Source: Ramlibacter sp. PS4R-6 (GTDB taxonomy: Bacteria > Pseudomonadota > Gammaproteobacteria > Burkholderiales > Burkholderiaceae_C). Taken from it: 64,000 nt of DNA. The translations under genes were made by a program, and so were the position numbers. The stretch spans positions 868,001 to 932,000 of the forward strand of contig NZ_JBBHKA010000001.1 of assembly GCF_037572775.1 (NCBI RefSeq), read 5' to 3'. Shown piece by piece: positions 1-64,000 of the stretch (positions are counted from its first letter, which is position 1; each line of letters begins with the position of its first letter). The notes under the pieces are model-generated. The model was given only the letters and a program-made list of their open reading frames with translations, was not told the DNA's origin and ran no database searches.

Positions 1-165
1 AGCTTCGACAACTACTTCCTGCGCTACAAGGCCGTGCTGATCAACCGCGCGCACCTGAAGACGCGGCGGCCCTTCTACATCGACAACCCCTTCGCGTCGC
101 GCGAGACGCGCGCGCTCGTCAAGTCGCGACCCGAGCTCTGGTTCGACGTGGCGAAGGCCCGCTAG
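1..165 (+). CDS. 3' end of an unrecognised gene (partial)
   Basis: The window opens inside a reading frame that codes for 54 residues and stops with TAG at 163-165. The visible tail is rich in Arg, Phe and Tyr and ends in a FDVAKAR-like sequence. I do not recognise the family from this fragment. It runs head-on into the MarR-type gene on the other strand, and the two coding regions overlap by 47 bp at their 3' ends, which is unusually long. The start lies outside the window. Confidence 0.55.
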   Translation, partial: SFDNYFLRYKAVLINRAHLKTRRPFYIDNPFASRETRALVKSRPELWFDVAKAR

Positions 166-637
166 CGCCCCACTCGCCGGCGTAGGCCTCCAGGCCGATG
201 GCCACCACGGTGGCGACCTCGTCGCCCACTTCGGCGCGGAACTCGGCTTCCGCCTGCGCCACCGCGTCCTGGAAGGCCTTGAGCCACGCCAGTCCCGTAG
301 GCGTGAAGCGCACGATGCGGCCGCGCGCGTCCTTCGGGTCGGGCTCGCGCCTCACCAGGCCCCAGGCCTCGCACTGGTCGACGAGGTCGCCCATGGCCTG
401 CTTGGTCATGCCGGCGCTGAGCGCGAGGTCCGTCAGGCGCGAGCCCTCGAGCGCCACGTGGCGCGTGATGTGCACGTGCGCGGCGCTGACCTGCGCGCGC
501 GCCGCCAGGTTGGACAGCGCCAGCGGCACCTCGACGTCGCGCGCCATGAGTTGCAGCACGCGCTCGTCGAAGCGGCGCGCCGCATGCCCGAGCAGCCGCC
601 CCAAGTGCGTGAGGCGCCAGCTGTCGTCCGTTGCCAT
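119..637 (-). CDS. MarR-family transcriptional regulator
   Basis: A protein of 172 residues, the usual MarR size, with a winged-helix core: a segment around LTDLALSAGMTKQAMGDLVD is the recognition helix region, followed by the wing sequence RREPDPKDARGR, where the DxR motif is typical of the family. These proteins bind DNA as dimers and commonly repress a neighbouring gene in response to a small ligand; the ligand is not predictable here. I chose the ATG at 637. A TTG at 655 would add six residues, but neither has a convincing ribosome site. It is divergent from recA, separated by about 120 bp. Confidence 0.85.
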   Translation of the reverse strand: MATDDSWRLTHLGRLLGHAARRFDERVLQLMARDVEVPLALSNLAARAQVSAAHVHITRHVALEGSRLTDLALSAGMTKQAMGDLVDQCEAWGLVRREPDPKDARGRIVRFTPTGLAWLKAFQDAVAQAEAEFRAEVGDEVATVVAIGLEAYAGEWGASGPSPRRTRARVAT

Positions 638-672
638 GCCGAAATGGTAAGGCAAACTGACAAAAAACCCTG

Positions 673-719
673 TTTACCGATTCACACCCGGGCCGTTAAA
701 GTGCTGGTCAGGCATCCAG
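673..719 (+). promoter_or_regulatory. Candidate recA promoter with LexA-like site
   Basis: A weak sigma-70-like pair, TTTACC at 673-678 and TTAAAG at 696-701 with 17 bp between them, precedes recA. Directly after it, 704-719 reads CTG, ten bases, CAG, and the outer four bases form an inverted repeat (CTGG/CCAG). CTG-N10-CAG is the LexA half-site spacing, but the interior lacks the usual AT-rich core, so the match is marginal. The recA ribosome site GGAGGAAA lies just upstream of 761. Confidence 0.3.
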
Positions 720-760
720 CCTGTCGATAAACCCAAACCCAACCACCCGGAGGAAACGAC

Positions 761-1830
<1,070 letters not shown>

Positions 1831-1834
<4 letters not shown>

Positions 1835-2292
1835 TCGCGCGGGCGAAGCCGCAGCTGTCCCTGAAGGGGCGCGCGCTGCGCTACCTCTCGCAGCGCGAGC
1901 ATTCGCGCGCCGAACTGGAACGCAAGCTCGCGAAGCACGCCGAGCAGCCCGAAGAGGTGGCGCGCGTGCTCGACGAGCTGCAGGCGCGCGGCTTCATCGA
2001 CCACCAGCGCGTCGCCGACTCGGTCGTGCACCGCAAGGCCGGCAAGCTCGGCGCGCTGCGACTGAAGCAGGAGCTCCAGTCGCTCGGGATCGAACCGGCG
2101 CTGGTGGCGGCGGCCCTGGCGACCGTCAAGGCGACCGAATGGGAGCGTGCCCGCGACGTCTGGCGGCGCAGGTTCGATGAGCCCGCGAAAGATGCGGGCG
2201 ACCGGGCCCGGCAAGCGCGGTTCCTCCTCGCGCGCGGTTTCCCCGGGGACATCGTGAGCAAGGTCGTCAGCGGAGGCGGCGAGGACCTGTAG
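1831..2292 (+). CDS. recX: Regulatory protein RecX
   Basis: RecX binds RecA filaments and modulates their growth and ATPase activity. The protein is 153 residues, typical length, and carries the family hallmarks: the N-terminal [15 protein letters not shown] segment, the [16 protein letters not shown] block and a C-terminal [12 protein letters not shown]. The start is the GTG at 1831, which overlaps the recA stop codon (GTGA), so the two genes should be translationally coupled. Its position directly after recA is the common bacterial arrangement. Confidence 0.95.
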
Positions 2293-2336
2293 ACTCGCCG
2301 GCATGCCTGGCTGGTTCGACGTGTGAGGTCCGTGCG

Positions 2337-4148
2337 ATGAGTTGGCTCAAGGACCTGTTCCGCACTCCTGCTGCCGAGCCCCGCGAAGCGGTGACGGGCG
2401 CGCAGCAGCAGCCCGTGCCGGCTGCCGAGTGGAAAGCGCGCGGCAATGCGGCGATGGAGCAGTGGAACCTCGCGGAAGCGGCGCGCTGCTACGGCCTCGG
2501 GGCGCAGGCCGACCCGGCCGATGCCACCTTGCGGCTCAACCTGGGCTTCGCACTGCTGGAACAGGGCGATTTCACCGCCGCCGCCGAGCGGCTGGAACAG
2601 GCCCTGGCGCTGCGCCGTGACGGGGACGGGGTCGCCGCGGACGCGCACTACCTGCTCGCCCGCGCAAACGCCGGGCTCTCACGATGGGACTCGGCCTTGC
2701 GCGCCTGCGAGCAGGCGCTGCGTTCCAAACCCGATTTCGCCGAGGCGCTGGAAGAAGGCGTGCGCGCGCTGCTCGCCCTGCAGCGCAACGGCGATGCCGC
2801 GCAGTGGTCGCGCCGGCTGGTGGCGCTGCGCCCGTCGATCGAGGCCCAGCTGCTGCATGCGGCCGCCCTGGACGCCGCGGGCAACACGCCGGAAGCGGTC
2901 CAGGTCCTCGCCGCCGCGACCGCCGCCGAGCCCACCCACCCGGAAGCGTCTTCCGCCTATTTCGCCGCGTTGTTCAACGCGAGACGTTTCGACGACGCCC
3001 TCGCCGAAGCGCAGCGCCTGCTCGCCGCGATCGGCCCCCATCCCGCGGCGTTGGGCAACCTCGCGGCCGCATGGGGGCGGCTCGGGCAGCCGGAGCGGGC
3101 CCTGGCCGCGGTGCAGGAGGCGCTGAGCCTGCGCCCGGGGCATCGCGGGTTGCTGGCGAACCAGGTCGCGCTGTTGCAGCTGCTCGGGCGACCACGCGAG
3201 GCGGCCAGCTGCGCGCGCGAAGGCCTGCGCATCCACCCGGACGACGCCGACTTGCACTGGAACCTTGCGGTCAACCTGCTGCTGCTCGGCGATTTCGAAG
3301 AGGGGTGGGCCGAACACGAATGGCGCAACGGGCCCGTCTCGGCCCTGCCCAAGTCCCGCTGGCGCGGCGAGAGCCTGGAGGGCCGCAGCATCCTGCTGCA
3401 CGGCGAGCAGGGCTTCGGCGATGCCATCCAGTTCCTGCGCTTCGTCCCCGAAGTGGCCAGCCGCGCGCAGACCGTGCATGTGCGCGTGCTGCGGCCGCTG
3501 GCCGGCTTGCGTCTGGACCTGCCTGCCAATTGCGTTCTCGCCCAGGATGCGGCGCCGCCCGCCACCGACTACGAGTGCCCGCTCATGAGCCTGCCCGCCG
3601 TGCTGGGAACGACCGAGGCCACGATCCCGGCCCGCGTTCCCTATGTGCACGCGGAAGCCGCGGCCGTCCGCGAATGGCGCGAGCGCCTGTCGTCGCACAG
3701 GGTCAACGTCGGCATCGCATGGTCGGGCAACCCGGCCAACCTGAACGACCTCCACCGGTCGATGCCGCTGGCCACGTTGCTGGGGGCTGCCGTGGGCGAC
3801 GTCCGTTTCGTGACCGTGCAGACCGAGGTGCGCGAGGCCGATCGCGCGACGCTCGACGCGCATCCGGAGGTGTTCGACGCCCGTGCGCACTTGCGCAGTT
3901 TCGCGGACACCGCGGCGCTCCTGGAAACGCTGGACCTCGTGCTGACGGTGGACACCAGCGTGGCCCACCTCGCCGGGGCCATGGGACGGCCGGTGTGGGT
4001 CCTGCTGCCCTGGGTGCCGGACTGGCGCTGGATGCTCGAGCGCTCCGACTCGCCCTGGTACCCGACGGCGCGCCTGTTCCGGCAGGACGCGGACCGCCGG
4101 TGGGAACCTGTCGTCGAGCGCGTCCGCGCGGCACTCGCGCAAGGGTGA
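2337..4148 (+). CDS. TPR protein with GT9/heptosyltransferase-like domain
   Basis: 603 residues. The N-terminal half (about 25-330) is a run of tetratricopeptide repeats with the alternating Ala/Leu/Gly pattern (for example [22 protein letters not shown]). The C-terminal half has the features of the bacterial TPR-linked GT-B family related to glycosyltransferase family 9. These are the nucleotide-sugar loop GEQGFGDAIQFLRF, the IAWSGNP block, the [13 protein letters not shown] motif and a closing [20 protein letters not shown] block. Such proteins are assumed to transfer a sugar to a protein or glycan; the substrate is unknown. It lies 44 bp after recX, and the next gene is a longer paralogue starting four bases after this stop. 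Confidence 0.8.
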   Translation: MSWLKDLFRTPAAEPREAVTGAQQQPVPAAEWKARGNAAMEQWNLAEAARCYGLGAQADPADATLRLNLGFALLEQGDFTAAAERLEQALALRRDGDGVAADAHYLLARANAGLSRWDSALRACEQALRSKPDFAEALEEGVRALLALQRNGDAAQWSRRLVALRPSIEAQLLHAAALDAAGNTPEAVQVLAAATAAEPTHPEASSAYFAALFNARRFDDALAEAQRLLAAIGPHPAALGNLAAAWGRLGQPERALAAVQEALSLRPGHRGLLANQVALLQLLGRPREAASCAREGLRIHPDDADLHWNLAVNLLLLGDFEEGWAEHEWRNGPVSALPKSRWRGESLEGRSILLHGEQGFGDAIQFLRFVPEVASRAQTVHVRVLRPLAGLRLDLPANCVLAQDAAPPATDYECPLMSLPAVLGTTEATIPARVPYVHAEAAAVREWRERLSSHRVNVGIAWSGNPANLNDLHRSMPLATLLGAAVGDVRFVTVQTEVREADRATLDAHPEVFDARAHLRSFADTAALLETLDLVLTVDTSVAHLAGAMGRPVWVLLPWVPDWRWMLERSDSPWYPTARLFRQDADRRWEPVVERVRAALAQG

Positions 4149-4152
4149 TCCC

Positions 4153-7100
4153 ATGCTGCGCAACCTGTTCGACAAGCTGGGGCGAAGGCGCGAGCAACTG
4201 GAAGCCCGCGAGCAACCCCCGCACGCTTCGGCGACGCAATGGCGCGAGCGCGGCAATGCCGCCCTGGGAGAAGGCCGGCTGGCAGACGCACTGGAGGCGT
4301 ATCGCCAGGCCGCCGCCGCCGATCCGCGTGACGCGCTCGCGCGCCTGAGCCTGGGTTTTGCCTTGCTCGAGCAAGGCGATGCGCGCGCAGCTCACGCGCA
4401 ACTGGCCGAGGCGCTCGCGCTGCGCCAGCCGGACCAGGCGATCCTGCACGACATCCACTACCTGACGGCGCGCGCGCTCCGTGCGCAAGGCGATTCGAGC
4501 AAGGCGATCGACCACTACCGCGCCGCTGCGCAAGCGCTGCCAACGTTCGGCGAAGCGATCGAAGAGCTGGTGCAGGTGCTGCACGAAACCGGCGACCACG
4601 CGCAGGCGCTCGAATGGGCGCAGCGGCTGCGGACGGTGCGCCCCGGCATCGACGCGGACATCGTCGTCGCGCAGCAACTGCATTCGCTGGGGCGCAACGA
4701 CGAGGCGCTGGCCGTGCTCGATGCCGCGCTGGCGCGCGAGCCGGCCCACGCGCAGGCGTGGACCGGCCGCGGCAACGTGCTGGCCGCACTGAAGCGGCCC
4801 GACGAAGCCGTGGTCTGTTTCGAGCGCGCGCTGGCGCTCGCCGGCCCGGTGCCGGACGCGCTGGCCAACAGTGCCGCGGCGCTGGCGCGGGCCAACCGCG
4901 GCGAAGAGGCCTTGCCGCGCTTCGAGGAGGCGCTGCGCCTGCAGCCGCACCATCGCGGCGCCTTGTTCGGGCGCCTGAACACCTTGCTGCAGCTGGTGCG
5001 CGCCGAGGACGCGCAGGAAGCCGGCCGGCAGGCATTGGCCGCGCACCCCGACGACGCCGACATCCACTGGAACATGGCCATCGCCTGCCTGCTCGCGGGC
5101 CGCTTCGGCGAGGGCTGGCGCGAGCACGAGTGGCGCTGGAAGACCGCGATGAGCCGCGCCCGGCATCCGCTGATCGAGCGCGGCGGCCAGTGGTCGGGCG
5201 CCGAAGACCTGCAGGGCCGCACCATCCTGCTGTTCGCCGAACAGGGGCTTGGCGATTCGCTGCAGATGCTGCGCTACGTGCCCCTCGTCGCGGCGCGCGG
5301 GGCGCGCGTGCTGTTGCACCTGCCGCGCCCCTTGTACGGCCTGACGCTCACAAGCGACCTGGGACCGGGCGTGACCGTGCTGCCGCCGGGCGCGCCGCTG
5401 CCTTCCTTCGATTTCCACTGCCCGCTCATGAGCCTGCCGCTCGCGTTCGGTTCCGACGAGGCCACGATCCCGCGCGAGGTGCCTTACCTGCGCGTCGACC
5501 CGCCGCGTGTTTCGCACTGGTCGGATAGCCTGCGGGCAGCCGGCGGTCGCCTGAAGGTGGGGCTCGCTTGGTCGGGCAGCGCCACCCACGACAACGACGC
5601 CAACCGCTCGATCGCGCTGGCCGCCCTGCGCGCGCTCGACACCGCCGGCTGCTTCTTCGTGAGCCTGCAGCTGGAGACGCGCGCGGCCGATCGCGCCGTG
5701 TTCGAGGCGTGGCCTGAACTGCGCCGCTGGGGCGAGGAGCTGGTCGACTTCGACGACACCGCCGCCCTCGTGCAGGCGCTGGACCTCGTGATCAGCGTCG
5801 ACACCAGCGTGGCGCACCTGGCGGGCGCGCTGGGGCGCCCGCTGTGGGTGTTGCTGCCGCGTTGCCCCGACTGGCGCTGGATGCTCGGTCGCAGCGACTC
5901 GCCCTGGTATCCCAGCGCGCGCCTGTTCCGCCAGTCCGCGCCGCAGAACTGGACCCCGGTCCTTGCCGCCGCGCGGTCGGCCCTGCAGGACGCGGTGGCG
6001 GACCGCGTCCCGGCACAGGAGAGAACGCCCGCCGTCGCAGCGAGCCCGTCGTGGCCCGAGCTCGTGGAGCGCGCCCAGGCCGAATGCGAGCAAGGGCAGG
6101 CCGCAGCCGCGCTGGAGACGGTGCGCGCCGCCGAGGCGCAGGCCGGCGAGCATCCGCTGACGGGGCACGTGCGCGGCAACGCGCTGTTCGCGCTCGAGCG
6201 GTACGAAGAAGCCGCGGCTGCCTACGAGGCGGCCCTGGCGCGCAAGCCCGACCTGCCGACCTCCGCTGGCAATGCCGCGATGTCGTGGTTCCGCGCGGGC
6301 CGCATGGACCGCGCGCTGGCGCGTGCCGACGATGCGCTGCGGCTGCGCCCGGACGACACGACCGTCCTGTCGCTGCGCGCGAACGCGCTGCAGCTGCTCG
6401 GGCGGCACGACGAAGCGATCGCAGCGGCGCGTGCCGCGCACCAGAAGTTCCCGAACGATGCCGACCTCGAATGGATCTACGGCGCCGTGGCGCTCTCCGC
6501 GGGCGATTGCGAACAGGGCTGGGCGCCGCTGGAAGCGCGATGGCGCCTGCCCGGCGCCGGTGCGGCGCCCGATGCGGGCGAGTTGGGTTGCCCCGCCTGG
6601 ACCGGCGCGGAGCCGATCGAAGGCCGCACGCTCCTGCTCGTGGGCGAACAGGGCTTCGGGGACGTGTTCCAGTTCGTGCGCTTCGCCGGCGAGTTGCGGC
6701 GCCGCGGCGCGGTCGTCGTGCTGCTGGTGCGCGAACCCGTGCGCGAGCTGCTGGCGGCCTCCATGCCCGGATGCACCGTGGTCACGCGCGTCGGCCAGGG
6801 GCCGAAGCCCGACTTCCACATCGCGATGATGTCGCTGCCCGGCGCGCTGGGCACGACGCTGGCCACCCTGCCGGCCGACGTGCCTTACCTGCGGGCCGAT
6901 CCCGCCCGGGTGCACGCGTGGCGCTCGCGCCTGCCGCGGGGGGCGAGGCTGCGCGCCGGCATCGTCTGGTCCGGCAACCCGGCGCAGGCGAACGACCGCA
7001 ACCGCTCGATGGCCCTGGCGCAGGTGTTGCGCATCGCCACGCCCGGCGTGCAGTTGGTCAACCTGCAGCGCGACGTGCGCGAGGCGGACCGCGAGGCGCT

Positions 7101-7416
7101 GCGGCAGTCGGACGTGTGGGACCCGTCCGCCGACTTGCGCACGTTCTCGGACACCGCCGCGCTGGTCGAGACGCTCGACGTCGTGATTTCGGTATGCACG
7201 GGCGTCGCGCACCTCGCGGGCGCCATGGGCAGGCCGCTGTGGGTGCTGCTGGCGCACCGCCCCGACTGGCGCTGGCTGCTGGCGCGCGACGATTCGCCGT
7301 GGTATCCGACGGCACGCCTCTTCCGCCAGCCCGCGCCGGGCCAGTGGAACCCGGTGCTCGATACGGTGCGCGAGGAACTCGCGCGGCGCGCCGCTACAGG
7401 CCCAGCATCAGCTTGA
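4153..7416 (+). CDS. Double-module TPR/GT9-like glycosyltransferase
   Basis: 1087 residues made of two complete TPR-plus-GT9-like modules in tandem, roughly 1-620 and 635-1087, both homologous to the 603-residue protein just upstream. Module one keeps the [13 protein letters not shown] loop and the [13 protein letters not shown] motif. Module two has [14 protein letters not shown], but the VDTS motif reads SVCTG: the Asp is replaced by Cys at residue 1015 (codon 7195-7197). In GT9 heptosyltransferases the equivalent Asp-Thr element contacts the nucleotide sugar, so module two may be altered or inactive. The 3' end overlaps argC by 23 bp. The target glycan or protein is unknown. Confidence 0.78.
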
Positions 7417-8314
7417 GGTTCTGGACGGCCGCGCCGCTGGCGCCCTTGCCCAGGTTGTCCAGGCGCGCGATGAGGACCGCCTGGCGCGTCTCCTCGTTGC
7501 CGTAGACGCGCAGTTCCATCTTGTTGGTGTCGTTCAGCGCCGTGGCCTCGATGCGGCCGCCTTCGGTCGGCGGCTCCACCGTCACCCATTCGCTGCCGGC
7601 GTAGTGCTTCGCCAGCGCATCGTGCAGGTCGGCGAGCTTCGGCTTGCGCGGCAGCTCGTCGAGGAAGAGCGGCAGTTCCACCAGCATGCCCTGGTTGAAG
7701 CAGGCGACCGAGGGAATGAAGATGGGCCGGCGCGTGAGCCCCGAGTACTTCACCATCTCCGGCAGATGTTTGTGTTTCAACGACAGGCCATAGACCTCGA
7801 ACGGCCCGGCCTCGTTCTTCTCGAACGCCTCGATCATGGTGCGCCCGCCGCCGGTGTAGCCGCTGGTTGCCGGCACCACGAGCGGGAAGTCCTTCGGGAT
7901 CAGCCCCGCGTCGACCAGCGGGCGGATCAGCGCGATCGCGCCGGTGGGGTAGCAGCCGGGGTTGGTCACGCGCCTGGCTTTCGCAATCGCCTCGGCTTGG
8001 CCGGGCGCCAGTTCGGCGAAGCCGTAGACCCAGCCCTCGGCGACGCGATGGGCGCTGGACGCATCGATGACGCGCGGCGCGCGCCCCTGCGTGCGCTCGA
8101 TGTCATCGACCATCGCCGCCGACTCGCGCGCGGCGTCGTCGTGCAGGCACAGGATGACGAAGTCGACGCCGGCCATCAGCTCGCGCTTGGCGGACGGGTC
8201 CTTGCGCCGCTCCGGCGCGATGCTCACCAGTTCGATGGCGGGCATCTTTTCCAGCCGCTCGCGGATCTGCAGGCCGGTGGTTCCGGCCTCGCCGTCGATG
8301 AAGACCTTGGGCAT
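7394..8314 (-). CDS. argC: N-acetyl-gamma-glutamyl-phosphate reductase, type 2
   Basis: Catalyses the NADPH-dependent reduction of N-acetylglutamyl-phosphate to the semialdehyde in arginine biosynthesis. 306 residues, the short type 2 form. The nucleotide-binding [10 protein letters not shown] sits at the N-terminus and the catalytic Cys is C121 in NPGCYPTGA; the later KHKHLPEM segment is also characteristic. The ATG at 8314 is preceded by an AGGA ribosome site, and longer in-frame extensions lack family similarity. It is a lone arginine gene, divergent from sucCD and convergent with the TPR glycosyltransferase. Confidence 0.95.
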
Positions 8315-8465
8315 GGTTGTCCTGTGGGGAATGCGTAGGCGCGCACCCGGTTTGGTGCGATGCACCATGATACAGTTGCACGCTGTTTTCCGCAGGCGGG
8401 CGCATGGATGGCGCCGCCCCGCCGCCGGGCACGCACCCTTCCAGTTTCCCCTCCAGAGACACCTC
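8315..8465. promoter_or_regulatory. argC/sucC divergent intergenic region with GCACC half-sites
   Basis: This 151-bp region must hold the promoters of both argC and sucCD. At 8343-8366 there are three alternating half-sites: GCACC, six bases, GGTGC, three bases, GCACC. The second and third form the palindrome TGGTGC-GAT-GCACCA at 8353-8367. They look like operator half-sites, and GCACC/GGTGC is the NtrC half-site sequence, but the spacing differs from the NtrC consensus. I could not pick convincing -35/-10 elements. Confidence 0.35.
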
Positions 8466-9632
<1,167 letters not shown>

Positions 9633-9642
9633 GGAACACAAC

Positions 9643-10536
9643 ATGTCGATCTACATCAACAAGGACACGAAGGTCATCACCCAGGGCATCACGGGCAAGA
9701 CGGGCCAGTTCCACACCGAGAAGTGCCAGGAGTACGCGAACGGCAAGAACTGCTTCGTCGCGGGCGTGAACCCCAAGAAGGCCGGCGAGAAGATCTTCGA
9801 CATCCCGATCTTCGCCAGCGTCAAGGACGCCAAGCAGAAGACCGGCGCGAGCGTCTCGGTCATCTACGTGCCCCCGGCGGGCGCGGCCGACGCGATCTGG
9901 GAAGCGGTGGAGGCCGACCTCGACCTCGTCATCTGCATCACCGAAGGCATCCCGGTGAAGGACATGCTGGTGGTGCGCAACAAGATGAAGGCCAAGGAAG
10001 CCAAGGGCGGCAAGAAGACGCTGCTGCTCGGCCCGAACTGCCCGGGCCTCATCACGCCCGATGAGATCAAGATCGGCATCATGCCCGGCCACATCCACAA
10101 GAAGGGACGCGTCGGCGTGGTCTCGCGCTCCGGCACGCTCACCTACGAAGCGGTCGCGCAGCTGACCGAACTCGGCATCGGCCAGTCGAGCGCCGTGGGC
10201 ATCGGTGGCGACCCCATCAACGGCCTGAAGCACATCGATGTGATGCAGGCCTTCAACGACGACCCCGAGACTGACGCCGTGATCATGATCGGCGAGATCG
10301 GCGGCCCGGACGAGGCGGATGCCGCCCGCTGGTGCAAGGACCACATGAAGAAGCCCGTGGTCGGCTTCATCGCCGGCGTGACGGCGCCCCCCGGCAAGCG
10401 CATGGGCCACGCCGGCGCGCTCATCAGTGGCGGCGCCGACACGGCCGACGCCAAGCTGGCGATCATGGAAGAGTGCGGCTTCAAGGTCACGCGCAACCCG
10501 TCCGAGATGGGCCGCATCCTGAAGTCGCTCATCTAG
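9643..10536 (+). CDS. sucD: Succinyl-CoA synthetase, alpha subunit
   Basis: The alpha subunit binds CoA and carries the phosphohistidine intermediate of succinyl-CoA synthetase. 297 residues, normal length. The CoA-binding N-terminal fold starts [12 protein letters not shown] with the GITGKTG loop. The phospho-acceptor is H256 in the [13 protein letters not shown] motif. It is the second gene of the sucCD operon, and an intrinsic terminator lies about 65 bp beyond its stop. Confidence 0.98.
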
Positions 10537-10602
10537 GCGTAAGCAGAATCACGAACGGCGCGCCGCCCGGCGCGCCGCTAAACTGCCGCGGAGAATGAAG
10601 GG

Positions 10603-10640
10603 GAAGCGCCCCGGGCCCGAAGGCCCCGGGCGCTTTTCCT
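10603..10640 (+). terminator. Rho-independent terminator of sucCD
   Basis: A GC-rich hairpin with a 14-bp stem containing one mismatch (starting AAGCGCCC, loop CGAA, ending GGGCGCTT) is followed by TTTTCCTT. It ends 35 bp before the TerC gene, so it should separate that gene from sucCD, or act as an attenuator if there is read-through. Confidence 0.8.
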
Positions 10641-10674
10641 TGAACGACAACAAACCGCTGGAGACACACCGTCC

Positions 10675-11364
10675 ATGGAAATGCTGCAGACGCCGGAGTT
10701 CTGGATCGGCCTGGTCAAGATCATCTGGATCAACATCATCCTGTCGGGCGACAACGCGGTGGTGATCGCGCTGGCCGCGCGGACGCTGCCACCGCACCAG
10801 CAACGGATGGCGGTGCTGTGGGGCGCGGGCGCCGCCGTCGTGCTGCGCGTGGTCCTCACCGTGGTCGCGGTCAAGCTGCTCGCCTTGCCATACCTGCAGA
10901 TCGTCGGCGGCCTGCTGCTGCTGTGGATCGGCGTGCAGTTGCTCTCCGAGGACGACGAGGACGCGAACGACACCGACGAGGAAAAGGCCAGCAACCTGAT
11001 GTCGGCCATCCGCACCATCCTCATCGCCGATCTGGTCATGAGCCTGGACAACGTGATCGCGGTCGCCGCGGCGGCCGGCGGCAGCACCACGCTCCTCGTC
11101 CTGGGCCTGGCGATCAGCATCCCGCTGGTGATCTTCGGCGCCACGCTGATGGTCAAGCTGATGGAGCGCTATCCCATCATCGTCGTCGCCGGCGCGGGCC
11201 TCATCGGCTGGGTGGCGGGCGAGACCATCGTGAGCGACGCGATCCTCAAGGACGTGCTCGAAGCGAACAAGTGGCTGCACTACGCCGCCGCGGTGGCCGG
11301 CGCCGTGTTCGTGGTCGGCCTGGGCAAGTTGCTGCAGTCGCGAGGGCGCGCGCAGGCTGCCTGA
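10675..11364 (+). CDS. TerC-family integral membrane protein (YjbE type)
   Basis: 229 residues with about seven predicted membrane helices. The TerC signature is present twice: IILSGDNAVVIALA near residue 20 and ADLVMSLDNVIAVAA near residue 120, each with the intramembrane Asp-Asn pair. An acidic, His-free loop (EDDEDANDTDEE) joins the halves. TerC-family proteins have been linked to tellurite resistance and, in several bacteria, to manganese export. The second TerC gene in this window (41982-42668) has a manganese riboswitch; this one has no such leader that I can see. SD-like GGAGA lies upstream. Confidence 0.9.
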   Translation: MEMLQTPEFWIGLVKIIWINIILSGDNAVVIALAARTLPPHQQRMAVLWGAGAAVVLRVVLTVVAVKLLALPYLQIVGGLLLLWIGVQLLSEDDEDANDTDEEKASNLMSAIRTILIADLVMSLDNVIAVAAAAGGSTTLLVLGLAISIPLVIFGATLMVKLMERYPIIVVAGAGLIGWVAGETIVSDAILKDVLEANKWLHYAAAVAGAVFVVGLGKLLQSRGRAQAA

Positions 11365-11544
11365 ACCCCGCGAATCGCACGCGCAGGGCCGCGTGCGCAT
11401 TTGCAACAAACTGTATGTGGGTCGTGACAAAGTCCCTTGTCCGGCCCTGCCTCGTCTGTTAACTTCCGCTTGAGGCCTGCGTCTTTACACGGCGTCGGGT
11501 GGGTGCGGCGTCGCCGCGATGTGCAGTACTGGACGGGGGCGACT

Positions 11545-14304
11545 GTGGGCAAATCTAAATCCAAGCGTGGCCAGTTCTGGCGCGCGGACTGGTTCGTGGG
11601 CGCCGTCATCGTGGTGGCTGTGCTCATCCTGTACCAGGCGACCGACACGATCAGCACCCTCGAGCGGCGCTTCTACGATTTCGGCATCACCAGCAGTTCG
11701 CGCGCGCCGTCGGACCGCATCGCGGTGATCGCCATCGACGACCAGAGCATCGCCAACATCGGGCGCTGGCCGTGGTCGCGCGACGTGCACGCGGAGATGA
11801 TCGACAAGCTCTCCGCGGCGAAGGCCAAGACCATCGCCTACAACGTGTTCTTCAGCGAGCCGCAGGTCGACCGCGGCCTGTCGTTCATCCGCAAGCTCAA
11901 GGAGGTGCTGGGCCCGCAGGCCGACGCCGCGAACGAGCCGATCGGCAAGGTCATCGCCGAAGCGGAAGCCACGCTCGACACCGACGCCAAGCTCGCCGCC
12001 AGCATCGGCAAGGCGGGCAACGTGCTGCTGCCCTCGGTGTTCCAGCTGGGCGAGCCCCAGGGCAAGCCCGACAAGCCGCTGCCCGGCCCGGTCGCCAAGA
12101 GCGCCATCGACGAGAAGTCGGGTTTCTCGGTGCTCGCCGTGCGCGGCACCTATCCCATCGACGCGATGGGCAACCCGGCAGCCGGCATCGGCCACCTGAA
12201 CCAGTGGCCCGACGTGGACGGCGCGGTGCGCCAGGAGCCGCTGCTGGTCAACTACTACGGCCAGGCCGTGCCCTCGATGGCGCTGCTGGCCGCGGCCAAG
12301 AGCCTGAACCTCAAGCCCTCGGACATCAAGTTGAACGGCGGCGAGTCGGTGCAGATCGGCCGCCTGCGCGTGCGCACCGACGGCGCCGCGCTCATGTACC
12401 CGCAGTTCTACAAGGCGCGCGACGGCAAGATGCCCTTCGCCGTCGATTCCTTCTACGACGTGCTGGCCGGCAAGATCCCGGCGGCCAAGTACGCCGACAA
12501 GATCGTGCTGATCGGAGCGACCGCCGCCGGCGTGGGCACCGTGTTCCCCGCGCCGGGCTATGCCGGCCTGTCGCCCGCCGAATACATGGCGCACGTGACC
12601 TCCAGCATCCTGGGCGAGCACTTCATCGTCGAGCCGGGCTGGGGCCTGTGGGCCACCGCCGGCATCTTCCTGCTGGTGGCGGGCTACCTGATCGCGGGCC
12701 TGCCGCGCCTGTCCGCCGGCATGGCGGCGGGCGTCACCGCCGGCGCCTTCGTGGTGCTGCTGGCCGCGGAGTTCGCGCTGCTGTCGTCGGCCTCGATGTG
12801 GCTGAAGCTGGTGCTGCCCGCGACGCTGCTGGTGATCGGCCACCTGGGCCTGACCACCAAGCGCTTCCTGGTGACGGAAGCCGGCAAGCTCAAGTCCGAC
12901 GAGGAGTCGGCCGAGACCAACCGCATGATGGGCCTGGCGCTGCAGGGGCAGGGCCAGCTGGACATGGCGTTCGACCGCTTCCGCCGCGTGCCGCACACCG
13001 ACGCGCTGATGGACAACCTGAACAACCTCGCGCTGGACTTCGAGCGCAAGCGCCAGTTCAACAAGGCCGAGGCCGTGTACGAGTACATGGCCACGCTGGA
13101 CAAGACGTACAAGGGCCTGGAAGCCAAGCTCAATCGCGCGAAGAACCTGTCCGAGACCGTCATCCTCGGCGGCGGCGGCGCGCACCCCGGTGGCACCATG
13201 CTGCTCGATGGCGGCGGTGTCGAGAAGCCGATGCTGGGGCGTTACCAAGTCGAGAAGGAACTGGGCAAGGGCGCGATGGGCGTCGTGTACCTGGGCAAGG
13301 ACCCGAAGATCGGCCGCGTGGTGGCGATCAAGACGATGGCCCTGTCGAACGAGTTCGAGGGCGAGGAGCTGAACGACGCGCGCGAGCGCTTCTTCCGCGA
13401 GGCCGAGACGGCCGGCCGCCTGCAGCACCAGAACATCGTGACCATCTTCGATGCGGGCGAGGAACACGACCTGGCCTACATCGCCATGGAGTTCCTCAAG
13501 GGCCGCGACCTCGTCGACTACTGCAAGGACGGCAACCTGCTGCCCATGAACAAGGTGGTGACGATCGTCGAGCGCGTGGCCGGGGCGCTCGCGTACGCGC
13601 ACCGCGCCAACGTCGTGCACCGCGACATCAAGCCCGCGAACATCATGTACGAGCTGGACACCGACACCGTGAAGGTGACGGACTTCGGCATCGCGCGCAT
13701 CACCGACTCCAGCAAGACCAAGACGGGCCTGGTGCTGGGCACGCCGAGCTTCATGTCGCCCGAGCAGATCGCTGGCAAGAAGGTCGACGGCCGCTCCGAC
13801 CTGTACTCACTGGGCGTGATGCTGTTCCAGATGCTGGCCGGTGTGCTGCCTTTCCGCGGCGATTCGATGGCCGAGCTGATGTACAAGATCGCCAACGAGC
13901 CGGCGCCGGACATCCGCATCATCCGCAAGGACATCCCCGAGCGCCTGGCCGCCGTGGTTGCCAAGTCGCTCGCGAAGAAGCCCGAGGAGCGCTACCAGGA
14001 CGGCGACCAGTTCGCCGCCGACCTGAAGGCGGCGCTGGGCGATGCGGGCGCGGCGGCGTCGTCGTCGTCGGCGCCCTCCACCCTGTCCAAGGGCGAGGCG
14101 GCGCTGGCCGCGGCCAACCCGGGCGGCGAGTCCTATGCGGCGCAGGAGGGTTCCGGCGCCGCCTACGAAAAGACCGTGGTGGGCATGCCCGGCCCGGGCG
14201 ACGCGGGCTATGATGCGCCGCCACAGGGAGGGGCGGGCTCAGGGCCGGCCTACGAGAAGACCACCACCTTCACGAAGCCAGACGGTGGCGGCTCCGGCTC
14301 CTGA
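11545..14304 (+). CDS. CHASE2-domain serine/threonine protein kinase
   Basis: 919 residues. A membrane helix lies near residues 16-35, then an extracytoplasmic CHASE2 sensor (about 40-330), three further helices (about 360-440), a short helical linker, and a Hanks-type kinase. Kinase hallmarks: glycine loop GKGAMGVVYLG from 574, Lys596 in AIKTM, catalytic H692-R-D694, and D713-F-G. The Ala/Gly-rich tail (830-919) contains two Thr motifs, YEKTVV (T877) and YEKTTT (T906), that could be phospho-docking sites. I chose the GTG at 11545; an upstream TTG (11437) and GTG (11521) are in frame, but a possible promoter (TTGTCC/TAACTT at 11437-11465) falls inside that extension. First gene of a likely operon reaching the ATPase gene at 18989. 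Confidence 0.9.
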   Translation: MGKSKSKRGQFWRADWFVGAVIVVAVLILYQATDTISTLERRFYDFGITSSSRAPSDRIAVIAIDDQSIANIGRWPWSRDVHAEMIDKLSAAKAKTIAYNVFFSEPQVDRGLSFIRKLKEVLGPQADAANEPIGKVIAEAEATLDTDAKLAASIGKAGNVLLPSVFQLGEPQGKPDKPLPGPVAKSAIDEKSGFSVLAVRGTYPIDAMGNPAAGIGHLNQWPDVDGAVRQEPLLVNYYGQAVPSMALLAAAKSLNLKPSDIKLNGGESVQIGRLRVRTDGAALMYPQFYKARDGKMPFAVDSFYDVLAGKIPAAKYADKIVLIGATAAGVGTVFPAPGYAGLSPAEYMAHVTSSILGEHFIVEPGWGLWATAGIFLLVAGYLIAGLPRLSAGMAAGVTAGAFVVLLAAEFALLSSASMWLKLVLPATLLVIGHLGLTTKRFLVTEAGKLKSDEESAETNRMMGLALQGQGQLDMAFDRFRRVPHTDALMDNLNNLALDFERKRQFNKAEAVYEYMATLDKTYKGLEAKLNRAKNLSETVILGGGGAHPGGTMLLDGGGVEKPMLGRYQVEKELGKGAMGVVYLGKDPKIGRVVAIKTMALSNEFEGEELNDARERFFREAETAGRLQHQNIVTIFDAGEEHDLAYIAMEFLKGRDLVDYCKDGNLLPMNKVVTIVERVAGALAYAHRANVVHRDIKPANIMYELDTDTVKVTDFGIARITDSSKTKTGLVLGTPSFMSPEQIAGKKVDGRSDLYSLGVMLFQMLAGVLPFRGDSMAELMYKIANEPAPDIRIIRKDIPERLAAVVAKSLAKKPEERYQDGDQFAADLKAALGDAGAAASSSSAPSTLSKGEAALAAANPGGESYAAQEGSGAAYEKTVVGMPGPGDAGYDAPPQGGAGSGPAYEKTTTFTKPDGGGSGS

Positions 14305-14313
14305 CCGGCCAAC

Positions 14314-15099
14314 ATGAATTACGAGTTCAGCATCCGCACCGACCCGGGCCTCGCGCGTGAGAACAACGAGGACTCGGTCGCCCTCGACGAGGATTCGCGC
14401 CTGGCGATCCTGGCCGACGGCATGGGCGGGTACAACGCCGGCGAGATCGCCAGCGGCATGGCCACCACCTTCATCAAGTCGGAGCTGGGTCGCTGGCTGT
14501 CGCAGGCCGGGCGCAACGCCAACCCGCGCGAGGTGCGGCGGGCCATGGAGATCTGCGTCGACAACGCCAACCGCTCGATCTTCAACGCCGCCAACTCGAA
14601 CCCGCAGTACAGCGGCATGGGCACGACGCTCGTGCTCGCCTGCTTCGGCGAAGGGCGCCTGATCCTGGGCCACATCGGCGATTCGCGCTGCTACCGCGTG
14701 CGCGGTGCCGAGATCGCCCAGATCACCAAGGACCACTCGCTGCTGCAGGAGCAGATGGACGCCGGCCTGATCACGCCGGAGCAGGCGGCCACCTCGACGA
14801 ACAAGAACCTGGTGACGCGCGCCCTCGGTGTGGAGGACGCGGTGTTGCTGGAAGTCAACGAACACAAGGTCGAGCCGGGCGATATCTACCTCATGTGCTC
14901 GGATGGTTTGTCCGACATGGTGGATGATGACGGGATCGCCAAGATCCTCGCGCAGGATGTACCGCTGGAACAGAAGGTGGCCATGTTGATCGACGCGGCC
15001 AATGCCAATGGAGGCCGGGACAACATCTCGGTGCTGGTGGCCCAGGCGAACGAGGGTTCGCGGAGGAAAGGCCTGATTTCCCGGTTGCTCGGGAAATAG
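14314..15099 (+). CDS. PP2C-family Ser/Thr protein phosphatase
   Basis: 261 residues, the compact bacterial Stp1/PrpC type. The metal-binding motifs are in order: RENNEDS near residue 15, ADGMGGYNAGE near 35, GMGTT near 93, HIGDSRCYR near 113 and CSDGLSDMVDDD near 190, with the final GGRDNISVLV. It would remove phosphate from Thr/Ser residues modified by the kinase encoded nine bases upstream. Kinase-phosphatase pairing with a following FHA protein is a familiar bacterial arrangement. Confidence 0.93.
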   Translation: MNYEFSIRTDPGLARENNEDSVALDEDSRLAILADGMGGYNAGEIASGMATTFIKSELGRWLSQAGRNANPREVRRAMEICVDNANRSIFNAANSNPQYSGMGTTLVLACFGEGRLILGHIGDSRCYRVRGAEIAQITKDHSLLQEQMDAGLITPEQAATSTNKNLVTRALGVEDAVLLEVNEHKVEPGDIYLMCSDGLSDMVDDDGIAKILAQDVPLEQKVAMLIDAANANGGRDNISVLVAQANEGSRRKGLISRLLGK

Positions 15100-15154
15100 G
15101 CGGCTTTCGTACTAGTTTGCCGATAATGACGAGGAATTCGAACAGGAGCGGGCC

Positions 15155-15841
15155 ATGCCGAAGATGATCGTCTCGATTGACGGCGTCGTCATCAAGGAAG
15201 TGCAGTTGACCAAGGACCGGACGACGCTGGGTCGCCGGCCCTACAACGACATCGTGATCGACAACCTCGCCGTGAGCGGCGAGCACGCCGTGCTGGCGAT
15301 GAGCGGGCAGGAGGTCTACCTCGAGGACCTGAACAGCACCAACGGCACGTACATCAACGGCAAGGCCGTCAAGAAGCAGCTGCTCGCGAACAACGACACG
15401 GTGGAGATCGGCAAGTACAAGATCAAGTTCATCCACGAGCAGCCGGCGTTCGCGGGTGCCGAGAAGACCGTGATCCTCAAGCCCGGCTCGATCCTGCCGC
15501 CGGCCAAGCCGCCGGCCGCCGCGCCCGCTCCCGGCGCTCCCGCCGCCAGCGTGGAGGCGCAGCAGGCCGACCTGGGCCAGATCAACGCGAGCATCAAGGT
15601 GCTGTCGGGCGCCGCCGCCGGCCGGCAGGTGCCGCTGGTGAAGGTGGTGACCACCATCGGCAAGCCCGGGGTGGCGGTGGCCGCGATCACCAAGCGGCCG
15701 CACGGTTTCGTCGTGGCCCATGTGGAGGGCAGCAACAAGCCGACGCTGAACGGCGCGGCCATCGGCGCGGAGCCGGTGACGCTGAAGAACGGCGACTTGC
15801 TGGAGCTCGCGGGCACCCAGATGCAGTTCGTCCAGGCCTGA
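15155..15841 (+). CDS. FHA-domain phosphothreonine-binding protein
   Basis: 228 residues. A canonical FHA domain covers about 23-92, with the phosphothreonine-contact residues in LGRRPYND, SGEHAVL and NSTNGTYING. An Ala/Pro linker follows (about 112-140). The C-terminal part (about 150-228) reads like a second FHA fold: VTTIGKPG, then a TLNGAAIG turn and NGDLLEL, but without the Arg/Ser binding residues. EKTVIL (T105) resembles the Thr motifs in the kinase tail. No membrane segment. An AGGAG ribosome site precedes the ATG. It probably recognises proteins phosphorylated by the kinase upstream. Confidence 0.9.
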   Translation: MPKMIVSIDGVVIKEVQLTKDRTTLGRRPYNDIVIDNLAVSGEHAVLAMSGQEVYLEDLNSTNGTYINGKAVKKQLLANNDTVEIGKYKIKFIHEQPAFAGAEKTVILKPGSILPPAKPPAAAPAPGAPAASVEAQQADLGQINASIKVLSGAAAGRQVPLVKVVTTIGKPGVAVAAITKRPHGFVVAHVEGSNKPTLNGAAIGAEPVTLKNGDLLELAGTQMQFVQA

Positions 15842-15915
15842 TGGCCCGGCGGGCGTAGTCCGTACAGCGCGGCGCACGAGAACGCCGCCTCACCGAAAGA
15901 GGGGTTCGGGGCCTT

Positions 15916-18165
15916 ATGGGCTTGCTCTCCAAACACTGGTCCCGCATCGCGGTGACGCTGGTTCCGCTGGTGTTCGCGCTGCTGCACGCGATGGGCGTGC
16001 TGCACATCGGCGTGCTGCAGCGCCTGGACGACATCATCTACGACGCCCGCCTGCGCGCCACGATGCCGCGCACGCTGGACGACCGCATCGTGATCGTCGA
16101 CCTCGACGAAAAGAGCCTGGGCGAGCTGGGGCACTGGCCCTGGGGGCGCAACAAGCTCGCGGCCATGATGGACGAACTGTTCGACCGCCAGAAGGTCGCG
16201 GTGGTCGGCTTCGACGTGGTGTTCGCCGAGGCGGACGACAGTTCGGGCCTGCAGCGCCTGCGCCAGCTCGCGCAGGGTGAGCTCAAGGACGCCCCCGGTT
16301 TCGTCAGCCGCCTGGAGCAGATCCAGGGCTCGCTGGACTACGACGCCCTCTTCGCGAAGTCGCTCGCGAAGCGCCCGGTCGTCATGGGGTACTACTTCAC
16401 GCACGACCCGCAGGGCAAGGGCTTCCTGCCGGAGCCGGTGCTGCAGAAGGCGGACCTGCAGGGCCGCACCATCCGCTTCTACGGGTGGGAAGGCTACGGC
16501 TCCAACATCGACGTGCTGGGCAAGAACGCGCCGATGGCCGGCTTCTTCAACCCCGTGGTCGACAACGACGGCGTGCTGCGCTCCATCCCGCTGCTCTCCG
16601 AGTACGGGGGCAAGTACTACGAGACGCTGTCGCTCGCCATGTACCGCCTCGCCATCGGCCTGCCGACGGTGGAGCCCGGCTTCCCGAAAGACACGAAGTT
16701 CTTCAGCTCCAAGACCTACAACGCGCTCGAGAGCATCAACCTGCGCAAGGGCAAGGGCCACTTCGCCATTCCCGTGGACGACAAGGTGGCCAGCCTGATC
16801 CCCTACCGCGGCCTTGGTGGCGTCAAGGGCGGCAGCTTCCGCTACGTGTCCGCGGCCGACGTCATCGGCAAGCGCCTGAAGGAAGGCGAACTGAAGGACC
16901 GCATCATCCTGGTGGGCACGACGGCCGTGGGCCTGCAGGACTTGCGGATCGCCCCGGTCGGCGAAACCTACCCGGGCGTCGAGGCGCATGCCAACGTCAT
17001 CTCGGGCCTGCTGGACGGCAAGGTGTTCTACAAGCCCGACTACGCGGTGGGTTACGACGTCTTCATGATCGTCGTGGCCGGGCTGGTGCTGGCCCTGGGG
17101 CTGCCGCTCCTGTCGGCGACGCGCGCCGTGATCCTGAGCGCCGTCGTCATCGCCATCGTCTTCGGCTTCAACTGGTACCTGTTCACCGCCGAGGGCCTGG
17201 TGCTGCCGCTGGCGGCCGCGCTCGTCATGAGCATCACGGCCTTCGCGCTGAACATGTCCTACGGCTACTTCGTGGAAAGCCGCAGCAAGCGCAACCTGGC
17301 CCACCTGTTCGGCACCTACGTGCCGCCCGAGCTGGTCGACGAGATGGTCAAGGACCCCGAGGCCTACTCGATGGCGGCCGCGAGCAAGGAGCTGACGGTG
17401 ATGTTCTGCGACATGCGCGGCTTCACCAAGATGTCCGAGACCATGGAGCCGTTGAAGCTGCAGGAGCTGCTCAATTCGGTGTTCAACCGCCTGACGGACA
17501 TCATCCGCGGCAACCGCGGCACCATCGACAAGTACATGGGCGACTGCGTGATGGCCTTCTGGGGCGCGCCGGTGGACCTGCCGAACCACGCCTTCCTGGC
17601 CTCCAAGACCTCGATGGAGATGGCCAACGCCGTGCGCAAGATCAACGAGGAACACCGCGCCAAGGGCATCCCCGAGATCGGCGTGGGCATCGGCCTGAAC
17701 ACCGGCAGCATGTGCGTGGGCGACATGGGCTCGGAGCTGCGCCGGGCCTACACCGTCATCGGTGACTCCGTCAACCTGGGTTCCCGCCTGGAGGGCCTGT
17801 CCAAGGTCTATGGCGTGGACATCGTGGTCAGCGAGTCCACCCGCAAGCTGGCCAACGAGTTCGCCTGGCAGGAACTGGACCGCGTGCGCGTCAAGGGCAA
17901 GGAGCAGGCCGTGGCCATCTTCTGGCCGCTCGCGCCGGCCGACCGGCTGGACAAGGCCTACCAGGACGAACTCAAGACCTGGGCCGCTTTCCTCAAGGCC
18001 TACCGCGCGCAGGACTGGGACAACTGCGACCTGCACCTGTTGAACCTGCAGCGGATGAACCCCAAAAAATACCTTTACGAGTTGTATTCGGAACGTGTAG
18101 CCTCGATGAGGTTGCTGCCGTTCGACCCCGAGTGGGACGGCGCCACCAACTTCGAGACCAAGTAA
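15916..18165 (+). CDS. CHASE2-domain class III adenylate/guanylate cyclase
   Basis: 749 residues. An N-terminal membrane helix (about 13-30) is followed by an extracytoplasmic CHASE2 sensor (about 35-360) and three helices (about 378-450). The cytoplasmic class III cyclase domain starts near 485. Metal-binding Asp residues are D499 (FCDMRGF) and D543 (KYMGD); K539 and the IGDSVNLGSRLE motif complete the active site. This makes cAMP or cGMP; sequence alone does not settle which, although the Lys/Asp pair is more typical of cAMP formation. The CHASE2 region is analogous to that of the kinase upstream. Ten bases separate it from the phosphodiesterase-like gene. Confidence 0.9.
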   Translation: MGLLSKHWSRIAVTLVPLVFALLHAMGVLHIGVLQRLDDIIYDARLRATMPRTLDDRIVIVDLDEKSLGELGHWPWGRNKLAAMMDELFDRQKVAVVGFDVVFAEADDSSGLQRLRQLAQGELKDAPGFVSRLEQIQGSLDYDALFAKSLAKRPVVMGYYFTHDPQGKGFLPEPVLQKADLQGRTIRFYGWEGYGSNIDVLGKNAPMAGFFNPVVDNDGVLRSIPLLSEYGGKYYETLSLAMYRLAIGLPTVEPGFPKDTKFFSSKTYNALESINLRKGKGHFAIPVDDKVASLIPYRGLGGVKGGSFRYVSAADVIGKRLKEGELKDRIILVGTTAVGLQDLRIAPVGETYPGVEAHANVISGLLDGKVFYKPDYAVGYDVFMIVVAGLVLALGLPLLSATRAVILSAVVIAIVFGFNWYLFTAEGLVLPLAAALVMSITAFALNMSYGYFVESRSKRNLAHLFGTYVPPELVDEMVKDPEAYSMAAASKELTVMFCDMRGFTKMSETMEPLKLQELLNSVFNRLTDIIRGNRGTIDKYMGDCVMAFWGAPVDLPNHAFLASKTSMEMANAVRKINEEHRAKGIPEIGVGIGLNTGSMCVGDMGSELRRAYTVIGDSVNLGSRLEGLSKVYGVDIVVSESTRKLANEFAWQELDRVRVKGKEQAVAIFWPLAPADRLDKAYQDELKTWAAFLKAYRAQDWDNCDLHLLNLQRMNPKKYLYELYSERVASMRLLPFDPEWDGATNFETK

Positions 18166-18175
18166 GGACAACCGG

Positions 18176-18967
18176 ATGAAGGTGCGGGTGCTGGGCTGCT
18201 CCGGGGCGATCGCCAAGGATTGCCGGACCACCTCTTTCCTGCTCGATTCCGACGTGCTGGTCGACTGCGGCACCGGGGTGGGCGACCTGACCCTTGCCGA
18301 GATGAAGGGAATCGACTACGTCCTCGTGACGCATTCCCACCTGGACCACGTGGCGTCGCTGCCGCTGATGATCGACGCGATCGCCTCCTCGCTGACCAAG
18401 CCCGTGCAGGTCCACGCGCTGCCCGGCACGATCGCCGCGCTGAAGGCGCACATCTTCAACAACGTGATCTGGCCCGATTTCTCGCGCATCCCCACGCCCG
18501 AGAAACCCTTCATCACGTTCCACGAAATCCAGGTCGGCCAGACGCTGGAGCTGCCCGGCAAGCGCATCGAGGTGCTGCCCGCGGTGCACACCGTCCCGGC
18601 GTGCGGCTTCGCAGTCACCTCGGGCAAGGGCTGCTGGATCTTCACCGGCGACACCGAGCGCAACCCGGCCTTCTGGCGCCGCATCAACCAGATGAACGTC
18701 GCGGCGCTGGTGATCGAGACGGCCTTCTCCAACCGCGAGAAGGAGCTGGCCAAGCGCGCGCTGCACCTGGCGCCGGCCTCGCTCGCCGAGGAGCTCGACC
18801 TGATCGACAAGAACAAGCGCTTCCCCATCTTCATCACGCACACCAAGCCGGCCGAGACCGAGATGATCATGGCGGAGATCCAGAAGTTCGACCAGACGCA
18901 GCCGTTCGGCCCGAACGTCACCCACGACATCCGCTGGCTCCATGCGGGCCAGGAATTCGAGTTGTAA
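18176..18967 (+). CDS. Metallo-beta-lactamase-fold protein, probable class II cyclic nucleotide phosphodiesterase
   Basis: 263 residues. It carries the zinc motif H53-S-H55-L-D57-H58, a later VHTVPACGF histidine, TGDTERN and FITHTKP, in the order expected for this fold. The overall layout resembles class II 3',5'-cyclic nucleotide phosphodiesterases. Placement ten bases after a class III cyclase supports a role in hydrolysing its product, but RNase Z-like or other hydrolase activity cannot be excluded from sequence. No signal peptide, so it is cytoplasmic. Confidence 0.75.
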   Translation: MKVRVLGCSGAIAKDCRTTSFLLDSDVLVDCGTGVGDLTLAEMKGIDYVLVTHSHLDHVASLPLMIDAIASSLTKPVQVHALPGTIAALKAHIFNNVIWPDFSRIPTPEKPFITFHEIQVGQTLELPGKRIEVLPAVHTVPACGFAVTSGKGCWIFTGDTERNPAFWRRINQMNVAALVIETAFSNREKELAKRALHLAPASLAEELDLIDKNKRFPIFITHTKPAETEMIMAEIQKFDQTQPFGPNVTHDIRWLHAGQEFEL

Positions 18968-18988
18968 AGAGAGCGGAGGCCACCACCC

Positions 18989-21403
18989 ATGAGTGCCGTG
19001 CTCAAGCCGCAAGTCGGCGGCGATTCCCAAGCATTCTTCGAGTCCCAGCAGCTGCCGCCGGACAAGCGCGGCGTTTCGTTCGAAGCGCTCTTCTACCGCC
19101 AGCTGCAGCTGGTCACCACGAAGATCCACGAGACCGAGAACATCGACCAGATCATGCTGGAGTCCAGCCAGGACATCTGCAAGCTGTTCAACGCCGACCG
19201 CCTCACGCTCTACGCCGTCAACGAGGACCGCACGGCCATCGTCTCCAAGATCAAGACCGGCCTGAACGCGAGCAAGGACCTCAAGCTGCCGATCACGCCG
19301 CAGTCGCTGGCCGGCTACGCGGCGTTCTCGCGCCAGATGGTCAACATCGCCGACGTCTACGACGACGAGGCGCTCAAGAAGATCCACCCGAACCTCGCCT
19401 TCCTCAAGGAGGTCGACAAGCGCTCGGGCTACCGCACCAAGCAGATGATGGTGGTGCCGATCATGGAAGGCGAGAACCTGCACGGCGTGCTGCAGGTGAT
19501 CAACAACAAGAACGACCACCCCTTCGGCGACCTCGAGATCGAAGGCGCCACGCAGCTGTGCAAGACCCTGGCCACCGCGATCCGCCAGCGCATGGCCAAG
19601 GCCGAGGAAAGCGCACGCCGCCGCGCGACGCGTTACTCGGGGCTGGTGAGCGCCGGCGTCATCACGGCCGACGAACTGGAGAACGCGATCCGCAAGGCGC
19701 GCGAGGACGCCAAGCCGGTCGAGCACGTGCTGATGGCTGACTACCAGATCCGCCCGGCGCAGATCGGCCCGTCGCTCGCCAAGTATTTCGGCGTGCCGTA
19801 CGAGCCTTTCAACCCCGGCCGCCTGAAGGTCGAAGCGCTGCACGGGCCGCTCAAGAAGGACTTCATCATCGAGCAGGGCTGGCTGCCATGCGAGGAGTCG
19901 CCCGAAGGCCTGATCGTCATGTGCCTCGACCCGGAGGCCGTGCGTGGTTCGCGCATGGTGCCGCAGGTGCTGCCGCGCTTTTCCAAGTTCGCCTACCGCG
20001 TCACCACGCAGACGGAGTTCGAGGAAACGCTCGCGCAGATCTACGGCGCCGAGGATGCCGGGCCGTCGGTGGACGAACTGCTGGCGGACATGGGCAGCGC
20101 CGGCGACGACGACATCGGGCTCGAGGACGACTCGGTCTCCGCAGCCGCCGACAACGAGCTGGTCAAGCTGGTGAACAAGGTGATCATCGACGCCTACAAC
20201 ATGAAGGCGTCGGACATCCACATCGAGCCGTTGCCCGGCAAGGCCAAGACCGGCATCCGCTTCCGCGTGGACGGCTCGCTGCAGCCGTACATCGAGGTGC
20301 CCGCGCACTTCCGCCAGGCGCTGGTCACGCGCCTGAAGATCATGTGCGACCTGGACATCTCCGAGAAGCGCAAGCCGCAGGACGGCAAGATCAAGTTCAA
20401 GAAGTACGGGCCGCTGGACATCGAGTTGCGCGTGGCCACCATCCCGTCTGCCGGCCAGGTCGAAGACGTCGTGATGCGTATCCTGGCGGCCGGCGAGCCG
20501 ATCCCGCTGGAGAAGCTGGGCCTCACGCCGATCAACAAGGAGCGCCTCGAGAAGACGGTGAGCAAGCCCTACGGCCTGTTCTACGTGTGCGGCCCGACGG
20601 GTTCGGGCAAGACGACCACGCTGCACTCGGTGCTGAAGTTCCTCAACAACGTCGACACCAAGATCTGGACGGCCGAGGACCCGGTCGAAATCACGCAGAA
20701 GGGCCTGCGCCAGGTCCAGATCAACAAGAAGGCCGGCATCGACTTCGCGCTGGTGATGCGCGCCTTCCTGCGCGCGGACCCGGACATCATCATGGTCGGC
20801 GAGTCGCGCGACAAGGAAACGGTGTCCATGGGCGTGGAAGCCTCGCTCACCGGCCACCTGGTGTTCTCCACGCTGCACACGAACTCCGCGCCCGAATCGA
20901 TCATCCGCCTGCTGGACATGGGCATGGACCCGTTCAACTTCGCGGACGCCCTGCTGGGCATCCTCGCGCAGCGCCTGGCCAAGAAGCTGTGCGACTGCAA
21001 GGAGGCGTACGACCCCGACCCGGAGGAGATCAAGACCTTCATCGCCGAATACGCCGAGGACCTGCGCCAGACCGAGGCGTGGAAGAAGGACTATGCGGGC
21101 GAGGCCAAGAAGCTGTACGACACCTGGGTCAAGGACTACGGCCAGGACGGGAAGCTGAAGTTCTACAACCCGGTGGGCTGCGAGAAGTGCAACAAGAGCG
21201 GCTACAAGGGCCGGATCGGCCTGCACGAGCTCTTGGTGGCCGACGACGCCGTCAAGAAGCTGGTGCAGGAACGTGCGCGCGTGGCCGACATCTTCGTGCA
21301 GGCGGTGGCCAGCGGCATGCGCACCTTGAAGATGGACGGCATGGAGAAGATCATGATGGGCCTGACCAGCCTGAAGATGGTCCGCTCCGTCTGCATCAAG
21401 TAG
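18989..21403 (+). CDS. GAF-domain PilB/GspE-family motor ATPase
   Basis: 804 residues, longer than ordinary PilB because of an added N-terminal GAF domain (about 40-200). Next are a GspE/MshE-type N-terminal module (about 215-290) and the ATPase core. Walker A GPTGSGKT is at 535-542; the Asp/His boxes and Walker B ([24 protein letters not shown]) follow. Zinc-type Cys pairs CDC (668-670) and CEKC (731-734) are separated by an unusually long, charged insert. This family powers assembly of type IV pili or type II secretion pseudopili. GAF domains often bind cyclic nucleotides, which fits the cyclase and phosphodiesterase genes just upstream. GGAGG precedes the ATG. Confidence 0.88.
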
Positions 21404-21441
21404 CCGGGCGACAAAAATGTCGTGCGCGTGGGGCGCGATCT

Positions 21442-21475
21442 GCCACATTTGGCGTTCCGCCCCGCAACATTTGCC
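21442..21475 (+). promoter_or_regulatory. Paired 12-bp direct repeats, candidate activator sites for pilA
   Basis: GCCACATTTGGC (21442-21453) and GCAACATTTGCC (21464-21475) agree at 10 of 12 positions and start exactly 22 bp apart, about two helical turns. They end about 30 bp upstream of the -24 element of the sigma-54 promoter. That is a suitable place for an enhancer-binding protein such as PilR, though the sequence was not matched to a known PilR consensus. Confidence 0.5.
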
Positions 21476-21506
21476 AACAAAGGCAGGTTTTTCCCGGGTT
21501 GCGGGC

Positions 21507-21523
21507 TTGGCACAGCAATTGCA
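21507..21523 (+). promoter_or_regulatory. Sigma-54 (RpoN) promoter of pilA
   Basis: TTGGCACAGCAATTGCA matches the -24/-12 consensus TTGGCAC-R-N4-TTGC-W at every defined position, with the required GG and GC spacing. Transcription should begin about 10-14 bases after it, near 21534, leaving a short leader before the GGAGG ribosome site of the pilin gene. RpoN with the PilS/PilR system drives pilin genes in many type IV pilus bacteria. Confidence 0.82.
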
Positions 21524-21560
21524 CGATCAGCCCGCTTCTCTCAACAACTCCGGAGGTGAA

Positions 21561-22040
21561 ATGAAGCGTCAACTGCAACAGGGCTTCACCCTGATCGAAC
21601 TGATGATCGTGGTGGCGATCATCGGTATTCTGGCGGCCGTCGCGCTGCCGGCGTACCAGGACTACACCAAGCGCGCCAAGATGTCGGAAGTGGTGCTGGC
21701 CGCGTCGGCCTGCCGCACGACCATCACCGAGGTGTACCAGACCGGTTCGATCACGAACCCGGGCGCGGGCAGCTGGGGCTGCGAATCGACGACCCAGTCG
21801 AGCAAGTACGTGAAGTCGGTCAACACCGGCACCAACGGCGAGATCACGGTGGAAGCCCAGGGCTTCAACGACACCAACATCGACTCCAAGGTCGTGACGC
21901 TGGTGCCGTACAAGGACGACACGACGGCCATGAGCTCCACGACGCACATCGGCAACCCGGTGTTCAAGTGGGTCTGCGGCTCGACGGGCTCCGGCACGAC
22001 GATCAACCCGAAGTACCTGCCCGGCTCCTGCCGCGGCTAA
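21561..22040 (+). CDS. pilA: Type IV major pilin
   Basis: 159-residue prepilin. A short basic leader ends at G8, with cleavage before F9 (QQG^FTLIE); the conserved Glu5 of the mature protein is E13, followed by the hydrophobic helix [19 protein letters not shown]. Four Cys residues (C51, C74, C139, C157) are present, and the last pair could form the C-terminal disulfide loop. The Ser/Thr-rich C-terminus could carry O-linked sugars. GGAGG fixes the ATG at 21561. It has its own RpoN-type promoter and terminator, and lies between a pilus-type ATPase and a glycan locus. Confidence 0.95.
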
Positions 22041-22057
22041 CGCCTCACGGCGCGAAG

Positions 22058-22082
22058 AAAGGGGCTCCGGCCCCTTTTTTTT
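22058..22082 (+). terminator. Rho-independent terminator of pilA
   Basis: The stem GGGGC/GCCCC, extended by A-T pairs, has a TCCG loop and is followed by eight T residues. It lies 18 bases after the pilA stop and ends 18 bases before the glycosyltransferase start, so pilA is probably a monocistronic transcript. Confidence 0.92.
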
Positions 22083-22100
22083 CGCCCGTAAACTTCCAGC

Positions 22101-23252
22101 GTGGAACTGACGATTCTCATGCCTTGCCTGAACGAGGCAAGGACGGTGCAGCAGTGCGTGCGCGAGGCGCGCGGCTTCCTCGACGCGCAGGGGATCAGCG
22201 GCGAGGTGCTGGTCGCCGACAACGGGTCGACCGACGGCTCCCAGGCGCTGGCCGGCGCCGCCGGCGCGCGCGTGATCGACGTGCCCCGGCGCGGCTACGG
22301 CGCGGCGCTCATCGCCGGCATCGCCGCCGCGAAGGGTGACTACGTGATCATGGGCGACGCGGACCGCAGCTACGACTTCTCGTCGCTGGCCGACTTCGTG
22401 GCGCGGCTGCGCGACGGCGCGGCCCTCGTCATGGGCAACCGCTTCCAGGGTGGGATCGCGCCGGGCGCGATGCCTTTCCTCCATCGCCACCTGGGCAACC
22501 CGGTCCTGAGCTTCCTGGGGCGCCTGTTCTTCCGCACGCACATCGGCGACTTCCACTGCGGCCTGCGCGGCTTTCGCCGCGACACCATCGAGCAGCTGCG
22601 GCTGGTCAGCCCCGGGATGGAGTTCGCCTCGGAGATGATCGCGAAGGCGGCGCTCGCGGGCGTGCGCATCGACGAAGTGCCCACGACCTTGCGGCCCGAC
22701 GGCCGCGACCGGCCGCCGCACCTGCGCACCTGGCGCGACGGCTGGCGCCACCTGCGCTTCCTGCTCCTGTTCTGCCCGCGCTGGCTGTTCCTCTACCCCG
22801 GGCTGTTCCTCCTCGTAGGCGGTTTGCTCGGCTTCGCAGCGCTGCAGCCCACGGGCGCCGCGCCGCGGGTGCACTCGCTGCTGTACATGGCGGCGGCGGT
22901 GATCCTGGGCGTTCAGCTCGTGCAGCTGGCCGTGCTGACCAAGTACTTCGGCGTGAGTTCGGGCATCGTCCCGGCGCCGGCCTGGCTCGAGCGGTCCAGG
23001 CCGCTGCGCACCGTGGAGACGGGGCTGCTCGTCGGCGGCGCGCTGTTCGTGCTCGGCCTCCTGCTGTCGCTGTTCATCGTGCTGGACTGGGGAGCGACGG
23101 GGTTCGGCGCGCTCGATCCCGCCTTCGGCATGCAGGTGGTGATCCCCGCCGTGTCGCTGATGATCGTCGGCATGCAGGCCGTGGCGGGCGCCCTGTTCGC
23201 CGGCGCGGCCGAGATCTGCTGGCGCAGCGTCAACGGGGCGGCCGATGCTTGA
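22101..23252 (+). CDS. Family 2 glycosyltransferase, membrane-anchored
   Basis: 383 residues. The N-terminal GT-A domain (1-215) has MPCLNEARTV, the VADNGSTDGS nucleotide-sugar loop, GDADRSYDF with the metal-binding DxD-like Asp, and HCGLRGFRRD. About four membrane helices follow (roughly 223-245, 258-275, 310-335 and 345-372). This layout resembles polyprenyl-phosphate sugar transferases such as DPM1 or GtrB, which load a sugar onto the lipid carrier. The start is a GTG; no ATG fits. The stop overlaps the next gene by 8 bp. First gene of the glycan locus. Confidence 0.85.
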   Translation: MELTILMPCLNEARTVQQCVREARGFLDAQGISGEVLVADNGSTDGSQALAGAAGARVIDVPRRGYGAALIAGIAAAKGDYVIMGDADRSYDFSSLADFVARLRDGAALVMGNRFQGGIAPGAMPFLHRHLGNPVLSFLGRLFFRTHIGDFHCGLRGFRRDTIEQLRLVSPGMEFASEMIAKAALAGVRIDEVPTTLRPDGRDRPPHLRTWRDGWRHLRFLLLFCPRWLFLYPGLFLLVGGLLGFAALQPTGAAPRVHSLLYMAAAVILGVQLVQLAVLTKYFGVSSGIVPAPAWLERSRPLRTVETGLLVGGALFVLGLLLSLFIVLDWGATGFGALDPAFGMQVVIPAVSLMIVGMQAVAGALFAGAAEICWRSVNGAADA

Positions 23253-24069
23253 CGAAGGGCGCGCGGCGCCCGCCTGGGTCCTGCGCTGGGAATGGGCGTG
23301 GACGGCCGCACTGGCCGCCATCGCGCTGGCGGCGATCCCCTTGTCCATGGGCTACATCGGCCTGAACTGGGACGCGCTGAACCACCACATCTACCTCGGC
23401 TGGACCGCGGAGCACCCGCGTTTCGGCCAGGACTGGCTGGCCGCCAGCTACCAGTCCTTCCAGTACCCCTATCTGTACTGGCCCGCCTACCGCCTCGCCG
23501 CAGCGGGCACCGACGGCGTTACGGCAGGCGTGGTGCTCGCGGAGCTCAACGTGCTGGTCACGCCCGCGCTGTCGCTGCTCGCCGCAGCCTGCATCCCGGG
23601 GCGCGAATGGTTCCACGTCGCCATGCGGCTCATGTCCGTGGCGCTCGCGTTCTCGTCGGCTGTGGTGCTGTCGATGGTGGCGGGCACCGGCAACGACCTG
23701 CTGGCGGCCATCCCGCTGGTCTGGGCGATCGCGCTGTCGGTACGCGCGGTGGCCGTCCCGGGCCTGGATGAACGCGCGTTGCTGCGCAGTGCCATTGGGT
23801 CGGCGGCGCTCGGGGGCATCGCGACGGCGTTCAAATTGAGCAACGGCGTGATCGTCGTGGTCCTGCCGCTGCTGTGGCTGTGGCCGGGCGACGCATGGCG
23901 CCCGCGCCTTGCGCGCACGGTCCTCGCCGGCCTCGTCGCGGCGCTGGCCTTCTTCGTGGCCTATGCGCCCTGGGGCTGGCAGGTGTGGCAGCAAACGGGC
24001 AATCCGTTCTACCCGATCGCCGACGATTGGCTGGCCCCGCTGCGCGCCCTCACCGGGTGGCATCGCTGA
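23245..24069 (+). CDS. Polytopic membrane protein, N-terminal part (probable split gene)
   Basis: 274 residues with about six to seven predicted membrane helices and no family I can name with certainty. The motif NWDALNHHIYLGW in the first extracytoplasmic loop resembles GT-C type membrane glycosyltransferases. The open frame ends at TGA 24067-24069, right after a GNPFYPIADDW segment; in proteins of this type such a segment normally continues straight into further helices. Those helices are encoded by the next gene in another frame, so the two may be halves of one gene. It overlaps the upstream glycosyltransferase by 8 bp. Confidence 0.7.
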   Translation: MLDEGRAAPAWVLRWEWAWTAALAAIALAAIPLSMGYIGLNWDALNHHIYLGWTAEHPRFGQDWLAASYQSFQYPYLYWPAYRLAAAGTDGVTAGVVLAELNVLVTPALSLLAAACIPGREWFHVAMRLMSVALAFSSAVVLSMVAGTGNDLLAAIPLVWAIALSVRAVAVPGLDERALLRSAIGSAALGGIATAFKLSNGVIVVVLPLLWLWPGDAWRPRLARTVLAGLVAALAFFVAYAPWGWQVWQQTGNPFYPIADDWLAPLRALTGWHR

Positions 24070-25247
24070 TGGCGCTGATCCGCTTCAGTCCCGACACCTG
24101 GGGCGACGCCCTGCTGCGGCCCCTCGCGATGACGGCGCCGGATGCGAACGTGTACGTCGAGATCGCCGCGCCGGACCTGCGGCTGGCGGCGGTGCAAATC
24201 CTCGCGCTGGGCCTGCTGCTGCTCTGGACGCGCCTGCGCTCCAAACCGCCGGCGGCCCTTATCGCGCTGCTGGCCTTCGCGGTCGCGTGCATGCCACCGT
24301 GGCTGCTCACGAGCGGCAACGGCCGCTACTTCATCCCCATCCTGCTCGCGGCGGGCCCGCTGGCGGTCGGGCTGGTGCTCGCCTTGCCGCTGTCGCGCCG
24401 CATGCAGCTGGCGCTGGTGGCCGGCCTGCTCGCCGGCCAGGTGTTCGTCGTCAGCGAGCGGCCGCCCTGGGACGCGTGGGCGTGGTCGTCGTGGGGCCAG
24501 GGCAATTACTTCCAGGTGGACGTGCCGAAGGCGGACGACCCGCGCCCGGTCACCTACGTCACGCTCTCGAGCATCAGCTATTCGCTGATCGCGCCGCAGT
24601 TTCCGCCGCAGTCGCGCTGGATCAACGTCGCGTCGGTCGGCGAGGGACGGCGCGACACGGCATGGGGCCGCGAGTTCATCGCGCGCTCGCCCGGCCCCAT
24701 CCGGCTGCTCGCGCCCACCATCCCCGGCCAGCTCGACGCGCAGGGCCTCCCGATCCCCGACGTGCGCGATGCGCTCGACAAGCTGCTGGCTCCGCACGGC
24801 CTCGCGCTGGCCGGCGCCGACGCCTGCACCTTGCTGCGGTCCGGCGGGCTGCGTTCGATCGGCACGCATGCCGGCCGCGAGCCGCCGAAGGAGCCCGTGG
24901 GCTTCTGGCAGTGCTCGCTCAAGCGCCAGGACGCCGTGAACCCCGTGCCGCAGGAGCCGGTTTCGCCGCAGGCGCTGCAGGCGCTGGCGAAGGTCGAGCA
25001 GATGTGCCCGCGCTTCTTCCAGCATGGCGAAGGCGTGCTGCGCATCCCGCACGGCGTCGTGCGCCACTACCCGGATTCGGACATGAAGGTCTACGTGCTG
25101 AACGACGGCCGCGTGCTCTACAAGTTCTGGCGCGCGCTCAACCCCGTGGAGATCGGCACCGTGGCGGGCCTCCTCGACGGCACCACGAAGTTCGACTGCA
25201 GCTTCATCCGCGGGCGCAGCGGGCTGCCGTGGAACCGGGAGATCTGA
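24069..25247 (+). CDS. Membrane protein, C-terminal part of the probable split gene
   Basis: 392 residues from the ATG at 24069, which shares one base with the previous stop (TGATG). The first 140 residues hold about four membrane helices; the rest is a soluble domain of about 240 residues with conserved-looking blocks such as YFIPILLAAGPL near the helices and HYPDSDMKVYVLNDGR near the end. The frame is open back to 23874. A single-base indel between 23874 and 24066 would therefore join this part to the preceding gene and give a protein of about 665 residues. Otherwise the pair must be translated by stop-start coupling. Function unknown; membrane glycosyltransferase is a guess. Confidence 0.65.
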   Translation: MALIRFSPDTWGDALLRPLAMTAPDANVYVEIAAPDLRLAAVQILALGLLLLWTRLRSKPPAALIALLAFAVACMPPWLLTSGNGRYFIPILLAAGPLAVGLVLALPLSRRMQLALVAGLLAGQVFVVSERPPWDAWAWSSWGQGNYFQVDVPKADDPRPVTYVTLSSISYSLIAPQFPPQSRWINVASVGEGRRDTAWGREFIARSPGPIRLLAPTIPGQLDAQGLPIPDVRDALDKLLAPHGLALAGADACTLLRSGGLRSIGTHAGREPPKEPVGFWQCSLKRQDAVNPVPQEPVSPQALQALAKVEQMCPRFFQHGEGVLRIPHGVVRHYPDSDMKVYVLNDGRVLYKFWRALNPVEIGTVAGLLDGTTKFDCSFIRGRSGLPWNREI

Positions 25248-26528
25248 GTGCAGGTGCGCCGCATCCTGCTGGACTGCACCTACACGCGCCTGCAACCGCG
25301 CGCTGTCGGCATCACGCGGACGGTGCGGCGGCTGGCCGAGGAACTGCCGGCTGTCGCGCGCGCGCAAGGCGCCGACTTCGTCTGCGTCGCCTTCGACGGC
25401 GACGGCTTCCGCGACGCCGGTGCGCTCGCGCCCCTCGCCGGCGACGAGGCCCGGCCAGCGGCGCTGCGGGCCGCCACCGGCCCGTTGAAGCGGGTGGTCG
25501 AGAACATCCTGCGGCTGCCCTGGCCCCTGGTCCGGCCGGCGTGGGCGTTGGCATCGGGCGTGTCGTTTCGCGAGGCCGTTGCATCGCGGAAGCGGATCGC
25601 GTTCGCGCCCGGCGACGTGCTGGTTCTCGCCGACGCCAGCTGGAACTACGCGGTCGACAAGGGCGCGCGCCAGGCGCGCCGCAGCGGCGCCGCCGTCGTG
25701 GGCGTGATCTACGACCTGATGCCCTTGCAGGCGCCGCAGTTCTGCCTGCCCTGGGTGCGTGGGGCTTTCGCCGACTGGTTGAGGCGGCTGGTGGGCGGCA
25801 GCGACGCGCTGCTGTGCGACTCGCGCTTCACGCTCGAGAGCGTGCGCGAGGCGGCGCGCCGCCATGGCTGGGAGATGCCGCCGGCGGATTCGTTCCGGCT
25901 CGGCTGCGACGTGCCCGTCGCCTCCGATGGCAGCGTGCGCGATGACCTGCGCGCTTTCCTGCAGCATCCGCGCTGCTACGCGGTGCTGGGGTCGTTCGAG
26001 CCGAAGAAGAACCATGCGCTGGTCGTCGCTGCCTTCGAAGACGCGTGGCGCCGCGGCTGCGACGCCCGGCTGCTCGTCATCGGCCGCAGGACCGGCGAGT
26101 GCCGCGACGTGGTCGAACGGCTCGAACGCCATGCGCGCGAGGCCGCCCGGGTGATGCTGGTCGACGACGCGAACGACACGGAGGTCGCGCACGCGTACCG
26201 CCATTGCCGCGCGCTCGTGGTCCCCTCGCTGTACGAAGGCTTCGGCCTGCCGCTGGTTGAAGCCCGTACGGCCGGCTGTCCCGTCCTCGCGAGCGACCTG
26301 CCGGTGTTCCGCGAGATCGCCGACGCGGGCGTGCGCTGGTTCGACCCGCGCGACGCGTCGCAATTGGCAGGGCTGCTGATCGACGACGCGTCCGGCGGCG
26401 CCGCGGCCGTGCCCGCGATGCCCGCCTTCAGCTGGCGCGACAGCGCGCGGCAATGCGTGGAGCGGATCGGGGCGCTCCTGCCGGCGCCCGGTGGTGGCGT
26501 ATCCTTGCTGGGGAGCAGCACCCCATGA
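25248..26528 (+). CDS. Family 1 (GT4-type) glycosyltransferase
   Basis: 426 residues, GT-B fold. The C-terminal nucleotide-sugar domain is clear: GSFEPKKNHALVVAAFE, LLVIGRRTGE, VPSLYEGFGLPLVEA with the E-x7-E motif, and ASDLPVFREIA. The N-terminal acceptor domain starts RRILLDCTYTR. It would add a hexose-type sugar to a lipid-linked glycan at the cytoplasmic membrane face. The start is a GTG immediately after the preceding TGA, and its own stop overlaps the GHMP kinase start (ATGA), so this is a tight operon. Confidence 0.88.
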   Translation: MQVRRILLDCTYTRLQPRAVGITRTVRRLAEELPAVARAQGADFVCVAFDGDGFRDAGALAPLAGDEARPAALRAATGPLKRVVENILRLPWPLVRPAWALASGVSFREAVASRKRIAFAPGDVLVLADASWNYAVDKGARQARRSGAAVVGVIYDLMPLQAPQFCLPWVRGAFADWLRRLVGGSDALLCDSRFTLESVREAARRHGWEMPPADSFRLGCDVPVASDGSVRDDLRAFLQHPRCYAVLGSFEPKKNHALVVAAFEDAWRRGCDARLLVIGRRTGECRDVVERLERHAREAARVMLVDDANDTEVAHAYRHCRALVVPSLYEGFGLPLVEARTAGCPVLASDLPVFREIADAGVRWFDPRDASQLAGLLIDDASGGAAAVPAMPAFSWRDSARQCVERIGALLPAPGGGVSLLGSSTP

Positions 26529-27505
26529 TCATCGTTCGCACGCCCTTGCGCGTCAGCCTTTTCGGCGGCGGGACGGACTTCCCCGAATTCTTCTCGCGCC
26601 ACGGCGGCGCCGTCCTCGGCACCGCCATCGACAAGTACATCTATCACACGGTGTCGCACCTGCCGTCCTGGCTGTTCGACCACAAGATCCGCTTTTCCTA
26701 CCGCAAGGTGGAACTGGCACCGGACCTCGAAAGCGTCGAGCACACGCCCTTCCGCGAAATCCTGCGCTATTGCGGCGTCGAGCGCGACGTCGAGGTGAAC
26801 CTCGCGTCGGACCTGCCGTCGTTCAGCGGCCTGGGTTCCTCGTCGAGCTTCAGCGTCGGACTGATCAAGGGCCTGCGCGCGCTGCAGGGCCGCGCCATCG
26901 GGCAGGAGGAACTCGCGCGCTGCGCGATCCACGTCGAACGCGACGTGCTGCGGGAAACGGTGGGCCTGCAGGACCAGGTCTTCGCCGCCTGCGGCGGGCT
27001 CAACCTCGTGCGCTTTTCCGGCAACGGCGAATTCAACGTCGAGCGCATCGCGATCTCGCCCGACCGCATGCGCGCCCTCAACGACAGCATGCTGCTGTAC
27101 TTTACGGGCCTGACGCGCAAGGCGCAGGAAGTCGAGAAGGCCAAGCTCGGCAAGCTCGCGTCGAACGAAGCGACGCTCAAGTCGATGCTCGCGCTGGTCG
27201 AGGAAGCACACCGCGTCCTCGTCGGAAATGGTGACGTGGGCGCGCTGGGCGAACTGCTGCACGCGAACTGGCTGGAAAAGCGCAAGCTCGACGCCTCGGT
27301 GAGCGCGCCGGAGATCGACAGCCTGTACGACCGCGCGATGAAGGCGGGCGCGCTCGGCGGCAAGCTGCTGGGTGCGGGCGGCGGCGGCTTCATGCTGCTG
27401 CTGGTGCCGCCTTCGCGCCAGGCGCAGGTGCGCGCGGCCCTCGCGAGCCACCATGAAGTCAAGATCGGCATCAACGCGCCGGGAAGCACCGTCGTCCATG
27501 CCTGA
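26525..27505 (+). CDS. GHMP-family sugar kinase, HddA-like (heptose 7-phosphate kinase type)
   Basis: 326 residues. The N-terminus IIVRTPLRVSLFGGGTDFPEF is the pattern of D-glycero-D-manno-heptose 7-phosphate kinases and related GHMP kinases; the ATP loop is LPSFSGLGSSSSFSVG (about 99-114), and the third motif KLLGAGGGGFMLLL is near the end. HddA makes heptose 1,7-bisphosphate for GDP-heptose synthesis; fucose- or other sugar-kinase activity is possible. The ATG overlaps the previous stop. An HddC-like nucleotidyltransferase sits two genes downstream, supporting a GDP-heptose-type pathway. GmhA and GmhB partners are not in the window. Confidence 0.82.
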   Translation: MIIVRTPLRVSLFGGGTDFPEFFSRHGGAVLGTAIDKYIYHTVSHLPSWLFDHKIRFSYRKVELAPDLESVEHTPFREILRYCGVERDVEVNLASDLPSFSGLGSSSSFSVGLIKGLRALQGRAIGQEELARCAIHVERDVLRETVGLQDQVFAACGGLNLVRFSGNGEFNVERIAISPDRMRALNDSMLLYFTGLTRKAQEVEKAKLGKLASNEATLKSMLALVEEAHRVLVGNGDVGALGELLHANWLEKRKLDASVSAPEIDSLYDRAMKAGALGGKLLGAGGGGFMLLLVPPSRQAQVRAALASHHEVKIGINAPGSTVVHA

Positions 27506-27523
27506 ATTCCAACGGAGCCAAGA

Positions 27524-28456
27524 GTGAACATCCTCGTGACCGGCGGCGCCGGCTACATCGGTTCGGTGCTGGTGCCGCGCCTGCTGCAGGCAGGCCACAG
27601 CGTCACCGTGCTGGACAACTTCATGTTCGGCCAGTCGTCGCTCGCCGACGCCTGCGGCTGGGACACCTTCGACGTCGTGCGCGGCGACTGCCGCGACCGC
27701 GAGCTGGTCAAGAAGCTGATGGCGCGCGCCGACACCGTCATCCCGCTGGCCGCTCTGGTGGGCGCGCCCATGTGCAAGATCGACCCGCTGGGCGCGCAGA
27801 CGATCAATCAGGATGCGGTGGAGATGGTGTGCGAACTCGCGAGCCGCGAGCAGCGCATCCTGATGCCCGTGTCGAACAGCGGCTACGGCATCGGCGAGAA
27901 GGACAAGGCGTGCACGGAGGACAGCCCTTTGCGCCCCCTGTCGCTGTACGGCATCACCAAGGTGAACGCCGAGACGGCGGTCCTGCAGCGCGAGAACAGC
28001 CTGACCTTCCGGCTCGCCACGGTGTTCGGCATGTCGCCGCGCATGCGGATGGACCTGCTGGTCAACGACTTCACCTACCGCGCGGTGCACGACCGCGCGC
28101 TGCTCGTGTTCGAGGGGCACTTCACGCGCAACTACATCCACGTGCAGGACGTCGCGCGGGCCTTCCTGCATGCATTGCAGAATTTCGAGTCGATGCGCGG
28201 CCGTGCGTACAACGTTGGGCTGGACGACGCCAACCTCACGAAGATCCAGCTGTGCCAGGTGATCCAGAAGCACGTGCCCGGCTTCGTCTACGTCGAGGCG
28301 CCCATCGGCGAAGACCCCGACAAGCGCGACTACATCGTGTCGAATGCGCGCCTCGCGTCGACCGGGTTCAAGCCCGAGTGGGGCCTGGACCGGGGCATCC
28401 GCGAACTGCTCAAGGGCTACACCATCCTGCGCAACGTGCGCTATGGGAACGTCTGA
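27524..28456 (+). CDS. NAD-dependent sugar epimerase/dehydratase
   Basis: 310 residues, extended SDR. The NAD-binding motif GGAGYIG is at residues 7-13, PLAALVGAPM follows, and the catalytic YGITK (Tyr-x3-Lys) lies about residue 145. The Ser residues upstream (VSNSGYGIG) complete the triad. It probably modifies a nucleotide-activated sugar, given its place between the HddA-like kinase and the nucleotidyltransferase; 3,5-epimerase or 4,6-dehydratase roles cannot be separated. The start is a GTG with a GGAG ribosome site. Confidence 0.85.
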   Translation: MNILVTGGAGYIGSVLVPRLLQAGHSVTVLDNFMFGQSSLADACGWDTFDVVRGDCRDRELVKKLMARADTVIPLAALVGAPMCKIDPLGAQTINQDAVEMVCELASREQRILMPVSNSGYGIGEKDKACTEDSPLRPLSLYGITKVNAETAVLQRENSLTFRLATVFGMSPRMRMDLLVNDFTYRAVHDRALLVFEGHFTRNYIHVQDVARAFLHALQNFESMRGRAYNVGLDDANLTKIQLCQVIQKHVPGFVYVEAPIGEDPDKRDYIVSNARLASTGFKPEWGLDRGIRELLKGYTILRNVRYGNV

Positions 28457-29194
28457 GTGACGAACGCGGCGCCGCGGGTGGCCGTGGTCCTTGCCGGGGG
28501 GCTGGGCACGCGCGTGCGGCACCTGCTGGGCGCGCTGCCGAAACCGCTCGCGCCGGTGGCGGGCCGGCCTTTCCTCGAATGGGTCCTGCGCTACCTGCAT
28601 GGCCAGGGCGTGCAGCGCGCAATCCTCTCAGCCGGCTACGGCGCCGCACAGATTTCGGATTTCGCCGCGGGCCTGCAGCTGCGCGGCATGCAGGTGGACG
28701 TGGCCGCCGAGCCTGAACCCCTGGGCACTGCCGGTGGCTTCCTGCATGCGTGGCACGCCTTGCGGCCCGAGGGCGCCGACGTGCTGGTCCTCAATGGCGA
28801 TTCGCTCGCGCTCGCGGATCTCGCGCCGCTGGGCGCGGCCTTGACGAACGCCGCCGCGGCGATGCTGGCCGTGCAAGTCGATGACGCCTCGCGCTACGGC
28901 AGCCTGGCCGTCGACGCGCAGGCGCGCTTGAAAGGCTTCGCGGAAAAGCGCGCGGGCGCGGGGGCCGGGCTCGTCAACGCGGGTGTCTACCTGTTCTCGC
29001 GCGCCGCCGTCGATGCATTTCCCCCGCGCCGGCCCCTGAGCTTCGAGACGGACGTCTTCCCCGCGCTGCTGGGTGAAGGGCGTCCCGTGCAGGTGGTCGC
29101 GGCGGCCTGTCCCTTCCTCGACATCGGCACGGAGGCGTCGATGGCGCAGGCCGGCCGCTTCATCACGGACAATCGCCACTGGTTCGGCGACTGA
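28457..29194 (+). CDS. Sugar-phosphate nucleotidyltransferase, HddC-like
   Basis: 245 residues, Rossmann-like nucleotidyltransferase. The signature LAGGLGTRVRHLLG-LPKPLAPV sits at residues 12-32, with LNGDSLA (metal-binding Asp) and FDIGTEA-like CPFLDIGTEAS near the end. The length and sequence suit D-glycero-D-manno-heptose 1-phosphate guanylyltransferases (HddC) or MurNAc/mannose-1-P homologues. It would activate the sugar produced by the GHMP kinase pathway. GTG start directly after the epimerase stop, with no gap. Confidence 0.8.
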   Translation: MTNAAPRVAVVLAGGLGTRVRHLLGALPKPLAPVAGRPFLEWVLRYLHGQGVQRAILSAGYGAAQISDFAAGLQLRGMQVDVAAEPEPLGTAGGFLHAWHALRPEGADVLVLNGDSLALADLAPLGAALTNAAAAMLAVQVDDASRYGSLAVDAQARLKGFAEKRAGAGAGLVNAGVYLFSRAAVDAFPPRRPLSFETDVFPALLGEGRPVQVVAAACPFLDIGTEASMAQAGRFITDNRHWFGD

Positions 29195-29198
29195 CACC

Positions 29199-30398
29199 AT
29201 GGACTGCCGCGTTTGCGATTCGAATGACCTCGAGCCGGTGCTCGACCTCGGCGAACAGCCGTGGTGCAACCATTTCCTGAAGCCCGAGGAAGCCGGCCAC
29301 GAGCCGTATTACCCCTTGCGCGTCCTGCGCTGCCGCAGCTGCGCCACGGCGCAGCTCGATTACACGGTGCGCAAGGAGGTCATGTTCGGCGACCACACCT
29401 ACCTCTCGGGCGTGACGAAGTCGCTGTCGGCGCATTTCCGCAGCGTGGCCGAGGAGGTCGACCGCCGCTTTGGCGCCGGGCGCAGCGACAAGGCCGTGCT
29501 CGACATCGGCTCCAACGACGGCACCCAGCTGAAGCACTTCCAGGCACTGGGCTGGGACGTGCTGGGCGTCGAATCGTCCGCGGGCACCGCGCGCCGCGCC
29601 AACGAGGCGGGCGTGAAGACCGTGAACGCTTTCTTCAACCTGCCGACCTTGCGCAGCCTGGGGCGGCGCTTCGACGCGATCAACGCCGCGGGCGTGTTCT
29701 TCCACCTGGAGGAGCTGCACTCGGTCACCGACGCCATCCGCGAAGGCTTGAAGGACGACGGCGTCTTCGTCGTGCAGTTCCTGTACATGAAGACCATCAT
29801 GGAGAACCTGGCGTTCGACCAGGTCTACCACGAGCACCTGCTGTACTACACGCTCGAGACGATCGAGGTGCTGCTGCAGCGGCACGGGCTGTCGATGTTC
29901 GATGCCTGGCTCGCGCCCATCCACGGCGGCTCCATCATCGGCTTCGTGTCGCACAAGGGAACGCGCGCCACCAGCGAGCGGCTGCAGGAGCTGCGCCGCC
30001 GCGAAAGCGAGAGCGGCTGCAACACGGCCGCTGCCTACCACCGCTTCGCGCAGCAGGTGCAGGAGGTCAAGGCGCGCGACCTCGCCTACCTGCGCGCCGC
30101 GCGCGCGCAGGGCAAGCGGGTGTTCGGCTTCGGCGCGCCCGTCAAGGGGAACACGCTGCTCAACTTCTTCGGCATAGGCCCCGACCTGATCGAGTGCCTG
30201 GTGGAGAAAAACGAGCTGCGCCGCGGCCTCGTCTCGCCCGGCATGCACATCCCGCTGCGCATGGAATCCGACATCGACGTGCCGCCCGACATCTACTACG
30301 TGCTGGCGTGGAATTTCAAGCAGGAAATCCTCGCCAACAACCGCGAGCTCCTCGAGCGCGGGGTCGAGTTCTACTTCCCTGTGGACCCGCAGCCATGA
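29199..30398 (+). CDS. SAM-dependent sugar C-methyltransferase
   Basis: 399 residues in the three-part layout of nucleotide-sugar C-methyltransferases. An N-terminal zinc-binding segment (C3-x2-C6 with CRSC near 48-51) comes first, then the SAM domain with VLDIGSNDGTQL (about 104-115), and a C-terminal Rossmann domain with GFGAPVKGNTLL (about 312-323). NAAGVFFHLEEL and YHEHLLYY are typical catalytic-region motifs. It likely adds a methyl branch to a 4-keto sugar. The ATG at 29199 is four bases after the previous gene; its stop overlaps the next ATG. Confidence 0.88.
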   Translation: MDCRVCDSNDLEPVLDLGEQPWCNHFLKPEEAGHEPYYPLRVLRCRSCATAQLDYTVRKEVMFGDHTYLSGVTKSLSAHFRSVAEEVDRRFGAGRSDKAVLDIGSNDGTQLKHFQALGWDVLGVESSAGTARRANEAGVKTVNAFFNLPTLRSLGRRFDAINAAGVFFHLEELHSVTDAIREGLKDDGVFVVQFLYMKTIMENLAFDQVYHEHLLYYTLETIEVLLQRHGLSMFDAWLAPIHGGSIIGFVSHKGTRATSERLQELRRRESESGCNTAAAYHRFAQQVQEVKARDLAYLRAARAQGKRVFGFGAPVKGNTLLNFFGIGPDLIECLVEKNELRRGLVSPGMHIPLRMESDIDVPPDIYYVLAWNFKQEILANNRELLERGVEFYFPVDPQP

Positions 30399-31315
30399 CG
30401 CGCATCCTCGTGACTGGCGGCACCGGCTTCCTCGGCACGCACCTGTGCGAGCGCCTGCGCGAGCGCGGCGATGCGCCCGTGGCGCTCGGCTCCAGGGACT
30501 GCGACCTCACGCGCCAAGGGTCGCTCGACGCGCTGCCCGCGCAGCGCTGGGACGTGATCTACCACCTGGCGGCGTGGACACAGGCGGGCGACTTCTGCCT
30601 GCGCCACCCGGGCGAGCAGTGGGTCATCAACCAGCAGATCAACACGCAGGTGCTCGAGTGGTGGCAGCGTGCGCAGCCGCAGGCGAAGCTGGTCTTCATG
30701 GGCACGAGCTGCGCCTACGCGCCCGAGATGCCGCTGGTCGAGGCCAACTACATGGTCGGCGAGCCGATCGAGAGCCTGTACACGTATGCCATGACCAAGC
30801 GCATGCTGCTGCAGGGCGCGCGCGCCCTGGCGGCGCAGTACGGCCTGCGCTACCTGTGCCTCGTGCCGTCGACGCTTTACGGGCCCGGCTACCACGTGGA
30901 CGGCCGCCAGATGCATTTCATCTTCGACCTGATCCGCAAGATCCTGCGCGGCAAGGACCTGGGCGAGCCGGTCGTGCTGTGGGGCGACGGGCACCAGCGA
31001 CGCGAGGTCGTGTTCATCGACGATTTCGTGGACGCGACCCTGGCGCTCGCGCCGCGCGTGGACAACGAGCTCGTGAACCTCGGCGCCGGCCGCGAGCATT
31101 CCATCCGCGAGTTCGTCGATGCCATCTGCCGCGTCGTCGGCTATGACGCGGCGCAGGTGCAGTACGACACGAGCCGCTACGTCGGCGCGCGCTCCAAGTT
31201 CCTGGACACGGCCAAGGTGCAGGGCCTGCTGCCGGGGTTCCCGGGCACGGGCCTGGACGAGGGCCTGCGCCGCACCATCGCCTGGTTCCGCGAGCAGCGG
31301 ATCCACCTGCGGTGA
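30395..31315 (+). CDS. SDR-family nucleotide-sugar epimerase/reductase, GDP-fucose synthase-like
   Basis: 306 residues. NAD(P)-binding GGTGFLG is at residues 8-14; the active-site Ser is in MGTSCAYA and the Tyr-x3-Lys in YTYAMTKR. The SxxY and VPSTLYGPGYH segments resemble GDP-L-fucose synthase/epimerase-reductases. It probably completes the modified sugar together with the methyltransferase upstream. The start overlaps the previous stop as ATGA, and the stop overlaps the next GTG. Confidence 0.83.
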   Translation: MTRILVTGGTGFLGTHLCERLRERGDAPVALGSRDCDLTRQGSLDALPAQRWDVIYHLAAWTQAGDFCLRHPGEQWVINQQINTQVLEWWQRAQPQAKLVFMGTSCAYAPEMPLVEANYMVGEPIESLYTYAMTKRMLLQGARALAAQYGLRYLCLVPSTLYGPGYHVDGRQMHFIFDLIRKILRGKDLGEPVVLWGDGHQRREVVFIDDFVDATLALAPRVDNELVNLGAGREHSIREFVDAICRVVGYDAAQVQYDTSRYVGARSKFLDTAKVQGLLPGFPGTGLDEGLRRTIAWFREQRIHLR

Positions 31316-32583
31316 CCGCCGCGCGCGGGGACGGGCAGCAGGGCTCGGGCCTCGCGCGCACGGCGCTGCGCGTCGCGCTGTTCAACGCCACCGCGAACGC
31401 CTTGCTGCTCGTCGGCAACACGTATGCCGCGCGCTGCCTCGGTGCTGTCAACGTGGGCATCGGCGCGCAGGTGCAGGTCGGCGTGCAGCAGGCCGCGCTG
31501 GCCTTCAACGGGGGCCTGGAGATGACCAGCGTGCGCGCCATTGCCTCGGGGCAGGAGTCCGCCGCGACCGTGGCGCGCGCGGTCCTGGCCTTCCGGCTGG
31601 CGGTCGCCGTGCCCCTCGCCCTCGCCTGGATGGCCTGGGCGCTGGCGACGCAGGAGCCCGGCGTCGTGCGCACGGCGTGGCTGCTCGGCGGGCCGCTGCT
31701 GGTGATCGCCGCGGTGCAATTGCCTTTCGTGTTCCAGGCCACCGAGCGGATGCCGCGCTGGTCGGCGCTCACGGCGATGTCCGCTTTGCTCGTCGCCGGC
31801 GCCTACGCCTTGTTCTTCCGCCCCGGCATGCCGGCGGGGTCGGACCTGTGGGTGCTCGTTGCCGTCGGCACGGTCATGGCGGCGGTGTCCGTCACGCAGG
31901 CCTTCGCCGGGGTGCACGCGGCAGCGCCTGCGCCGGGCATGCGCTGGCGCGACACGGGCGCGGTGGCCGTGCGCCTAATCGCGCAAAGCTGGCGCTACTG
32001 GCTGCTCGCGCTCCTGATCTTCGTCTACACCGCGTTGCCGGTGCTCCTGGTCGCCCGCATGCAGGGCGACGCCGCGGCGGGTGTGTTGCGCGTGTGCCTG
32101 CAGCTGGCCAGCGGCCTGGAGCTCGTGTTCGCCAGCATCAACGGCCTCCTGTTGCCGCGGCTGGTGCGCGCGCGCGAGGAAGGCGAACACGTCCTGCGCG
32201 CGCAACAGCGTTCCTACCTTCGCACGCACATCGCCCTCGCCGTCGGTGCGCTGGTCGTGGCGGCGCTGGCCGCGCCGTTCGTGTTCGACCGCTTCCTCGG
32301 GCCGCAATTCCAGGAAGGCACCGCGCCCTTCGTCGTGCTGGCGCTCTCACGCGCGGTGGTCTTCGTGGGGCAGCTCGCGGTGTGGGGCGTGATCGCGTTG
32401 CGGCTGGACGGCGTGCTGCTCGCGGCCACGGCGTGCGGCGCCCTGACCAGCCTGGCGCTCAACCTCGCGCTCATCCCCGGTCATTCGCTGCTCGGGGCAG
32501 CCTGGGCGTCGGTTGCCGCCGAAGCGGTGATCGTCTCTCTCTGCTGGCTCGGGCAGAGGCGCTACCGGGTCGTGCCGGCCTGA
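31312..32583 (+). CDS. Wzx-like polysaccharide/oligosaccharide flippase
   Basis: 423 residues with about twelve predicted membrane helices, spread over the whole length in the MATE/Wzx fashion. The N-terminal helix LFNATANALLLVGNTYAAR and the later LVVAALAAPFVFDRFLG are typical of polysaccharide export flippases. It would move the lipid-linked glycan across the inner membrane before ligation. The GTG start overlaps the previous stop. It is the last gene of the forward block and ends five bases before a convergent glycosyltransferase. Confidence 0.82.
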   Translation: MTAARGDGQQGSGLARTALRVALFNATANALLLVGNTYAARCLGAVNVGIGAQVQVGVQQAALAFNGGLEMTSVRAIASGQESAATVARAVLAFRLAVAVPLALAWMAWALATQEPGVVRTAWLLGGPLLVIAAVQLPFVFQATERMPRWSALTAMSALLVAGAYALFFRPGMPAGSDLWVLVAVGTVMAAVSVTQAFAGVHAAAPAPGMRWRDTGAVAVRLIAQSWRYWLLALLIFVYTALPVLLVARMQGDAAAGVLRVCLQLASGLELVFASINGLLLPRLVRAREEGEHVLRAQQRSYLRTHIALAVGALVVAALAAPFVFDRFLGPQFQEGTAPFVVLALSRAVVFVGQLAVWGVIALRLDGVLLAATACGALTSLALNLALIPGHSLLGAAWASVAAEAVIVSLCWLGQRRYRVVPA

Positions 32584-32587
32584 GCGG

Positions 32588-33745
32588 TCATCCGCCGGCG
32601 GCGCGCACCGACTGCAGCGCGCGCGCGTACGACGCTTCGCAGTGGTAGGCCGCGTAGTGCGCGCGCATGGCATCGAGCCTCGCGCGCAATCCGGCGTCGC
32701 CGCGCAAGGTCGCCAGCATCGCCGGGATGCGCGCGGGCTCGCGCCAGTCGAGCGCGAGTTCCGCGACGCCGTGCCGCTCGAGCTCCTGCGCCATCCAGGT
32801 GCCGGCCGTCACCAGCGGGATGCTGCCGGCGACCACGGCCTCGGCGAAGATGCCCGATGTCGAGTAGCGGTAGCGTGCCGGCTCGTAGGGCAGCAGCACG
32901 TAGTCGGCGGTGCCCAGCCAGCGGCCGTAGGCGGCATCGTCGATGCGCGAAGGGATCTTTTCGACACGCACGGCGCCGCCCCCGCCGACGTCGGCATCCT
33001 GCGCGACGACCAGGCGCACCGGCCGCGAACCCGTGTCGTGCGCGGCGGCGAAGGCCTGGATCGGCGCCAGCCCCTTCTCGGGCCGCGGCGCACCGGGCCA
33101 CCAGCACACGATCTCGCCGTCGCCCTTCGGGCCCGGCGGTGACGGCGCCACCCGCGTGTGGGGGATCGGCATGACGTGCGCCTGCAGGCCCAGGTGGCCT
33201 TGCAGCTCGCGCGCGAGCGGCTCGCTGTCGGTGAGGAGCCGGAAGCGGTCCTGCCACTCGCGCGCGATTCGCCGCGCTGCCCAGGCATACGCACGGCCCA
33301 TGATCCCGGCGGAGCGCAGATCCTGGCGGAACATCAGCCAGAACTGCAGCCGCTCGCGTGGCAAGGAACGGATGCCGCGCGCGGCCGCGAGCAGCTGGGG
33401 CCCGTTGAAACGCTCCAGGAAGACGACGGCGTCGCGGTCCGCCCGTTCGAGCCGTGGTGCGACCGCCTGGTGCAGCGACGCGGCGAAGCGCTGCCCGTCC
33501 GCCACCAGCCGTTGCGGCCGCAGCGCGCGCACCGCCGCGGGCAGGCCCGCCGCCAGGTCGCCGGGCTCGAGCACGGCATGCCAGCCCGGCGGGAGGGCGT
33601 CGATGCCATGGTCACGCGGGACGAGCGCTTCATGGTCCCAGCCCGCCTGCCGGGCCGCCTCGGCCACACTCAGGTGGTAACCGTAGACGTGCCCGGTCCC
33701 CGCATGCAGCTCCGGCAGGACCGAGAGGAGGACAGGGGGGTTCAA
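32588..33745 (-). CDS. GT-B-fold glycosyltransferase
   Basis: 385 residues. The C-terminal half has a GT4-like layout: CWWPGAPRPEKGLAPI, a central LVVAQDADVG, and LPYEPARYRYSTSGIFAEAV, which resembles the donor-binding region. The N-terminus (LLSVLPELHAGTGHVYGYH) carries a Gly/His loop. The best start is a TTG at 33745 whose last two bases overlap the epimerase stop; no ATG or GTG suits the alignment. It is the third gene of a reverse-strand operon. The sugar specificity is unknown. Confidence 0.7.
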   Translation of the reverse strand: MNPPVLLSVLPELHAGTGHVYGYHLSVAEAARQAGWDHEALVPRDHGIDALPPGWHAVLEPGDLAAGLPAAVRALRPQRLVADGQRFAASLHQAVAPRLERADRDAVVFLERFNGPQLLAAARGIRSLPRERLQFWLMFRQDLRSAGIMGRAYAWAARRIAREWQDRFRLLTDSEPLARELQGHLGLQAHVMPIPHTRVAPSPPGPKGDGEIVCWWPGAPRPEKGLAPIQAFAAAHDTGSRPVRLVVAQDADVGGGGAVRVEKIPSRIDDAAYGRWLGTADYVLLPYEPARYRYSTSGIFAEAVVAGSIPLVTAGTWMAQELERHGVAELALDWREPARIPAMLATLRGDAGLRARLDAMRAHYAAYHCEASYARALQSVRAAGG

Positions 33746-34581
33746 GCGCCTTGCTGGCCGGGAATGCCGACGATGTGCGGCGGGTCGAAGGGATTGTCGG
33801 GCCGCGCGCCGAAGCGCAGCAGGTCCGCGCGGCCGTATTCGGCCGCGATGCGCTCGGCCAGCGCGCGGATCGTCACCGGGACGCCCGAGCAGACGTTCAC
33901 GGCGCCTTCGACGCCGGAGAGCGTGGTGTCGACGATCATGCGTGCGGCGTCGGCCACGTCCATGTAGTCGCGCACCTGGTCGCCTCGCGTCAGGTCCACG
34001 GGCTGGCCGGCCTGCAGGCGCGAGCGCAGCTGCGGCACGAGGCGGCGCGGATCCTCGCCTTCGCCATACAGGTAGAACAGGCGGCACCATGCGAACGACA
34101 CGCCCAGCGGCGGCAGGTTCTGCGACAGGGCGAGGAAAGCCGCCGCCTTGGCCCCTGCGTAGGGCGTCTGCGGCCGCAGCGGCGCGTGAGTGGACAGCGG
34201 GACCGCCGAGACCTCGTACTCGAAGCACGTGCCCACACCCACGATCCGGCGCGCGCCCGCCGCGGCGGCGCCTTGCGCCAGCCGCAGCGTGCCTGCCAGG
34301 CAGTCGATGTTCTTCGGGGAGCCGAGGTATTGGCCCGGCTCGGCATACCAGGCCGCGTGCACGACGGTGTCCATCCCTGCGCAGGCCGAGGCCCACCACG
34401 AAGCCGGCTCACCGAAAAGGTCCGGCGTGGTCACGACCGAATGCAGGCCCTCGCGATCCTCCAGGCGGTGTTGGGAACCGTCGCGCACCGCGACGCGCAC
34501 CGCCGCGCCGCGCCGCCGCAGTTCGCGCAGGACCTGCCTGCCCACGAAGCCCGTGGCGCCGGTGAGAAGCACCGTTCCCAT
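33742..34581 (-). CDS. NAD-dependent epimerase/dehydratase
   Basis: 279 residues, SDR fold. The N-terminal NAD(P) loop is LLTGATGFVGRQV, the active-site Thr/Ser is near GVGTCFEY, and the Tyr-x3-Lys is YAGAK. The RLFYLYGEGEDPRRL block is common in sugar 4-epimerases or 4-reductases of glycan loci. The ATG at 34581 is seven bases after the upstream glycosyltransferase stop; the stop overlaps the next TTG. Substrate unknown. Confidence 0.85.
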   Translation of the reverse strand: MGTVLLTGATGFVGRQVLRELRRRGAAVRVAVRDGSQHRLEDREGLHSVVTTPDLFGEPASWWASACAGMDTVVHAAWYAEPGQYLGSPKNIDCLAGTLRLAQGAAAAGARRIVGVGTCFEYEVSAVPLSTHAPLRPQTPYAGAKAAAFLALSQNLPPLGVSFAWCRLFYLYGEGEDPRRLVPQLRSRLQAGQPVDLTRGDQVRDYMDVADAARMIVDTTLSGVEGAVNVCSGVPVTIRALAERIAAEYGRADLLRFGARPDNPFDPPHIVGIPGQQGA

Positions 34582-34588
34582 GCGCCGA

Positions 34589-35584
34589 TTATGCGGTGGG
34601 GGCGAGCGCGGCCCGGGCGAGCGCGGCCGAACGTTCCCACGTGTACTGGGCGCTGTGCGCGATGCCGCGCCGCGCCAGTTCCGCGCGCAGCGCGCCGTCG
34701 TCCACGAGCCGGTCGATCGCTTCGGCGATGGCCTCCACGCGCAGCGGGTCCACCAGCAGCGCAGCCCCGCCACCCGCGATCTCCGCTGTGGCGGTGGCGT
34801 CCGAGGTGATCACGGGCGTGCCGCTGGCCATCGCCTCCACCACCGGCAGCCCGAATCCCTCGTACAGCGACGGGAAGACCAGCGCCGTGGCGCCGCGGTA
34901 GATCGCGGCCAGCCGCGCGTCGTCCGCGGGGCCTGTGAACTGCACTTGGCCATGCACGCCGTGCGCGCGGATGTGCGCGGCGGTTTCGGCGTCGGCGTGG
35001 CCGGTGAACAGCAACTGGTGCGTGGCGCGCGCGCGCGAATGCGCGAAGGCGGCCACGAGCCGCTCGACGTTCTTGTGGCTGGCGCGCCGCCCCACGTGCA
35101 GCAGGTAGGGAAAGCCGGGTTCGTGCCTCGTGCCGTCCGGGGTGAACACCTCCGACACGCCCGTGCCCACGTTGACCACCCGCTCCTCGGGCACGCCGGT
35201 CCATTCCAGCACGTCGCGCCGGGAGAACTCCGAGATCGTCAGGATGCGCTCGGCCCGGCGCGCCCCCGGCCGTACCACGGTGCGGTAGTACAGTCGCCGC
35301 ACCGGCGTGGACTCGCTGGCCACCCGCAGGTGGATCAGGTCGCACATCGTGAAGACCACGGGCACGGGGCTGTACAGTGGCGGGTTGAAGCCGGGCGAGA
35401 AGTAGCGGCCGCCGCGCAGGCGCGAGGCGGCCAGCGTGCAGGCGAGGGGATCGACGGGCGACAGCTTGCCGCCGGCAATGCGCAGCGGCACCGTCCCCGG
35501 CAGCCGCCGGAACAACTCCTGGGCGAAGCGGCCGATGCCGTGTTCGCCGAACCAGCGCGTATCGAAATGGATGACGGTTTGCAC
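34589..35584 (-). CDS. Family 1 (GT4) glycosyltransferase
   Basis: 331 residues, GT-B fold. N-terminal: HFDTRWFGEHGIGRFAQEL, where the HGIGR loop fits the acceptor domain. C-terminal: LLHVGRRASHKNVERLV, LVFPSLYEGFGLPVVEAMASG with the E-x7-E motif, and TPVITSDATATAEIAGG. It is similar to mannosyl/rhamnosyl transferases of O-antigen loci. The GTG at 35584 gives the family-like N-terminus. This start overlaps, by 18 bp, the coding start of the divergent gene at 35567. Confidence 0.88.
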   Translation of the reverse strand: MQTVIHFDTRWFGEHGIGRFAQELFRRLPGTVPLRIAGGKLSPVDPLACTLAASRLRGGRYFSPGFNPPLYSPVPVVFTMCDLIHLRVASESTPVRRLYYRTVVRPGARRAERILTISEFSRRDVLEWTGVPEERVVNVGTGVSEVFTPDGTRHEPGFPYLLHVGRRASHKNVERLVAAFAHSRARATHQLLFTGHADAETAAHIRAHGVHGQVQFTGPADDARLAAIYRGATALVFPSLYEGFGLPVVEAMASGTPVITSDATATAEIAGGGAALLVDPLRVEAIAEAIDRLVDDGALRAELARRGIAHSAQYTWERSAALARAALAPTA

Positions 35585-36766
35585 GGACAGACAGTATCGG
35601 ATGGTAAGGCAGCCGTCGTGCACGAGTGGCTCACCGAATGGGGCGGCTCCGAGGACTGCCTGCGCGCCATCCTGCAATGCCTGCCGCAGGCGCAGGTGTT
35701 CGCCACCATCGACTTCCTCTCGGAAGCCAACCGCCGGCGCCTGGGCGCGGCGGCCATCCGCACCACCTTCCTGCAGAAATTCCCCGGCGCGCGCACGCGC
35801 TTCTGGAACTACCTGCCCATCACCGCGCTGGCGGTGGAGTCGCACGACCTGCGCGACGCGCAGGTGATCGTCTCCAGCTCGCATGCCTTCGCCAAGGGCG
35901 TGATCACCACCGCCGAACAGCTGCACCTGAGCTACGTGTACTCGCCCATGCGCTATGCCTGGGACCTGCACCACCAGTACCTGGAGGACTACGGGCTGCA
36001 GCGTGGCGTGAAGGGCATGCTGGCGCGCTACATGTTCCACCGCCTGCGCCAGTGGGACCGCGCCAGCGCCAACAACGTCGATGCGTTCATGGCCATCTCG
36101 CACCACGTGCGCCGCCGCATCTGGCGCGCCTACCGGCGGCCCGCGCGCGTGGTCTACCCGCCCGTGGCGGTGGACCGCTTCGCGCTGCAGGAGCGCAAGG
36201 AGGACCACTACGTCACGGTGTCGCGCCTGGTGTCGTACAAGCGCGTGGACCTCATGCTCGAAGCCTTCCGCCAGCTGCCCGACCGCAAGCTGGTGGTCAT
36301 CGGCGACGGGCCCGAGGCGGCGAAGCTGCGGGCGCGCTGCCCGCCCAACGTCACGCTGATGGGCTGGCAGCCGCACGAGGTGGTGCAGCAGCAGCTGGGC
36401 GCGGCGCGCGCCTTCATCTTCGCGGCGCAGGAGGACTTCGGCATCTCGCCCGTGGAGGCCCAGGCCTGCGGCACGCCCGTCATCGCCTACGGCGTGGGCG
36501 GCTCGGAAGAGACGGTGCGCGACGTGCGCACGCAGGCGCAGCCCACCGGCCTGCTGTTCGACGCGCAGACGCCGGCGGCCCTGGCCGCCGCGGTGCGCGA
36601 CTTCGACACGCACGCCACCGCCATCGACCCGCACGCCTGCCGCGCCTGGGCCGAGACCTTTGCCGAGCCGCGCTTCCGCCGCGAGTTCGCGGAGTGCCTG
36701 GCGCTGGCGCTCGATGCCTTCCGGCGCGACCCGGCGCAGGTCGAAGCCGCCGTCGTCCGTGGCTGA
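35567..36766 (+). CDS. Family 1 (GT4) glycosyltransferase, WbaZ-like
   Basis: 399 residues. The conserved N-terminus AAVVHEWLTEWGGSE begins about 15 residues in from the ATG at 35567. Later motifs are SYVYSPMRYAWDL, ISHHVRRRIWR, VTVSRLVSYKRVDLM, the phosphate-binding VIGDGPEAAKL, and FIFAAQEDFGISPVEAQACG with the E-x7-E motif. This is the pattern of mannosyltransferases in O-antigen and EPS loci. A GTG near 35616 is an alternative start but would cut the conserved N-terminus. It is divergent from, and overlaps, the gene on the other strand; its stop overlaps the ligase start by 8 bp. Confidence 0.88.
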   Translation: MDDGLHGQTVSDGKAAVVHEWLTEWGGSEDCLRAILQCLPQAQVFATIDFLSEANRRRLGAAAIRTTFLQKFPGARTRFWNYLPITALAVESHDLRDAQVIVSSSHAFAKGVITTAEQLHLSYVYSPMRYAWDLHHQYLEDYGLQRGVKGMLARYMFHRLRQWDRASANNVDAFMAISHHVRRRIWRAYRRPARVVYPPVAVDRFALQERKEDHYVTVSRLVSYKRVDLMLEAFRQLPDRKLVVIGDGPEAAKLRARCPPNVTLMGWQPHEVVQQQLGAARAFIFAAQEDFGISPVEAQACGTPVIAYGVGGSEETVRDVRTQAQPTGLLFDAQTPAALAAAVRDFDTHATAIDPHACRAWAETFAEPRFRREFAECLALALDAFRRDPAQVEAAVVRG

Positions 36767-38372
36767 AACGCCGCGCCCGTCCGCCGCCGCGCTGGCGCCG
36801 CTGGCGGTCGGCGCCTTCCTGCTGCTGCCCTGGCTGTGGCCGTTCGCGCCGGGGCCGTCCAGCGCCATCGTTCCGTGGCTGGCCGGGGCCACGTGCGCGA
36901 TCGCCGCGAACGTCCTCACCGGCTGCGCCTTCAGCCGCGCGGCTCTGCTGGCCATCGCCGTGCTCGTGCCGCTGGGCGCGTGGCAGGCCCTGTCGCCCCT
37001 GGAGCCGGCGGCGCTGGGCGGTGCGCTGGCCGTGATCGGCCTGGCCGCCGGCGTCGGCGCGTGGGCGCAGCGCGAGTCGCAAGTGCGCACGCTGGCCGCA
37101 GCGTGGTGGATCGCCGCGGCGCTGAGCACCGCGATGGCCTTGCTGCAGTACTTCGCGCTGTCGGGCGCGCTCGCACCGTGGGTGAGCGCGACGGAAGCGG
37201 GCACGGCCTACGCCAACCTGCGCCAGCGCAACCAGTTCGCCTCGCTCACCGCGATCGGCCTCGCGGTGGTGCTGTGGCAGGTGCGGGGCGGCTGGCGCCT
37301 CGCATTTGCGGTGCCGCTGGCCGTGTGGTTCGGCATCGGCAACGCGGCGTCGGCTTCGCGCACGGGCCTGGTCGAGTTCCTGGCGCTCGCTGCTCTGGCG
37401 ATGCTGTGGCCGACGCGCTCGCGGGCGCAGGCCCTGGTCGCGTCGAGCGCGATCGGCGCGTACGCGGCCGCGGCCGTGCTGCTGCCCTGGCTGCTGGCGG
37501 TCGCGTCGGGCGTGACCAGCGTGAGCCTGTGGGAGCGCGTGACCGGCCCCGAAGCCTGCGGCAGCCGCTCCATCCTGTGGTCCAACATCGCGCACCTGGT
37601 GCGCGAACGCCCCTGGGGCGGCTGGGGCTGGGGCGAACTCGACTACGCGCACCTGATGACGCTGTACCCCGGCGCGCGCTTCTGCGACATCCTCGACAAC
37701 GCGCACGACCTGCCCTTGCACCTGGCGGTGGAGCTCGGCTTGCCCGCGGCGCTGCTCGTGATCGCCGCGGCCGCGGTGGTGCTGGTGCGCGCGCAGCCCT
37801 GGCGCGAGGCCGGCAGCGACCGCCAGCTGGCCTGGGGCGTGCTCGCCGTCGTGGCGATGCACAGCCTGCTCGAGTACCCGCTCTGGTATGCGCCTTTCCA
37901 GGTCGCGCTGGGCCTGGCGATCGGCGTGCTGTGGCCGCGCGACAGCACGCCGCTTGCGGGCGAGAAGCTGGCCGTCGTCGTGCCCACGGCCCTGGCGGTG
38001 CTGGTCGGCTATGCCGCCTGGGACTACCTGCGCGTGAGCCAGATCTACCTGGCGCCCGAGGACCGCCTGGCGGCCTACCGCGAGGACCCGCTGCCGCACA
38101 TCCGCGCCTCGTGGCTGTTCCGCGAGTACGCATCGTTCGCCGAACTCACCATCACCCCGCTCACGCGCAACAACGCGCGCTGGACCTACGAAACGTCACT
38201 CGCCATGCTGCACTACTCGCCCGAGCCGCGCGTGATCGAGAAGGCGATCGAAAGCGCCACCATGATCGGTGAGCGCGACGCGGCGACGGCGCTGCTGGCG
38301 CGCTTTCGCATCGCGTTCCCGAAGGAGCATGCGCTGTGGCTGAAGACGCAGGCGGGCGTCGTCAGGAATTGA
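36759..38372 (+). CDS. PglL/Wzy-family O-oligosaccharyltransferase or O-antigen ligase
   Basis: 537 residues with about eleven predicted membrane helices. The segment [12 protein letters not shown] (near residue 150) is the PglL_A hallmark. The large periplasmic loop contains [13 protein letters not shown] and [15 protein letters not shown], the Asn/His-rich motif of Wzy_C and PglL enzymes. PglL-type enzymes move a whole lipid-linked glycan onto a protein such as pilin; WaaL-type relatives move it to lipid A-core. The PglL-like motif and pilA in the same neighbourhood favour a pilin glycan, but this is inference. GTG start; convergent overlap of 11 bp with moaC. Confidence 0.82.
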
Positions 38373-38838
38373 CGAAGCTGCCCGACTTGCCGCCGTGCTT
38401 CTCGCGCACGCGCACGTCGGTGATCGTCATGCCCCGGTCTACGGCCTTGCACATGTCGTAGACGGTCAGCAGCGCCACCTGCACGGCGGTGAGCGCCTCC
38501 ATCTCCACGCCGGTCGGCCCCACCGTCTCGACGGTCGCGGTGCAGTCGATGGCGTTCGCGTCGCGCACGACGGCGAAATCGACGGCCACGCGCGTGAGCG
38601 CCAGCGGATGGCACAGGGGGATGAGCTCGCTGGTCTTCTTGGCGGCCTGGATGCCGGCGATACGGGCGACCCCCAGCACGTCGCCCTTCTTGGCGTTGCC
38701 GCCCTCAACGAGCGCCAGCGTGGCGGGCTGCATCACGATGCGCCCGCTCGCCACCGCCACACGGTGCGTCGCGGCCTTGCCGGCGACGTCCACCATGTGG
38801 GCCTGTCCTTGGGCGTCGAAATGGGTGAGGGAACTCAT
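38362..38838 (-). CDS. moaC: Cyclic pyranopterin monophosphate synthase MoaC
   Basis: 158 residues, normal length. MoaC converts the MoaA product into cyclic pyranopterin monophosphate in molybdenum cofactor synthesis. Family motifs include [13 protein letters not shown] at the N-terminus, [13 protein letters not shown], and the active-site block [11 protein letters not shown] with its Lys and Asp. The ATG at 38838 gives the standard N-terminus; a TTG three codons upstream is less likely. It is a lone cofactor gene between the ligase and a pilin-accessory-like gene. Confidence 0.95.
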
Positions 38839-38887
38839 GGCTGCCAAACGGCTCGCACGTGACGGTTACGTTTCCTTCACGTGCGTC

Positions 38888-39661
38888 ATGCATCATACGG
38901 CCATGGTCATCGGTCAGGAACGGCTGCGCGCCGCGCTGGTCCACCTCGCCATCAGCGCGGGGATCGCCGCGCTGGCGGCCACGCTGGTCTTCGCGCTCTG
39001 GTACCCCTATCCCTACCGCGACATCTCGGGCGGCCGCGAGCTGTTCCTGATCGTCACCGGCGTCGACGTGATCCTGGGGCCGCTCATCACGCTGACCATC
39101 TTCAACCTCGCCAAGCCGCGGCGCGAGCTCGTCCTGGACCTGTCGGTGGTCGCCTGCATCCAGCTCGCCGCGCTCGGCTACGGCCTGTGGACCGTGGCCG
39201 TCGCGCGACCCGTGCACATGGTGTTCGAGTTCGACCGGCTGCGCGTCGTGCACGGCGTCGACGTGCCCGAGGACCTGCTGGCGCAGACGCCGCCGGGGGT
39301 GCAGGCCGAACCCTGGGGCGGGCCCACGCTGCTCGCGGTGCGGCCCTTCCGCGACGCCAACGAGAACATGCAGGCCACGCTCGTGGCGATGCAAGGCATC
39401 CAGCTCGCCGCGCGGCCCGACCTGTGGCAGCCCTACGACCAGGCGCGGCCGCGCGTGACGGCGGCGGCGCAGCCGGTCGAGGCGCTGCGGCGCCGCATGC
39501 CCGCCAAGGCGCCGGCGCTGGACGCCGCGCTCGCCAGCCTGGGGCGCGACGCGGCCCGCACCAAGTACCTGCCGCTCGTCTCGCGCAAGCTCGCCTGGGT
39601 GGCCTTCATCGAGCCGGCCACCGGCGACGTCGTCGGCTTCGCGCCGGTGGACCCGTACTGA
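38888..39661 (+). CDS. TfpX/TfpZ-family type IV pilin accessory protein
   Basis: 257 residues. The N-terminal half has three membrane helices and the family pattern LVFALWYPYPYRD, ELFLIVTGVDVILGPLITL, and LDLSVVACIQLAALGYGLW, followed by ARPVHMVFEFDRLRVV. In Pseudomonas, TfpX/TfpZ proteins are encoded beside certain pilA alleles and affect pilin assembly. Here the gene lies some 17 kb from pilA, past the glycan locus. An alternative ATG at 38903 would give 252 residues. The stop overlaps the next ATG by one base. Confidence 0.8.
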   Translation: MHHTAMVIGQERLRAALVHLAISAGIAALAATLVFALWYPYPYRDISGGRELFLIVTGVDVILGPLITLTIFNLAKPRRELVLDLSVVACIQLAALGYGLWTVAVARPVHMVFEFDRLRVVHGVDVPEDLLAQTPPGVQAEPWGGPTLLAVRPFRDANENMQATLVAMQGIQLAARPDLWQPYDQARPRVTAAAQPVEALRRRMPAKAPALDAALASLGRDAARTKYLPLVSRKLAWVAFIEPATGDVVGFAPVDPY

Positions 39662-41139
39662 TGCGACCGCGCCGCCTCGCCTGCGCCCTCCTCGCGGCCC
39701 TGGTCGCGATGGCGCCCCCGGTCTCGGCGCAACTGCCCACGCTGGGTGGCGGCGGCGACCTGTCGGTGTCGGCCGAACGCAAGCTGGGCATGCAGGTGGC
39801 CAAGGAGCTGTACCGCGACCCCGACTACATCGAAGACCCGGTGCTCGACGAGTACGTGCTCGGGATCTGGAAGCGCCTGCTGGCGGCGGCGCGCACGCGC
39901 GGCGACCTCGGCTCCGACATCGACGAGCGCTTCGCCTGGGACGTGCTGCTCGGCAAGGACCGCACGATCAACGCGTTCGCGCTGCCCGGCGGGTGGCTGG
40001 GGCTGAACCTGGGCCTGATCAGCGCCACCACCAGCGCCGACGAGCTCGCCGCGGTGCTCGGGCACGAACTGACGCACGTCACGCAGCGCCACATCTCGCG
40101 GATGATGGCGCAGGAAAAGAAGAACATGCCGATCCTGCTCGGCGCCATGATCCTCGGGGCCCTCGCGGCGGGCCGCAACGCCGACGCCGCGCAGGCCGCG
40201 ATGGTCGGCGGCCAGGCCCTGTTCATGCAGAACCAGCTCAATTACACGCGCGACATGGAGCGCGAGGCCGACCGCATCGGCCTGCAGGTGGCGACGCAGG
40301 CCGGCTTCGAGCCGCAGGGCATGGCGTCGATGTTCGAGAAGCTGCAGGCGGCCACGCGCCTGAGCGACAACGGCTCCTATCCCTACCTGCGCTCGCACCC
40401 GATGACGACCGAGCGCATCGCCGAAGTGCACCAGCGCATGCAACTGGCCGCGCCCGGCGCGGCGCGCACGCCCGACATGCTGCACCTGATGATGGCCGGC
40501 CGCGCCAAGGTGCTGTCCGAACCGGGCGTGGACATGCTGCGCAGCTTCACGACGGCCGACGCCACGCGCGCCGATCCCGCGAGCCGCGCGCGCGAGGCCG
40601 GCGCGCTGTACGCGGCGGCGCTCGCGCAGTCGAAGCTGCGCGATGCGCGCGCGGCGCAGGCGCTGTTGCCGCGCCTGGCGCAACTCGCCGCGGGCAACGA
40701 AGAGACGGCGCGGCAGGCGCGCCTGCTGGCCGCCGAGATCGCGCTGGCCGCGGGCGATGCCCAGCCGGCGCTGGCGCTCGCCGACCCCGCGCGGCCCGAG
40801 CTGGTGCTGTCGTCGCAGGCGCGCATGCGCAGCGGGCAGGCCGGGGCCGCGGCCGAACGGCTGCAGACCTTCGTCTCGCTCAACCCCAGGGACGCCTACA
40901 TGTGGCAGCTGCTGGCGCAGGCCCATGCCGCGCAGGGGCAGACGTTGCGGGCGGTGCGTGCCGAGGCCGAAGTGCAGGCCGCGCGCCTGGACTGGCAGGC
41001 GGCGCTGGACCGGCTGCGCGCCGCGCAGGAGCTGCTGCGCCGCGGCACCAGCGCGCGCGACCACATCGAGGCGTCGATCATCGACGCCCGCGCGCGCGAG
41101 ATGCAGTCACTTCTTCGCGAACAGGCTCTCGAGCGCTGA
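39661..41139 (+). CDS. Periplasmic M48 metalloprotease, BepA-like
   Basis: 492 residues. A signal peptide (RRLACALLAALVAMAPPVSAQ) exports it. The protease domain has the zinc motif H135-E-L-T-H139 and a later MEREADRIG glutamate ligand. The C-terminal half (about 310-490) consists of TPR-like helical repeats, as in BepA/YfgC, which helps outer membrane proteins such as LptD mature and degrades stalled ones. The ATG shares one base with the preceding stop. The 3' end overlaps the convergent membrane-protein gene by 33 bp. Confidence 0.9.
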   Translation: MRPRRLACALLAALVAMAPPVSAQLPTLGGGGDLSVSAERKLGMQVAKELYRDPDYIEDPVLDEYVLGIWKRLLAAARTRGDLGSDIDERFAWDVLLGKDRTINAFALPGGWLGLNLGLISATTSADELAAVLGHELTHVTQRHISRMMAQEKKNMPILLGAMILGALAAGRNADAAQAAMVGGQALFMQNQLNYTRDMEREADRIGLQVATQAGFEPQGMASMFEKLQAATRLSDNGSYPYLRSHPMTTERIAEVHQRMQLAAPGAARTPDMLHLMMAGRAKVLSEPGVDMLRSFTTADATRADPASRAREAGALYAAALAQSKLRDARAAQALLPRLAQLAAGNEETARQARLLAAEIALAAGDAQPALALADPARPELVLSSQARMRSGQAGAAAERLQTFVSLNPRDAYMWQLLAQAHAAQGQTLRAVRAEAEVQAARLDWQAALDRLRAAQELLRRGTSARDHIEASIIDARAREMQSLLREQALER

Positions 41140-41463
41140 GTCGACGATCAGCCCGAGCACCGAGTACATCAGCGAGCCGATGAAGGCGGCGAGGAAGCCG
41201 CGCACCTGGAAGCCGTCGAGCAGCTCGGCCGCCGCCCAGAACATCAGGGCGTTGATGATGAAGAGGAACAGCCCCACGGTCAGCACCGTGACCGGCAGCG
41301 TGAGCACCACCAGCACCGGCCGCACGATGGTGTTCAGCAGGCCGAGGACGAAGGCCGCAAGCATCGCCGAGCCGAAGCTCTTGACCACCACGCCTTCGTA
41401 GACGTAGGCGACGAAGAGCAGCGCCGAGGCAAGGAGCAGCCACTTCGCGAGGATCTTCAGCAT
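41107..41463 (-). CDS. Small four-helix membrane protein, phage-holin family (superfamily IV)
   Basis: 118 residues with about four predicted membrane helices and short loops. The arrangement, including LLNTIVRPVLVVLTLPVTVLT and FIINALMFWAAAELLDGF, is typical of the chromosomal phage-holin superfamily IV proteins (related to YvlD). These are usually not phage genes, and their function is poorly known. It lies 41 bp after an unknown gene and may be the third cistron of the riboswitch-controlled TerC operon. Its 3' end overlaps the protease gene. Confidence 0.8.
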   Translation of the reverse strand: MLKILAKWLLLASALLFVAYVYEGVVVKSFGSAMLAAFVLGLLNTIVRPVLVVLTLPVTVLTVGLFLFIINALMFWAAAELLDGFQVRGFLAAFIGSLMYSVLGLIVDSALESLFAKK

Positions 41464-41504
41464 GGGCGCGGTTATACACCGCGCCCATGGCGGGGCGCGA
41501 GCCC

Positions 41505-41963
41505 CTAGTCGGCGGCGAGCAGCAGCACGGCGCCCATGCCGGCGACGGCCGCGGGCACCTCCCACTGGCCCTTGTTGCCGCCCGGTTGCTGCTGTTCCTC
41601 CGAGACCGGCGCCAGCGGCTGGCCGAATTTCGGCCGGCGCGCGTCGAGCACGTGCACGGCGGCGTGCTGGCGCACGAGGTCCTGCGTCAGCTCCGGCAGC
41701 GGGCCCTTGGCGATCACGCGCACCGTCGTGTGCCCGCGCTTGCGCAGGATCGGCTCGACCTGCGCGAAGATCGCGCCCGACCACTTCTCGCGCCAGGCCT
41801 TGCGGGCCGCGTGCGTCAGCCACTTGCTCACGTGGTGCGCCATGCGCGGCGGGCAGGCGACCAGCACCCAGCGGGACGCGGGCGCGCCCTCCGTGCAGGC
41901 CATCGGCGCGAGCTGCTGCAGCGCCCAGTCGGCTTCGTCGATGTAGACGATGATGGTTTCCAT
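41505..41963 (-). CDS. Hypothetical protein, unrecognised
   Basis: 152 residues. I do not recognise the family. The N-terminus METIIVYIDEADWALQQL and the central VRVIAKGPLPELTQDLVRQHAAVHVLDARR suggest an alpha/beta fold, with a C-terminal hydrophobic segment AVAGMGAVLLLAA that could anchor it to a membrane. Two Cys (ACTEGAP, VACPP) lie in the N-terminal third. A strong AAGGAG ribosome site precedes the ATG. It follows the TerC gene by 18 bp, so it is probably co-transcribed under the same riboswitch. Confidence 0.75.
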   Translation of the reverse strand: METIIVYIDEADWALQQLAPMACTEGAPASRWVLVACPPRMAHHVSKWLTHAARKAWREKWSGAIFAQVEPILRKRGHTTVRVIAKGPLPELTQDLVRQHAAVHVLDARRPKFGQPLAPVSEEQQQPGGNKGQWEVPAAVAGMGAVLLLAAD

Positions 41964-41981
41964 GGTCGTTGCTCCTTGTTG

Positions 41982-42668
41982 TCAGGCGTTGATGGAGGGG
42001 CGGTGGGAGACACGGGTCGCGGCCCAGTGGCCGGCGGCAAGCACACCGGCGATCGCGGCGGCGTAGGTGAGCCAGCGCAGCGCCGCTTCGTCGAAGATCT
42101 CGTCGAGCATGGGCTCGTGGATGATCATTCGCGCGGCGGTCCAGGCCAGGACGGCGGCGCCGGCGTGGATGATCAGCGGGAAGCGCTCGACCAGCTTGAG
42201 CACGACGGTGCTGCCGAAGACGACGATGGGCACGCTGACCACCAGGCCGATGATCACGAGGATGAAGTCGCCGTGCGCGGCGCCGGCGACACCCAGCACG
42301 TTGTCGACGCCCATGAGCGCGTCGGCGATGACGATGGTCTTCATCGCGCCCCAGAAAGAGGTCGCGGGCACGCCGTGGTCCTTGTCTTCCGAAGGTTCGG
42401 CCAGCAGCTTGTAGGCGATCCACAGCAGGCCGATGCCGCCTGCCAGCATCAGGCCGGGCACGCGCAGGAGCCAGACGACGCCGACGGTCATGGCGGCGCG
42501 CACGACGATGGCGCCGACGGTGCCCCAGACGATGGCCCGTTTCTTGAGCGTGCTGGGCAGGTTCCGGGCGGCCAGCGCGATGACGATCGCGTTGTCCCCG
42601 GCCAGTACAAGGTCGATGAGGATGATGGCGGCCAGCGCCGACCACCACGCGGTGGTGAAGAATTCCAT
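41982..42668 (-). CDS. TerC-family integral membrane protein, riboswitch-controlled
   Basis: 228 residues, about seven predicted helices. The two signature segments are LIDLVLAGDNAIVIALAAR near residue 17 and IADALMGVDNVLGVAGAAHG near 117, each with the paired Asp-Asn. Related proteins (MntP-independent TerC, YkoY, Alx) act in manganese efflux or metalation of exported proteins. The ribosome site is AGGAG. Its leader contains a yybP-ykoY riboswitch, so manganese control is a firm inference. It is the first gene of a short operon with the genes at 41505 and probably 41107. Confidence 0.93.
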   Translation of the reverse strand: MEFFTTAWWSALAAIILIDLVLAGDNAIVIALAARNLPSTLKKRAIVWGTVGAIVVRAAMTVGVVWLLRVPGLMLAGGIGLLWIAYKLLAEPSEDKDHGVPATSFWGAMKTIVIADALMGVDNVLGVAGAAHGDFILVIIGLVVSVPIVVFGSTVVLKLVERFPLIIHAGAAVLAWTAARMIIHEPMLDEIFDEAALRWLTYAAAIAGVLAAGHWAATRVSHRPSINA

Positions 42669-42728
42669 GCGAACGTTTCTCCTGTTGTCCGAGCGTTTTT
42701 CAGCCCGTGCAGGATCGGTCGCAGGCGC

Positions 42729-42771
42729 AAAAAAACCCTCGACCGAACCCACGCGGGTTCCCAGTCGAAGG
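42729..42771 (-). terminator. Intrinsic terminator within the riboswitch
   Basis: On the minus strand, CCTTCGAC and GTCGAGGG pair around an inner GAACCC/GGGTTC stem with a GCGT loop, and seven T residues follow. It is the expected expression platform of the manganese riboswitch, which in this family acts through transcription termination or translation. Confidence 0.85.
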
Positions 42772-42872
42772 TCTTGCTCGGCAGGAGTATGTTGGAATGG
42801 CCCGGCGCGCCGGAGGCCCTCGCAGGCCTCGTAATGACGACATCGCCGAATTGGAGCTACTCCCCTTCGTGT
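42729..42872 (-). promoter_or_regulatory. yybP-ykoY manganese riboswitch with built-in terminator
   Basis: Reading on the minus strand, the leader has the family's conserved GGGGAGTAGC (42856-42865) and, after a variable arm, a CATACTCCTGCCGAGCAAGACC block. The last part pairs into a stem with CCTTCGAC against GTCGAGGG, which also forms an intrinsic terminator ending in seven T residues (42729-42735 on the plus strand). Mn2+ binding would stop that terminator from forming and switch on the TerC operon. About 60 bases of leader follow before the TerC start. I set the 5' limit by eye. Confidence 0.85.
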
Positions 42873-42939
42873 GACCATTACAGCACAAACGGGGGGTGCC
42901 GGGGTGTACGTGTTTCCACTCGGCGCTACCATTGTCCCG

Positions 42940-43353
42940 ATGGCCGGCATCCACATCACGGACATCGAGGCCGCCATCAACCACTGGCGGGCCCTCAAGC
43001 CCTCGCCCGACGGCATCACGCTGGCGCCGGAGCTGCGCGCGCTGGCCGAGGTGTACGCGCTCATGGTGTACCACCGCTTCGACGAAGCGGATGAGCACGG
43101 CATGCCGCGCGACGCCTACGAAGCGTGGAAAGCCTGGTACCAGACGACGCCCGACACGCCCTGCATCGCGATCTGTTCGACCAGCCAGGGCGACGAACAG
43201 TGCAAGGGCTGCGGCCGCACCTTCGAGGAGGTGAAGCTCTGGGGCGAAATGACGCCCGCCGAAAAGCGCGTCACGTGGCGACGCATCACGCTGCACGGCG
43301 GCGCCTGGCGCTTCAACCGCTACGCCGAGCGGGTCCTGAAGAAAGCCGCCTGA
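42940..43353 (+). CDS. DUF3717/DUF1289 protein
   Basis: 137 residues. The N-terminal part (IHITDIEAAINHWRALK) matches DUF3717. The C-terminal part has the DUF1289 Cys motif: TPCIAICSTSQGDEQCKGCGRT, with Cys residues spaced for metal binding. DUF1289 proteins are small and unassigned. The ATG at 42940 is preferred over an in-frame GTG at 42871, which would run into the riboswitch. The stop overlaps the next ATG. Confidence 0.85.
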   Translation: MAGIHITDIEAAINHWRALKPSPDGITLAPELRALAEVYALMVYHRFDEADEHGMPRDAYEAWKAWYQTTPDTPCIAICSTSQGDEQCKGCGRTFEEVKLWGEMTPAEKRVTWRRITLHGGAWRFNRYAERVLKKAA

Positions 43354-43655
43354 TGCTGCGGCTGACCCGGGCGCCCAACATCGCGATCTGCGCGCTCTGG
43401 GTCGATGCCCTGCGGCAGGCCGGCATCGAGGCGACCATGCAGCGCTACTACCTGGGCGCCATCGCCGGCGACCTGCCGCCCGACCAGTGCCTGCCCGAGG
43501 TGTGGCTCATGCACGAGGAGCAGGAGGCGCAGGCGCGCACGCTGCTTCACGACCTCGCGCGGGTGCCGCAGCGGCGCTGGCTCTGCGGTTGCGGCGAGAT
43601 GGTCGAGGGCGGCTTCGAGCAGTGCTGGAGCTGCGGCGCCTGGATGCCTACTTGA
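43353..43655 (+). CDS. DUF2007-like signal-transduction protein
   Basis: 100 residues. The N-terminal part resembles the DUF2007 domain, with LTRAPNIAICALWVDALRQAGIEA and LPEVWLMHEEQEAQAR. It ends in a small zinc-ribbon-like block, LCGCGEMVEGGFEQCWSCG, with four Cys. Role unknown; its one-base overlap (TGATG) with the DUF1289 gene suggests co-translation. Its 3' end overlaps the convergent yaeQ by 8 bp. Confidence 0.78.
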   Translation: MLRLTRAPNIAICALWVDALRQAGIEATMQRYYLGAIAGDLPPDQCLPEVWLMHEEQEAQARTLLHDLARVPQRRWLCGCGEMVEGGFEQCWSCGAWMPT

Positions 43656-44208
43656 GGCGCTGCGGCTCGACGTCGACGCTGGTGCGCGAATCGCCCAGCA
43701 TCAGGTGCCCTTCCTGGATCGTGGCCTGCAGCTGCATCGTTCGCTGCGCCAGTGCTTCGAGCGCCTGCGACTGCGCGGCCGGGATGCGCCACACCGCCAG
43801 GTGCGCCAGCCGCGCGAGCTTCCCCTCGATGCCGCGCCACCAGATCTCCGCCGCATTCGAATAGGCGTACACCGCCACCGCGTCGGCCTGCGAGCAAGCC
43901 TTCGCGACCGGCCGGTCCTCGGGCTGGCCCACTTCGATCCACAGGCGCGTGCGGCCCGTGAAGTCGCGCAGCACCACGTCCGGGTCTTCGGGCGTGGACA
44001 GCCCGGCGCCGAAACCGAGCGTCGCGTCGCCGTTGCACACGGTCTGCACCGCGTGCGCGTTCAGCGCGAACGCCGCGAGGCGCACCATCATGCGTTCGTC
44101 GGTCTCGCTCGGGTGGCGCGCGATGGTGAGCGCGTGGTCGGCGTAGTAGCCGTGGTCGATGTCGGCAACGGCCAGCGTTGCCTTGAAGACGGTGGACTTC
44201 AGCGCCAC
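43648..44208 (-). CDS. yaeQ: YaeQ family protein
   Basis: 186 residues, the normal size. YaeQ family motifs include LKSTVFKATLAVADIDHGYY at the N-terminus, ERMMVRLAAFAL, IWWRGIEGKL and LRDFTGRTRLWIEVGQP. The fold is related to PD-(D/E)XK nucleases, but the biological role remains unclear (possible link to transcription elongation). The GTG start at 44208 is four bases after the purB stop, so it is the second gene of that operon. Confidence 0.9.
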   Translation of the reverse strand: MALKSTVFKATLAVADIDHGYYADHALTIARHPSETDERMMVRLAAFALNAHAVQTVCNGDATLGFGAGLSTPEDPDVVLRDFTGRTRLWIEVGQPEDRPVAKACSQADAVAVYAYSNAAEIWWRGIEGKLARLAHLAVWRIPAAQSQALEALAQRTMQLQATIQEGHLMLGDSRTSVDVEPQRLK

Positions 44209-44212
44209 GGCT

Positions 44213-45592
44213 TCAGCAGCGCCGTGCGAGTTCGGCGGCCTTGCCGACGTAGCTGGCCGGTGTCATCGCCAGCAGGCGCTCCTTCTCGACCTGCGGGATG
44301 TCGAGGCTGCGCACGAGCGCGTGCAGGTCCTCCGCGCGCACCGACTTGCCGCGCGTGGCTTCCTTGAGCTTCTCGTAGGCGCCCTGCAGGTGGAAGCGCC
44401 GCATGACGGTCTGGATCGGCTCGGCCAGCACTTCCCAGGCATTCGCCAGGTCGGCGTCGATGGCCTCGCGGTTCAATTCCAGCTTGCCCAGGCCCACGTG
44501 CATCGAGTGGTAGCCGAGCAGCGCGTAACCGAGCGCCACGCCCATGTTGCGCAGGACCGTGGAGTCCGTCAGGTCGCGCTGCCAGCGCGAAATCGGCAGC
44601 TTCTCCGACAGGTGCTTGAGCAGCGCGTTGGCCAGGCCGAAATTGCCCTCGGCGTTCTCGAAGTCGATCGGGTTGACCTTGTGCGGCATCGTCGACGAGC
44701 CGATCTCGCCCTCGCGCAGGCGCTGCTTGAAGTAGCCCAGGCTGATGTAGCCCCACACGTCGCGCGCGAAGTCCACCAGGATGGTGTCGGCGCGCGCGAC
44801 GGCGTCGAAGAACTCCGCCATGTAGTCGTGCGGCTCGATCTGGATGCTGTAGGGCTGGAACACGAGGCCCAGGCCCAGCGGCTCGGGCGTCTCCACCACC
44901 TTGCGCGCGAAAGCTTCCCAGTCGAAGTCGGGCCAGGCGGCAATGTGTGCGTTGTAGTTGCCCACCGCGCCGTTCATCTTGCCCAGCAGCTTGACCGCGG
45001 CGATCTTCTCGCGCGCAGCGGCCAGGCGCACGACCACGTTGGCGATCTCCTTGCCCACGGTGGTGGGGCTGGCGGTCTGGCCGTGCGTGCGCGACAGCAT
45101 GGGCACGTCGGCGTAGGCGTGCGCCATGTCGCGCAGCGTGGACACCAGCGCGTCCAGCGCCGGCAGCAGCACCTGGTCGCGCGCGCCCTTGAGCTGCAGC
45201 GCGTGGCTGGTGTTGTTGATGTCCTCGCTGGTGCAGGCGAAGTGCACGAACTCGCTTGCGGATTTCAGCTCGGGGCGTGCCTCGAACTTCGACTTGACCC
45301 AGTACTCCACGGCCTTGACGTCGTGGTTGGTGGTCTTCTCGATCTCCTTGATGGCGCGCGCGTCGGCCTCGGAGAAGTTCTTCACCAGCCCGAGCAGGTA
45401 GGTGCGGGCGCCGGGCGTGAGCGGCTTGAACTCGGCGAAGCCGGCGTCCGACAGGGCGATGAACCAGCACACCTCGACCTGCACGCGCTTGTGCATGTAG
45501 CCGTGCTCGCTCATCAGCGGGCGCAGCGGCGCGAGGCGGGCGGCGTAGCGGCCGTCCAACGGCGACAGCGCGGAGATGGTCGAAAGCGTCAT
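44213..45592 (-). CDS. purB: Adenylosuccinate lyase
   Basis: 459 residues, normal size. PurB splits SAICAR in purine synthesis and adenylosuccinate in AMP synthesis. The fumarase/aspartase superfamily signature SSTMPHKVNPIDFENAEGN (Ser-containing loop) is present, as are TRTHGQTASPTT-like SRTHGQTASPT and the N-terminal LSPLDGRY. It is divergent from the GST gene, and it is followed by yaeQ. Confidence 0.97.
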   Translation of the reverse strand: MTLSTISALSPLDGRYAARLAPLRPLMSEHGYMHKRVQVEVCWFIALSDAGFAEFKPLTPGARTYLLGLVKNFSEADARAIKEIEKTTNHDVKAVEYWVKSKFEARPELKSASEFVHFACTSEDINNTSHALQLKGARDQVLLPALDALVSTLRDMAHAYADVPMLSRTHGQTASPTTVGKEIANVVVRLAAAREKIAAVKLLGKMNGAVGNYNAHIAAWPDFDWEAFARKVVETPEPLGLGLVFQPYSIQIEPHDYMAEFFDAVARADTILVDFARDVWGYISLGYFKQRLREGEIGSSTMPHKVNPIDFENAEGNFGLANALLKHLSEKLPISRWQRDLTDSTVLRNMGVALGYALLGYHSMHVGLGKLELNREAIDADLANAWEVLAEPIQTVMRRFHLQGAYEKLKEATRGKSVRAEDLHALVRSLDIPQVEKERLLAMTPASYVGKAAELARRC

Positions 45593-45692
45593 GCCCCGAT
45601 TTTAGGAGGGTCACATGACACGCCCGGGCGCGAGCCGCTCGGTAAAATGGACCGGCCCACAACTCGAACAGCCACGGGAAGAAAACTTGTCC

Positions 45693-46307
45693 ATGAAATT
45701 GATCGGAGCGACGTCCAGCCCGTACGTGCGCAAGGTGCGCATCGTCATGGCCGAGAAGAAGCTGGACTACGAATTCGTGCTCGAGGACGTCTGGTCCGCC
45801 GACACCCGCATCGCCGAATCCAACCCGCTAGGCAAGGTGCCCTGCCTGGTGATGGAAGGCGGAGAGGCCCTCTTCGACTCCCGCGTCATCGTCGAATACC
45901 TCGACACGCTGTCGCCGGTGGGCAAGCTCATTCCCGCGGTGGGGCGCGAGCGCGCCGAGGTGAAGACCTGGGAGGCGCTGGCCGACGGCGTGTGCGACGC
46001 CGCGATCACCGCGCGCCTGGAGGCCAACTGGGCCGGCCGCAAGAAAAGCGAGCGCAGCCAGGCGTGGATCGACCGGCAGCTCGCCAAGATCAACGGCAGC
46101 GTCAAGGCCATGAGCCAGGGTCTGGGCGACAAACCCTTTTGCGCCGGCATCTACCTGAGCCTGGCCGACATCGCCGTGGGCTGCGCGCTGGGCTACCTGG
46201 ATTTCCGCTTCCCGCAGATCGACTGGCGCGAGCCCTACCCCAATCTCGCGAAACTGCATGACAAGCTGATGACGCGCGCGAGCTTCACCGACACCAAGCC
46301 CGCCTGA
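45693..46307 (+). CDS. Glutathione S-transferase family protein
   Basis: 204 residues. The N-terminal thioredoxin-like domain starts MKLIGATSSPYVRKVRIV; the glutathione-site region continues with NPLGKVPCLVMEGG and FDSRVIVEYLD. The C-terminal helical domain ends LADIAVGCALGYLDFR. It resembles YibF-type GSTs. The substrate is unknown. The ATG is preceded by a GGGAAG ribosome site. A strong terminator follows 20 bp after the stop. Confidence 0.92.
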   Translation: MKLIGATSSPYVRKVRIVMAEKKLDYEFVLEDVWSADTRIAESNPLGKVPCLVMEGGEALFDSRVIVEYLDTLSPVGKLIPAVGRERAEVKTWEALADGVCDAAITARLEANWAGRKKSERSQAWIDRQLAKINGSVKAMSQGLGDKPFCAGIYLSLADIAVGCALGYLDFRFPQIDWREPYPNLAKLHDKLMTRASFTDTKPA

Positions 46308-46326
46308 GCGCCGCGTGCCCAACAAA

Positions 46327-46350
46327 AAACCGCCCTCGGGCGGTTTCTTG
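46327..46350 (+). terminator. Rho-independent terminator of the GST gene
   Basis: Perfect AAACCGCC/GGCGGTTT stem with a CTCG loop, then TTTCTT. It lies 19 bp after the GST stop. The symmetric A and T flanks would also allow termination from the other strand. Confidence 0.85.
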
Positions 46351-46586
46351 CTTTCTGCGGAATAAAAACGCTGCGAAGCGCCCCGAAACGAAAGAGGGAG
46401 GGAGGGAGGAGGAGAAGAGTCGCCTCGGGATTGCAAACCGGCCGGGGCCGGAAGGCTTCGCAGCAGAAATAGGAGTCCCTCGCCACTTTTGAGAGTGGGG
46501 ATGATCCCGCGCGGTTCCAGCCCCGTCGGCAACGCTTGGGTAAATTTTTGTGTCGCTGCGCGTACAGAGCTTGCAGCGGCCTGACC
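46351..46586. other. Unexplained noncoding region with inverted repeat and G-tracts
   Basis: About 236 bp between the GST terminator and the 3' end of the glutathione peroxidase gene hold no plausible gene. GCTGCGAAGC at 46370-46379 is matched by its exact reverse complement at 46455-46464. Between them at 46396-46412 lies a G-rich run (three GGGA units then GGAGG), which could form a G-quadruplex. A further hairpin (CCACT/AGTGG) sits near 46490-46510. It could be a small RNA, a repeat element or a remnant; I cannot assign it. Confidence 0.4.
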
Positions 46587-47150
46587 TCAGCGCGCCGCCA
46601 GCTGGCGCTCGATCGCCGCCAGCAGCTTCGGGTCTTCGGGCGTGACCTGGCTCGGGTAGGCGGCGAGCACCTTGCCGTCGCGTCCCACCAGGTACTTCCA
46701 GAAATTCCACTGGGGCTCCTGCCCGGTGGCGAGCGCGAGCTGCTTGTACAGGGCATTGGCCCGCGCGCCCTTCACGTGCGAGGCCGCGAACATCGGGAAC
46801 TTCACGCCGTAGGTGTTCTCGCAGAAGTCCGCGATCTCCTTGTTGCTGCCCTTTTCCTGCTCGAAGTCGTTCGAGGGAAAGCCCAGCACGACCAGGCCCC
46901 GGCCCTTGTACTTGTCGTGCAAGGCCTCCAGCCCCTTGTACTGGGGCGTGTAGCCGCAGTAGCTGGCGGTGTTGACCACCAGCACCACCTTCCCGGCGTA
47001 CTGGCACAGGGCCTGGGGCTTCTCGTCCTGCAGGCGGGGGAAGGTGTGCGCGAGGGCAGCCGGACAGGCCGCATCGGCCGCCCGCGCGGCCTGTGCACCG
47101 AAGAGGAGCACCAGCGCCAGCGCCGAAGCGAAGCGAAAAGTTCTCAACAT
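46587..47150 (-). CDS. Glutathione peroxidase-like thiol peroxidase, exported
   Basis: 187 residues. An N-terminal signal peptide (SALALVLLFGAQAARA) suggests a periplasmic location. The glutathione peroxidase fold is shown by VVLVVNTASYCGYTPQYKGL with peroxidatic C65 in place of selenocysteine, FPSNDFEQE, and the WNFWKYLV Trp segment. Bacterial Cys forms usually use thioredoxin rather than glutathione. The ATG is in the standard position. It is divergent from the ferritin-like gene at 47228. Confidence 0.9.
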   Translation of the reverse strand: MLRTFRFASALALVLLFGAQAARAADAACPAALAHTFPRLQDEKPQALCQYAGKVVLVVNTASYCGYTPQYKGLEALHDKYKGRGLVVLGFPSNDFEQEKGSNKEIADFCENTYGVKFPMFAASHVKGARANALYKQLALATGQEPQWNFWKYLVGRDGKVLAAYPSQVTPEDPKLLAAIERQLAAR

Positions 47151-47227
47151 CGCAGGTCCTCGTCGGATCGTTGTCAGGCCATTTTCACCTTGCGAACTAA
47201 AATGAGGGATTCGCCCCCGGAAAGACC

Positions 47228-48094
47228 ATGCTCTACCCCGAACTCTTCAAGCAGCTCGAGTCCGTCCGCTGGGACATGGACAAGGACATTCCCTGGGCGA
47301 GCTTCGAGGCCGACAAGCTGTCGGACGAGCAGGCCCAGACGATCAAGATGAACGCCATCACCGAGTGGTCGGCCCTGCCGGCCACCGAGATGTTCCTGCG
47401 TGACAACCGCGACGACTCGGACTTCTCCGCGTTCATGTCGATCTGGTTCTTCGAGGAGCAGAAGCACTCGCTGGTGCTGATGGAATACCTCAAGCGCTTC
47501 CGCCCCGACCTCGCGCCCACCGAACAGGAGTTGCACGAGGTGCGCTTCGAGTTCGAGCCGGCGCCGGCGCTCGAGACGCTGATGCTGCACTTCTGCGGCG
47601 AGATCCGCCTGAACCACTGGTACCGCCGCGCGGCCGAATGGCACACCGAGCCGGTCATCAAGCACATCTACACCACGCTGTCGCAGGACGAGGCGCGCCA
47701 CGGCGGCGCCTACCTGCGCTACATGAAGCGCGCGCTCGACAACTTCGGCCTCGAAGCCAAGGCCGCCTTCACCAAGATCGGCGTGCTCATGGCCAGCGCA
47801 CGGCGCACGGCGCAGGCGCTGCACCCGACCAACCTGCACGTGAACAAGCTGCTGTTCCCGCGCGACACCATCCAGTCGCGCCTGCCCGACCCCGAGTGGC
47901 TCGAGCAGTGGCTGGACAAGCAGATCAACTTCGACTCCGTGTGGGAGAACAAGGTGGTCGAGCGCATCCTGCACAACATGTCGCTGCTGATGGACCGCAG
48001 CTTCAAGAGCGTGCAGGAGCTCAATCGCTACCGCAAGGAGATCGCCGCCAGCCTCGGCTCGGCCGGCGGCGGCGCGTTGCCCAGCGCGGCGTGA
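47228..48094 (+). CDS. Ferritin-like diiron protein, acyl-ACP desaturase-like
   Basis: 288 residues, largely helical. Two diiron half-sites are visible: an Glu upstream plus FEEQKH (residues near 76) and GEIRLNH plus QDEARHGG (near 155), the E...ExxH pattern of ferritin-like oxygenases and acyl-ACP desaturases. The function is unknown; roles in fatty acid or lipid oxidation are possible. The stop overlaps the GTG of rfaE2, suggesting co-translation. Confidence 0.8.
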   Translation: MLYPELFKQLESVRWDMDKDIPWASFEADKLSDEQAQTIKMNAITEWSALPATEMFLRDNRDDSDFSAFMSIWFFEEQKHSLVLMEYLKRFRPDLAPTEQELHEVRFEFEPAPALETLMLHFCGEIRLNHWYRRAAEWHTEPVIKHIYTTLSQDEARHGGAYLRYMKRALDNFGLEAKAAFTKIGVLMASARRTAQALHPTNLHVNKLLFPRDTIQSRLPDPEWLEQWLDKQINFDSVWENKVVERILHNMSLLMDRSFKSVQELNRYRKEIAASLGSAGGGALPSAA

Positions 48095-48567
48095 CCTCCT
48101 TCGCCGACAAGATCGTCCCGCGCGCGCAAGCGGCCGCGCGCGTGGCGCGGCTGGCGCAGCCGGTGGTCTTCACCAACGGCGTCTTCGACGTGCTGCACCG
48201 CGGCCACGCCACCTACCTCGAACACGCGCGTGCACTGGGCGCGAGCCTGGTGGTCGCCATCAACACCGACGCGTCGGCGCGGCGCCTGGGCAAGGGCCCC
48301 GAGCGGCCGCTCAACCGCGAGGACGACCGCGCCGCGATGCTGGCAGCGCTCGAATCGGTCTCGCTGGTCACCTTCTTCGACGAGGACACGCCGCTGCAGC
48401 TGGTGCACGAACTCAGGCCGGCGGTGCTGGTGAAGGGCGGCGACTACGACATGGACACGCTGGAAGAAGCGCGCTTCGTGCTCGGCTACGGCGGCAAGGC
48501 CCTGGCCCTCCCCTTCGTCGACGGGTATTCGACGACTTCGCTCGTGAACCGGATCCGCGGCAGCTAG
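48091..48567 (+). CDS. rfaE2: D-glycero-beta-D-manno-heptose 1-phosphate adenylyltransferase
   Basis: 158 residues, the stand-alone C-terminal half of HldE. The nucleotidyltransferase motif is FTNGVFDVLHRGHATYL with the HxGH-like RGH, and the later VKGGDYDMDTLEE and YSTTSLVNRIR blocks match. It makes ADP-heptose for the LPS core. Stand-alone RfaE2 without its kinase half is common in Burkholderiales. The GTG start overlaps the previous stop; the stop overlaps the glnE stop on the other strand. Confidence 0.92.
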   Translation: MTSFADKIVPRAQAAARVARLAQPVVFTNGVFDVLHRGHATYLEHARALGASLVVAINTDASARRLGKGPERPLNREDDRAAMLAALESVSLVTFFDEDTPLQLVHELRPAVLVKGGDYDMDTLEEARFVLGYGGKALALPFVDGYSTTSLVNRIRGS

Positions 48568-51302
48568 CCGAAGACGGCGCGCCACAGGGCCAGGACGGCC
48601 TGTTCTTCCTTTTCCATCGCGGCCGGCAGCAGGTGCGTCGGCTCCTCGTTCAGCCGCGCCTGGTGCTGCACGCGGCGCAGCTCGCGGTAGGCGGCCGCGG
48701 CGGCGGCACCGACACCGTGGGGCAGGAGGCCCGCATCTTCCGCGCGCTGCAGCAGCGCGATGTTGCCGACGTTCGGGATCAGCTCGCGGTGCACCGATGC
48801 CTGCGACAGCACCAGGAACTGCACGGCGAATTCGACGTCGACCATGCCGCCGGGGCTGTGCTTGACGTCGAAGCGGTCGCGCTTGACCGGGTGCGCGGCG
48901 CGCACCTTCTCGCGCATCGCGACGATCTCGCGCTTGAGCGCATCGGCATCACGTGCCGCGGTGATGACCGCTTCGCGCACCGCGTCGAAGCGCTGCGCCA
49001 TCGAGCGGGCGCCGCAGACGAAGCGCGCGCGCGTCATGGCCTGGTGCTCCCAGGTCCACGCCGTGTTGCTGCCGCGCTGCTGCTGGTAGTTGGCGTAGGC
49101 CTCGAAGGTGGTGATCAGCAGGCCCGAACTGCCGTTGGGCCGCAGGGCGGTGTCGATCTCGAACAGGTCGCCCTCGGCGGTCTTGGTCGACAGCCAGTTG
49201 ATCAGCTTGCGCACGAAGGCGGCATAGGCCTCGGGGGCGCGCTCGTCCTCGTCCTCGTAGACGAACACGATGTCCAGGTCGCTGCCGTAGCCCAGCTCCT
49301 TGCCGCCCAACTTGCCGTAGCCGATGATGCCGAAGCGCGGCTCCTCGCGATGGGCCTGCTTCAGGCGCTGCCAGCACCAGCGCGCGGTCACGCGCAGCAC
49401 CGAATCGGCCAGCGCCGACAGCTCGTCGGCCACCTGTTCCACCGTGAGGCGCCCGTCGACGTCGCGCGCCAGCGTGCGGAACATCTCGGCGTGGTGCGCG
49501 CGGCGCAGCAGGTTCAGCAGCTGCTCGTCGTCGTCCTCGCCCGTGATCTGCAGCGCGCGGCGGCGGTCTTCCAGGTCGACCTCGAATTCCTCCGCGTTGA
49601 AGCTCTCGGAATAGAGCTGCTCGCTCGCCAGCTCGTCGATCACGCCCGGGTGCTGCAGGATGTAGCGCGCCGGCCACCGCGCCGCGCCCAGCAGGCGCAG
49701 CAGGCGCTCGTGCACGCCGGGGCGCTCCCACAGCAAGGCGAGGTAGCTCTCGCGGCGCAAGAGCGGCTCGATCCAGTCGGCCATGCGCAGCGCGGCCTCC
49801 TCGCTCACGCGGCCTTCGACCAGCCACTGGCTGGTACGCTCCAGCAGCCGCACCAGGCGGGCGCGCGCGTCCTCGCGCAGCGCCAGCACGCGTGGGTGGT
49901 TGCGCCACTGCGCCACGCGCTCGCGCAGCTGCGCGGGCAATTCCTCCAGCAGGGTGTCGAGCTCGGGCGCGGGCTTGCCGTTGCCCTTGGGGCCGACGCA
50001 GCCCTTGCACTCCTGTGCGCCGCCCAGGAGCGTGTCGAACTCCTGCGCCACGAACTCGCGGTGGCTGTCCAGCTCGTGCAGGAAGGGGCAGCAATCGGCG
50101 AAGCCCATGGTCTTCGCGATCCAGGTGAGGTCGCCGTCGTCCTCGCGGCAGCCCAGGGGCAGCACGTGCGTCTGCTGGTCGTCCAGGTACTGGATGCGGT
50201 GCTCGACGCGGCGCAGGAATTCGTAGGCCTTGGCCAGCGACTGCGCGGTGGCCTCGGGCATAAGCCCCGCGGCGGCGACGCGCTGCAGCGCCTGCAGGGT
50301 GGGCCGCGTGCGCAGCTCGGGGTACTGGCCGCCGCGCACCACCTGCAGCAATTGCACGATGAACTCGATTTCGCGGATGCCGCCGCGCGAGAGCTTGACG
50401 TCGTTGGCGCGCTCGGGGCGGCCGGCGCTGCGGCGCGCGGCATGCTCGCGGATCTGCCGGTGCAGCACGCGCAGCGAGTCGAACACGTTGTAATCGAGGT
50501 AGCGGCGGAACACGAAGGGCAGCACGGCGCCGCGCAGGGCCTGCGCCGAGCAGTCCTCCACCGCCGCGCGCGGGGCGACGACGCGGCTCTTGAGCCAGGC
50601 AAAGCGCTCCCACTCGCGCCCCTGCGCCATGAAGTAGTCCTCCAGCGCGCCCAGCGACACCACGGGCGGGCCGGAGTTGCCGTTGGGGCGCAGCGCCAAA
50701 TCGACGCGGAAGACGAAGCCGTGCTCGGTGGTGTCGCCCACGAGGCCGAAGACGATCTTCACCGCCTTCACGAAGTACTCGTGGTTGGTGATGCGCCCGC
50801 GCCCCGCCACACCGGCCGTGTCGCCGTCGTGGTCGTAGACGTAGACCAGGTCGATGTCGCTGGAGACGTTGAGCTCGCGCGCGCCCAGCTTGCCCATGCC
50901 CACCACCCACAGCTGCGCGCGGCCGCCGCCGGGCGCCAGCGGCGCGCCGTGCTCCGCATCGAGCGTGCGGCAGGCCTCGGCGCAGGCGATGTCGAGCGCG
51001 AACTCGGCCAGCTCGGTGACGGCGCGCGTCACGGTGGCCAGCGGCGCGCCTTCGTCGCAGTCGAGCGCGATCAGGCGCTCCATCGCCAGCTGGCGCAGGA
51101 TGCGCAGGGCGGTGCCCGGCTCGTGGCCGGCAGTGCGCAGGCTGTCGTAACAGCGGCGCAAGGTGTCGTGGACCGGGGGGCCCGGAGGCAGCAGGGCGAG
51201 TTCGCCGGCATAGCGGCGGCGCAGGCGCTGGGCGAAACGCGAGTGGTCCGACAGGCGTTCTTCCACCTCCGCCACTGAACCCATGCGATGGCCGGGGGTC
51301 AT
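48564..51302 (-). CDS. glnE: Bifunctional glutamine synthetase adenylyltransferase/adenylyl-removing enzyme
   Basis: 912 residues. GlnE attaches AMP to, or removes it from, glutamine synthetase in response to nitrogen status through PII. Both nucleotidyltransferase domains are present: GMGKLGARELNVSSDIDLVY in the N-terminal half and GYGKLGGKELGYGSDLDIVF in the C-terminal half. I chose the ATG at 51302; ATG 51284 and GTG 51314 are alternatives, the last lying only 13 bp from the divergent yhdP start. Convergent with rfaE2. Confidence 0.93.
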   Translation of the reverse strand: MTPGHRMGSVAEVEERLSDHSRFAQRLRRRYAGELALLPPGPPVHDTLRRCYDSLRTAGHEPGTALRILRQLAMERLIALDCDEGAPLATVTRAVTELAEFALDIACAEACRTLDAEHGAPLAPGGGRAQLWVVGMGKLGARELNVSSDIDLVYVYDHDGDTAGVAGRGRITNHEYFVKAVKIVFGLVGDTTEHGFVFRVDLALRPNGNSGPPVVSLGALEDYFMAQGREWERFAWLKSRVVAPRAAVEDCSAQALRGAVLPFVFRRYLDYNVFDSLRVLHRQIREHAARRSAGRPERANDVKLSRGGIREIEFIVQLLQVVRGGQYPELRTRPTLQALQRVAAAGLMPEATAQSLAKAYEFLRRVEHRIQYLDDQQTHVLPLGCREDDGDLTWIAKTMGFADCCPFLHELDSHREFVAQEFDTLLGGAQECKGCVGPKGNGKPAPELDTLLEELPAQLRERVAQWRNHPRVLALREDARARLVRLLERTSQWLVEGRVSEEAALRMADWIEPLLRRESYLALLWERPGVHERLLRLLGAARWPARYILQHPGVIDELASEQLYSESFNAEEFEVDLEDRRRALQITGEDDDEQLLNLLRRAHHAEMFRTLARDVDGRLTVEQVADELSALADSVLRVTARWCWQRLKQAHREEPRFGIIGYGKLGGKELGYGSDLDIVFVYEDEDERAPEAYAAFVRKLINWLSTKTAEGDLFEIDTALRPNGSSGLLITTFEAYANYQQQRGSNTAWTWEHQAMTRARFVCGARSMAQRFDAVREAVITAARDADALKREIVAMREKVRAAHPVKRDRFDVKHSPGGMVDVEFAVQFLVLSQASVHRELIPNVGNIALLQRAEDAGLLPHGVGAAAAAAYRELRRVQHQARLNEEPTHLLPAAMEKEEQAVLALWRAVFG

Positions 51303-51326
51303 AATTCCTGACACGCCGAAGTTTTC

Positions 51327-54300
51327 ATGTACGCCCGCCTGCCGCCCTTGCCCTCACGCCGCCTGCAGGCGCTCGCAGCCCTCGCGAAAGGCGTGTTGTG
51401 GCTGCTGCTGGCCGCCTGGCTGGTGCTGGCGCTGGCATGGGGTGCCCTTCATGCTTTCATTGTGCCGCGAATCGGCGAGCTGCGCCCCGAGCTGGAAATG
51501 CGGGCTTCGCGCGCGCTGGGGATTGAGGTCCGCATCGGCCGCATCGAGGCCGTGACCGAGGGCCTGATGCCCACCTTCGAGCTCAGCGACGTGCTGCTGC
51601 TCGACCCCTCGGGCCGGCCCGCCCTGCGCCTGCCGCGCGTGCTCGGCGCGGTGTCGCCGCGCTCGCTGCTGAACCTGGGGTTCGAGCAGCTTTACATCGA
51701 CCGGCCCGAGCTGGACATCCGCCGCGACCGCACCGGCCGCATCTTCGTCGCCGGGCTGGACGTGTCGCGGCGCCCCGACGACGACGCGGGCGCCGCCGAC
51801 TGGTTCTTCTCGCAGGCCGAATTCTTCATCCGCGGCGGCACCGTGCGCTGGACCGACGAACTGCGCCGCGCGCAGCCGCTGCAGCTGTCCAACGTGGAAT
51901 TCGTCATGCGCAACGGCGGCCGGCGCCACGCCATCCGCATCGACGCGACGCCGCCGCGCGAATGGGGCGACCGCTTCTCGCTGCGCGGCATCTTCCGCGA
52001 GCCGCTGCTCGCGCACGGCGGCGCGCGCTGGCAGGACTGGCAGGGCCAGGTGCACGGCGACTTCGCGCGCGTGGACGTCTCGCAGCTGCGCCGCTATTCC
52101 AACCTGGGCATCGAGGTCAGCGCCGGCCACGGCGCGGTGCGCGCCTGGGCCGACGTCGCCAACGGCCAGGTGGTGGGCGGCACCGCCGACGTGGAGCTGG
52201 CCGACGTCAACACGCGCCTGGCGCCCAAGCTGCCGCCGCTGCAGCTCACCTCGGTGTCGGGCCGCATCGGCGGCCAGCGCCTGGCCACCGGCTTCGAATT
52301 CGAGACGCAGCAGCTGCAGTTCGCCACGCCCGACGGCGTGCGCTGGCCGGGCGGCAACGTGTTCGTCAGCTGGACCGACGCCGAGGGCTCGCAGCCGCCG
52401 CGCGGCGAGATCCGCGCCGACAAGCTGGACCTGAACGCGCTCGGCCAGGTCGCCACGCGCCTGCCGCTCGGGCCGGCCACGCACCGCGCGCTGCAGGAGT
52501 TCGCGCCCAAGGGCATGGTCGATGCGCTGCACGCCAAGTGGCAGGGCCCGCTCGACGCGCTGCAGTCGTACGAGGGCCGCGGCCGCGCGAGCGCCCTGGA
52601 GATCGCGGCGCGGCCGGCGCAGGCGGCCAGCGGCACGCAGCCGGCCCGTGGGTCCACGCCCGGCGTGCGCGGGGCCACCATCGACTTCGAGCTGACGCAG
52701 GCCGGCGGCAAGGGCAAGCTGGAGGTGCGGCGCGGCTCGCTCGACTTGCCCGGCGTGTTCGAGGAGCCGATGGTCACGCTCGACGAACTCGCCACCGACG
52801 TGCAGTGGAAGCTGGACGGCAACGCGATCTCGGTGTCGCTCAACAACCTGAAGTTCACCAACGCCGACGCGAACGGCGAAGGCCAGGTGCGCTGGCGCAC
52901 GGCCGATGGCGCGCAGCGTTTCCCCGGCGTGCTGGACCTGCAGGCAAGCCTCGCGCGCGCCGACGGCAGCCGCGTGTGGCGCTACCTGCCCCTGGGCGTG
53001 CCCAAGTCCGCGCGCGACTACGTGCGCGAATCGGTGGTGTCGGCCGTGGCGGCCAACGCGAAGTTCCGCGTCAAGGGCAACCTCGCCGACTTCCCCTTCC
53101 GCAACGCGAAGCAGGGCGAGTTCCGCGTCACCGCCGACGTGCAGAACGCCACCTATGCCTTCGTGCCGCGCTCGCTCACGAAGGGCGGGCCGGCCTGGCC
53201 CGCGCTCACGCAGCTGTCGGGCGAGCTGCTGTTCGAGCGCCAGGGCATGCAGGTGAAGAACGCGAAGGGCCTGCTCACCGGCGCACCCACGCTGCAGGTC
53301 AAGGCCGACGCGCAGATCCCGGACCTGGACCAGACGGTGGTGGCCGTCGGCGCCGAGTTCCACGGCCCGCTGGGTGAGGCGCTGGCCATCGTCAACGGAT
53401 CGCCCGTGAACGACTACTTGAACCAGGCCCTCGCGAAGGCCACCGGCAGCGGCAACGCCGACGTCAAGCTCAAGCTCGAAGTGCCCCTCGCGGCCGTCGA
53501 CAAGTCCAAGGTGCAAGGCACGGTGGTGCTCCCGGGCAACGACATCCAGGTCACGCCCGAAACGCCTTTGCTCGCACGCTCGCGCGGCAGCGTGACGTTC
53601 AGCGACAAGGGCTTCGCCATCAACGGCGCCACCGCCCGCTCGCTCGGCGGCGATGTGAAGATCGAAGGCGGCACGCGGCCGGCGGCGCCGCGCTCGCCCG
53701 ACACCGTCATCGTGATCCGCGCGCAGGGCACGGCCACCGCCGAGGGCCTGCGCCAGGCGCGTGAGCTCGGCGCGGTGGCGCGTCTCGCGCGCGACGCCAG
53801 CGGCGGCACGCCCTATGCGGTCAACGTGATGTTCCGGCGCGGCCATCCCGAGGTCACCGTCACCAGCAGCTTGCAGGGCCTGGGCCTGAACCTGCCGGCG
53901 CCCCTGAACAAGGCCCCCGACGCGGTGCTGCCACTGCGCTACGAGAACGCGCTGACGCGCGAGGCGCTGGCGCTGCCGCACGAGGCGCAGGCCGGGCGGC
54001 TGCAGGACCAGCTGACCTTCGAGGCGGGCCGCCTCGTGTCGGTGAACCTGCTGCGCGACGTGTCGGGCCCCGAGACGCGCGTGCTGCGCGGCACGATCGG
54101 CGTGGGCCTGGCGGCCGGCGAAGGCGTGGCGATGCCGGAGCAGGGCATCGCGGCCAACATCAACCTCGCCAGCGTGAACCTGGACCAGTGGGACGAGCTG
54201 CTGGCGCCGCCGGCACGCGCCGCCGCGGCGGCCGCGCCCGGGGCATCCGCCGCACCCGGCAGCTACCTGCCCACCATCATGGCCGTGCGGGCGAAGGAAC

Positions 54301-55427
54301 TCGTCGCGCAGGGCCGCACCTTGCACAACGTCGTCGTCGGCGCCACACGCGACGGCGCGACGTGGCGCCTGAACCTCGACGCCAACGAGCTCAACGGCTT
54401 TGCCGAGTACCGCCCTTCGTCCGCAGCGGCCGGCGGGCGCCTGTTTGCACGCCTGACGCGCCTGTCGCTCGGCGCGTCGGCCACGAAGGAGGTGGAGTCG
54501 CTGCTCGACGACCAGCCCACGGCGCTGCCGGCGCTGGACGTCGTGGTGGACGACTTCGAGCTGCGCGGCAAGAAGCTGGGGCGCCTCGAGATCGAGGCGG
54601 CCAACCGCGCGCAAGGCGCGCGCGAATGGCGGTTGAACAAGCTGAACCTCACGATGCCCGAGGCGAATTTCTCGGCCACCGGCAACTGGGCGGCGCTCAA
54701 CGCGCAGGCCGTGCCCGGACCCGCCCGCGCGGCGGGCGCGCGCACCCCGGAACGCATGCGCACCGCCATGCGCTTCCGCCTGGACATCGCCGACTCGGGC
54801 CAGCTGCTCGCGCGCTTCGGCATGAAGGACGTGATGCGCCGCGGCAAGGGCAAGATGGAAGGGCAGGTGGCGTGGATCGGCTCGCCGCTGGCGTTCAACT
54901 ACGGCAGCATGGACGGCGCCTTCAACGTCGGCATCGAGGCCGGCCAGTTCCTCAAGGCCGACCCGGGCTTGGCCAAGCTGCTGGGCGTGCTGAGCCTGCA
55001 GTCGCTGCCGCGGCGCCTCGCGCTCGACTTTCGCGACGTCTTCACCGAGGGCTTCGCGTTCGACTTCATCCGCGGCGACGTCACCATCCGGGACGGCATC
55101 GCCGCCACCAACAACCTGCAGATGAAGGGCCTGAACGCCGCCGTCCTGATGGAGGGCCGCGCGGACATCCAGAAGGAGACGCAGGACCTCAAGGTGGTGG
55201 TGGTGCCGGAGATCAACGCCGGCACGGCCTCGCTGGTGGCGGCGGCCATCAACCCCGCCATCGGCTTGGGCACCTTCCTTGCGCAACTGGTGCTGCGCCA
55301 GCCGCTCATTCGCGCCAACACCCAGGAGTTCCACATCGACGGCACCTGGACCGACCCCCGCGTGAACCGCGTCGGCAAGAAGGGCGAGGCGCAGGCGGAT
55401 GCGCCGAAACCGCCCAATACGAACTAG
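51327..55427 (+). CDS. yhdP: YhdP/AsmA-family inner membrane protein
   Basis: 1366 residues. One N-terminal membrane helix (LWLLLAAWLVLALAWGALHAF, residues about 26-46) anchors a long periplasmic region. Its repetitive beta-rich layout and C-terminal AsmA_2-like part match TIGR02099/YhdP. In Escherichia coli, YhdP is one of the bridge-like proteins that move phospholipids between the inner and outer membranes. It is divergent from glnE, as in many Burkholderiales. Confidence 0.93.
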   Translation: MYARLPPLPSRRLQALAALAKGVLWLLLAAWLVLALAWGALHAFIVPRIGELRPELEMRASRALGIEVRIGRIEAVTEGLMPTFELSDVLLLDPSGRPALRLPRVLGAVSPRSLLNLGFEQLYIDRPELDIRRDRTGRIFVAGLDVSRRPDDDAGAADWFFSQAEFFIRGGTVRWTDELRRAQPLQLSNVEFVMRNGGRRHAIRIDATPPREWGDRFSLRGIFREPLLAHGGARWQDWQGQVHGDFARVDVSQLRRYSNLGIEVSAGHGAVRAWADVANGQVVGGTADVELADVNTRLAPKLPPLQLTSVSGRIGGQRLATGFEFETQQLQFATPDGVRWPGGNVFVSWTDAEGSQPPRGEIRADKLDLNALGQVATRLPLGPATHRALQEFAPKGMVDALHAKWQGPLDALQSYEGRGRASALEIAARPAQAASGTQPARGSTPGVRGATIDFELTQAGGKGKLEVRRGSLDLPGVFEEPMVTLDELATDVQWKLDGNAISVSLNNLKFTNADANGEGQVRWRTADGAQRFPGVLDLQASLARADGSRVWRYLPLGVPKSARDYVRESVVSAVAANAKFRVKGNLADFPFRNAKQGEFRVTADVQNATYAFVPRSLTKGGPAWPALTQLSGELLFERQGMQVKNAKGLLTGAPTLQVKADAQIPDLDQTVVAVGAEFHGPLGEALAIVNGSPVNDYLNQALAKATGSGNADVKLKLEVPLAAVDKSKVQGTVVLPGNDIQVTPETPLLARSRGSVTFSDKGFAINGATARSLGGDVKIEGGTRPAAPRSPDTVIVIRAQGTATAEGLRQARELGAVARLARDASGGTPYAVNVMFRRGHPEVTVTSSLQGLGLNLPAPLNKAPDAVLPLRYENALTREALALPHEAQAGRLQDQLTFEAGRLVSVNLLRDVSGPETRVLRGTIGVGLAAGEGVAMPEQGIAANINLASVNLDQWDELLAPPARAAAAAAPGASAAPGSYLPTIMAVRAKELVAQGRTLHNVVVGATRDGATWRLNLDANELNGFAEYRPSSAAAGGRLFARLTRLSLGASATKEVESLLDDQPTALPALDVVVDDFELRGKKLGRLEIEAANRAQGAREWRLNKLNLTMPEANFSATGNWAALNAQAVPGPARAAGARTPERMRTAMRFRLDIADSGQLLARFGMKDVMRRGKGKMEGQVAWIGSPLAFNYGSMDGAFNVGIEAGQFLKADPGLAKLLGVLSLQSLPRRLALDFRDVFTEGFAFDFIRGDVTIRDGIAATNNLQMKGLNAAVLMEGRADIQKETQDLKVVVVPEINAGTASLVAAAINPAIGLGTFLAQLVLRQPLIRANTQEFHIDGTWTDPRVNRVGKKGEAQADAPKPPNTN

Positions 55428-55437
55428 AGTGGGGGCC

Positions 55438-56241
55438 ATGAAGGTTGCCGCACTCCAGATGGTCTCGGGCGTCTCGGTGGAGGCCAACCTGCGCACGGCC
55501 GGCGCCCTGCTGGAAGAAGCGGCGGGCGCGGGCGCGCAGCTGGCCGTGCTGCCCGAGTACTTCTGCTTCATGGGCCACAAGGACGGCGACAAGCTGGCGG
55601 TGCGCGAGCGTTTCGGCGACGGCCCGATCCAGGGCTTCCTGCAGGATGCGGCGCGCCAGCTGCGCATGGCCATCGTCGGCGGCACCTTGCCGCTGGAAGC
55701 CGGCGACGACGCGCACGTGCGCAACGCCTGCCTCGCCTTCTCGGCGCAGGGCGAGCGGCTCGCGCGCTACGACAAGATCCATTTGTTCCGCTTCGACAAC
55801 GGCCGCGAGCGCTACGACGAGTCGCGCGTGATCGAAAGCGGCGGCGACGCGGTCGCGTTCGACATCGAGGGCGGCGGACGCACCTGGCGCATCGGCATGT
55901 CCGTGTGCTACGACCTGCGCTTCCCGGAGCTGTACCGGCGCCTGGCGGCCGACGTGCTGCTGGTGCCCAGCGCCTTCACCCACGTCACCGGGCAGGCGCA
56001 CTGGGAAACACTGCTGCGCGCCCGCGCCGTGGAAAACCTCGCCTACGTCGTCGCGCCGGCGCAGGGCGGCACGCACGAGAACGGCCGCCGCACCTGGGGC
56101 CACAGCATGGTCGTCGACCCCTGGGGCGTGGTGCTGGCGCAGCGCGAGAGCGGCGCCGGCGTGGTGCTCGCCGAGCTCGACGCCGAACGCCTGGCGCAGG
56201 TGCGCCAGCAACTGCCGGCGCTGGAGCACCGCGTGCTATGA
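55438..56241 (+). CDS. Nit2-like carbon-nitrogen hydrolase
   Basis: 267 residues, nitrilase fold. The catalytic triad positions are visible in VLPEYFCF (Glu), YDKIHLF (Lys) and SVCYDLRFPEL (Cys). The spacing and the RYDKIHLFRFD block fit deaminated glutathione amidases (Nit1/Nit2 type), a metabolite repair enzyme. The ATG at 55438 follows a GAGTGGGGG ribosome site; the stop overlaps the next ATG as ATGA, so it is coupled to a sensor kinase, an unusual pairing. Confidence 0.88.
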   Translation: MKVAALQMVSGVSVEANLRTAGALLEEAAGAGAQLAVLPEYFCFMGHKDGDKLAVRERFGDGPIQGFLQDAARQLRMAIVGGTLPLEAGDDAHVRNACLAFSAQGERLARYDKIHLFRFDNGRERYDESRVIESGGDAVAFDIEGGGRTWRIGMSVCYDLRFPELYRRLAADVLLVPSAFTHVTGQAHWETLLRARAVENLAYVVAPAQGGTHENGRRTWGHSMVVDPWGVVLAQRESGAGVVLAELDAERLAQVRQQLPALEHRVL

Positions 56242-58295
56242 AGCGCGAACCGGCCCTGGCCGCCCTTGCGCGCTGGCGCTCGGCGCACACGCGCCTGTCG
56301 CTGTGGGCGCTGCTGGTGCTGCTGGTGGCCGGCATGCTGGCCACGCTGGTGTGGCTGGCCGGGCGCTACGAGACGAGCATGGAGCAGGGCCGCGTCGAGC
56401 GCGACACCTTCGACGCCGCCAACGACATCCGCGCCGGCCTCACGCGCAACGTGCAGACGCTGCAGGCGCTGCATTCGAGCAACGCGACGCCCGCCGCGTG
56501 GACGCAGGAGGCGCAGGCGCTGCTGCGCAGCCACCGCGAGTGGATGCGGCTGGAGTGGCGCGACGCCACGATGAAGGTGGTGGCGGCGGTGGACACGCCC
56601 TTCCGCCCGCCGGTGTTCACGCGCCTGGGCCGCGGGGCCTCGCAGGGCGACATCAACCTCGCCTGCGCGGCGGCGCGGCGCCTGACCGGCCCGGCGTATT
56701 CCACCAGCTACTTCGTGCCGCAGATGGACGGCCTGGGCATCGAGGTGATGGAGCTGTGCCTGCCGCAGGCCACCGCCGGCCAGCTCACCGGCTACGTCAT
56801 CGCCAGCTACTCGCTCGCCGAGGTGCTGAACCACCTGATCGAGCCGCAGCTCGCGCACAGCCACGACATCTCGTTCACCGAGGCCGACGGCACGCGCCTG
56901 GCGCTGCGCGGCGCCGCGCGGCGCGGCAGCCACATCTTCACGGGGCAGCAGCTCCTGGACCTGCCGGGCAACACGGTGGTGCTGCGCATGGACAGCTGGC
57001 GTGCGGCGCCGCAGCTGTTTCCCAACGTGCTCACGGCCATCCTCACGGCGATGGCGATCGCCCTCCTCGTGGTGCTGTGGCTGCTGGGCAAGGACACGCA
57101 GCGGCGCCTGCGCGCCGAGCGCGACCTGGCCGACGCGCTGGCCTTCCGCAAGGCGATGGAGGACTCGCTGGTGACGGGCCTGCGCGCGCGCGACCTGCAG
57201 GGCCGCACCACCTACGTCAACCCGGCCTTCTGCGCGATGGTGGGCTTCGGCCCCGACGAGCTCCTGGGCAAGGCCACGCCGGCGCCGTACTGGCCGCCGG
57301 AATTCGCGAGCGACTACGCCAAGCGGCAGGAGCGGCGCCTGTCGGGCCGCCACAGCCCGCCGCGCGAAGGCTTCGAGTCCATCTTCATGCGCAAGGACGG
57401 CACGCGCTTCCCGGTGCTGGTGATCGAGGCGCCGCTGATCAACCACAACGGCGTGCAGACCGGCTGGATGAGCGCCTTCCTCGACCTGTCGGAGCAGCGC
57501 CGCGTCGAGGAGCTGTCGCGCGCCAGCCAGGAAAGGCTGCAGGCCACCGCGCGCCTGGCCACCGTGGGCGAGATGGCGTCGCTGCTGTCGCACGAGCTGA
57601 ACCAGCCGCTCGCCGCGATTTCCAGCTACGCGACGGGGTCGCTCAACCTGCTGAAGTCGCAGGTGACGGCGGGCGGTGACGAGTCCATCGGCGACATCGA
57701 GGTGGCGATGAAGCGCATCGCCGAACAGGCCGAGCGCGCCGGCAAGGTGATCAAGAGCGTGCACGACTTCGTGCGCCGCCGCGACAAGGAGCGCGAGCCG
57801 ATCGCGCCCGATGCGCTGGTGGATTCGGTGATGCCGCTGGTGTCGCTGCAGGCACGCAAGCTGGGCGTGCGCGTCGAAACGCACGTCGACGCCAGCCTGC
57901 CGCCGGTGCTGGTGGACCGCACGATGGTCGAACAGGTGCTGCTGAACCTCGCGCGCAACGCGATGCAGGCCATGGACGAAAGCGGCGTCGCGCAGCCCTC
58001 TCTGTTGATCGAGGTGCGCAGGGCCGGCGGCGCCTCGCTGGCCCCGGGCATGGCGTGGCTGGAGTTCTCGGTGGCGGACGTCGGCCCGGGCATCCCGGCC
58101 GAGGTGCAGCAGCAGCTGTTCACGCCCTTCTTCACGACCAAGACCGAAGGCATGGGCCTGGGCCTGTCGCTGTGCCGCACGGTCGTCGAGCAGCATGGGG
58201 GATTCCTCGCATTCGAGCCCAACCGCCCCACGGGTACGATTTTCCGGTTCACGCTTCCCGTCGACGCCCGCGCGCTGGCGGCTGCGACCCCCTGA
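56238..58295 (+). CDS. Sensor histidine kinase with PAS domain, DctB/FixL-like
   Basis: 685 residues. An N-terminal helix (LSLWALLVLLVAGMLATLVWL, about 20-40) and a second near 265-290 bracket a periplasmic sensor region. A PAS domain (about 315-420) follows, then a HisKA-like helix with the phospho-acceptor H452 in SHELNQPLAAI and an ATPase domain (N box NLARNAM, G boxes DVGPGIP and GMGLGLSL). The ligand is unknown. It is coupled to the Nit2-like gene upstream and to the response regulator downstream by one base. Confidence 0.92.
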   Translation: MKREPALAALARWRSAHTRLSLWALLVLLVAGMLATLVWLAGRYETSMEQGRVERDTFDAANDIRAGLTRNVQTLQALHSSNATPAAWTQEAQALLRSHREWMRLEWRDATMKVVAAVDTPFRPPVFTRLGRGASQGDINLACAAARRLTGPAYSTSYFVPQMDGLGIEVMELCLPQATAGQLTGYVIASYSLAEVLNHLIEPQLAHSHDISFTEADGTRLALRGAARRGSHIFTGQQLLDLPGNTVVLRMDSWRAAPQLFPNVLTAILTAMAIALLVVLWLLGKDTQRRLRAERDLADALAFRKAMEDSLVTGLRARDLQGRTTYVNPAFCAMVGFGPDELLGKATPAPYWPPEFASDYAKRQERRLSGRHSPPREGFESIFMRKDGTRFPVLVIEAPLINHNGVQTGWMSAFLDLSEQRRVEELSRASQERLQATARLATVGEMASLLSHELNQPLAAISSYATGSLNLLKSQVTAGGDESIGDIEVAMKRIAEQAERAGKVIKSVHDFVRRRDKEREPIAPDALVDSVMPLVSLQARKLGVRVETHVDASLPPVLVDRTMVEQVLLNLARNAMQAMDESGVAQPSLLIEVRRAGGASLAPGMAWLEFSVADVGPGIPAEVQQQLFTPFFTTKTEGMGLGLSLCRTVVEQHGGFLAFEPNRPTGTIFRFTLPVDARALAAATP

Positions 58296-58296
58296 C

Positions 58297-58923
58297 ATGC
58301 AACCTTCGCAAAACGCCCTCGTGTTCATCGTCGACGACGATGCAAGCGTGCGCGAGGCGCTGGCGTGGCTGTTGCGCTCGCGGCACCTGCTGTCGGAGTC
58401 GTACGGCGGCGCCGAGGAATTCGACGAGATGCTGGCGCGCGGCTGGGCGCCCGCGCAGCCGTGCTGCCTGCTGCTGGACGTGCGCATGCCCGGCATGAGC
58501 GGCCTGGCGCTGTTCGACAAGCTGGTGCAGCGCGGCCTGACGGAGCTGATGCCGGTGATCTTCCTGACCGGCCACGCCGACGTGCCGACCGCGGTCGACA
58601 TGGTCAAGCGCGGCGCCTTCGACTTCTGCGAGAAGCCGTTTTCCGACAACGCGCTGGTCGACCGCATCGAGCAGGCGCTCAAGCTTTCGCAAGGCGTGCT
58701 GGACGCGCGGCGCGCGAAGGGCGCGGTGCAGGCGCGCCTGGCCGAGCTGACCGAACGCGAGCGCGACGTGATGCGGCTGGTGGTCGAGGGCCTGCCCAAC
58801 AAGCTGATCGCCGACCAGCTCGACATCAGCGTGCGCACGGTGGAAGTGCATCGCGCGCGCGTGTTCGACAAGATGGAAGTGAAGTCGGCGGTGGAGCTCG
58901 CCAACCTGCTGCGCGGGGCCTAG
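58297..58923 (+). CDS. FixJ/NarL-type response regulator
   Basis: 208 residues. The receiver domain has the acidic pair D13-D14 and phospho-acceptor D61 in LLLDVRMPGMSG; Thr/Lys signals are in FLTGHADVPTAV and CEKPFSD. A LuxR-type HTH (about 148-190, TERERDVMRLVVEGLPNKLI) binds DNA. It pairs with the sensor kinase upstream, in the layout of FixLJ or DctSR. The target genes are not evident here. Confidence 0.94.
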   Translation: MQPSQNALVFIVDDDASVREALAWLLRSRHLLSESYGGAEEFDEMLARGWAPAQPCCLLLDVRMPGMSGLALFDKLVQRGLTELMPVIFLTGHADVPTAVDMVKRGAFDFCEKPFSDNALVDRIEQALKLSQGVLDARRAKGAVQARLAELTERERDVMRLVVEGLPNKLIADQLDISVRTVEVHRARVFDKMEVKSAVELANLLRGA

Positions 58924-59045
58924 TCCTTCCCCTTGTCTTCGTCGCGCGGGGGCTCGCCGCCCTTGCGCCCGGCGAACATGGTCCACCACACGATCAGCAG
59001 CAGCAGCGCCAGCGCGAGCAGCGCTTCGAGCAGAATCACCCACAT
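58920..59045 (-). CDS. Possible small single-helix membrane protein
   Basis: 41 residues: one hydrophobic helix (VILLEALLALALLLLIVWWTM) followed by a charged tail (GRKGGEPPRDEDKGKD). The composition is what a genuine small membrane protein would show, but it overlaps the response regulator stop and its ATG overlaps the mltA ATG by two bases, so it could be an artefact of the mltA region. No clear ribosome site. An upstream GTG/TTG extension is possible. Confidence 0.4.
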   Translation of the reverse strand: MWVILLEALLALALLLLIVWWTMFAGRKGGEPPRDEDKGKD

Positions 59046-60168
59046 GGCACGGTCCTTCGCATGGCTCGCGATTGTAGGAACGCTGGCCGGCTGCGCCTCG
59101 GTGCCGCTGCCGCCGATGGACGAAGCGCCGCGGCCGGCATCGCCCGCGACGAGCGCTCCCGCGGTGACGGGCGACGTCGTCACGATGCCGAAGAGCCGCT
59201 GGGTGCCCGTGGCGTGGAGCGAGTTGCCGGGCTTCGCCGACGACGCCCTCTACGACGCCTGGAACGCGTGGCTCAAGGGCTGCGAACGCCCGCCCGCGAA
59301 CTGGGCGCGCCTGTGCGGCGACGTGCGGCGCCTGTCGATCGCATCGGCCGACGAGCAGCGCGCGTGGATGCTCGAGAAGCTGCAGCCCTACCGCGTCGAG
59401 CCGCTCGCGGGCCCCGCCGACGGCCTGCTCACGGGCTACTACGAACCGCTCCTGGAAGCGACGCGCGTGGCGACCGCACGCAACGCCGCGCCGCTGTACC
59501 GCCCGCCCGCGACGCTCGCCAGCCGCCGGCCCTGGTACACGCGCGAGGAGATCGACACGCTGCCCGAGGCGCGCGCGCAGCTGCGCGGCCGCGAGATCGC
59601 GTGGCTCGCCGACCCGCTCGATGCGCTGGTGGTGCAGATCCAGGGATCGGCGCGCCTGCGCATCACCGAACCCGACGGCACGCAGCGCACCGTGCGCCTC
59701 GCCTTCGCCGGAACCAACGAGCAGCCCTACCGCAGCGTCGGCAACTGGCTGCTGCAGCAGGGCGCGATCCGCGACGCCTCGTGGCCCGGCATCAAGGCGT
59801 GGGCCGCGCAGAACCCGGGCCGCGTCAACGAGATGCTGTGGAGCAACCCGCGCTACGTGTTCTTCCGCGAGGAGCCGCTGCCCGAGGGTGATGCATCGGC
59901 CGGCCCGCGCGGCGCGCAGGGCGTGCCGCTCACGCCGGGGCGCTCGATCGCGGTGGACAAGGACAGCATCCCCTACGGCACGCCGGTGTGGCTGGTTTCC
60001 GCGGGGCCCGTGGTGAGCCTGCAGCGGCTGGTGTTCGCGCAGGACACCGGCAGCGCCATCGTCGGCGGCGTGCGCGCCGACTACTTCACCGGATGGGGTG
60101 CGGAAGCGGGCGAACTCGCGGGGCGCCTGCGCCAGCCGCTGAAACTGTGGGTGCTGCAGCCCCGCTGA
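59044..60168 (+). CDS. mltA: Membrane-bound lytic murein transglycosylase A
   Basis: 374 residues. A lipoprotein signal peptide with lipobox TLAGC (Cys17) anchors it to the outer membrane. The MltA domain has LLTGYYEPLLEA near 130 and the C-terminal 3D motif AQDTGSAIVGGVRADYF with its catalytic Asp. The enzyme cuts peptidoglycan, forming 1,6-anhydro ends. The ATG at 59044 produces a proper signal sequence; in-frame upstream Met codons would not. The downstream lysozyme inhibitor fits a cell-wall theme. Confidence 0.94.
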   Translation: MARSFAWLAIVGTLAGCASVPLPPMDEAPRPASPATSAPAVTGDVVTMPKSRWVPVAWSELPGFADDALYDAWNAWLKGCERPPANWARLCGDVRRLSIASADEQRAWMLEKLQPYRVEPLAGPADGLLTGYYEPLLEATRVATARNAAPLYRPPATLASRRPWYTREEIDTLPEARAQLRGREIAWLADPLDALVVQIQGSARLRITEPDGTQRTVRLAFAGTNEQPYRSVGNWLLQQGAIRDASWPGIKAWAAQNPGRVNEMLWSNPRYVFFREEPLPEGDASAGPRGAQGVPLTPGRSIAVDKDSIPYGTPVWLVSAGPVVSLQRLVFAQDTGSAIVGGVRADYFTGWGAEAGELAGRLRQPLKLWVLQPR

Positions 60169-60194
60169 GCTGGCGGCGTGCGCACAATGCGCGC

Positions 60195-60557
60195 ATGCCC
60201 GAGTGCCGCTGGCTTTTCAGCGCCGTCCTGCTTCTGGGAGGGTGCGCTTCCTCGCCGCCAGCCGTGGTGGCGCCCGCGCCTGCTGCGCCACCGGCCCCGC
60301 CGCCCCCGGTTGCCGTGGCGAAGCCGCCGCACTACCGCTGCGAAGGCGGCCTGGAGTTCGACGTGCGTTTCGGCGACGGCAGCGCCGAGCTGCTGTTCGC
60401 CGCGCGCGAACCCGAGACACTGCTGCGCGACGCGGGCGGCACCACGCCGCAGCAGACCGTCTACAGCAACACGAGCGCGAAGGTGGAGTTCGACGGCCGC
60501 GACGCCCGCTTGAACCTCGTCGCGCCGCCGCTGCAGGCGCGCTGCGTGCGCGACTAG
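60195..60557 (+). CDS. MliC-family lysozyme-inhibitor lipoprotein
   Basis: 120 residues. The signal peptide ends in lipobox LLGGC (Cys17), followed by a Pro/Ala linker to about residue 45. The C-terminal domain carries two Cys (HYRCEGG and QARCVRD) and the fold pattern of membrane-bound inhibitors of C-type lysozyme. It lies 26 bp after mltA. It overlaps the lrp-type stop by four bases. The family assignment is moderate, as such domains are weakly conserved. Confidence 0.75.
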   Translation: MPECRWLFSAVLLLGGCASSPPAVVAPAPAAPPAPPPPVAVAKPPHYRCEGGLEFDVRFGDGSAELLFAAREPETLLRDAGGTTPQQTVYSNTSAKVEFDGRDARLNLVAPPLQARCVRD

Positions 60558-61039
60558 CGCGCCGGCGGCTTCAGGTGCGCCAGCGGCAGCGCGCTGCTGG
60601 CCTTGACCTCGCCCAGCGAGAAGCTGGTGTGCAGGTCCTTCACGTTGGGCAGGTTGATCAGCACCTTGCGCGCGAGCTGCGAGAACGAGTCGAGGTCGCG
60701 GCTGACCACCTGCAGCTCGAACGTGCCGGCGCCGCTGATGTAGTGGCACGAGACGATCTCGGGGATCTTGCGGATCGCCTCTTCCATCTCCTTGGTGCGC
60801 TCGCCGGTGTTCTTGTCGGCGTCGAGCCGCACGAAGGCCAGCACGCCCAGGCCGATCTTGTGGCGGTCGATCTCGGCGCGGTAGCCCTTGATGTAGCCGG
60901 CCTGTTCCAGCGCGCGCACGCGCCGCCAGCACGGCGCCGCCGACAGGCCCACGCGCTGCGCCAGTTCGGCGTTGGTCAGGCGCGCGTCGGCCTGCAGCTC
61001 ATTCAGTATCTGGACGTCAAACTTGTCGAGCGTTTCCAT
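60554..61039 (-). CDS. Lrp/AsnC-family transcriptional regulator
   Basis: 161 residues, standard size. The N-terminal HTH covers about 8-55 (DVQILNELQADARLTNAELA, VGLSAAPCWRRV), and the RAM ligand domain follows. It is divergent from the indolepyruvate oxidoreductase gene, a common arrangement in which an Lrp-type protein senses an aromatic amino acid and controls its catabolism. Role at this locus is inferred from position. Confidence 0.92.
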   Translation of the reverse strand: METLDKFDVQILNELQADARLTNAELAQRVGLSAAPCWRRVRALEQAGYIKGYRAEIDRHKIGLGVLAFVRLDADKNTGERTKEMEEAIRKIPEIVSCHYISGAGTFELQVVSRDLDSFSQLARKVLINLPNVKDLHTSFSLGEVKASSALPLAHLKPPAR

Positions 61040-61157
61040 GGGGTGGCCATTTGAGCAAGATCCTTTCTCATCCTACCCAGTTTCCGGCACTAAACGCAAA
61101 GACTTATCTGGGCCCCGGGCATACACTGTGCAGTCCCAAGCAGGAGACAACGACGCC

Positions 61158-64000
61158 ATGAATGCGCCGCTACCGGAACACATCCGCAAGGCCCTCGAGA
61201 CGGTCACGCTGGACGACAAGTACTCGCTGGACCAGGGCCGCGCCTTCATGAGCGGCGTGCAGGCACTCGTGAAGCTGCCCATGCTGCAGCGCCAGCGCGA
61301 TGCGCTGCAAGGCAAGAACACCGCCGGCTTCATCAGCGGCTACCGCGGCTCCCCGCTGGGCACCTACGACCAGGCACTGTGGGGCGCCAAGAAGCACCTG
61401 GCGGCCAACAACATCGTGTTCCAGGCTGGCGTGAACGAGGAACTCGCGGCCACTGCACTGTGGGGCACGCAGCAGCTCGGGTTCGTGCCGAAGGAGCAGC
61501 ACAAGTTCGACGGCGTGTTCGGCATCTGGTACGGCAAGGGCCCGGGGGTGGACCGCACCTCCGACGTCTTCAAGCACGCCAACATGGCGGGCACCACGCC
61601 GTGGGGCGGCGTGATCGCGGTGGCCGGCGACGACCACGTCGCCAAGAGCTCCACCGCCGCGCACCAGAGCGACCACATCTTCAAGGCCTGCGGCCTGCCG
61701 GTGTTCTTCCCGGCCAACGTGCAGGAGATCCTCGACCTCGGCCTGCACGCGTTCGCCATGAGCCGCTACGCCGGCGTGTGGTCCGGCATGAAGACGATCC
61801 AGGAGATCGTCGAGTCGAGCAGCACGGCGATCATCGATCCGCAGCGCGTGCAAATCGCGATCCCCACCGACTTCGAGATGCCGCCCGGCGGCCTGCACAT
61901 CCGCTGGCCGGACCACGCGCTCGACCAGGAAGCGCGCCTGTTCGACTTCAAGTGGTACGCGGCGCTCGCGTACATCCGCGCCAACAAGCTCAATTACAAC
62001 GTCATCGAAGGCCCCAACGACCGCTTCGGCATCATCGCCAGCGGCAAGGCCTACAACGACGCGCGCCAGGCGCTGCTGGACCTCGGGCTCGACGACGCCG
62101 CGTGCCGCCGCCTGGGCATCCGCGTGCACAAGGTCGGCGTGGTGTGGCCGCTGGAAGCGACCATCACGCGCGACTTCGCCACGGGCCTGAAGGAAATCCT
62201 CGTCGTCGAGGAAAAGCGCCAGGTGATCGAGTACGCGCTGAAGGAGGAGCTGTACAACTGGCGCCCCGACGTGCGGCCCAACGTGGTCGGCAAGTTCAAC
62301 GAAGTGCCGGGCGATGCTTCCGGCGGCGAGTGGTCGCAGGCCAACCCCGGCGAGAACAAGCTGCTGCGCGCCAACGCCGACCTGTCGCCCGCGATCATCG
62401 CGCGCGCCATCGCCATGCGGCTGAAGAAGCTGGGTGTGGACAGCGACACCGCTGCGCGCATGGATGCGCAGCTGGCGATCCTCGAGGCGAAAGAGCGCGC
62501 GATGGACGTGCTCGAAGTCAAGGGCGACCGCGCGCCGTGGTTCTGCTCGGGCTGCCCGCACAACACGTCCACCGTCGTGCCCGAAGGCTCGCGCGCCATG
62601 GCCGGCATCGGCTGCCACTTCATGGCCACATGGATGGACCGCTCCACCATCGGCTTCACGCAGATGGGCGGCGAGGGCGTGCCATGGGTGGGGCAGCAGC
62701 CCTTCACGCACGAGCAGCACGTGTTCGCCAACCTCGGCGACGGCACCTACTTCCACAGCGGCTCGCTGGCCATCCGCCAGTCGATCGCGGCGGGCGTGAA
62801 CATCACCTACAAGATCCTCTACAACGACGCGGTGGCGATGACCGGCGGCCAGCAGGTGGGCGAGCGTCCCGAGGGCCACTCGGTGATCCAGATCTCGCAC
62901 AGCCTCGCCGCCGAAGGCGTCGCGAAGCAGGTCGTCGTGACCGACGAGCCCGAGAAGTACACGGTGGCCAAGCTGCCGCCCGGCGTCGAGGTGCACCACC
63001 GCGACGAGCTCGACGCGATCCAGCGCCAGTTCCGCGAGATCGCGGGCACCACGGCCATCATCTACGACCAGACCTGCGCCACCGAGAAGCGCCGCCGCCG
63101 CAAGCGCGGCAAGATGGTCGACCCGGCCCTGCGCGTCGTCATCAACGACCTGGTGTGCGAAGGCTGCGGCGACTGCAGCGTCAAGAGCAACTGCCTGTCG
63201 GTCGAGCCGCTCGAGACGGAATTTGGCCGCAAGCGCACCATCAACCAGAGCACCTGCAACAAGGACACGAGCTGCCTCAAGGGCTTCTGCCCGAGCTTCG
63301 TCACCGTGGAAGGCGGCAAGCTCAAGGCCAAGGCGAAGGCCGAGGCCGCATCGCTCGAAGGCCTGCCCGCATTGCCCGAGCCGCGCATCGCCCCCATCGA
63401 AGGCGCGTACGGCATCGTCGTCGCCGGTGTCGGCGGCACGGGCGTGATCACCATCGGCCAGCTGCTCGGCATGGCCGCGCACATCGAAGGCAAGGGCATC
63501 GTCACGCAGGACGCGGCGGGCCTGGCGCAAAAGGGCGGCGCGACGTGGAGCCACGTGATCATCGGCGAGTCGCAGGACGCGATCCGCACGACGCGCGTGA
63601 CCATGGCCGGCGCCGACGCGGTGATCGGTTGCGACCCCATCGTCACCGCCGGCAAGGAAACGGTGCTGCGCATGCGCCCGGGCCGCACGCGCGTGGCCCT
63701 CAACGGCCACGGCTCGCCCACGGCGGCGTTCGTGAAGAACTCGAACTGGTCGAACCCGTCGGATGCTTGCGCCGCCGAAGTGGCCAAGGCGGTCGGCGAC
63801 AACGGCGTGGCCGTGTTCAACGCCGACCTCGCAGCGACCAAGCTGCTGGGCGACTCCATCTATACCAACCCGATGATGCTGGGCTTCGCCTGGCAGAAGG
63901 GCTGGGTGCCGCTGGCGCACGAATCGCTGATGCGCGCGATCGAGCTCAATGGCGTCACGGTCGACAAGAACAAGGCCGCCTTCGAATGGGGCCGCCGCGC
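61158..64000 (+). CDS. Indolepyruvate ferredoxin oxidoreductase, fused type (partial)
   Basis: 947 residues are visible before the window ends; the family's fused form is about 1150-1200. It oxidises aryl 2-oxoacids from aromatic amino acids to acyl-CoA. From the N-terminus: GFISGYRGSPLGTYD (thiamine-diphosphate-enzyme Pyr domain), FCSGCPHNTSTVVPEGS, and GDGTYFHSG (ThDP binding). A Cys-rich block around 655-700 (CEGCGDCSVKSNC, CLKGFC) could bind iron-sulfur. AGVGGTGVITIG begins the gamma domain at about 755. ATG 61158 follows an AGGAG ribosome site. Confidence 0.93.
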   Translation, partial: MNAPLPEHIRKALETVTLDDKYSLDQGRAFMSGVQALVKLPMLQRQRDALQGKNTAGFISGYRGSPLGTYDQALWGAKKHLAANNIVFQAGVNEELAATALWGTQQLGFVPKEQHKFDGVFGIWYGKGPGVDRTSDVFKHANMAGTTPWGGVIAVAGDDHVAKSSTAAHQSDHIFKACGLPVFFPANVQEILDLGLHAFAMSRYAGVWSGMKTIQEIVESSSTAIIDPQRVQIAIPTDFEMPPGGLHIRWPDHALDQEARLFDFKWYAALAYIRANKLNYNVIEGPNDRFGIIASGKAYNDARQALLDLGLDDAACRRLGIRVHKVGVVWPLEATITRDFATGLKEILVVEEKRQVIEYALKEELYNWRPDVRPNVVGKFNEVPGDASGGEWSQANPGENKLLRANADLSPAIIARAIAMRLKKLGVDSDTAARMDAQLAILEAKERAMDVLEVKGDRAPWFCSGCPHNTSTVVPEGSRAMAGIGCHFMATWMDRSTIGFTQMGGEGVPWVGQQPFTHEQHVFANLGDGTYFHSGSLAIRQSIAAGVNITYKILYNDAVAMTGGQQVGERPEGHSVIQISHSLAAEGVAKQVVVTDEPEKYTVAKLPPGVEVHHRDELDAIQRQFREIAGTTAIIYDQTCATEKRRRRKRGKMVDPALRVVINDLVCEGCGDCSVKSNCLSVEPLETEFGRKRTINQSTCNKDTSCLKGFCPSFVTVEGGKLKAKAKAEAASLEGLPALPEPRIAPIEGAYGIVVAGVGGTGVITIGQLLGMAAHIEGKGIVTQDAAGLAQKGGATWSHVIIGESQDAIRTTRVTMAGADAVIGCDPIVTAGKETVLRMRPGRTRVALNGHGSPTAAFVKNSNWSNPSDACAAEVAKAVGDNGVAVFNADLAATKLLGDSIYTNPMMLGFAWQKGWVPLAHESLMRAIELNGVTVDKNKAAFEWGRR

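Follow-up and report, generated by a model that had tools for sequence, protein, structure and literature searches.

A conserved beta-proteobacterial operon with a possible role in phosphothreonine- and cAMP-dependent control of a dedicated PilB-type ATPase

A run of six genes, followed by the gene for a type IVa pilin, occurs within a 64,000-nucleotide stretch of the genome of Ramlibacter sp. PS4R-6 (termed here the window), and its features are collected in Table 1. Both Pfam matches and coordinates confirm the six closely spaced genes plus pilin that an earlier, sequence-only reading had described, and the catalytic motifs of all six operon genes are intact as judged by Pfam and by motif counts. 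The spacing given in that reading holds for the five inner gaps, which from kinase to ATPase measure 9, 55, 74, 10 and 21 bp, but not for the last one: pilA begins at 21561 rather than at the mechanical ORF start of 21417, so that 157 bp separate it from the ATPase gene.

Table 1. Features of the operon and of the adjoining pilin gene (positions in the window)
Feature	Position	Strand	Basis or remark
CHASE2 Ser/Thr kinase, 919 aa	11545..14304	+	Pfam CHASE2 aa 22-385, Pkinase aa 567-817; GTG start
Juxtamembrane Thr codon (SETVILGG) of kinase	13156..13158	+	Candidate autophosphorylation and FHA-docking site; conserved motif
PP2C (Stp1/IreP-type) phosphatase, 261 aa	14314..15099	+	Pfam; NCBIfam NF033484
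FHA adaptor, 228 aa	15155..15841	+	Pfam FHA aa 23-86, linker, second conserved region
FHA linker motif AEKTVIL (FEKTM-type)	15458..15478	+	Candidate switch Thr105, codon 15467-15469
CHASE2 class III cyclase, 749 aa, adenylyl-type residues	15916..18165	+	Pfam; residue patterns
MBL-fold, class II cAMP-phosphodiesterase-like enzyme, 263 aa	18176..18967	+	Pfam PDEase_II (PF02112)
GAF-MshEN-T2SSE ATPase, 804 aa, extension-motor type	18989..21403	+	Pfam; motor motifs
Putative sigma-54-type promoter of pilA, TGGCACAGCAATTGCA	21508..21523	+	Sequence match, within the 157-bp gap
Type IVa pilin pilA, 159 aa	21561..22040	+	PF00114 and N_methyl (scored on the longer ORF)

Conservation of this arrangement was explored across 184 distinct loci in which the same GAF-domain ATPase occurs; at least 9 kb of upstream sequence is available for 145 of them. 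Having been selected for the ATPase, these loci yield counts that describe its neighbourhood and not prevalence. (The 80 named loci are the best 80 of 577 relatives.) All six genes are present in 84 of the 145 loci, and in every one of the 84 they follow the window's order. Taken singly, the FHA gene is found in 126 loci, PP2C in 124, the MBL gene in 120, the cyclase in 99 and the kinase in 96; PP2C and FHA co-occur (both in 124 loci, neither in 19, FHA alone in 2), the MBL and ATPase genes overlap in 35 of 147 measured pairs, and loci with the MBL and ATPase genes alone, or with the ATPase but none of the other operon genes, also occur among relatives. The earlier reading had allowed that homologues might lie scattered elsewhere and be adjacent only here; this synteny comparison finds otherwise, and the six genes form an operon that is deeply conserved in beta-proteobacteria, beyond chance adjacency. 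The genes sucD and terC often adjoin the operon locus in relatives.

Among the kinase orthologues, all 99 have the HRD and DFG motifs and 86 have a SETV-type motif, the Thr of which may be phosphorylated; co-loss of this motif with the cyclase and MBL genes was considered and is contradicted by locus L088. The phosphatase belongs to the Stp1/IreP family (NF033484, 251.9 bits; cut-off 230). In the adaptor, no phosphothreonine-pocket motifs are seen by eye in the second conserved region, as judged from conservation over 77 orthologues. A linker motif of the FEKTM type occurs in 67 of 81 FHA proteins, where 0.5 would be expected, a count made with a stricter pattern outside which the window's own AEKTV falls.

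The linker motif is present in 102 of the 103 loci with a kinase in the locus, L257 (kinase kept, motif gone) being the exception. A strict co-loss of motif and local kinase was rejected, having six exceptions in the first sample and, in a wider sample, 15 kinase-less loci that keep the motif; a genome-wide search resolved the exceptions of the wider sample, in that a CHASE2 kinase or another Hanks kinase is encoded elsewhere. In all, 31 loci lack a local kinase and 23 of them keep the motif, all 23 with a Hanks kinase in the genome and 8 of these with a CHASE2-kinase orthologue elsewhere; no CHASE2 kinase was found in any of the 10 genomes without the motif, and one of the motif losses (genome G313, locus L189) occurred despite three other Hanks kinases. 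Five changes fall on the tree, at least three of them forced by supported branches. Where the motif is lost the FHA pocket is intact, as is the PP2C in 8/10 such loci still having PP2C, so that the relay cannot be regarded there simply as defunct. This tracking of motif loss with kinase loss points to Thr105 as a candidate switch site, as in the PknG-OdhI/GarA system, and gives the adaptor, L257 apart, the Thr in a flexible segment, co-varying with its cognate kinase, by which a switch of that type was judged; Thr105 would be phosphorylated and then captured by the adaptor's own FHA domain. The writer, eraser and reader of phosphothreonine that the earlier reading saw in these three genes are to this extent strengthened.

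The cyclase has the metal Asp, the Lys and Thr substrate residues and the Asn/Arg that we take to mark a class IIIb adenylyl cyclase, suggesting that its product may be cAMP. Among 108 orthologues, K-x-x-G-D is present in 107, T..GD..N...R in 103 and the first metal-site pattern in 97. For the MBL protein, the match to PF02112 (47.8 bits; cut-off 23.7) spans 61 residues and yeast PDE1 is the best solved relative by sequence; of its motifs, HxHxDH is kept in 144, GD in 142 and the later His in 134 of 145 orthologues. The genes proposed earlier as maker and breaker of a cyclic nucleotide have intact motifs, but their pairing is loose: 93 of 99 cyclase-bearing loci hold the MBL gene, which outlasts the cyclase (of the 145 loci, 27 have the MBL gene and no cyclase, and 6 the reverse). 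Some relatives' runs add two parts that are absent from the window's operon, namely a cNMP-binding/rhodanese protein (CNR), whose cNMP pocket is invariant in all 21 such proteins, and a GAF-HD-GYP enzyme, with the HD motif in 100 and the GYP motif in 98 of 101 proteins.

The ATPase belongs to the T2SSE motor superfamily, having Walker A, Asp box, Walker B, His box and four Cys. Walker A and the Asp box are present in all 181 orthologues and the four-Cys pattern in 177, in a count for which the Walker B pattern was loose; the His box TGHLV..TLHT is invariant in a 13-row alignment, and the pattern that matched it in 60 of the 181 was too strict. The protein falls below the PilB cut-off (TIGR02538, 454.8 bits against 675.65), yet PilB is its best-scoring NCBIfam model; it also falls below the TfpB cut-off (NF053534, 383.2 against 850). 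With these same models the genome's own PilB and TfpB score 816.9 and 893.1 bits, and the GAF-ATPase forms a clade separate from both. The genome accordingly encodes three PilB-like ATPases, and since PilB and TfpB lie elsewhere in it, the GAF-ATPase is not needed for pili as such. That it might be a sole extension motor was considered for the six genomes that have it and lack a TIGR02538 match (present in 170 of 300 genomes of the order), and was rejected, as these hold other T2SSE ATPases: TIGR02538 gives 488-575 bits for the PilB-like ATPases that were scanned, from five of the six genomes, and a further ATPase is a TfpB. The MshEN match lies just above the Pfam cut-off (24.7 against 23.1), and RLG..L, the motif of MshEN c-di-GMP receptors, is found in none of the 181 ATPases.

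A run ending at pilA, as first described, is not borne out. The putative sigma-54-type site is the window's only strict match (0.81 expected by chance), and a strict match lies at most 260 bp upstream of the pilin gene in 23 of 56 loci, against 0.05 expected from shuffles; a single operon ending in pilA would have the operon promoter only. This recurrence makes it very probable that pilA forms a transcription unit by itself, a neighbour of the operon and not its end. Control of a pilus, as proposed from gene order and spacing, is favoured by a pilin gene within 3 kb downstream in 63 of the 127 loci with enough downstream sequence, but less strongly than had been claimed, pilA being its own unit and 64 of the 127 having no pilin there.

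The gene set, its order and conservation, the intact motifs, the co-variation of linker motif and kinase and the recurrent sigma-54-type site are established, and on them the following mechanism may be built. The CHASE2 kinase would sense a signal outside the cytoplasmic membrane and autophosphorylate, probably on the juxtamembrane Thr of the SETV motif, to which some Comamonadaceae would add phosphorylation of the kinase tail; the juxtamembrane phosphothreonine would serve as docking site for the FHA adaptor, which would be phosphorylated at linker Thr105; its own FHA domain would capture the phosphorylated linker, changing the effect of the adaptor on the ATPase; and PP2C would reset the adaptor. 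The second CHASE2 sensor, the cyclase, would make cAMP, which the MBL enzyme would help to degrade and which CNR would read in some relatives; in many relatives the GAF-HD-GYP enzyme would lower c-di-GMP locally. The output would be pilus extension, the pilin concerned often being encoded next to the operon under its own sigma-54 promoter. Gene order is the only link between the adaptor and the ATPase, its presumed target, and the ATPase may drive a pilus. That a conserved operon controls a dedicated PilB-type ATPase in this way, with pilus extension as its output, is put forward tentatively, at a probability a little under even. Somewhat more doubtful is the broader proposal that these loci represent an undescribed beta-proteobacterial class of pilus or pilus-like motor, set by phosphothreonine through a self-capturing FHA protein, by a cAMP receptor acting next to the motor rather than on transcription, and by local removal of c-di-GMP by GAF-HD-GYP, of which the window's genus would have a reduced form lacking both receptor and GAF-HD-GYP.

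Alternative explanations were also weighed. The FEKTM motif could serve the linker structurally or in docking without being a phosphosite, its loss with the kinase then being part of a wider decay of the operon within a single clade: 7 of 9 motif losses in the first sample fall within a Rhodoferax-rich clade whose loci also lack the cyclase and MBL genes, and the motif persists in those 23 loci without a local kinase. The supported changes on the tree, however, number at least three, loci L065, L069, L082 and L084 retain kinase and motif though the cyclase and MBL genes are gone, and the FHA domain shows no decay of its own; this explanation is judged unlikely. Those same four loci, which bear pilin genes and keep kinase, PP2C and FHA, lend themselves to a different view, in which the operon holds two independent modules: a relay based on phosphothreonine would serve the ATPase, and a cAMP module would influence transcription by way of CRP/Vfr-type regulators encoded elsewhere. 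No cNMP receptor is encoded in the window's operon, as against 21 cNMP-binding domain matches in the whole genome, and excerpts of a review (PMC11656802) describe Vfr as mediating the action of cAMP on pilus gene transcription in P. aeruginosa. Yet CNR is encoded between the MBL and ATPase genes in 23 of the 145 loci, and the layout of the protein, an N-terminus plus a rhodanese domain, is not a DNA-binding one as far as Pfam shows; two separate modules are judged about as improbable as a linker motif that is no phosphosite.

A little less improbable is that the MBL protein is some other phosphodiesterase or a nuclease that acts near the ATPase. Its top NCBIfam score is to RNase Z (56.1 bits; cut-off 292.95), ahead of the cyclic-nucleotide phosphodiesterase model (NF041851, 31.1 of 400), and it persists where the cyclase is absent; set against this are the PDEase_II match above the Pfam cut-off, short as it is, the relationship to yeast PDE1 and the presence of the MBL gene in most cyclase loci. 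Least probable of these alternatives is that the ATPase drives a different machine of the type IV filament kind, for secretion or an unknown filament, instead of the pilus to which the adjacent pilin belongs. Its scores lie below the cut-offs for PilB, GspE and TfpB alike, and the promoter at pilA, the loci without nearby pilin and the PilB and TfpB encoded elsewhere fit such a role; but its best model is PilB, the neighbouring pilin recurs in many families, and nothing in the run was recognised as a gene for a secretin, PilC or a pseudopilin.

No description of a combined kinase/FHA/cyclase/motor system was found in the open-licence literature, in agreement with the earlier reading, which knew of no such characterised system, but parts of it resemble known ones. 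In PknG, according to excerpts of PMC8546545, a flexible autophosphorylated segment recruits an FHA substrate, which is then phosphorylated on a Thr in its own flexible segment. The operon resembles this actinobacterial PknG-OdhI/GarA system in pairing a kinase having a phosphorylated docking Thr with an FHA substrate Thr, both being candidates here, and differs in that the actinobacterial target is central metabolism and that PknG is soluble with C-terminal TPRs whereas the operon's kinase is membrane-bound and has CHASE2; with the OdhI family model the adaptor reaches 62 bits (cut-off 200). GarA, which reportedly works as an intramolecular switch, has its Thr before the FHA domain, whereas the operon's lies after it. 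In the threonine phosphorylation pathway of type VI secretion (PpkA, PppA, Fha), as portrayed in parts of PMC3953482, Fha binds phosphothreonine of TssL; there too a kinase, phosphatase and FHA protein switch on a cell-envelope machine, but the operon adds cyclase, MBL enzyme and ATPase, its FHA protein scores 35.1 bits with T6SS Fha/TagH (TIGR03354; cut-off 120.25), and none of the genes in the run was recognised as belonging to a T6SS. In Sulfolobus, ArnA/ArnB combine an FHA reader and phosphorylation to act on the archaellum, which is related to type IV pili (PMC6509490, in excerpt). This unit is archaeal, pairs the FHA reader with a vWA protein and modulates archaellum expression. We know of no cyclase or motor in it. 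That a second extension motor can exist is indicated for TfpB by passages of PMC8213720; PilB and TfpB share the T2SSE-type hexameric motor family with the GAF-ATPase, which differs from them in its N-terminal GAF domain, its separate clade and the kinase, FHA and PP2C genes in its run. Anti-phage defence was rejected as the main reading, because the PADLOC matches are generic (kinase, cyclase, weak PP2C and ATPase domains, none for FHA or MBL) and because sucD and terC are frequent neighbours.

Control of the pilus motor, as far as the excerpted review (PMC11656802) covers it, has so far meant Chp/cAMP-dependent transcription and c-di-GMP effectors such as PilZ/FimX, and a term search of this review found none of the words GAF, FHA, serine and threonine in it. 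The operon is widespread and places Ser/Thr phosphorylation and cAMP enzymes, joined in relatives by those of c-di-GMP, beside one motor; the core of the proposal, the prediction for Thr105, is testable by a single point mutation. If true, the proposal might explain why the genome keeps all three of PilB, TfpB and the GAF-ATPase, and would bring bacterial pilus motors under phosphothreonine control as well.

All six genes that the sequence-only reading had joined into one run (kinase, phosphatase, FHA protein, cyclase, phosphodiesterase-like enzyme and GAF-ATPase) were found in the window, whose genome measures 3.84 Mb. Their products are, in order, a CHASE2 kinase, a Stp1-type PP2C phosphatase, an FHA protein, a CHASE2 class III cyclase, a metallo-beta-lactamase-fold (MBL) enzyme matching class II cAMP phosphodiesterases, and a GAF-MshEN-T2SSE ATPase. 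One TerC-like gene lies immediately upstream of the operon, as it often does in relatives.

Features of the operon and its surroundings within the window
Feature	Position	Strand	Remarks
TerC-family-like membrane protein gene	10675-11364		Pfam
Six-gene run	11545-21403	+	gaps 9-74 bp
Pilin gene (pilA)	start 21561		single copy
Glycosyltransferase, sugar-nucleotide and other surface-polysaccharide-like genes in a row	22146-38372		downstream of pilA
TerC-family-like membrane protein gene	41982-42668		judged from sequence

Loci of relatives were collected by scanning genomes with an ATPase alignment: among named genomes at least 577 relatives matched, the best 80 of which were used; among 300 genomes spread over the order, 119 reached E <= 1e-180, and in five of the 119 (G286, G077, G154, G098 and G242) only a second, weaker ATPase subfamily is present; and of 397 genomes taken from across the phylum, 10 reached E <= 1e-200, including four from outside the order (712-723 bits). 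The resulting 189 loci, 184 of them distinct, comprise the window, 17 loci from relatives, the 80 named and 91 further. Genes upstream were counted in the 145 loci with at least 9 kb ahead of the ATPase: FHA in 126, PP2C in 124, MBL in 120, cyclase in 99, kinase in 96 and a cNMP-binding/rhodanese protein (CNR) in 23. The proposed arrangement recurs in many betaproteobacteria, the complete set being present in 84 of these 145 loci and in the window's order in all 84. Successive genes of the set are separated by median distances of 10-57 bp, and the MBL and ATPase genes overlap in 35 of 147 measured pairs. Reduced loci also exist, in which the ATPase is accompanied by MBL only or by none of the other five genes. 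Two loci recorded as Mycobacteriaceae and Bordetella parapertussis (L111 and L118, metagenome bins) carry a typical betaproteobacterial operon and are placed inside that clade; these titles are probably misassigned.

A threonine-containing linker motif, FEKTM with small variations, occurs in 67 of 81 FHA proteins, where shuffling expects 0.5. It is present in 102 of the 103 loci having a kinase (the exception is L257) and still in 23 of 31 lacking one. The genomes of those 23 were searched for kinases with queries and thresholds that differed: one or more Hanks kinases were found in every genome, and eight of them (G052, G318, G184, G062, G300, G273, G216 and G245) carry a CHASE2-kinase orthologue elsewhere, some of these being listed with an in-frame stop. 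In family f23, and likewise in the genome carrying L122, the CHASE2 kinase gene has separated from the rest of the operon and is found close to sucD; in another genome, G109, a kinase-domain fragment is all that remains of it (L320-L326 and L328).

The motif is lost in ten genomes (those of L083, L090, L091, L093, L096, L098, L099, L100, L141 and L189), and no CHASE2 kinase was found in these ten; at E <= 1e-30, eight of nine genomes whose completeness is not given had no match and one (L083) a weak match, while the tenth (G313, which holds L189) encodes three other Hanks kinases, and the strongest of their matches to the operon kinase is at 9.2e-29. On the ATPase tree motif loss amounts to five changes, at least three of them on supported branches, with seven of nine motif-loss rows in one clade. 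Proteins that lost the motif retain an intact FHA pocket, and PP2C metal-site residues are intact there too (72 orthologues compared; PP2C is missing in two of the ten loci, and in four more, individual motifs escaped the short search patterns); therefore another phosphothreonine input may remain. A SETV segment rich in Gly is present in 86 of 99 kinase orthologues, and [FY][ED]KT motifs occur in the tails of 9 of 58 kinases, including the window's. The same layout is seen in PknG with OdhI/GarA, where, according to PMC8546545, the FHA substrate is recruited through autophosphorylation.

Three cyclase patterns (K-x-x-G-D, T..GD..N...R and the first metal site) are found in 107, 103 and 97 of 108 orthologues, and three MBL patterns (HxHxDH, GD and a later His) in 144, 142 and 134 of 145; yeast PDE1 is the best solved relative of the MBL enzyme by sequence. 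Both genes are present in 93 of 145 loci and neither in 19; of the two, 27 loci have only MBL and 6 only the cyclase. At L189 the cyclase is lost and MBL retained, a 120-bp cyclase-matching remnant (8190-8309) lying between the FHA gene and an intact MBL gene. The CHASE2 sensors of kinase and cyclase share 27% identity, so that, judged by their sequences, they may respond to different ligands.

Twelve sampled GAF-ATPases form one clade against 15 other rows (support 100/99) in a family tree where the position of several other, long branches is weakly supported. The window's protein scores below the PilB, GspE and TfpB cut-offs, and its genome encodes PilB (816.9 bits) and TfpB (893.1 bits) elsewhere. 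The MshEN c-di-GMP motif (RLG..L) occurs in none of 181 ATPases. A congeneric assembly, G003, listed with 9% contamination, has two full GAF-ATPase copies (C141:12542-14944 and C1:480-2882), which share 82% and 79% identity with the one in the window. The second MshEN-T2SSE subfamily (L184-L188), without a GAF match, is 46-54% identical to the ATPase; at L184 it adjoins mlaA.

The 157 bp ahead of the pilin contain the window's sole strict sigma-54 consensus; since a 64-kb stretch should hold 0.81 such matches by chance alone, the weight of this site lies in its position and its recurrence in relatives. Among the 56 loci having a downstream pilin, a strict match lies within 260 bp upstream of it in 23 (base shuffles expect 0.05; the other strand gave none) and is absent in 33. 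Some relatives, Ramlibacter albus among them, have tandem pilin copies (L063 12618-14117; L017). In several relatives, a glycosyltransferase gene follows the pilin; such genes after pilA perhaps have a role in pilin or surface glycosylation.

No description of the system was found in the open-licence literature searched, in keeping with the earlier remark that the joined arrangement was not known as a characterised system; a term search of a 2024 review of PilB control (PMC11656802) gave no occurrence of GAF, FHA, serine or threonine. The parts are of known kinds; their combination and the threonine motif are undescribed in that literature. The pilus output, like every biochemical step, is one that we infer.

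Further components occur in relatives: CNR sits between MBL and ATPase in some, its cNMP pocket (FGEEAL and its Arg) unchanged in 21 of 21, and a GAF-HD-GYP gene follows the ATPase in many (76 of the 127 loci with at least 3.3 kb downstream, 63 having a pilin), with the HD motif intact in 100 and GYP in 98 of 101 proteins. Neither belongs to the window's operon; 21 cNMP-binding domain matches lie elsewhere in its genome. Of the four loci outside the order, where the ATPase is 40-42% identical, two have a GAF-HD-GYP gene beside it, and one has a neighbouring CHASE2 protein that gave no cyclase match. Because of these neighbours, the link between ATPase and HD-GYP may predate the kinase relay.
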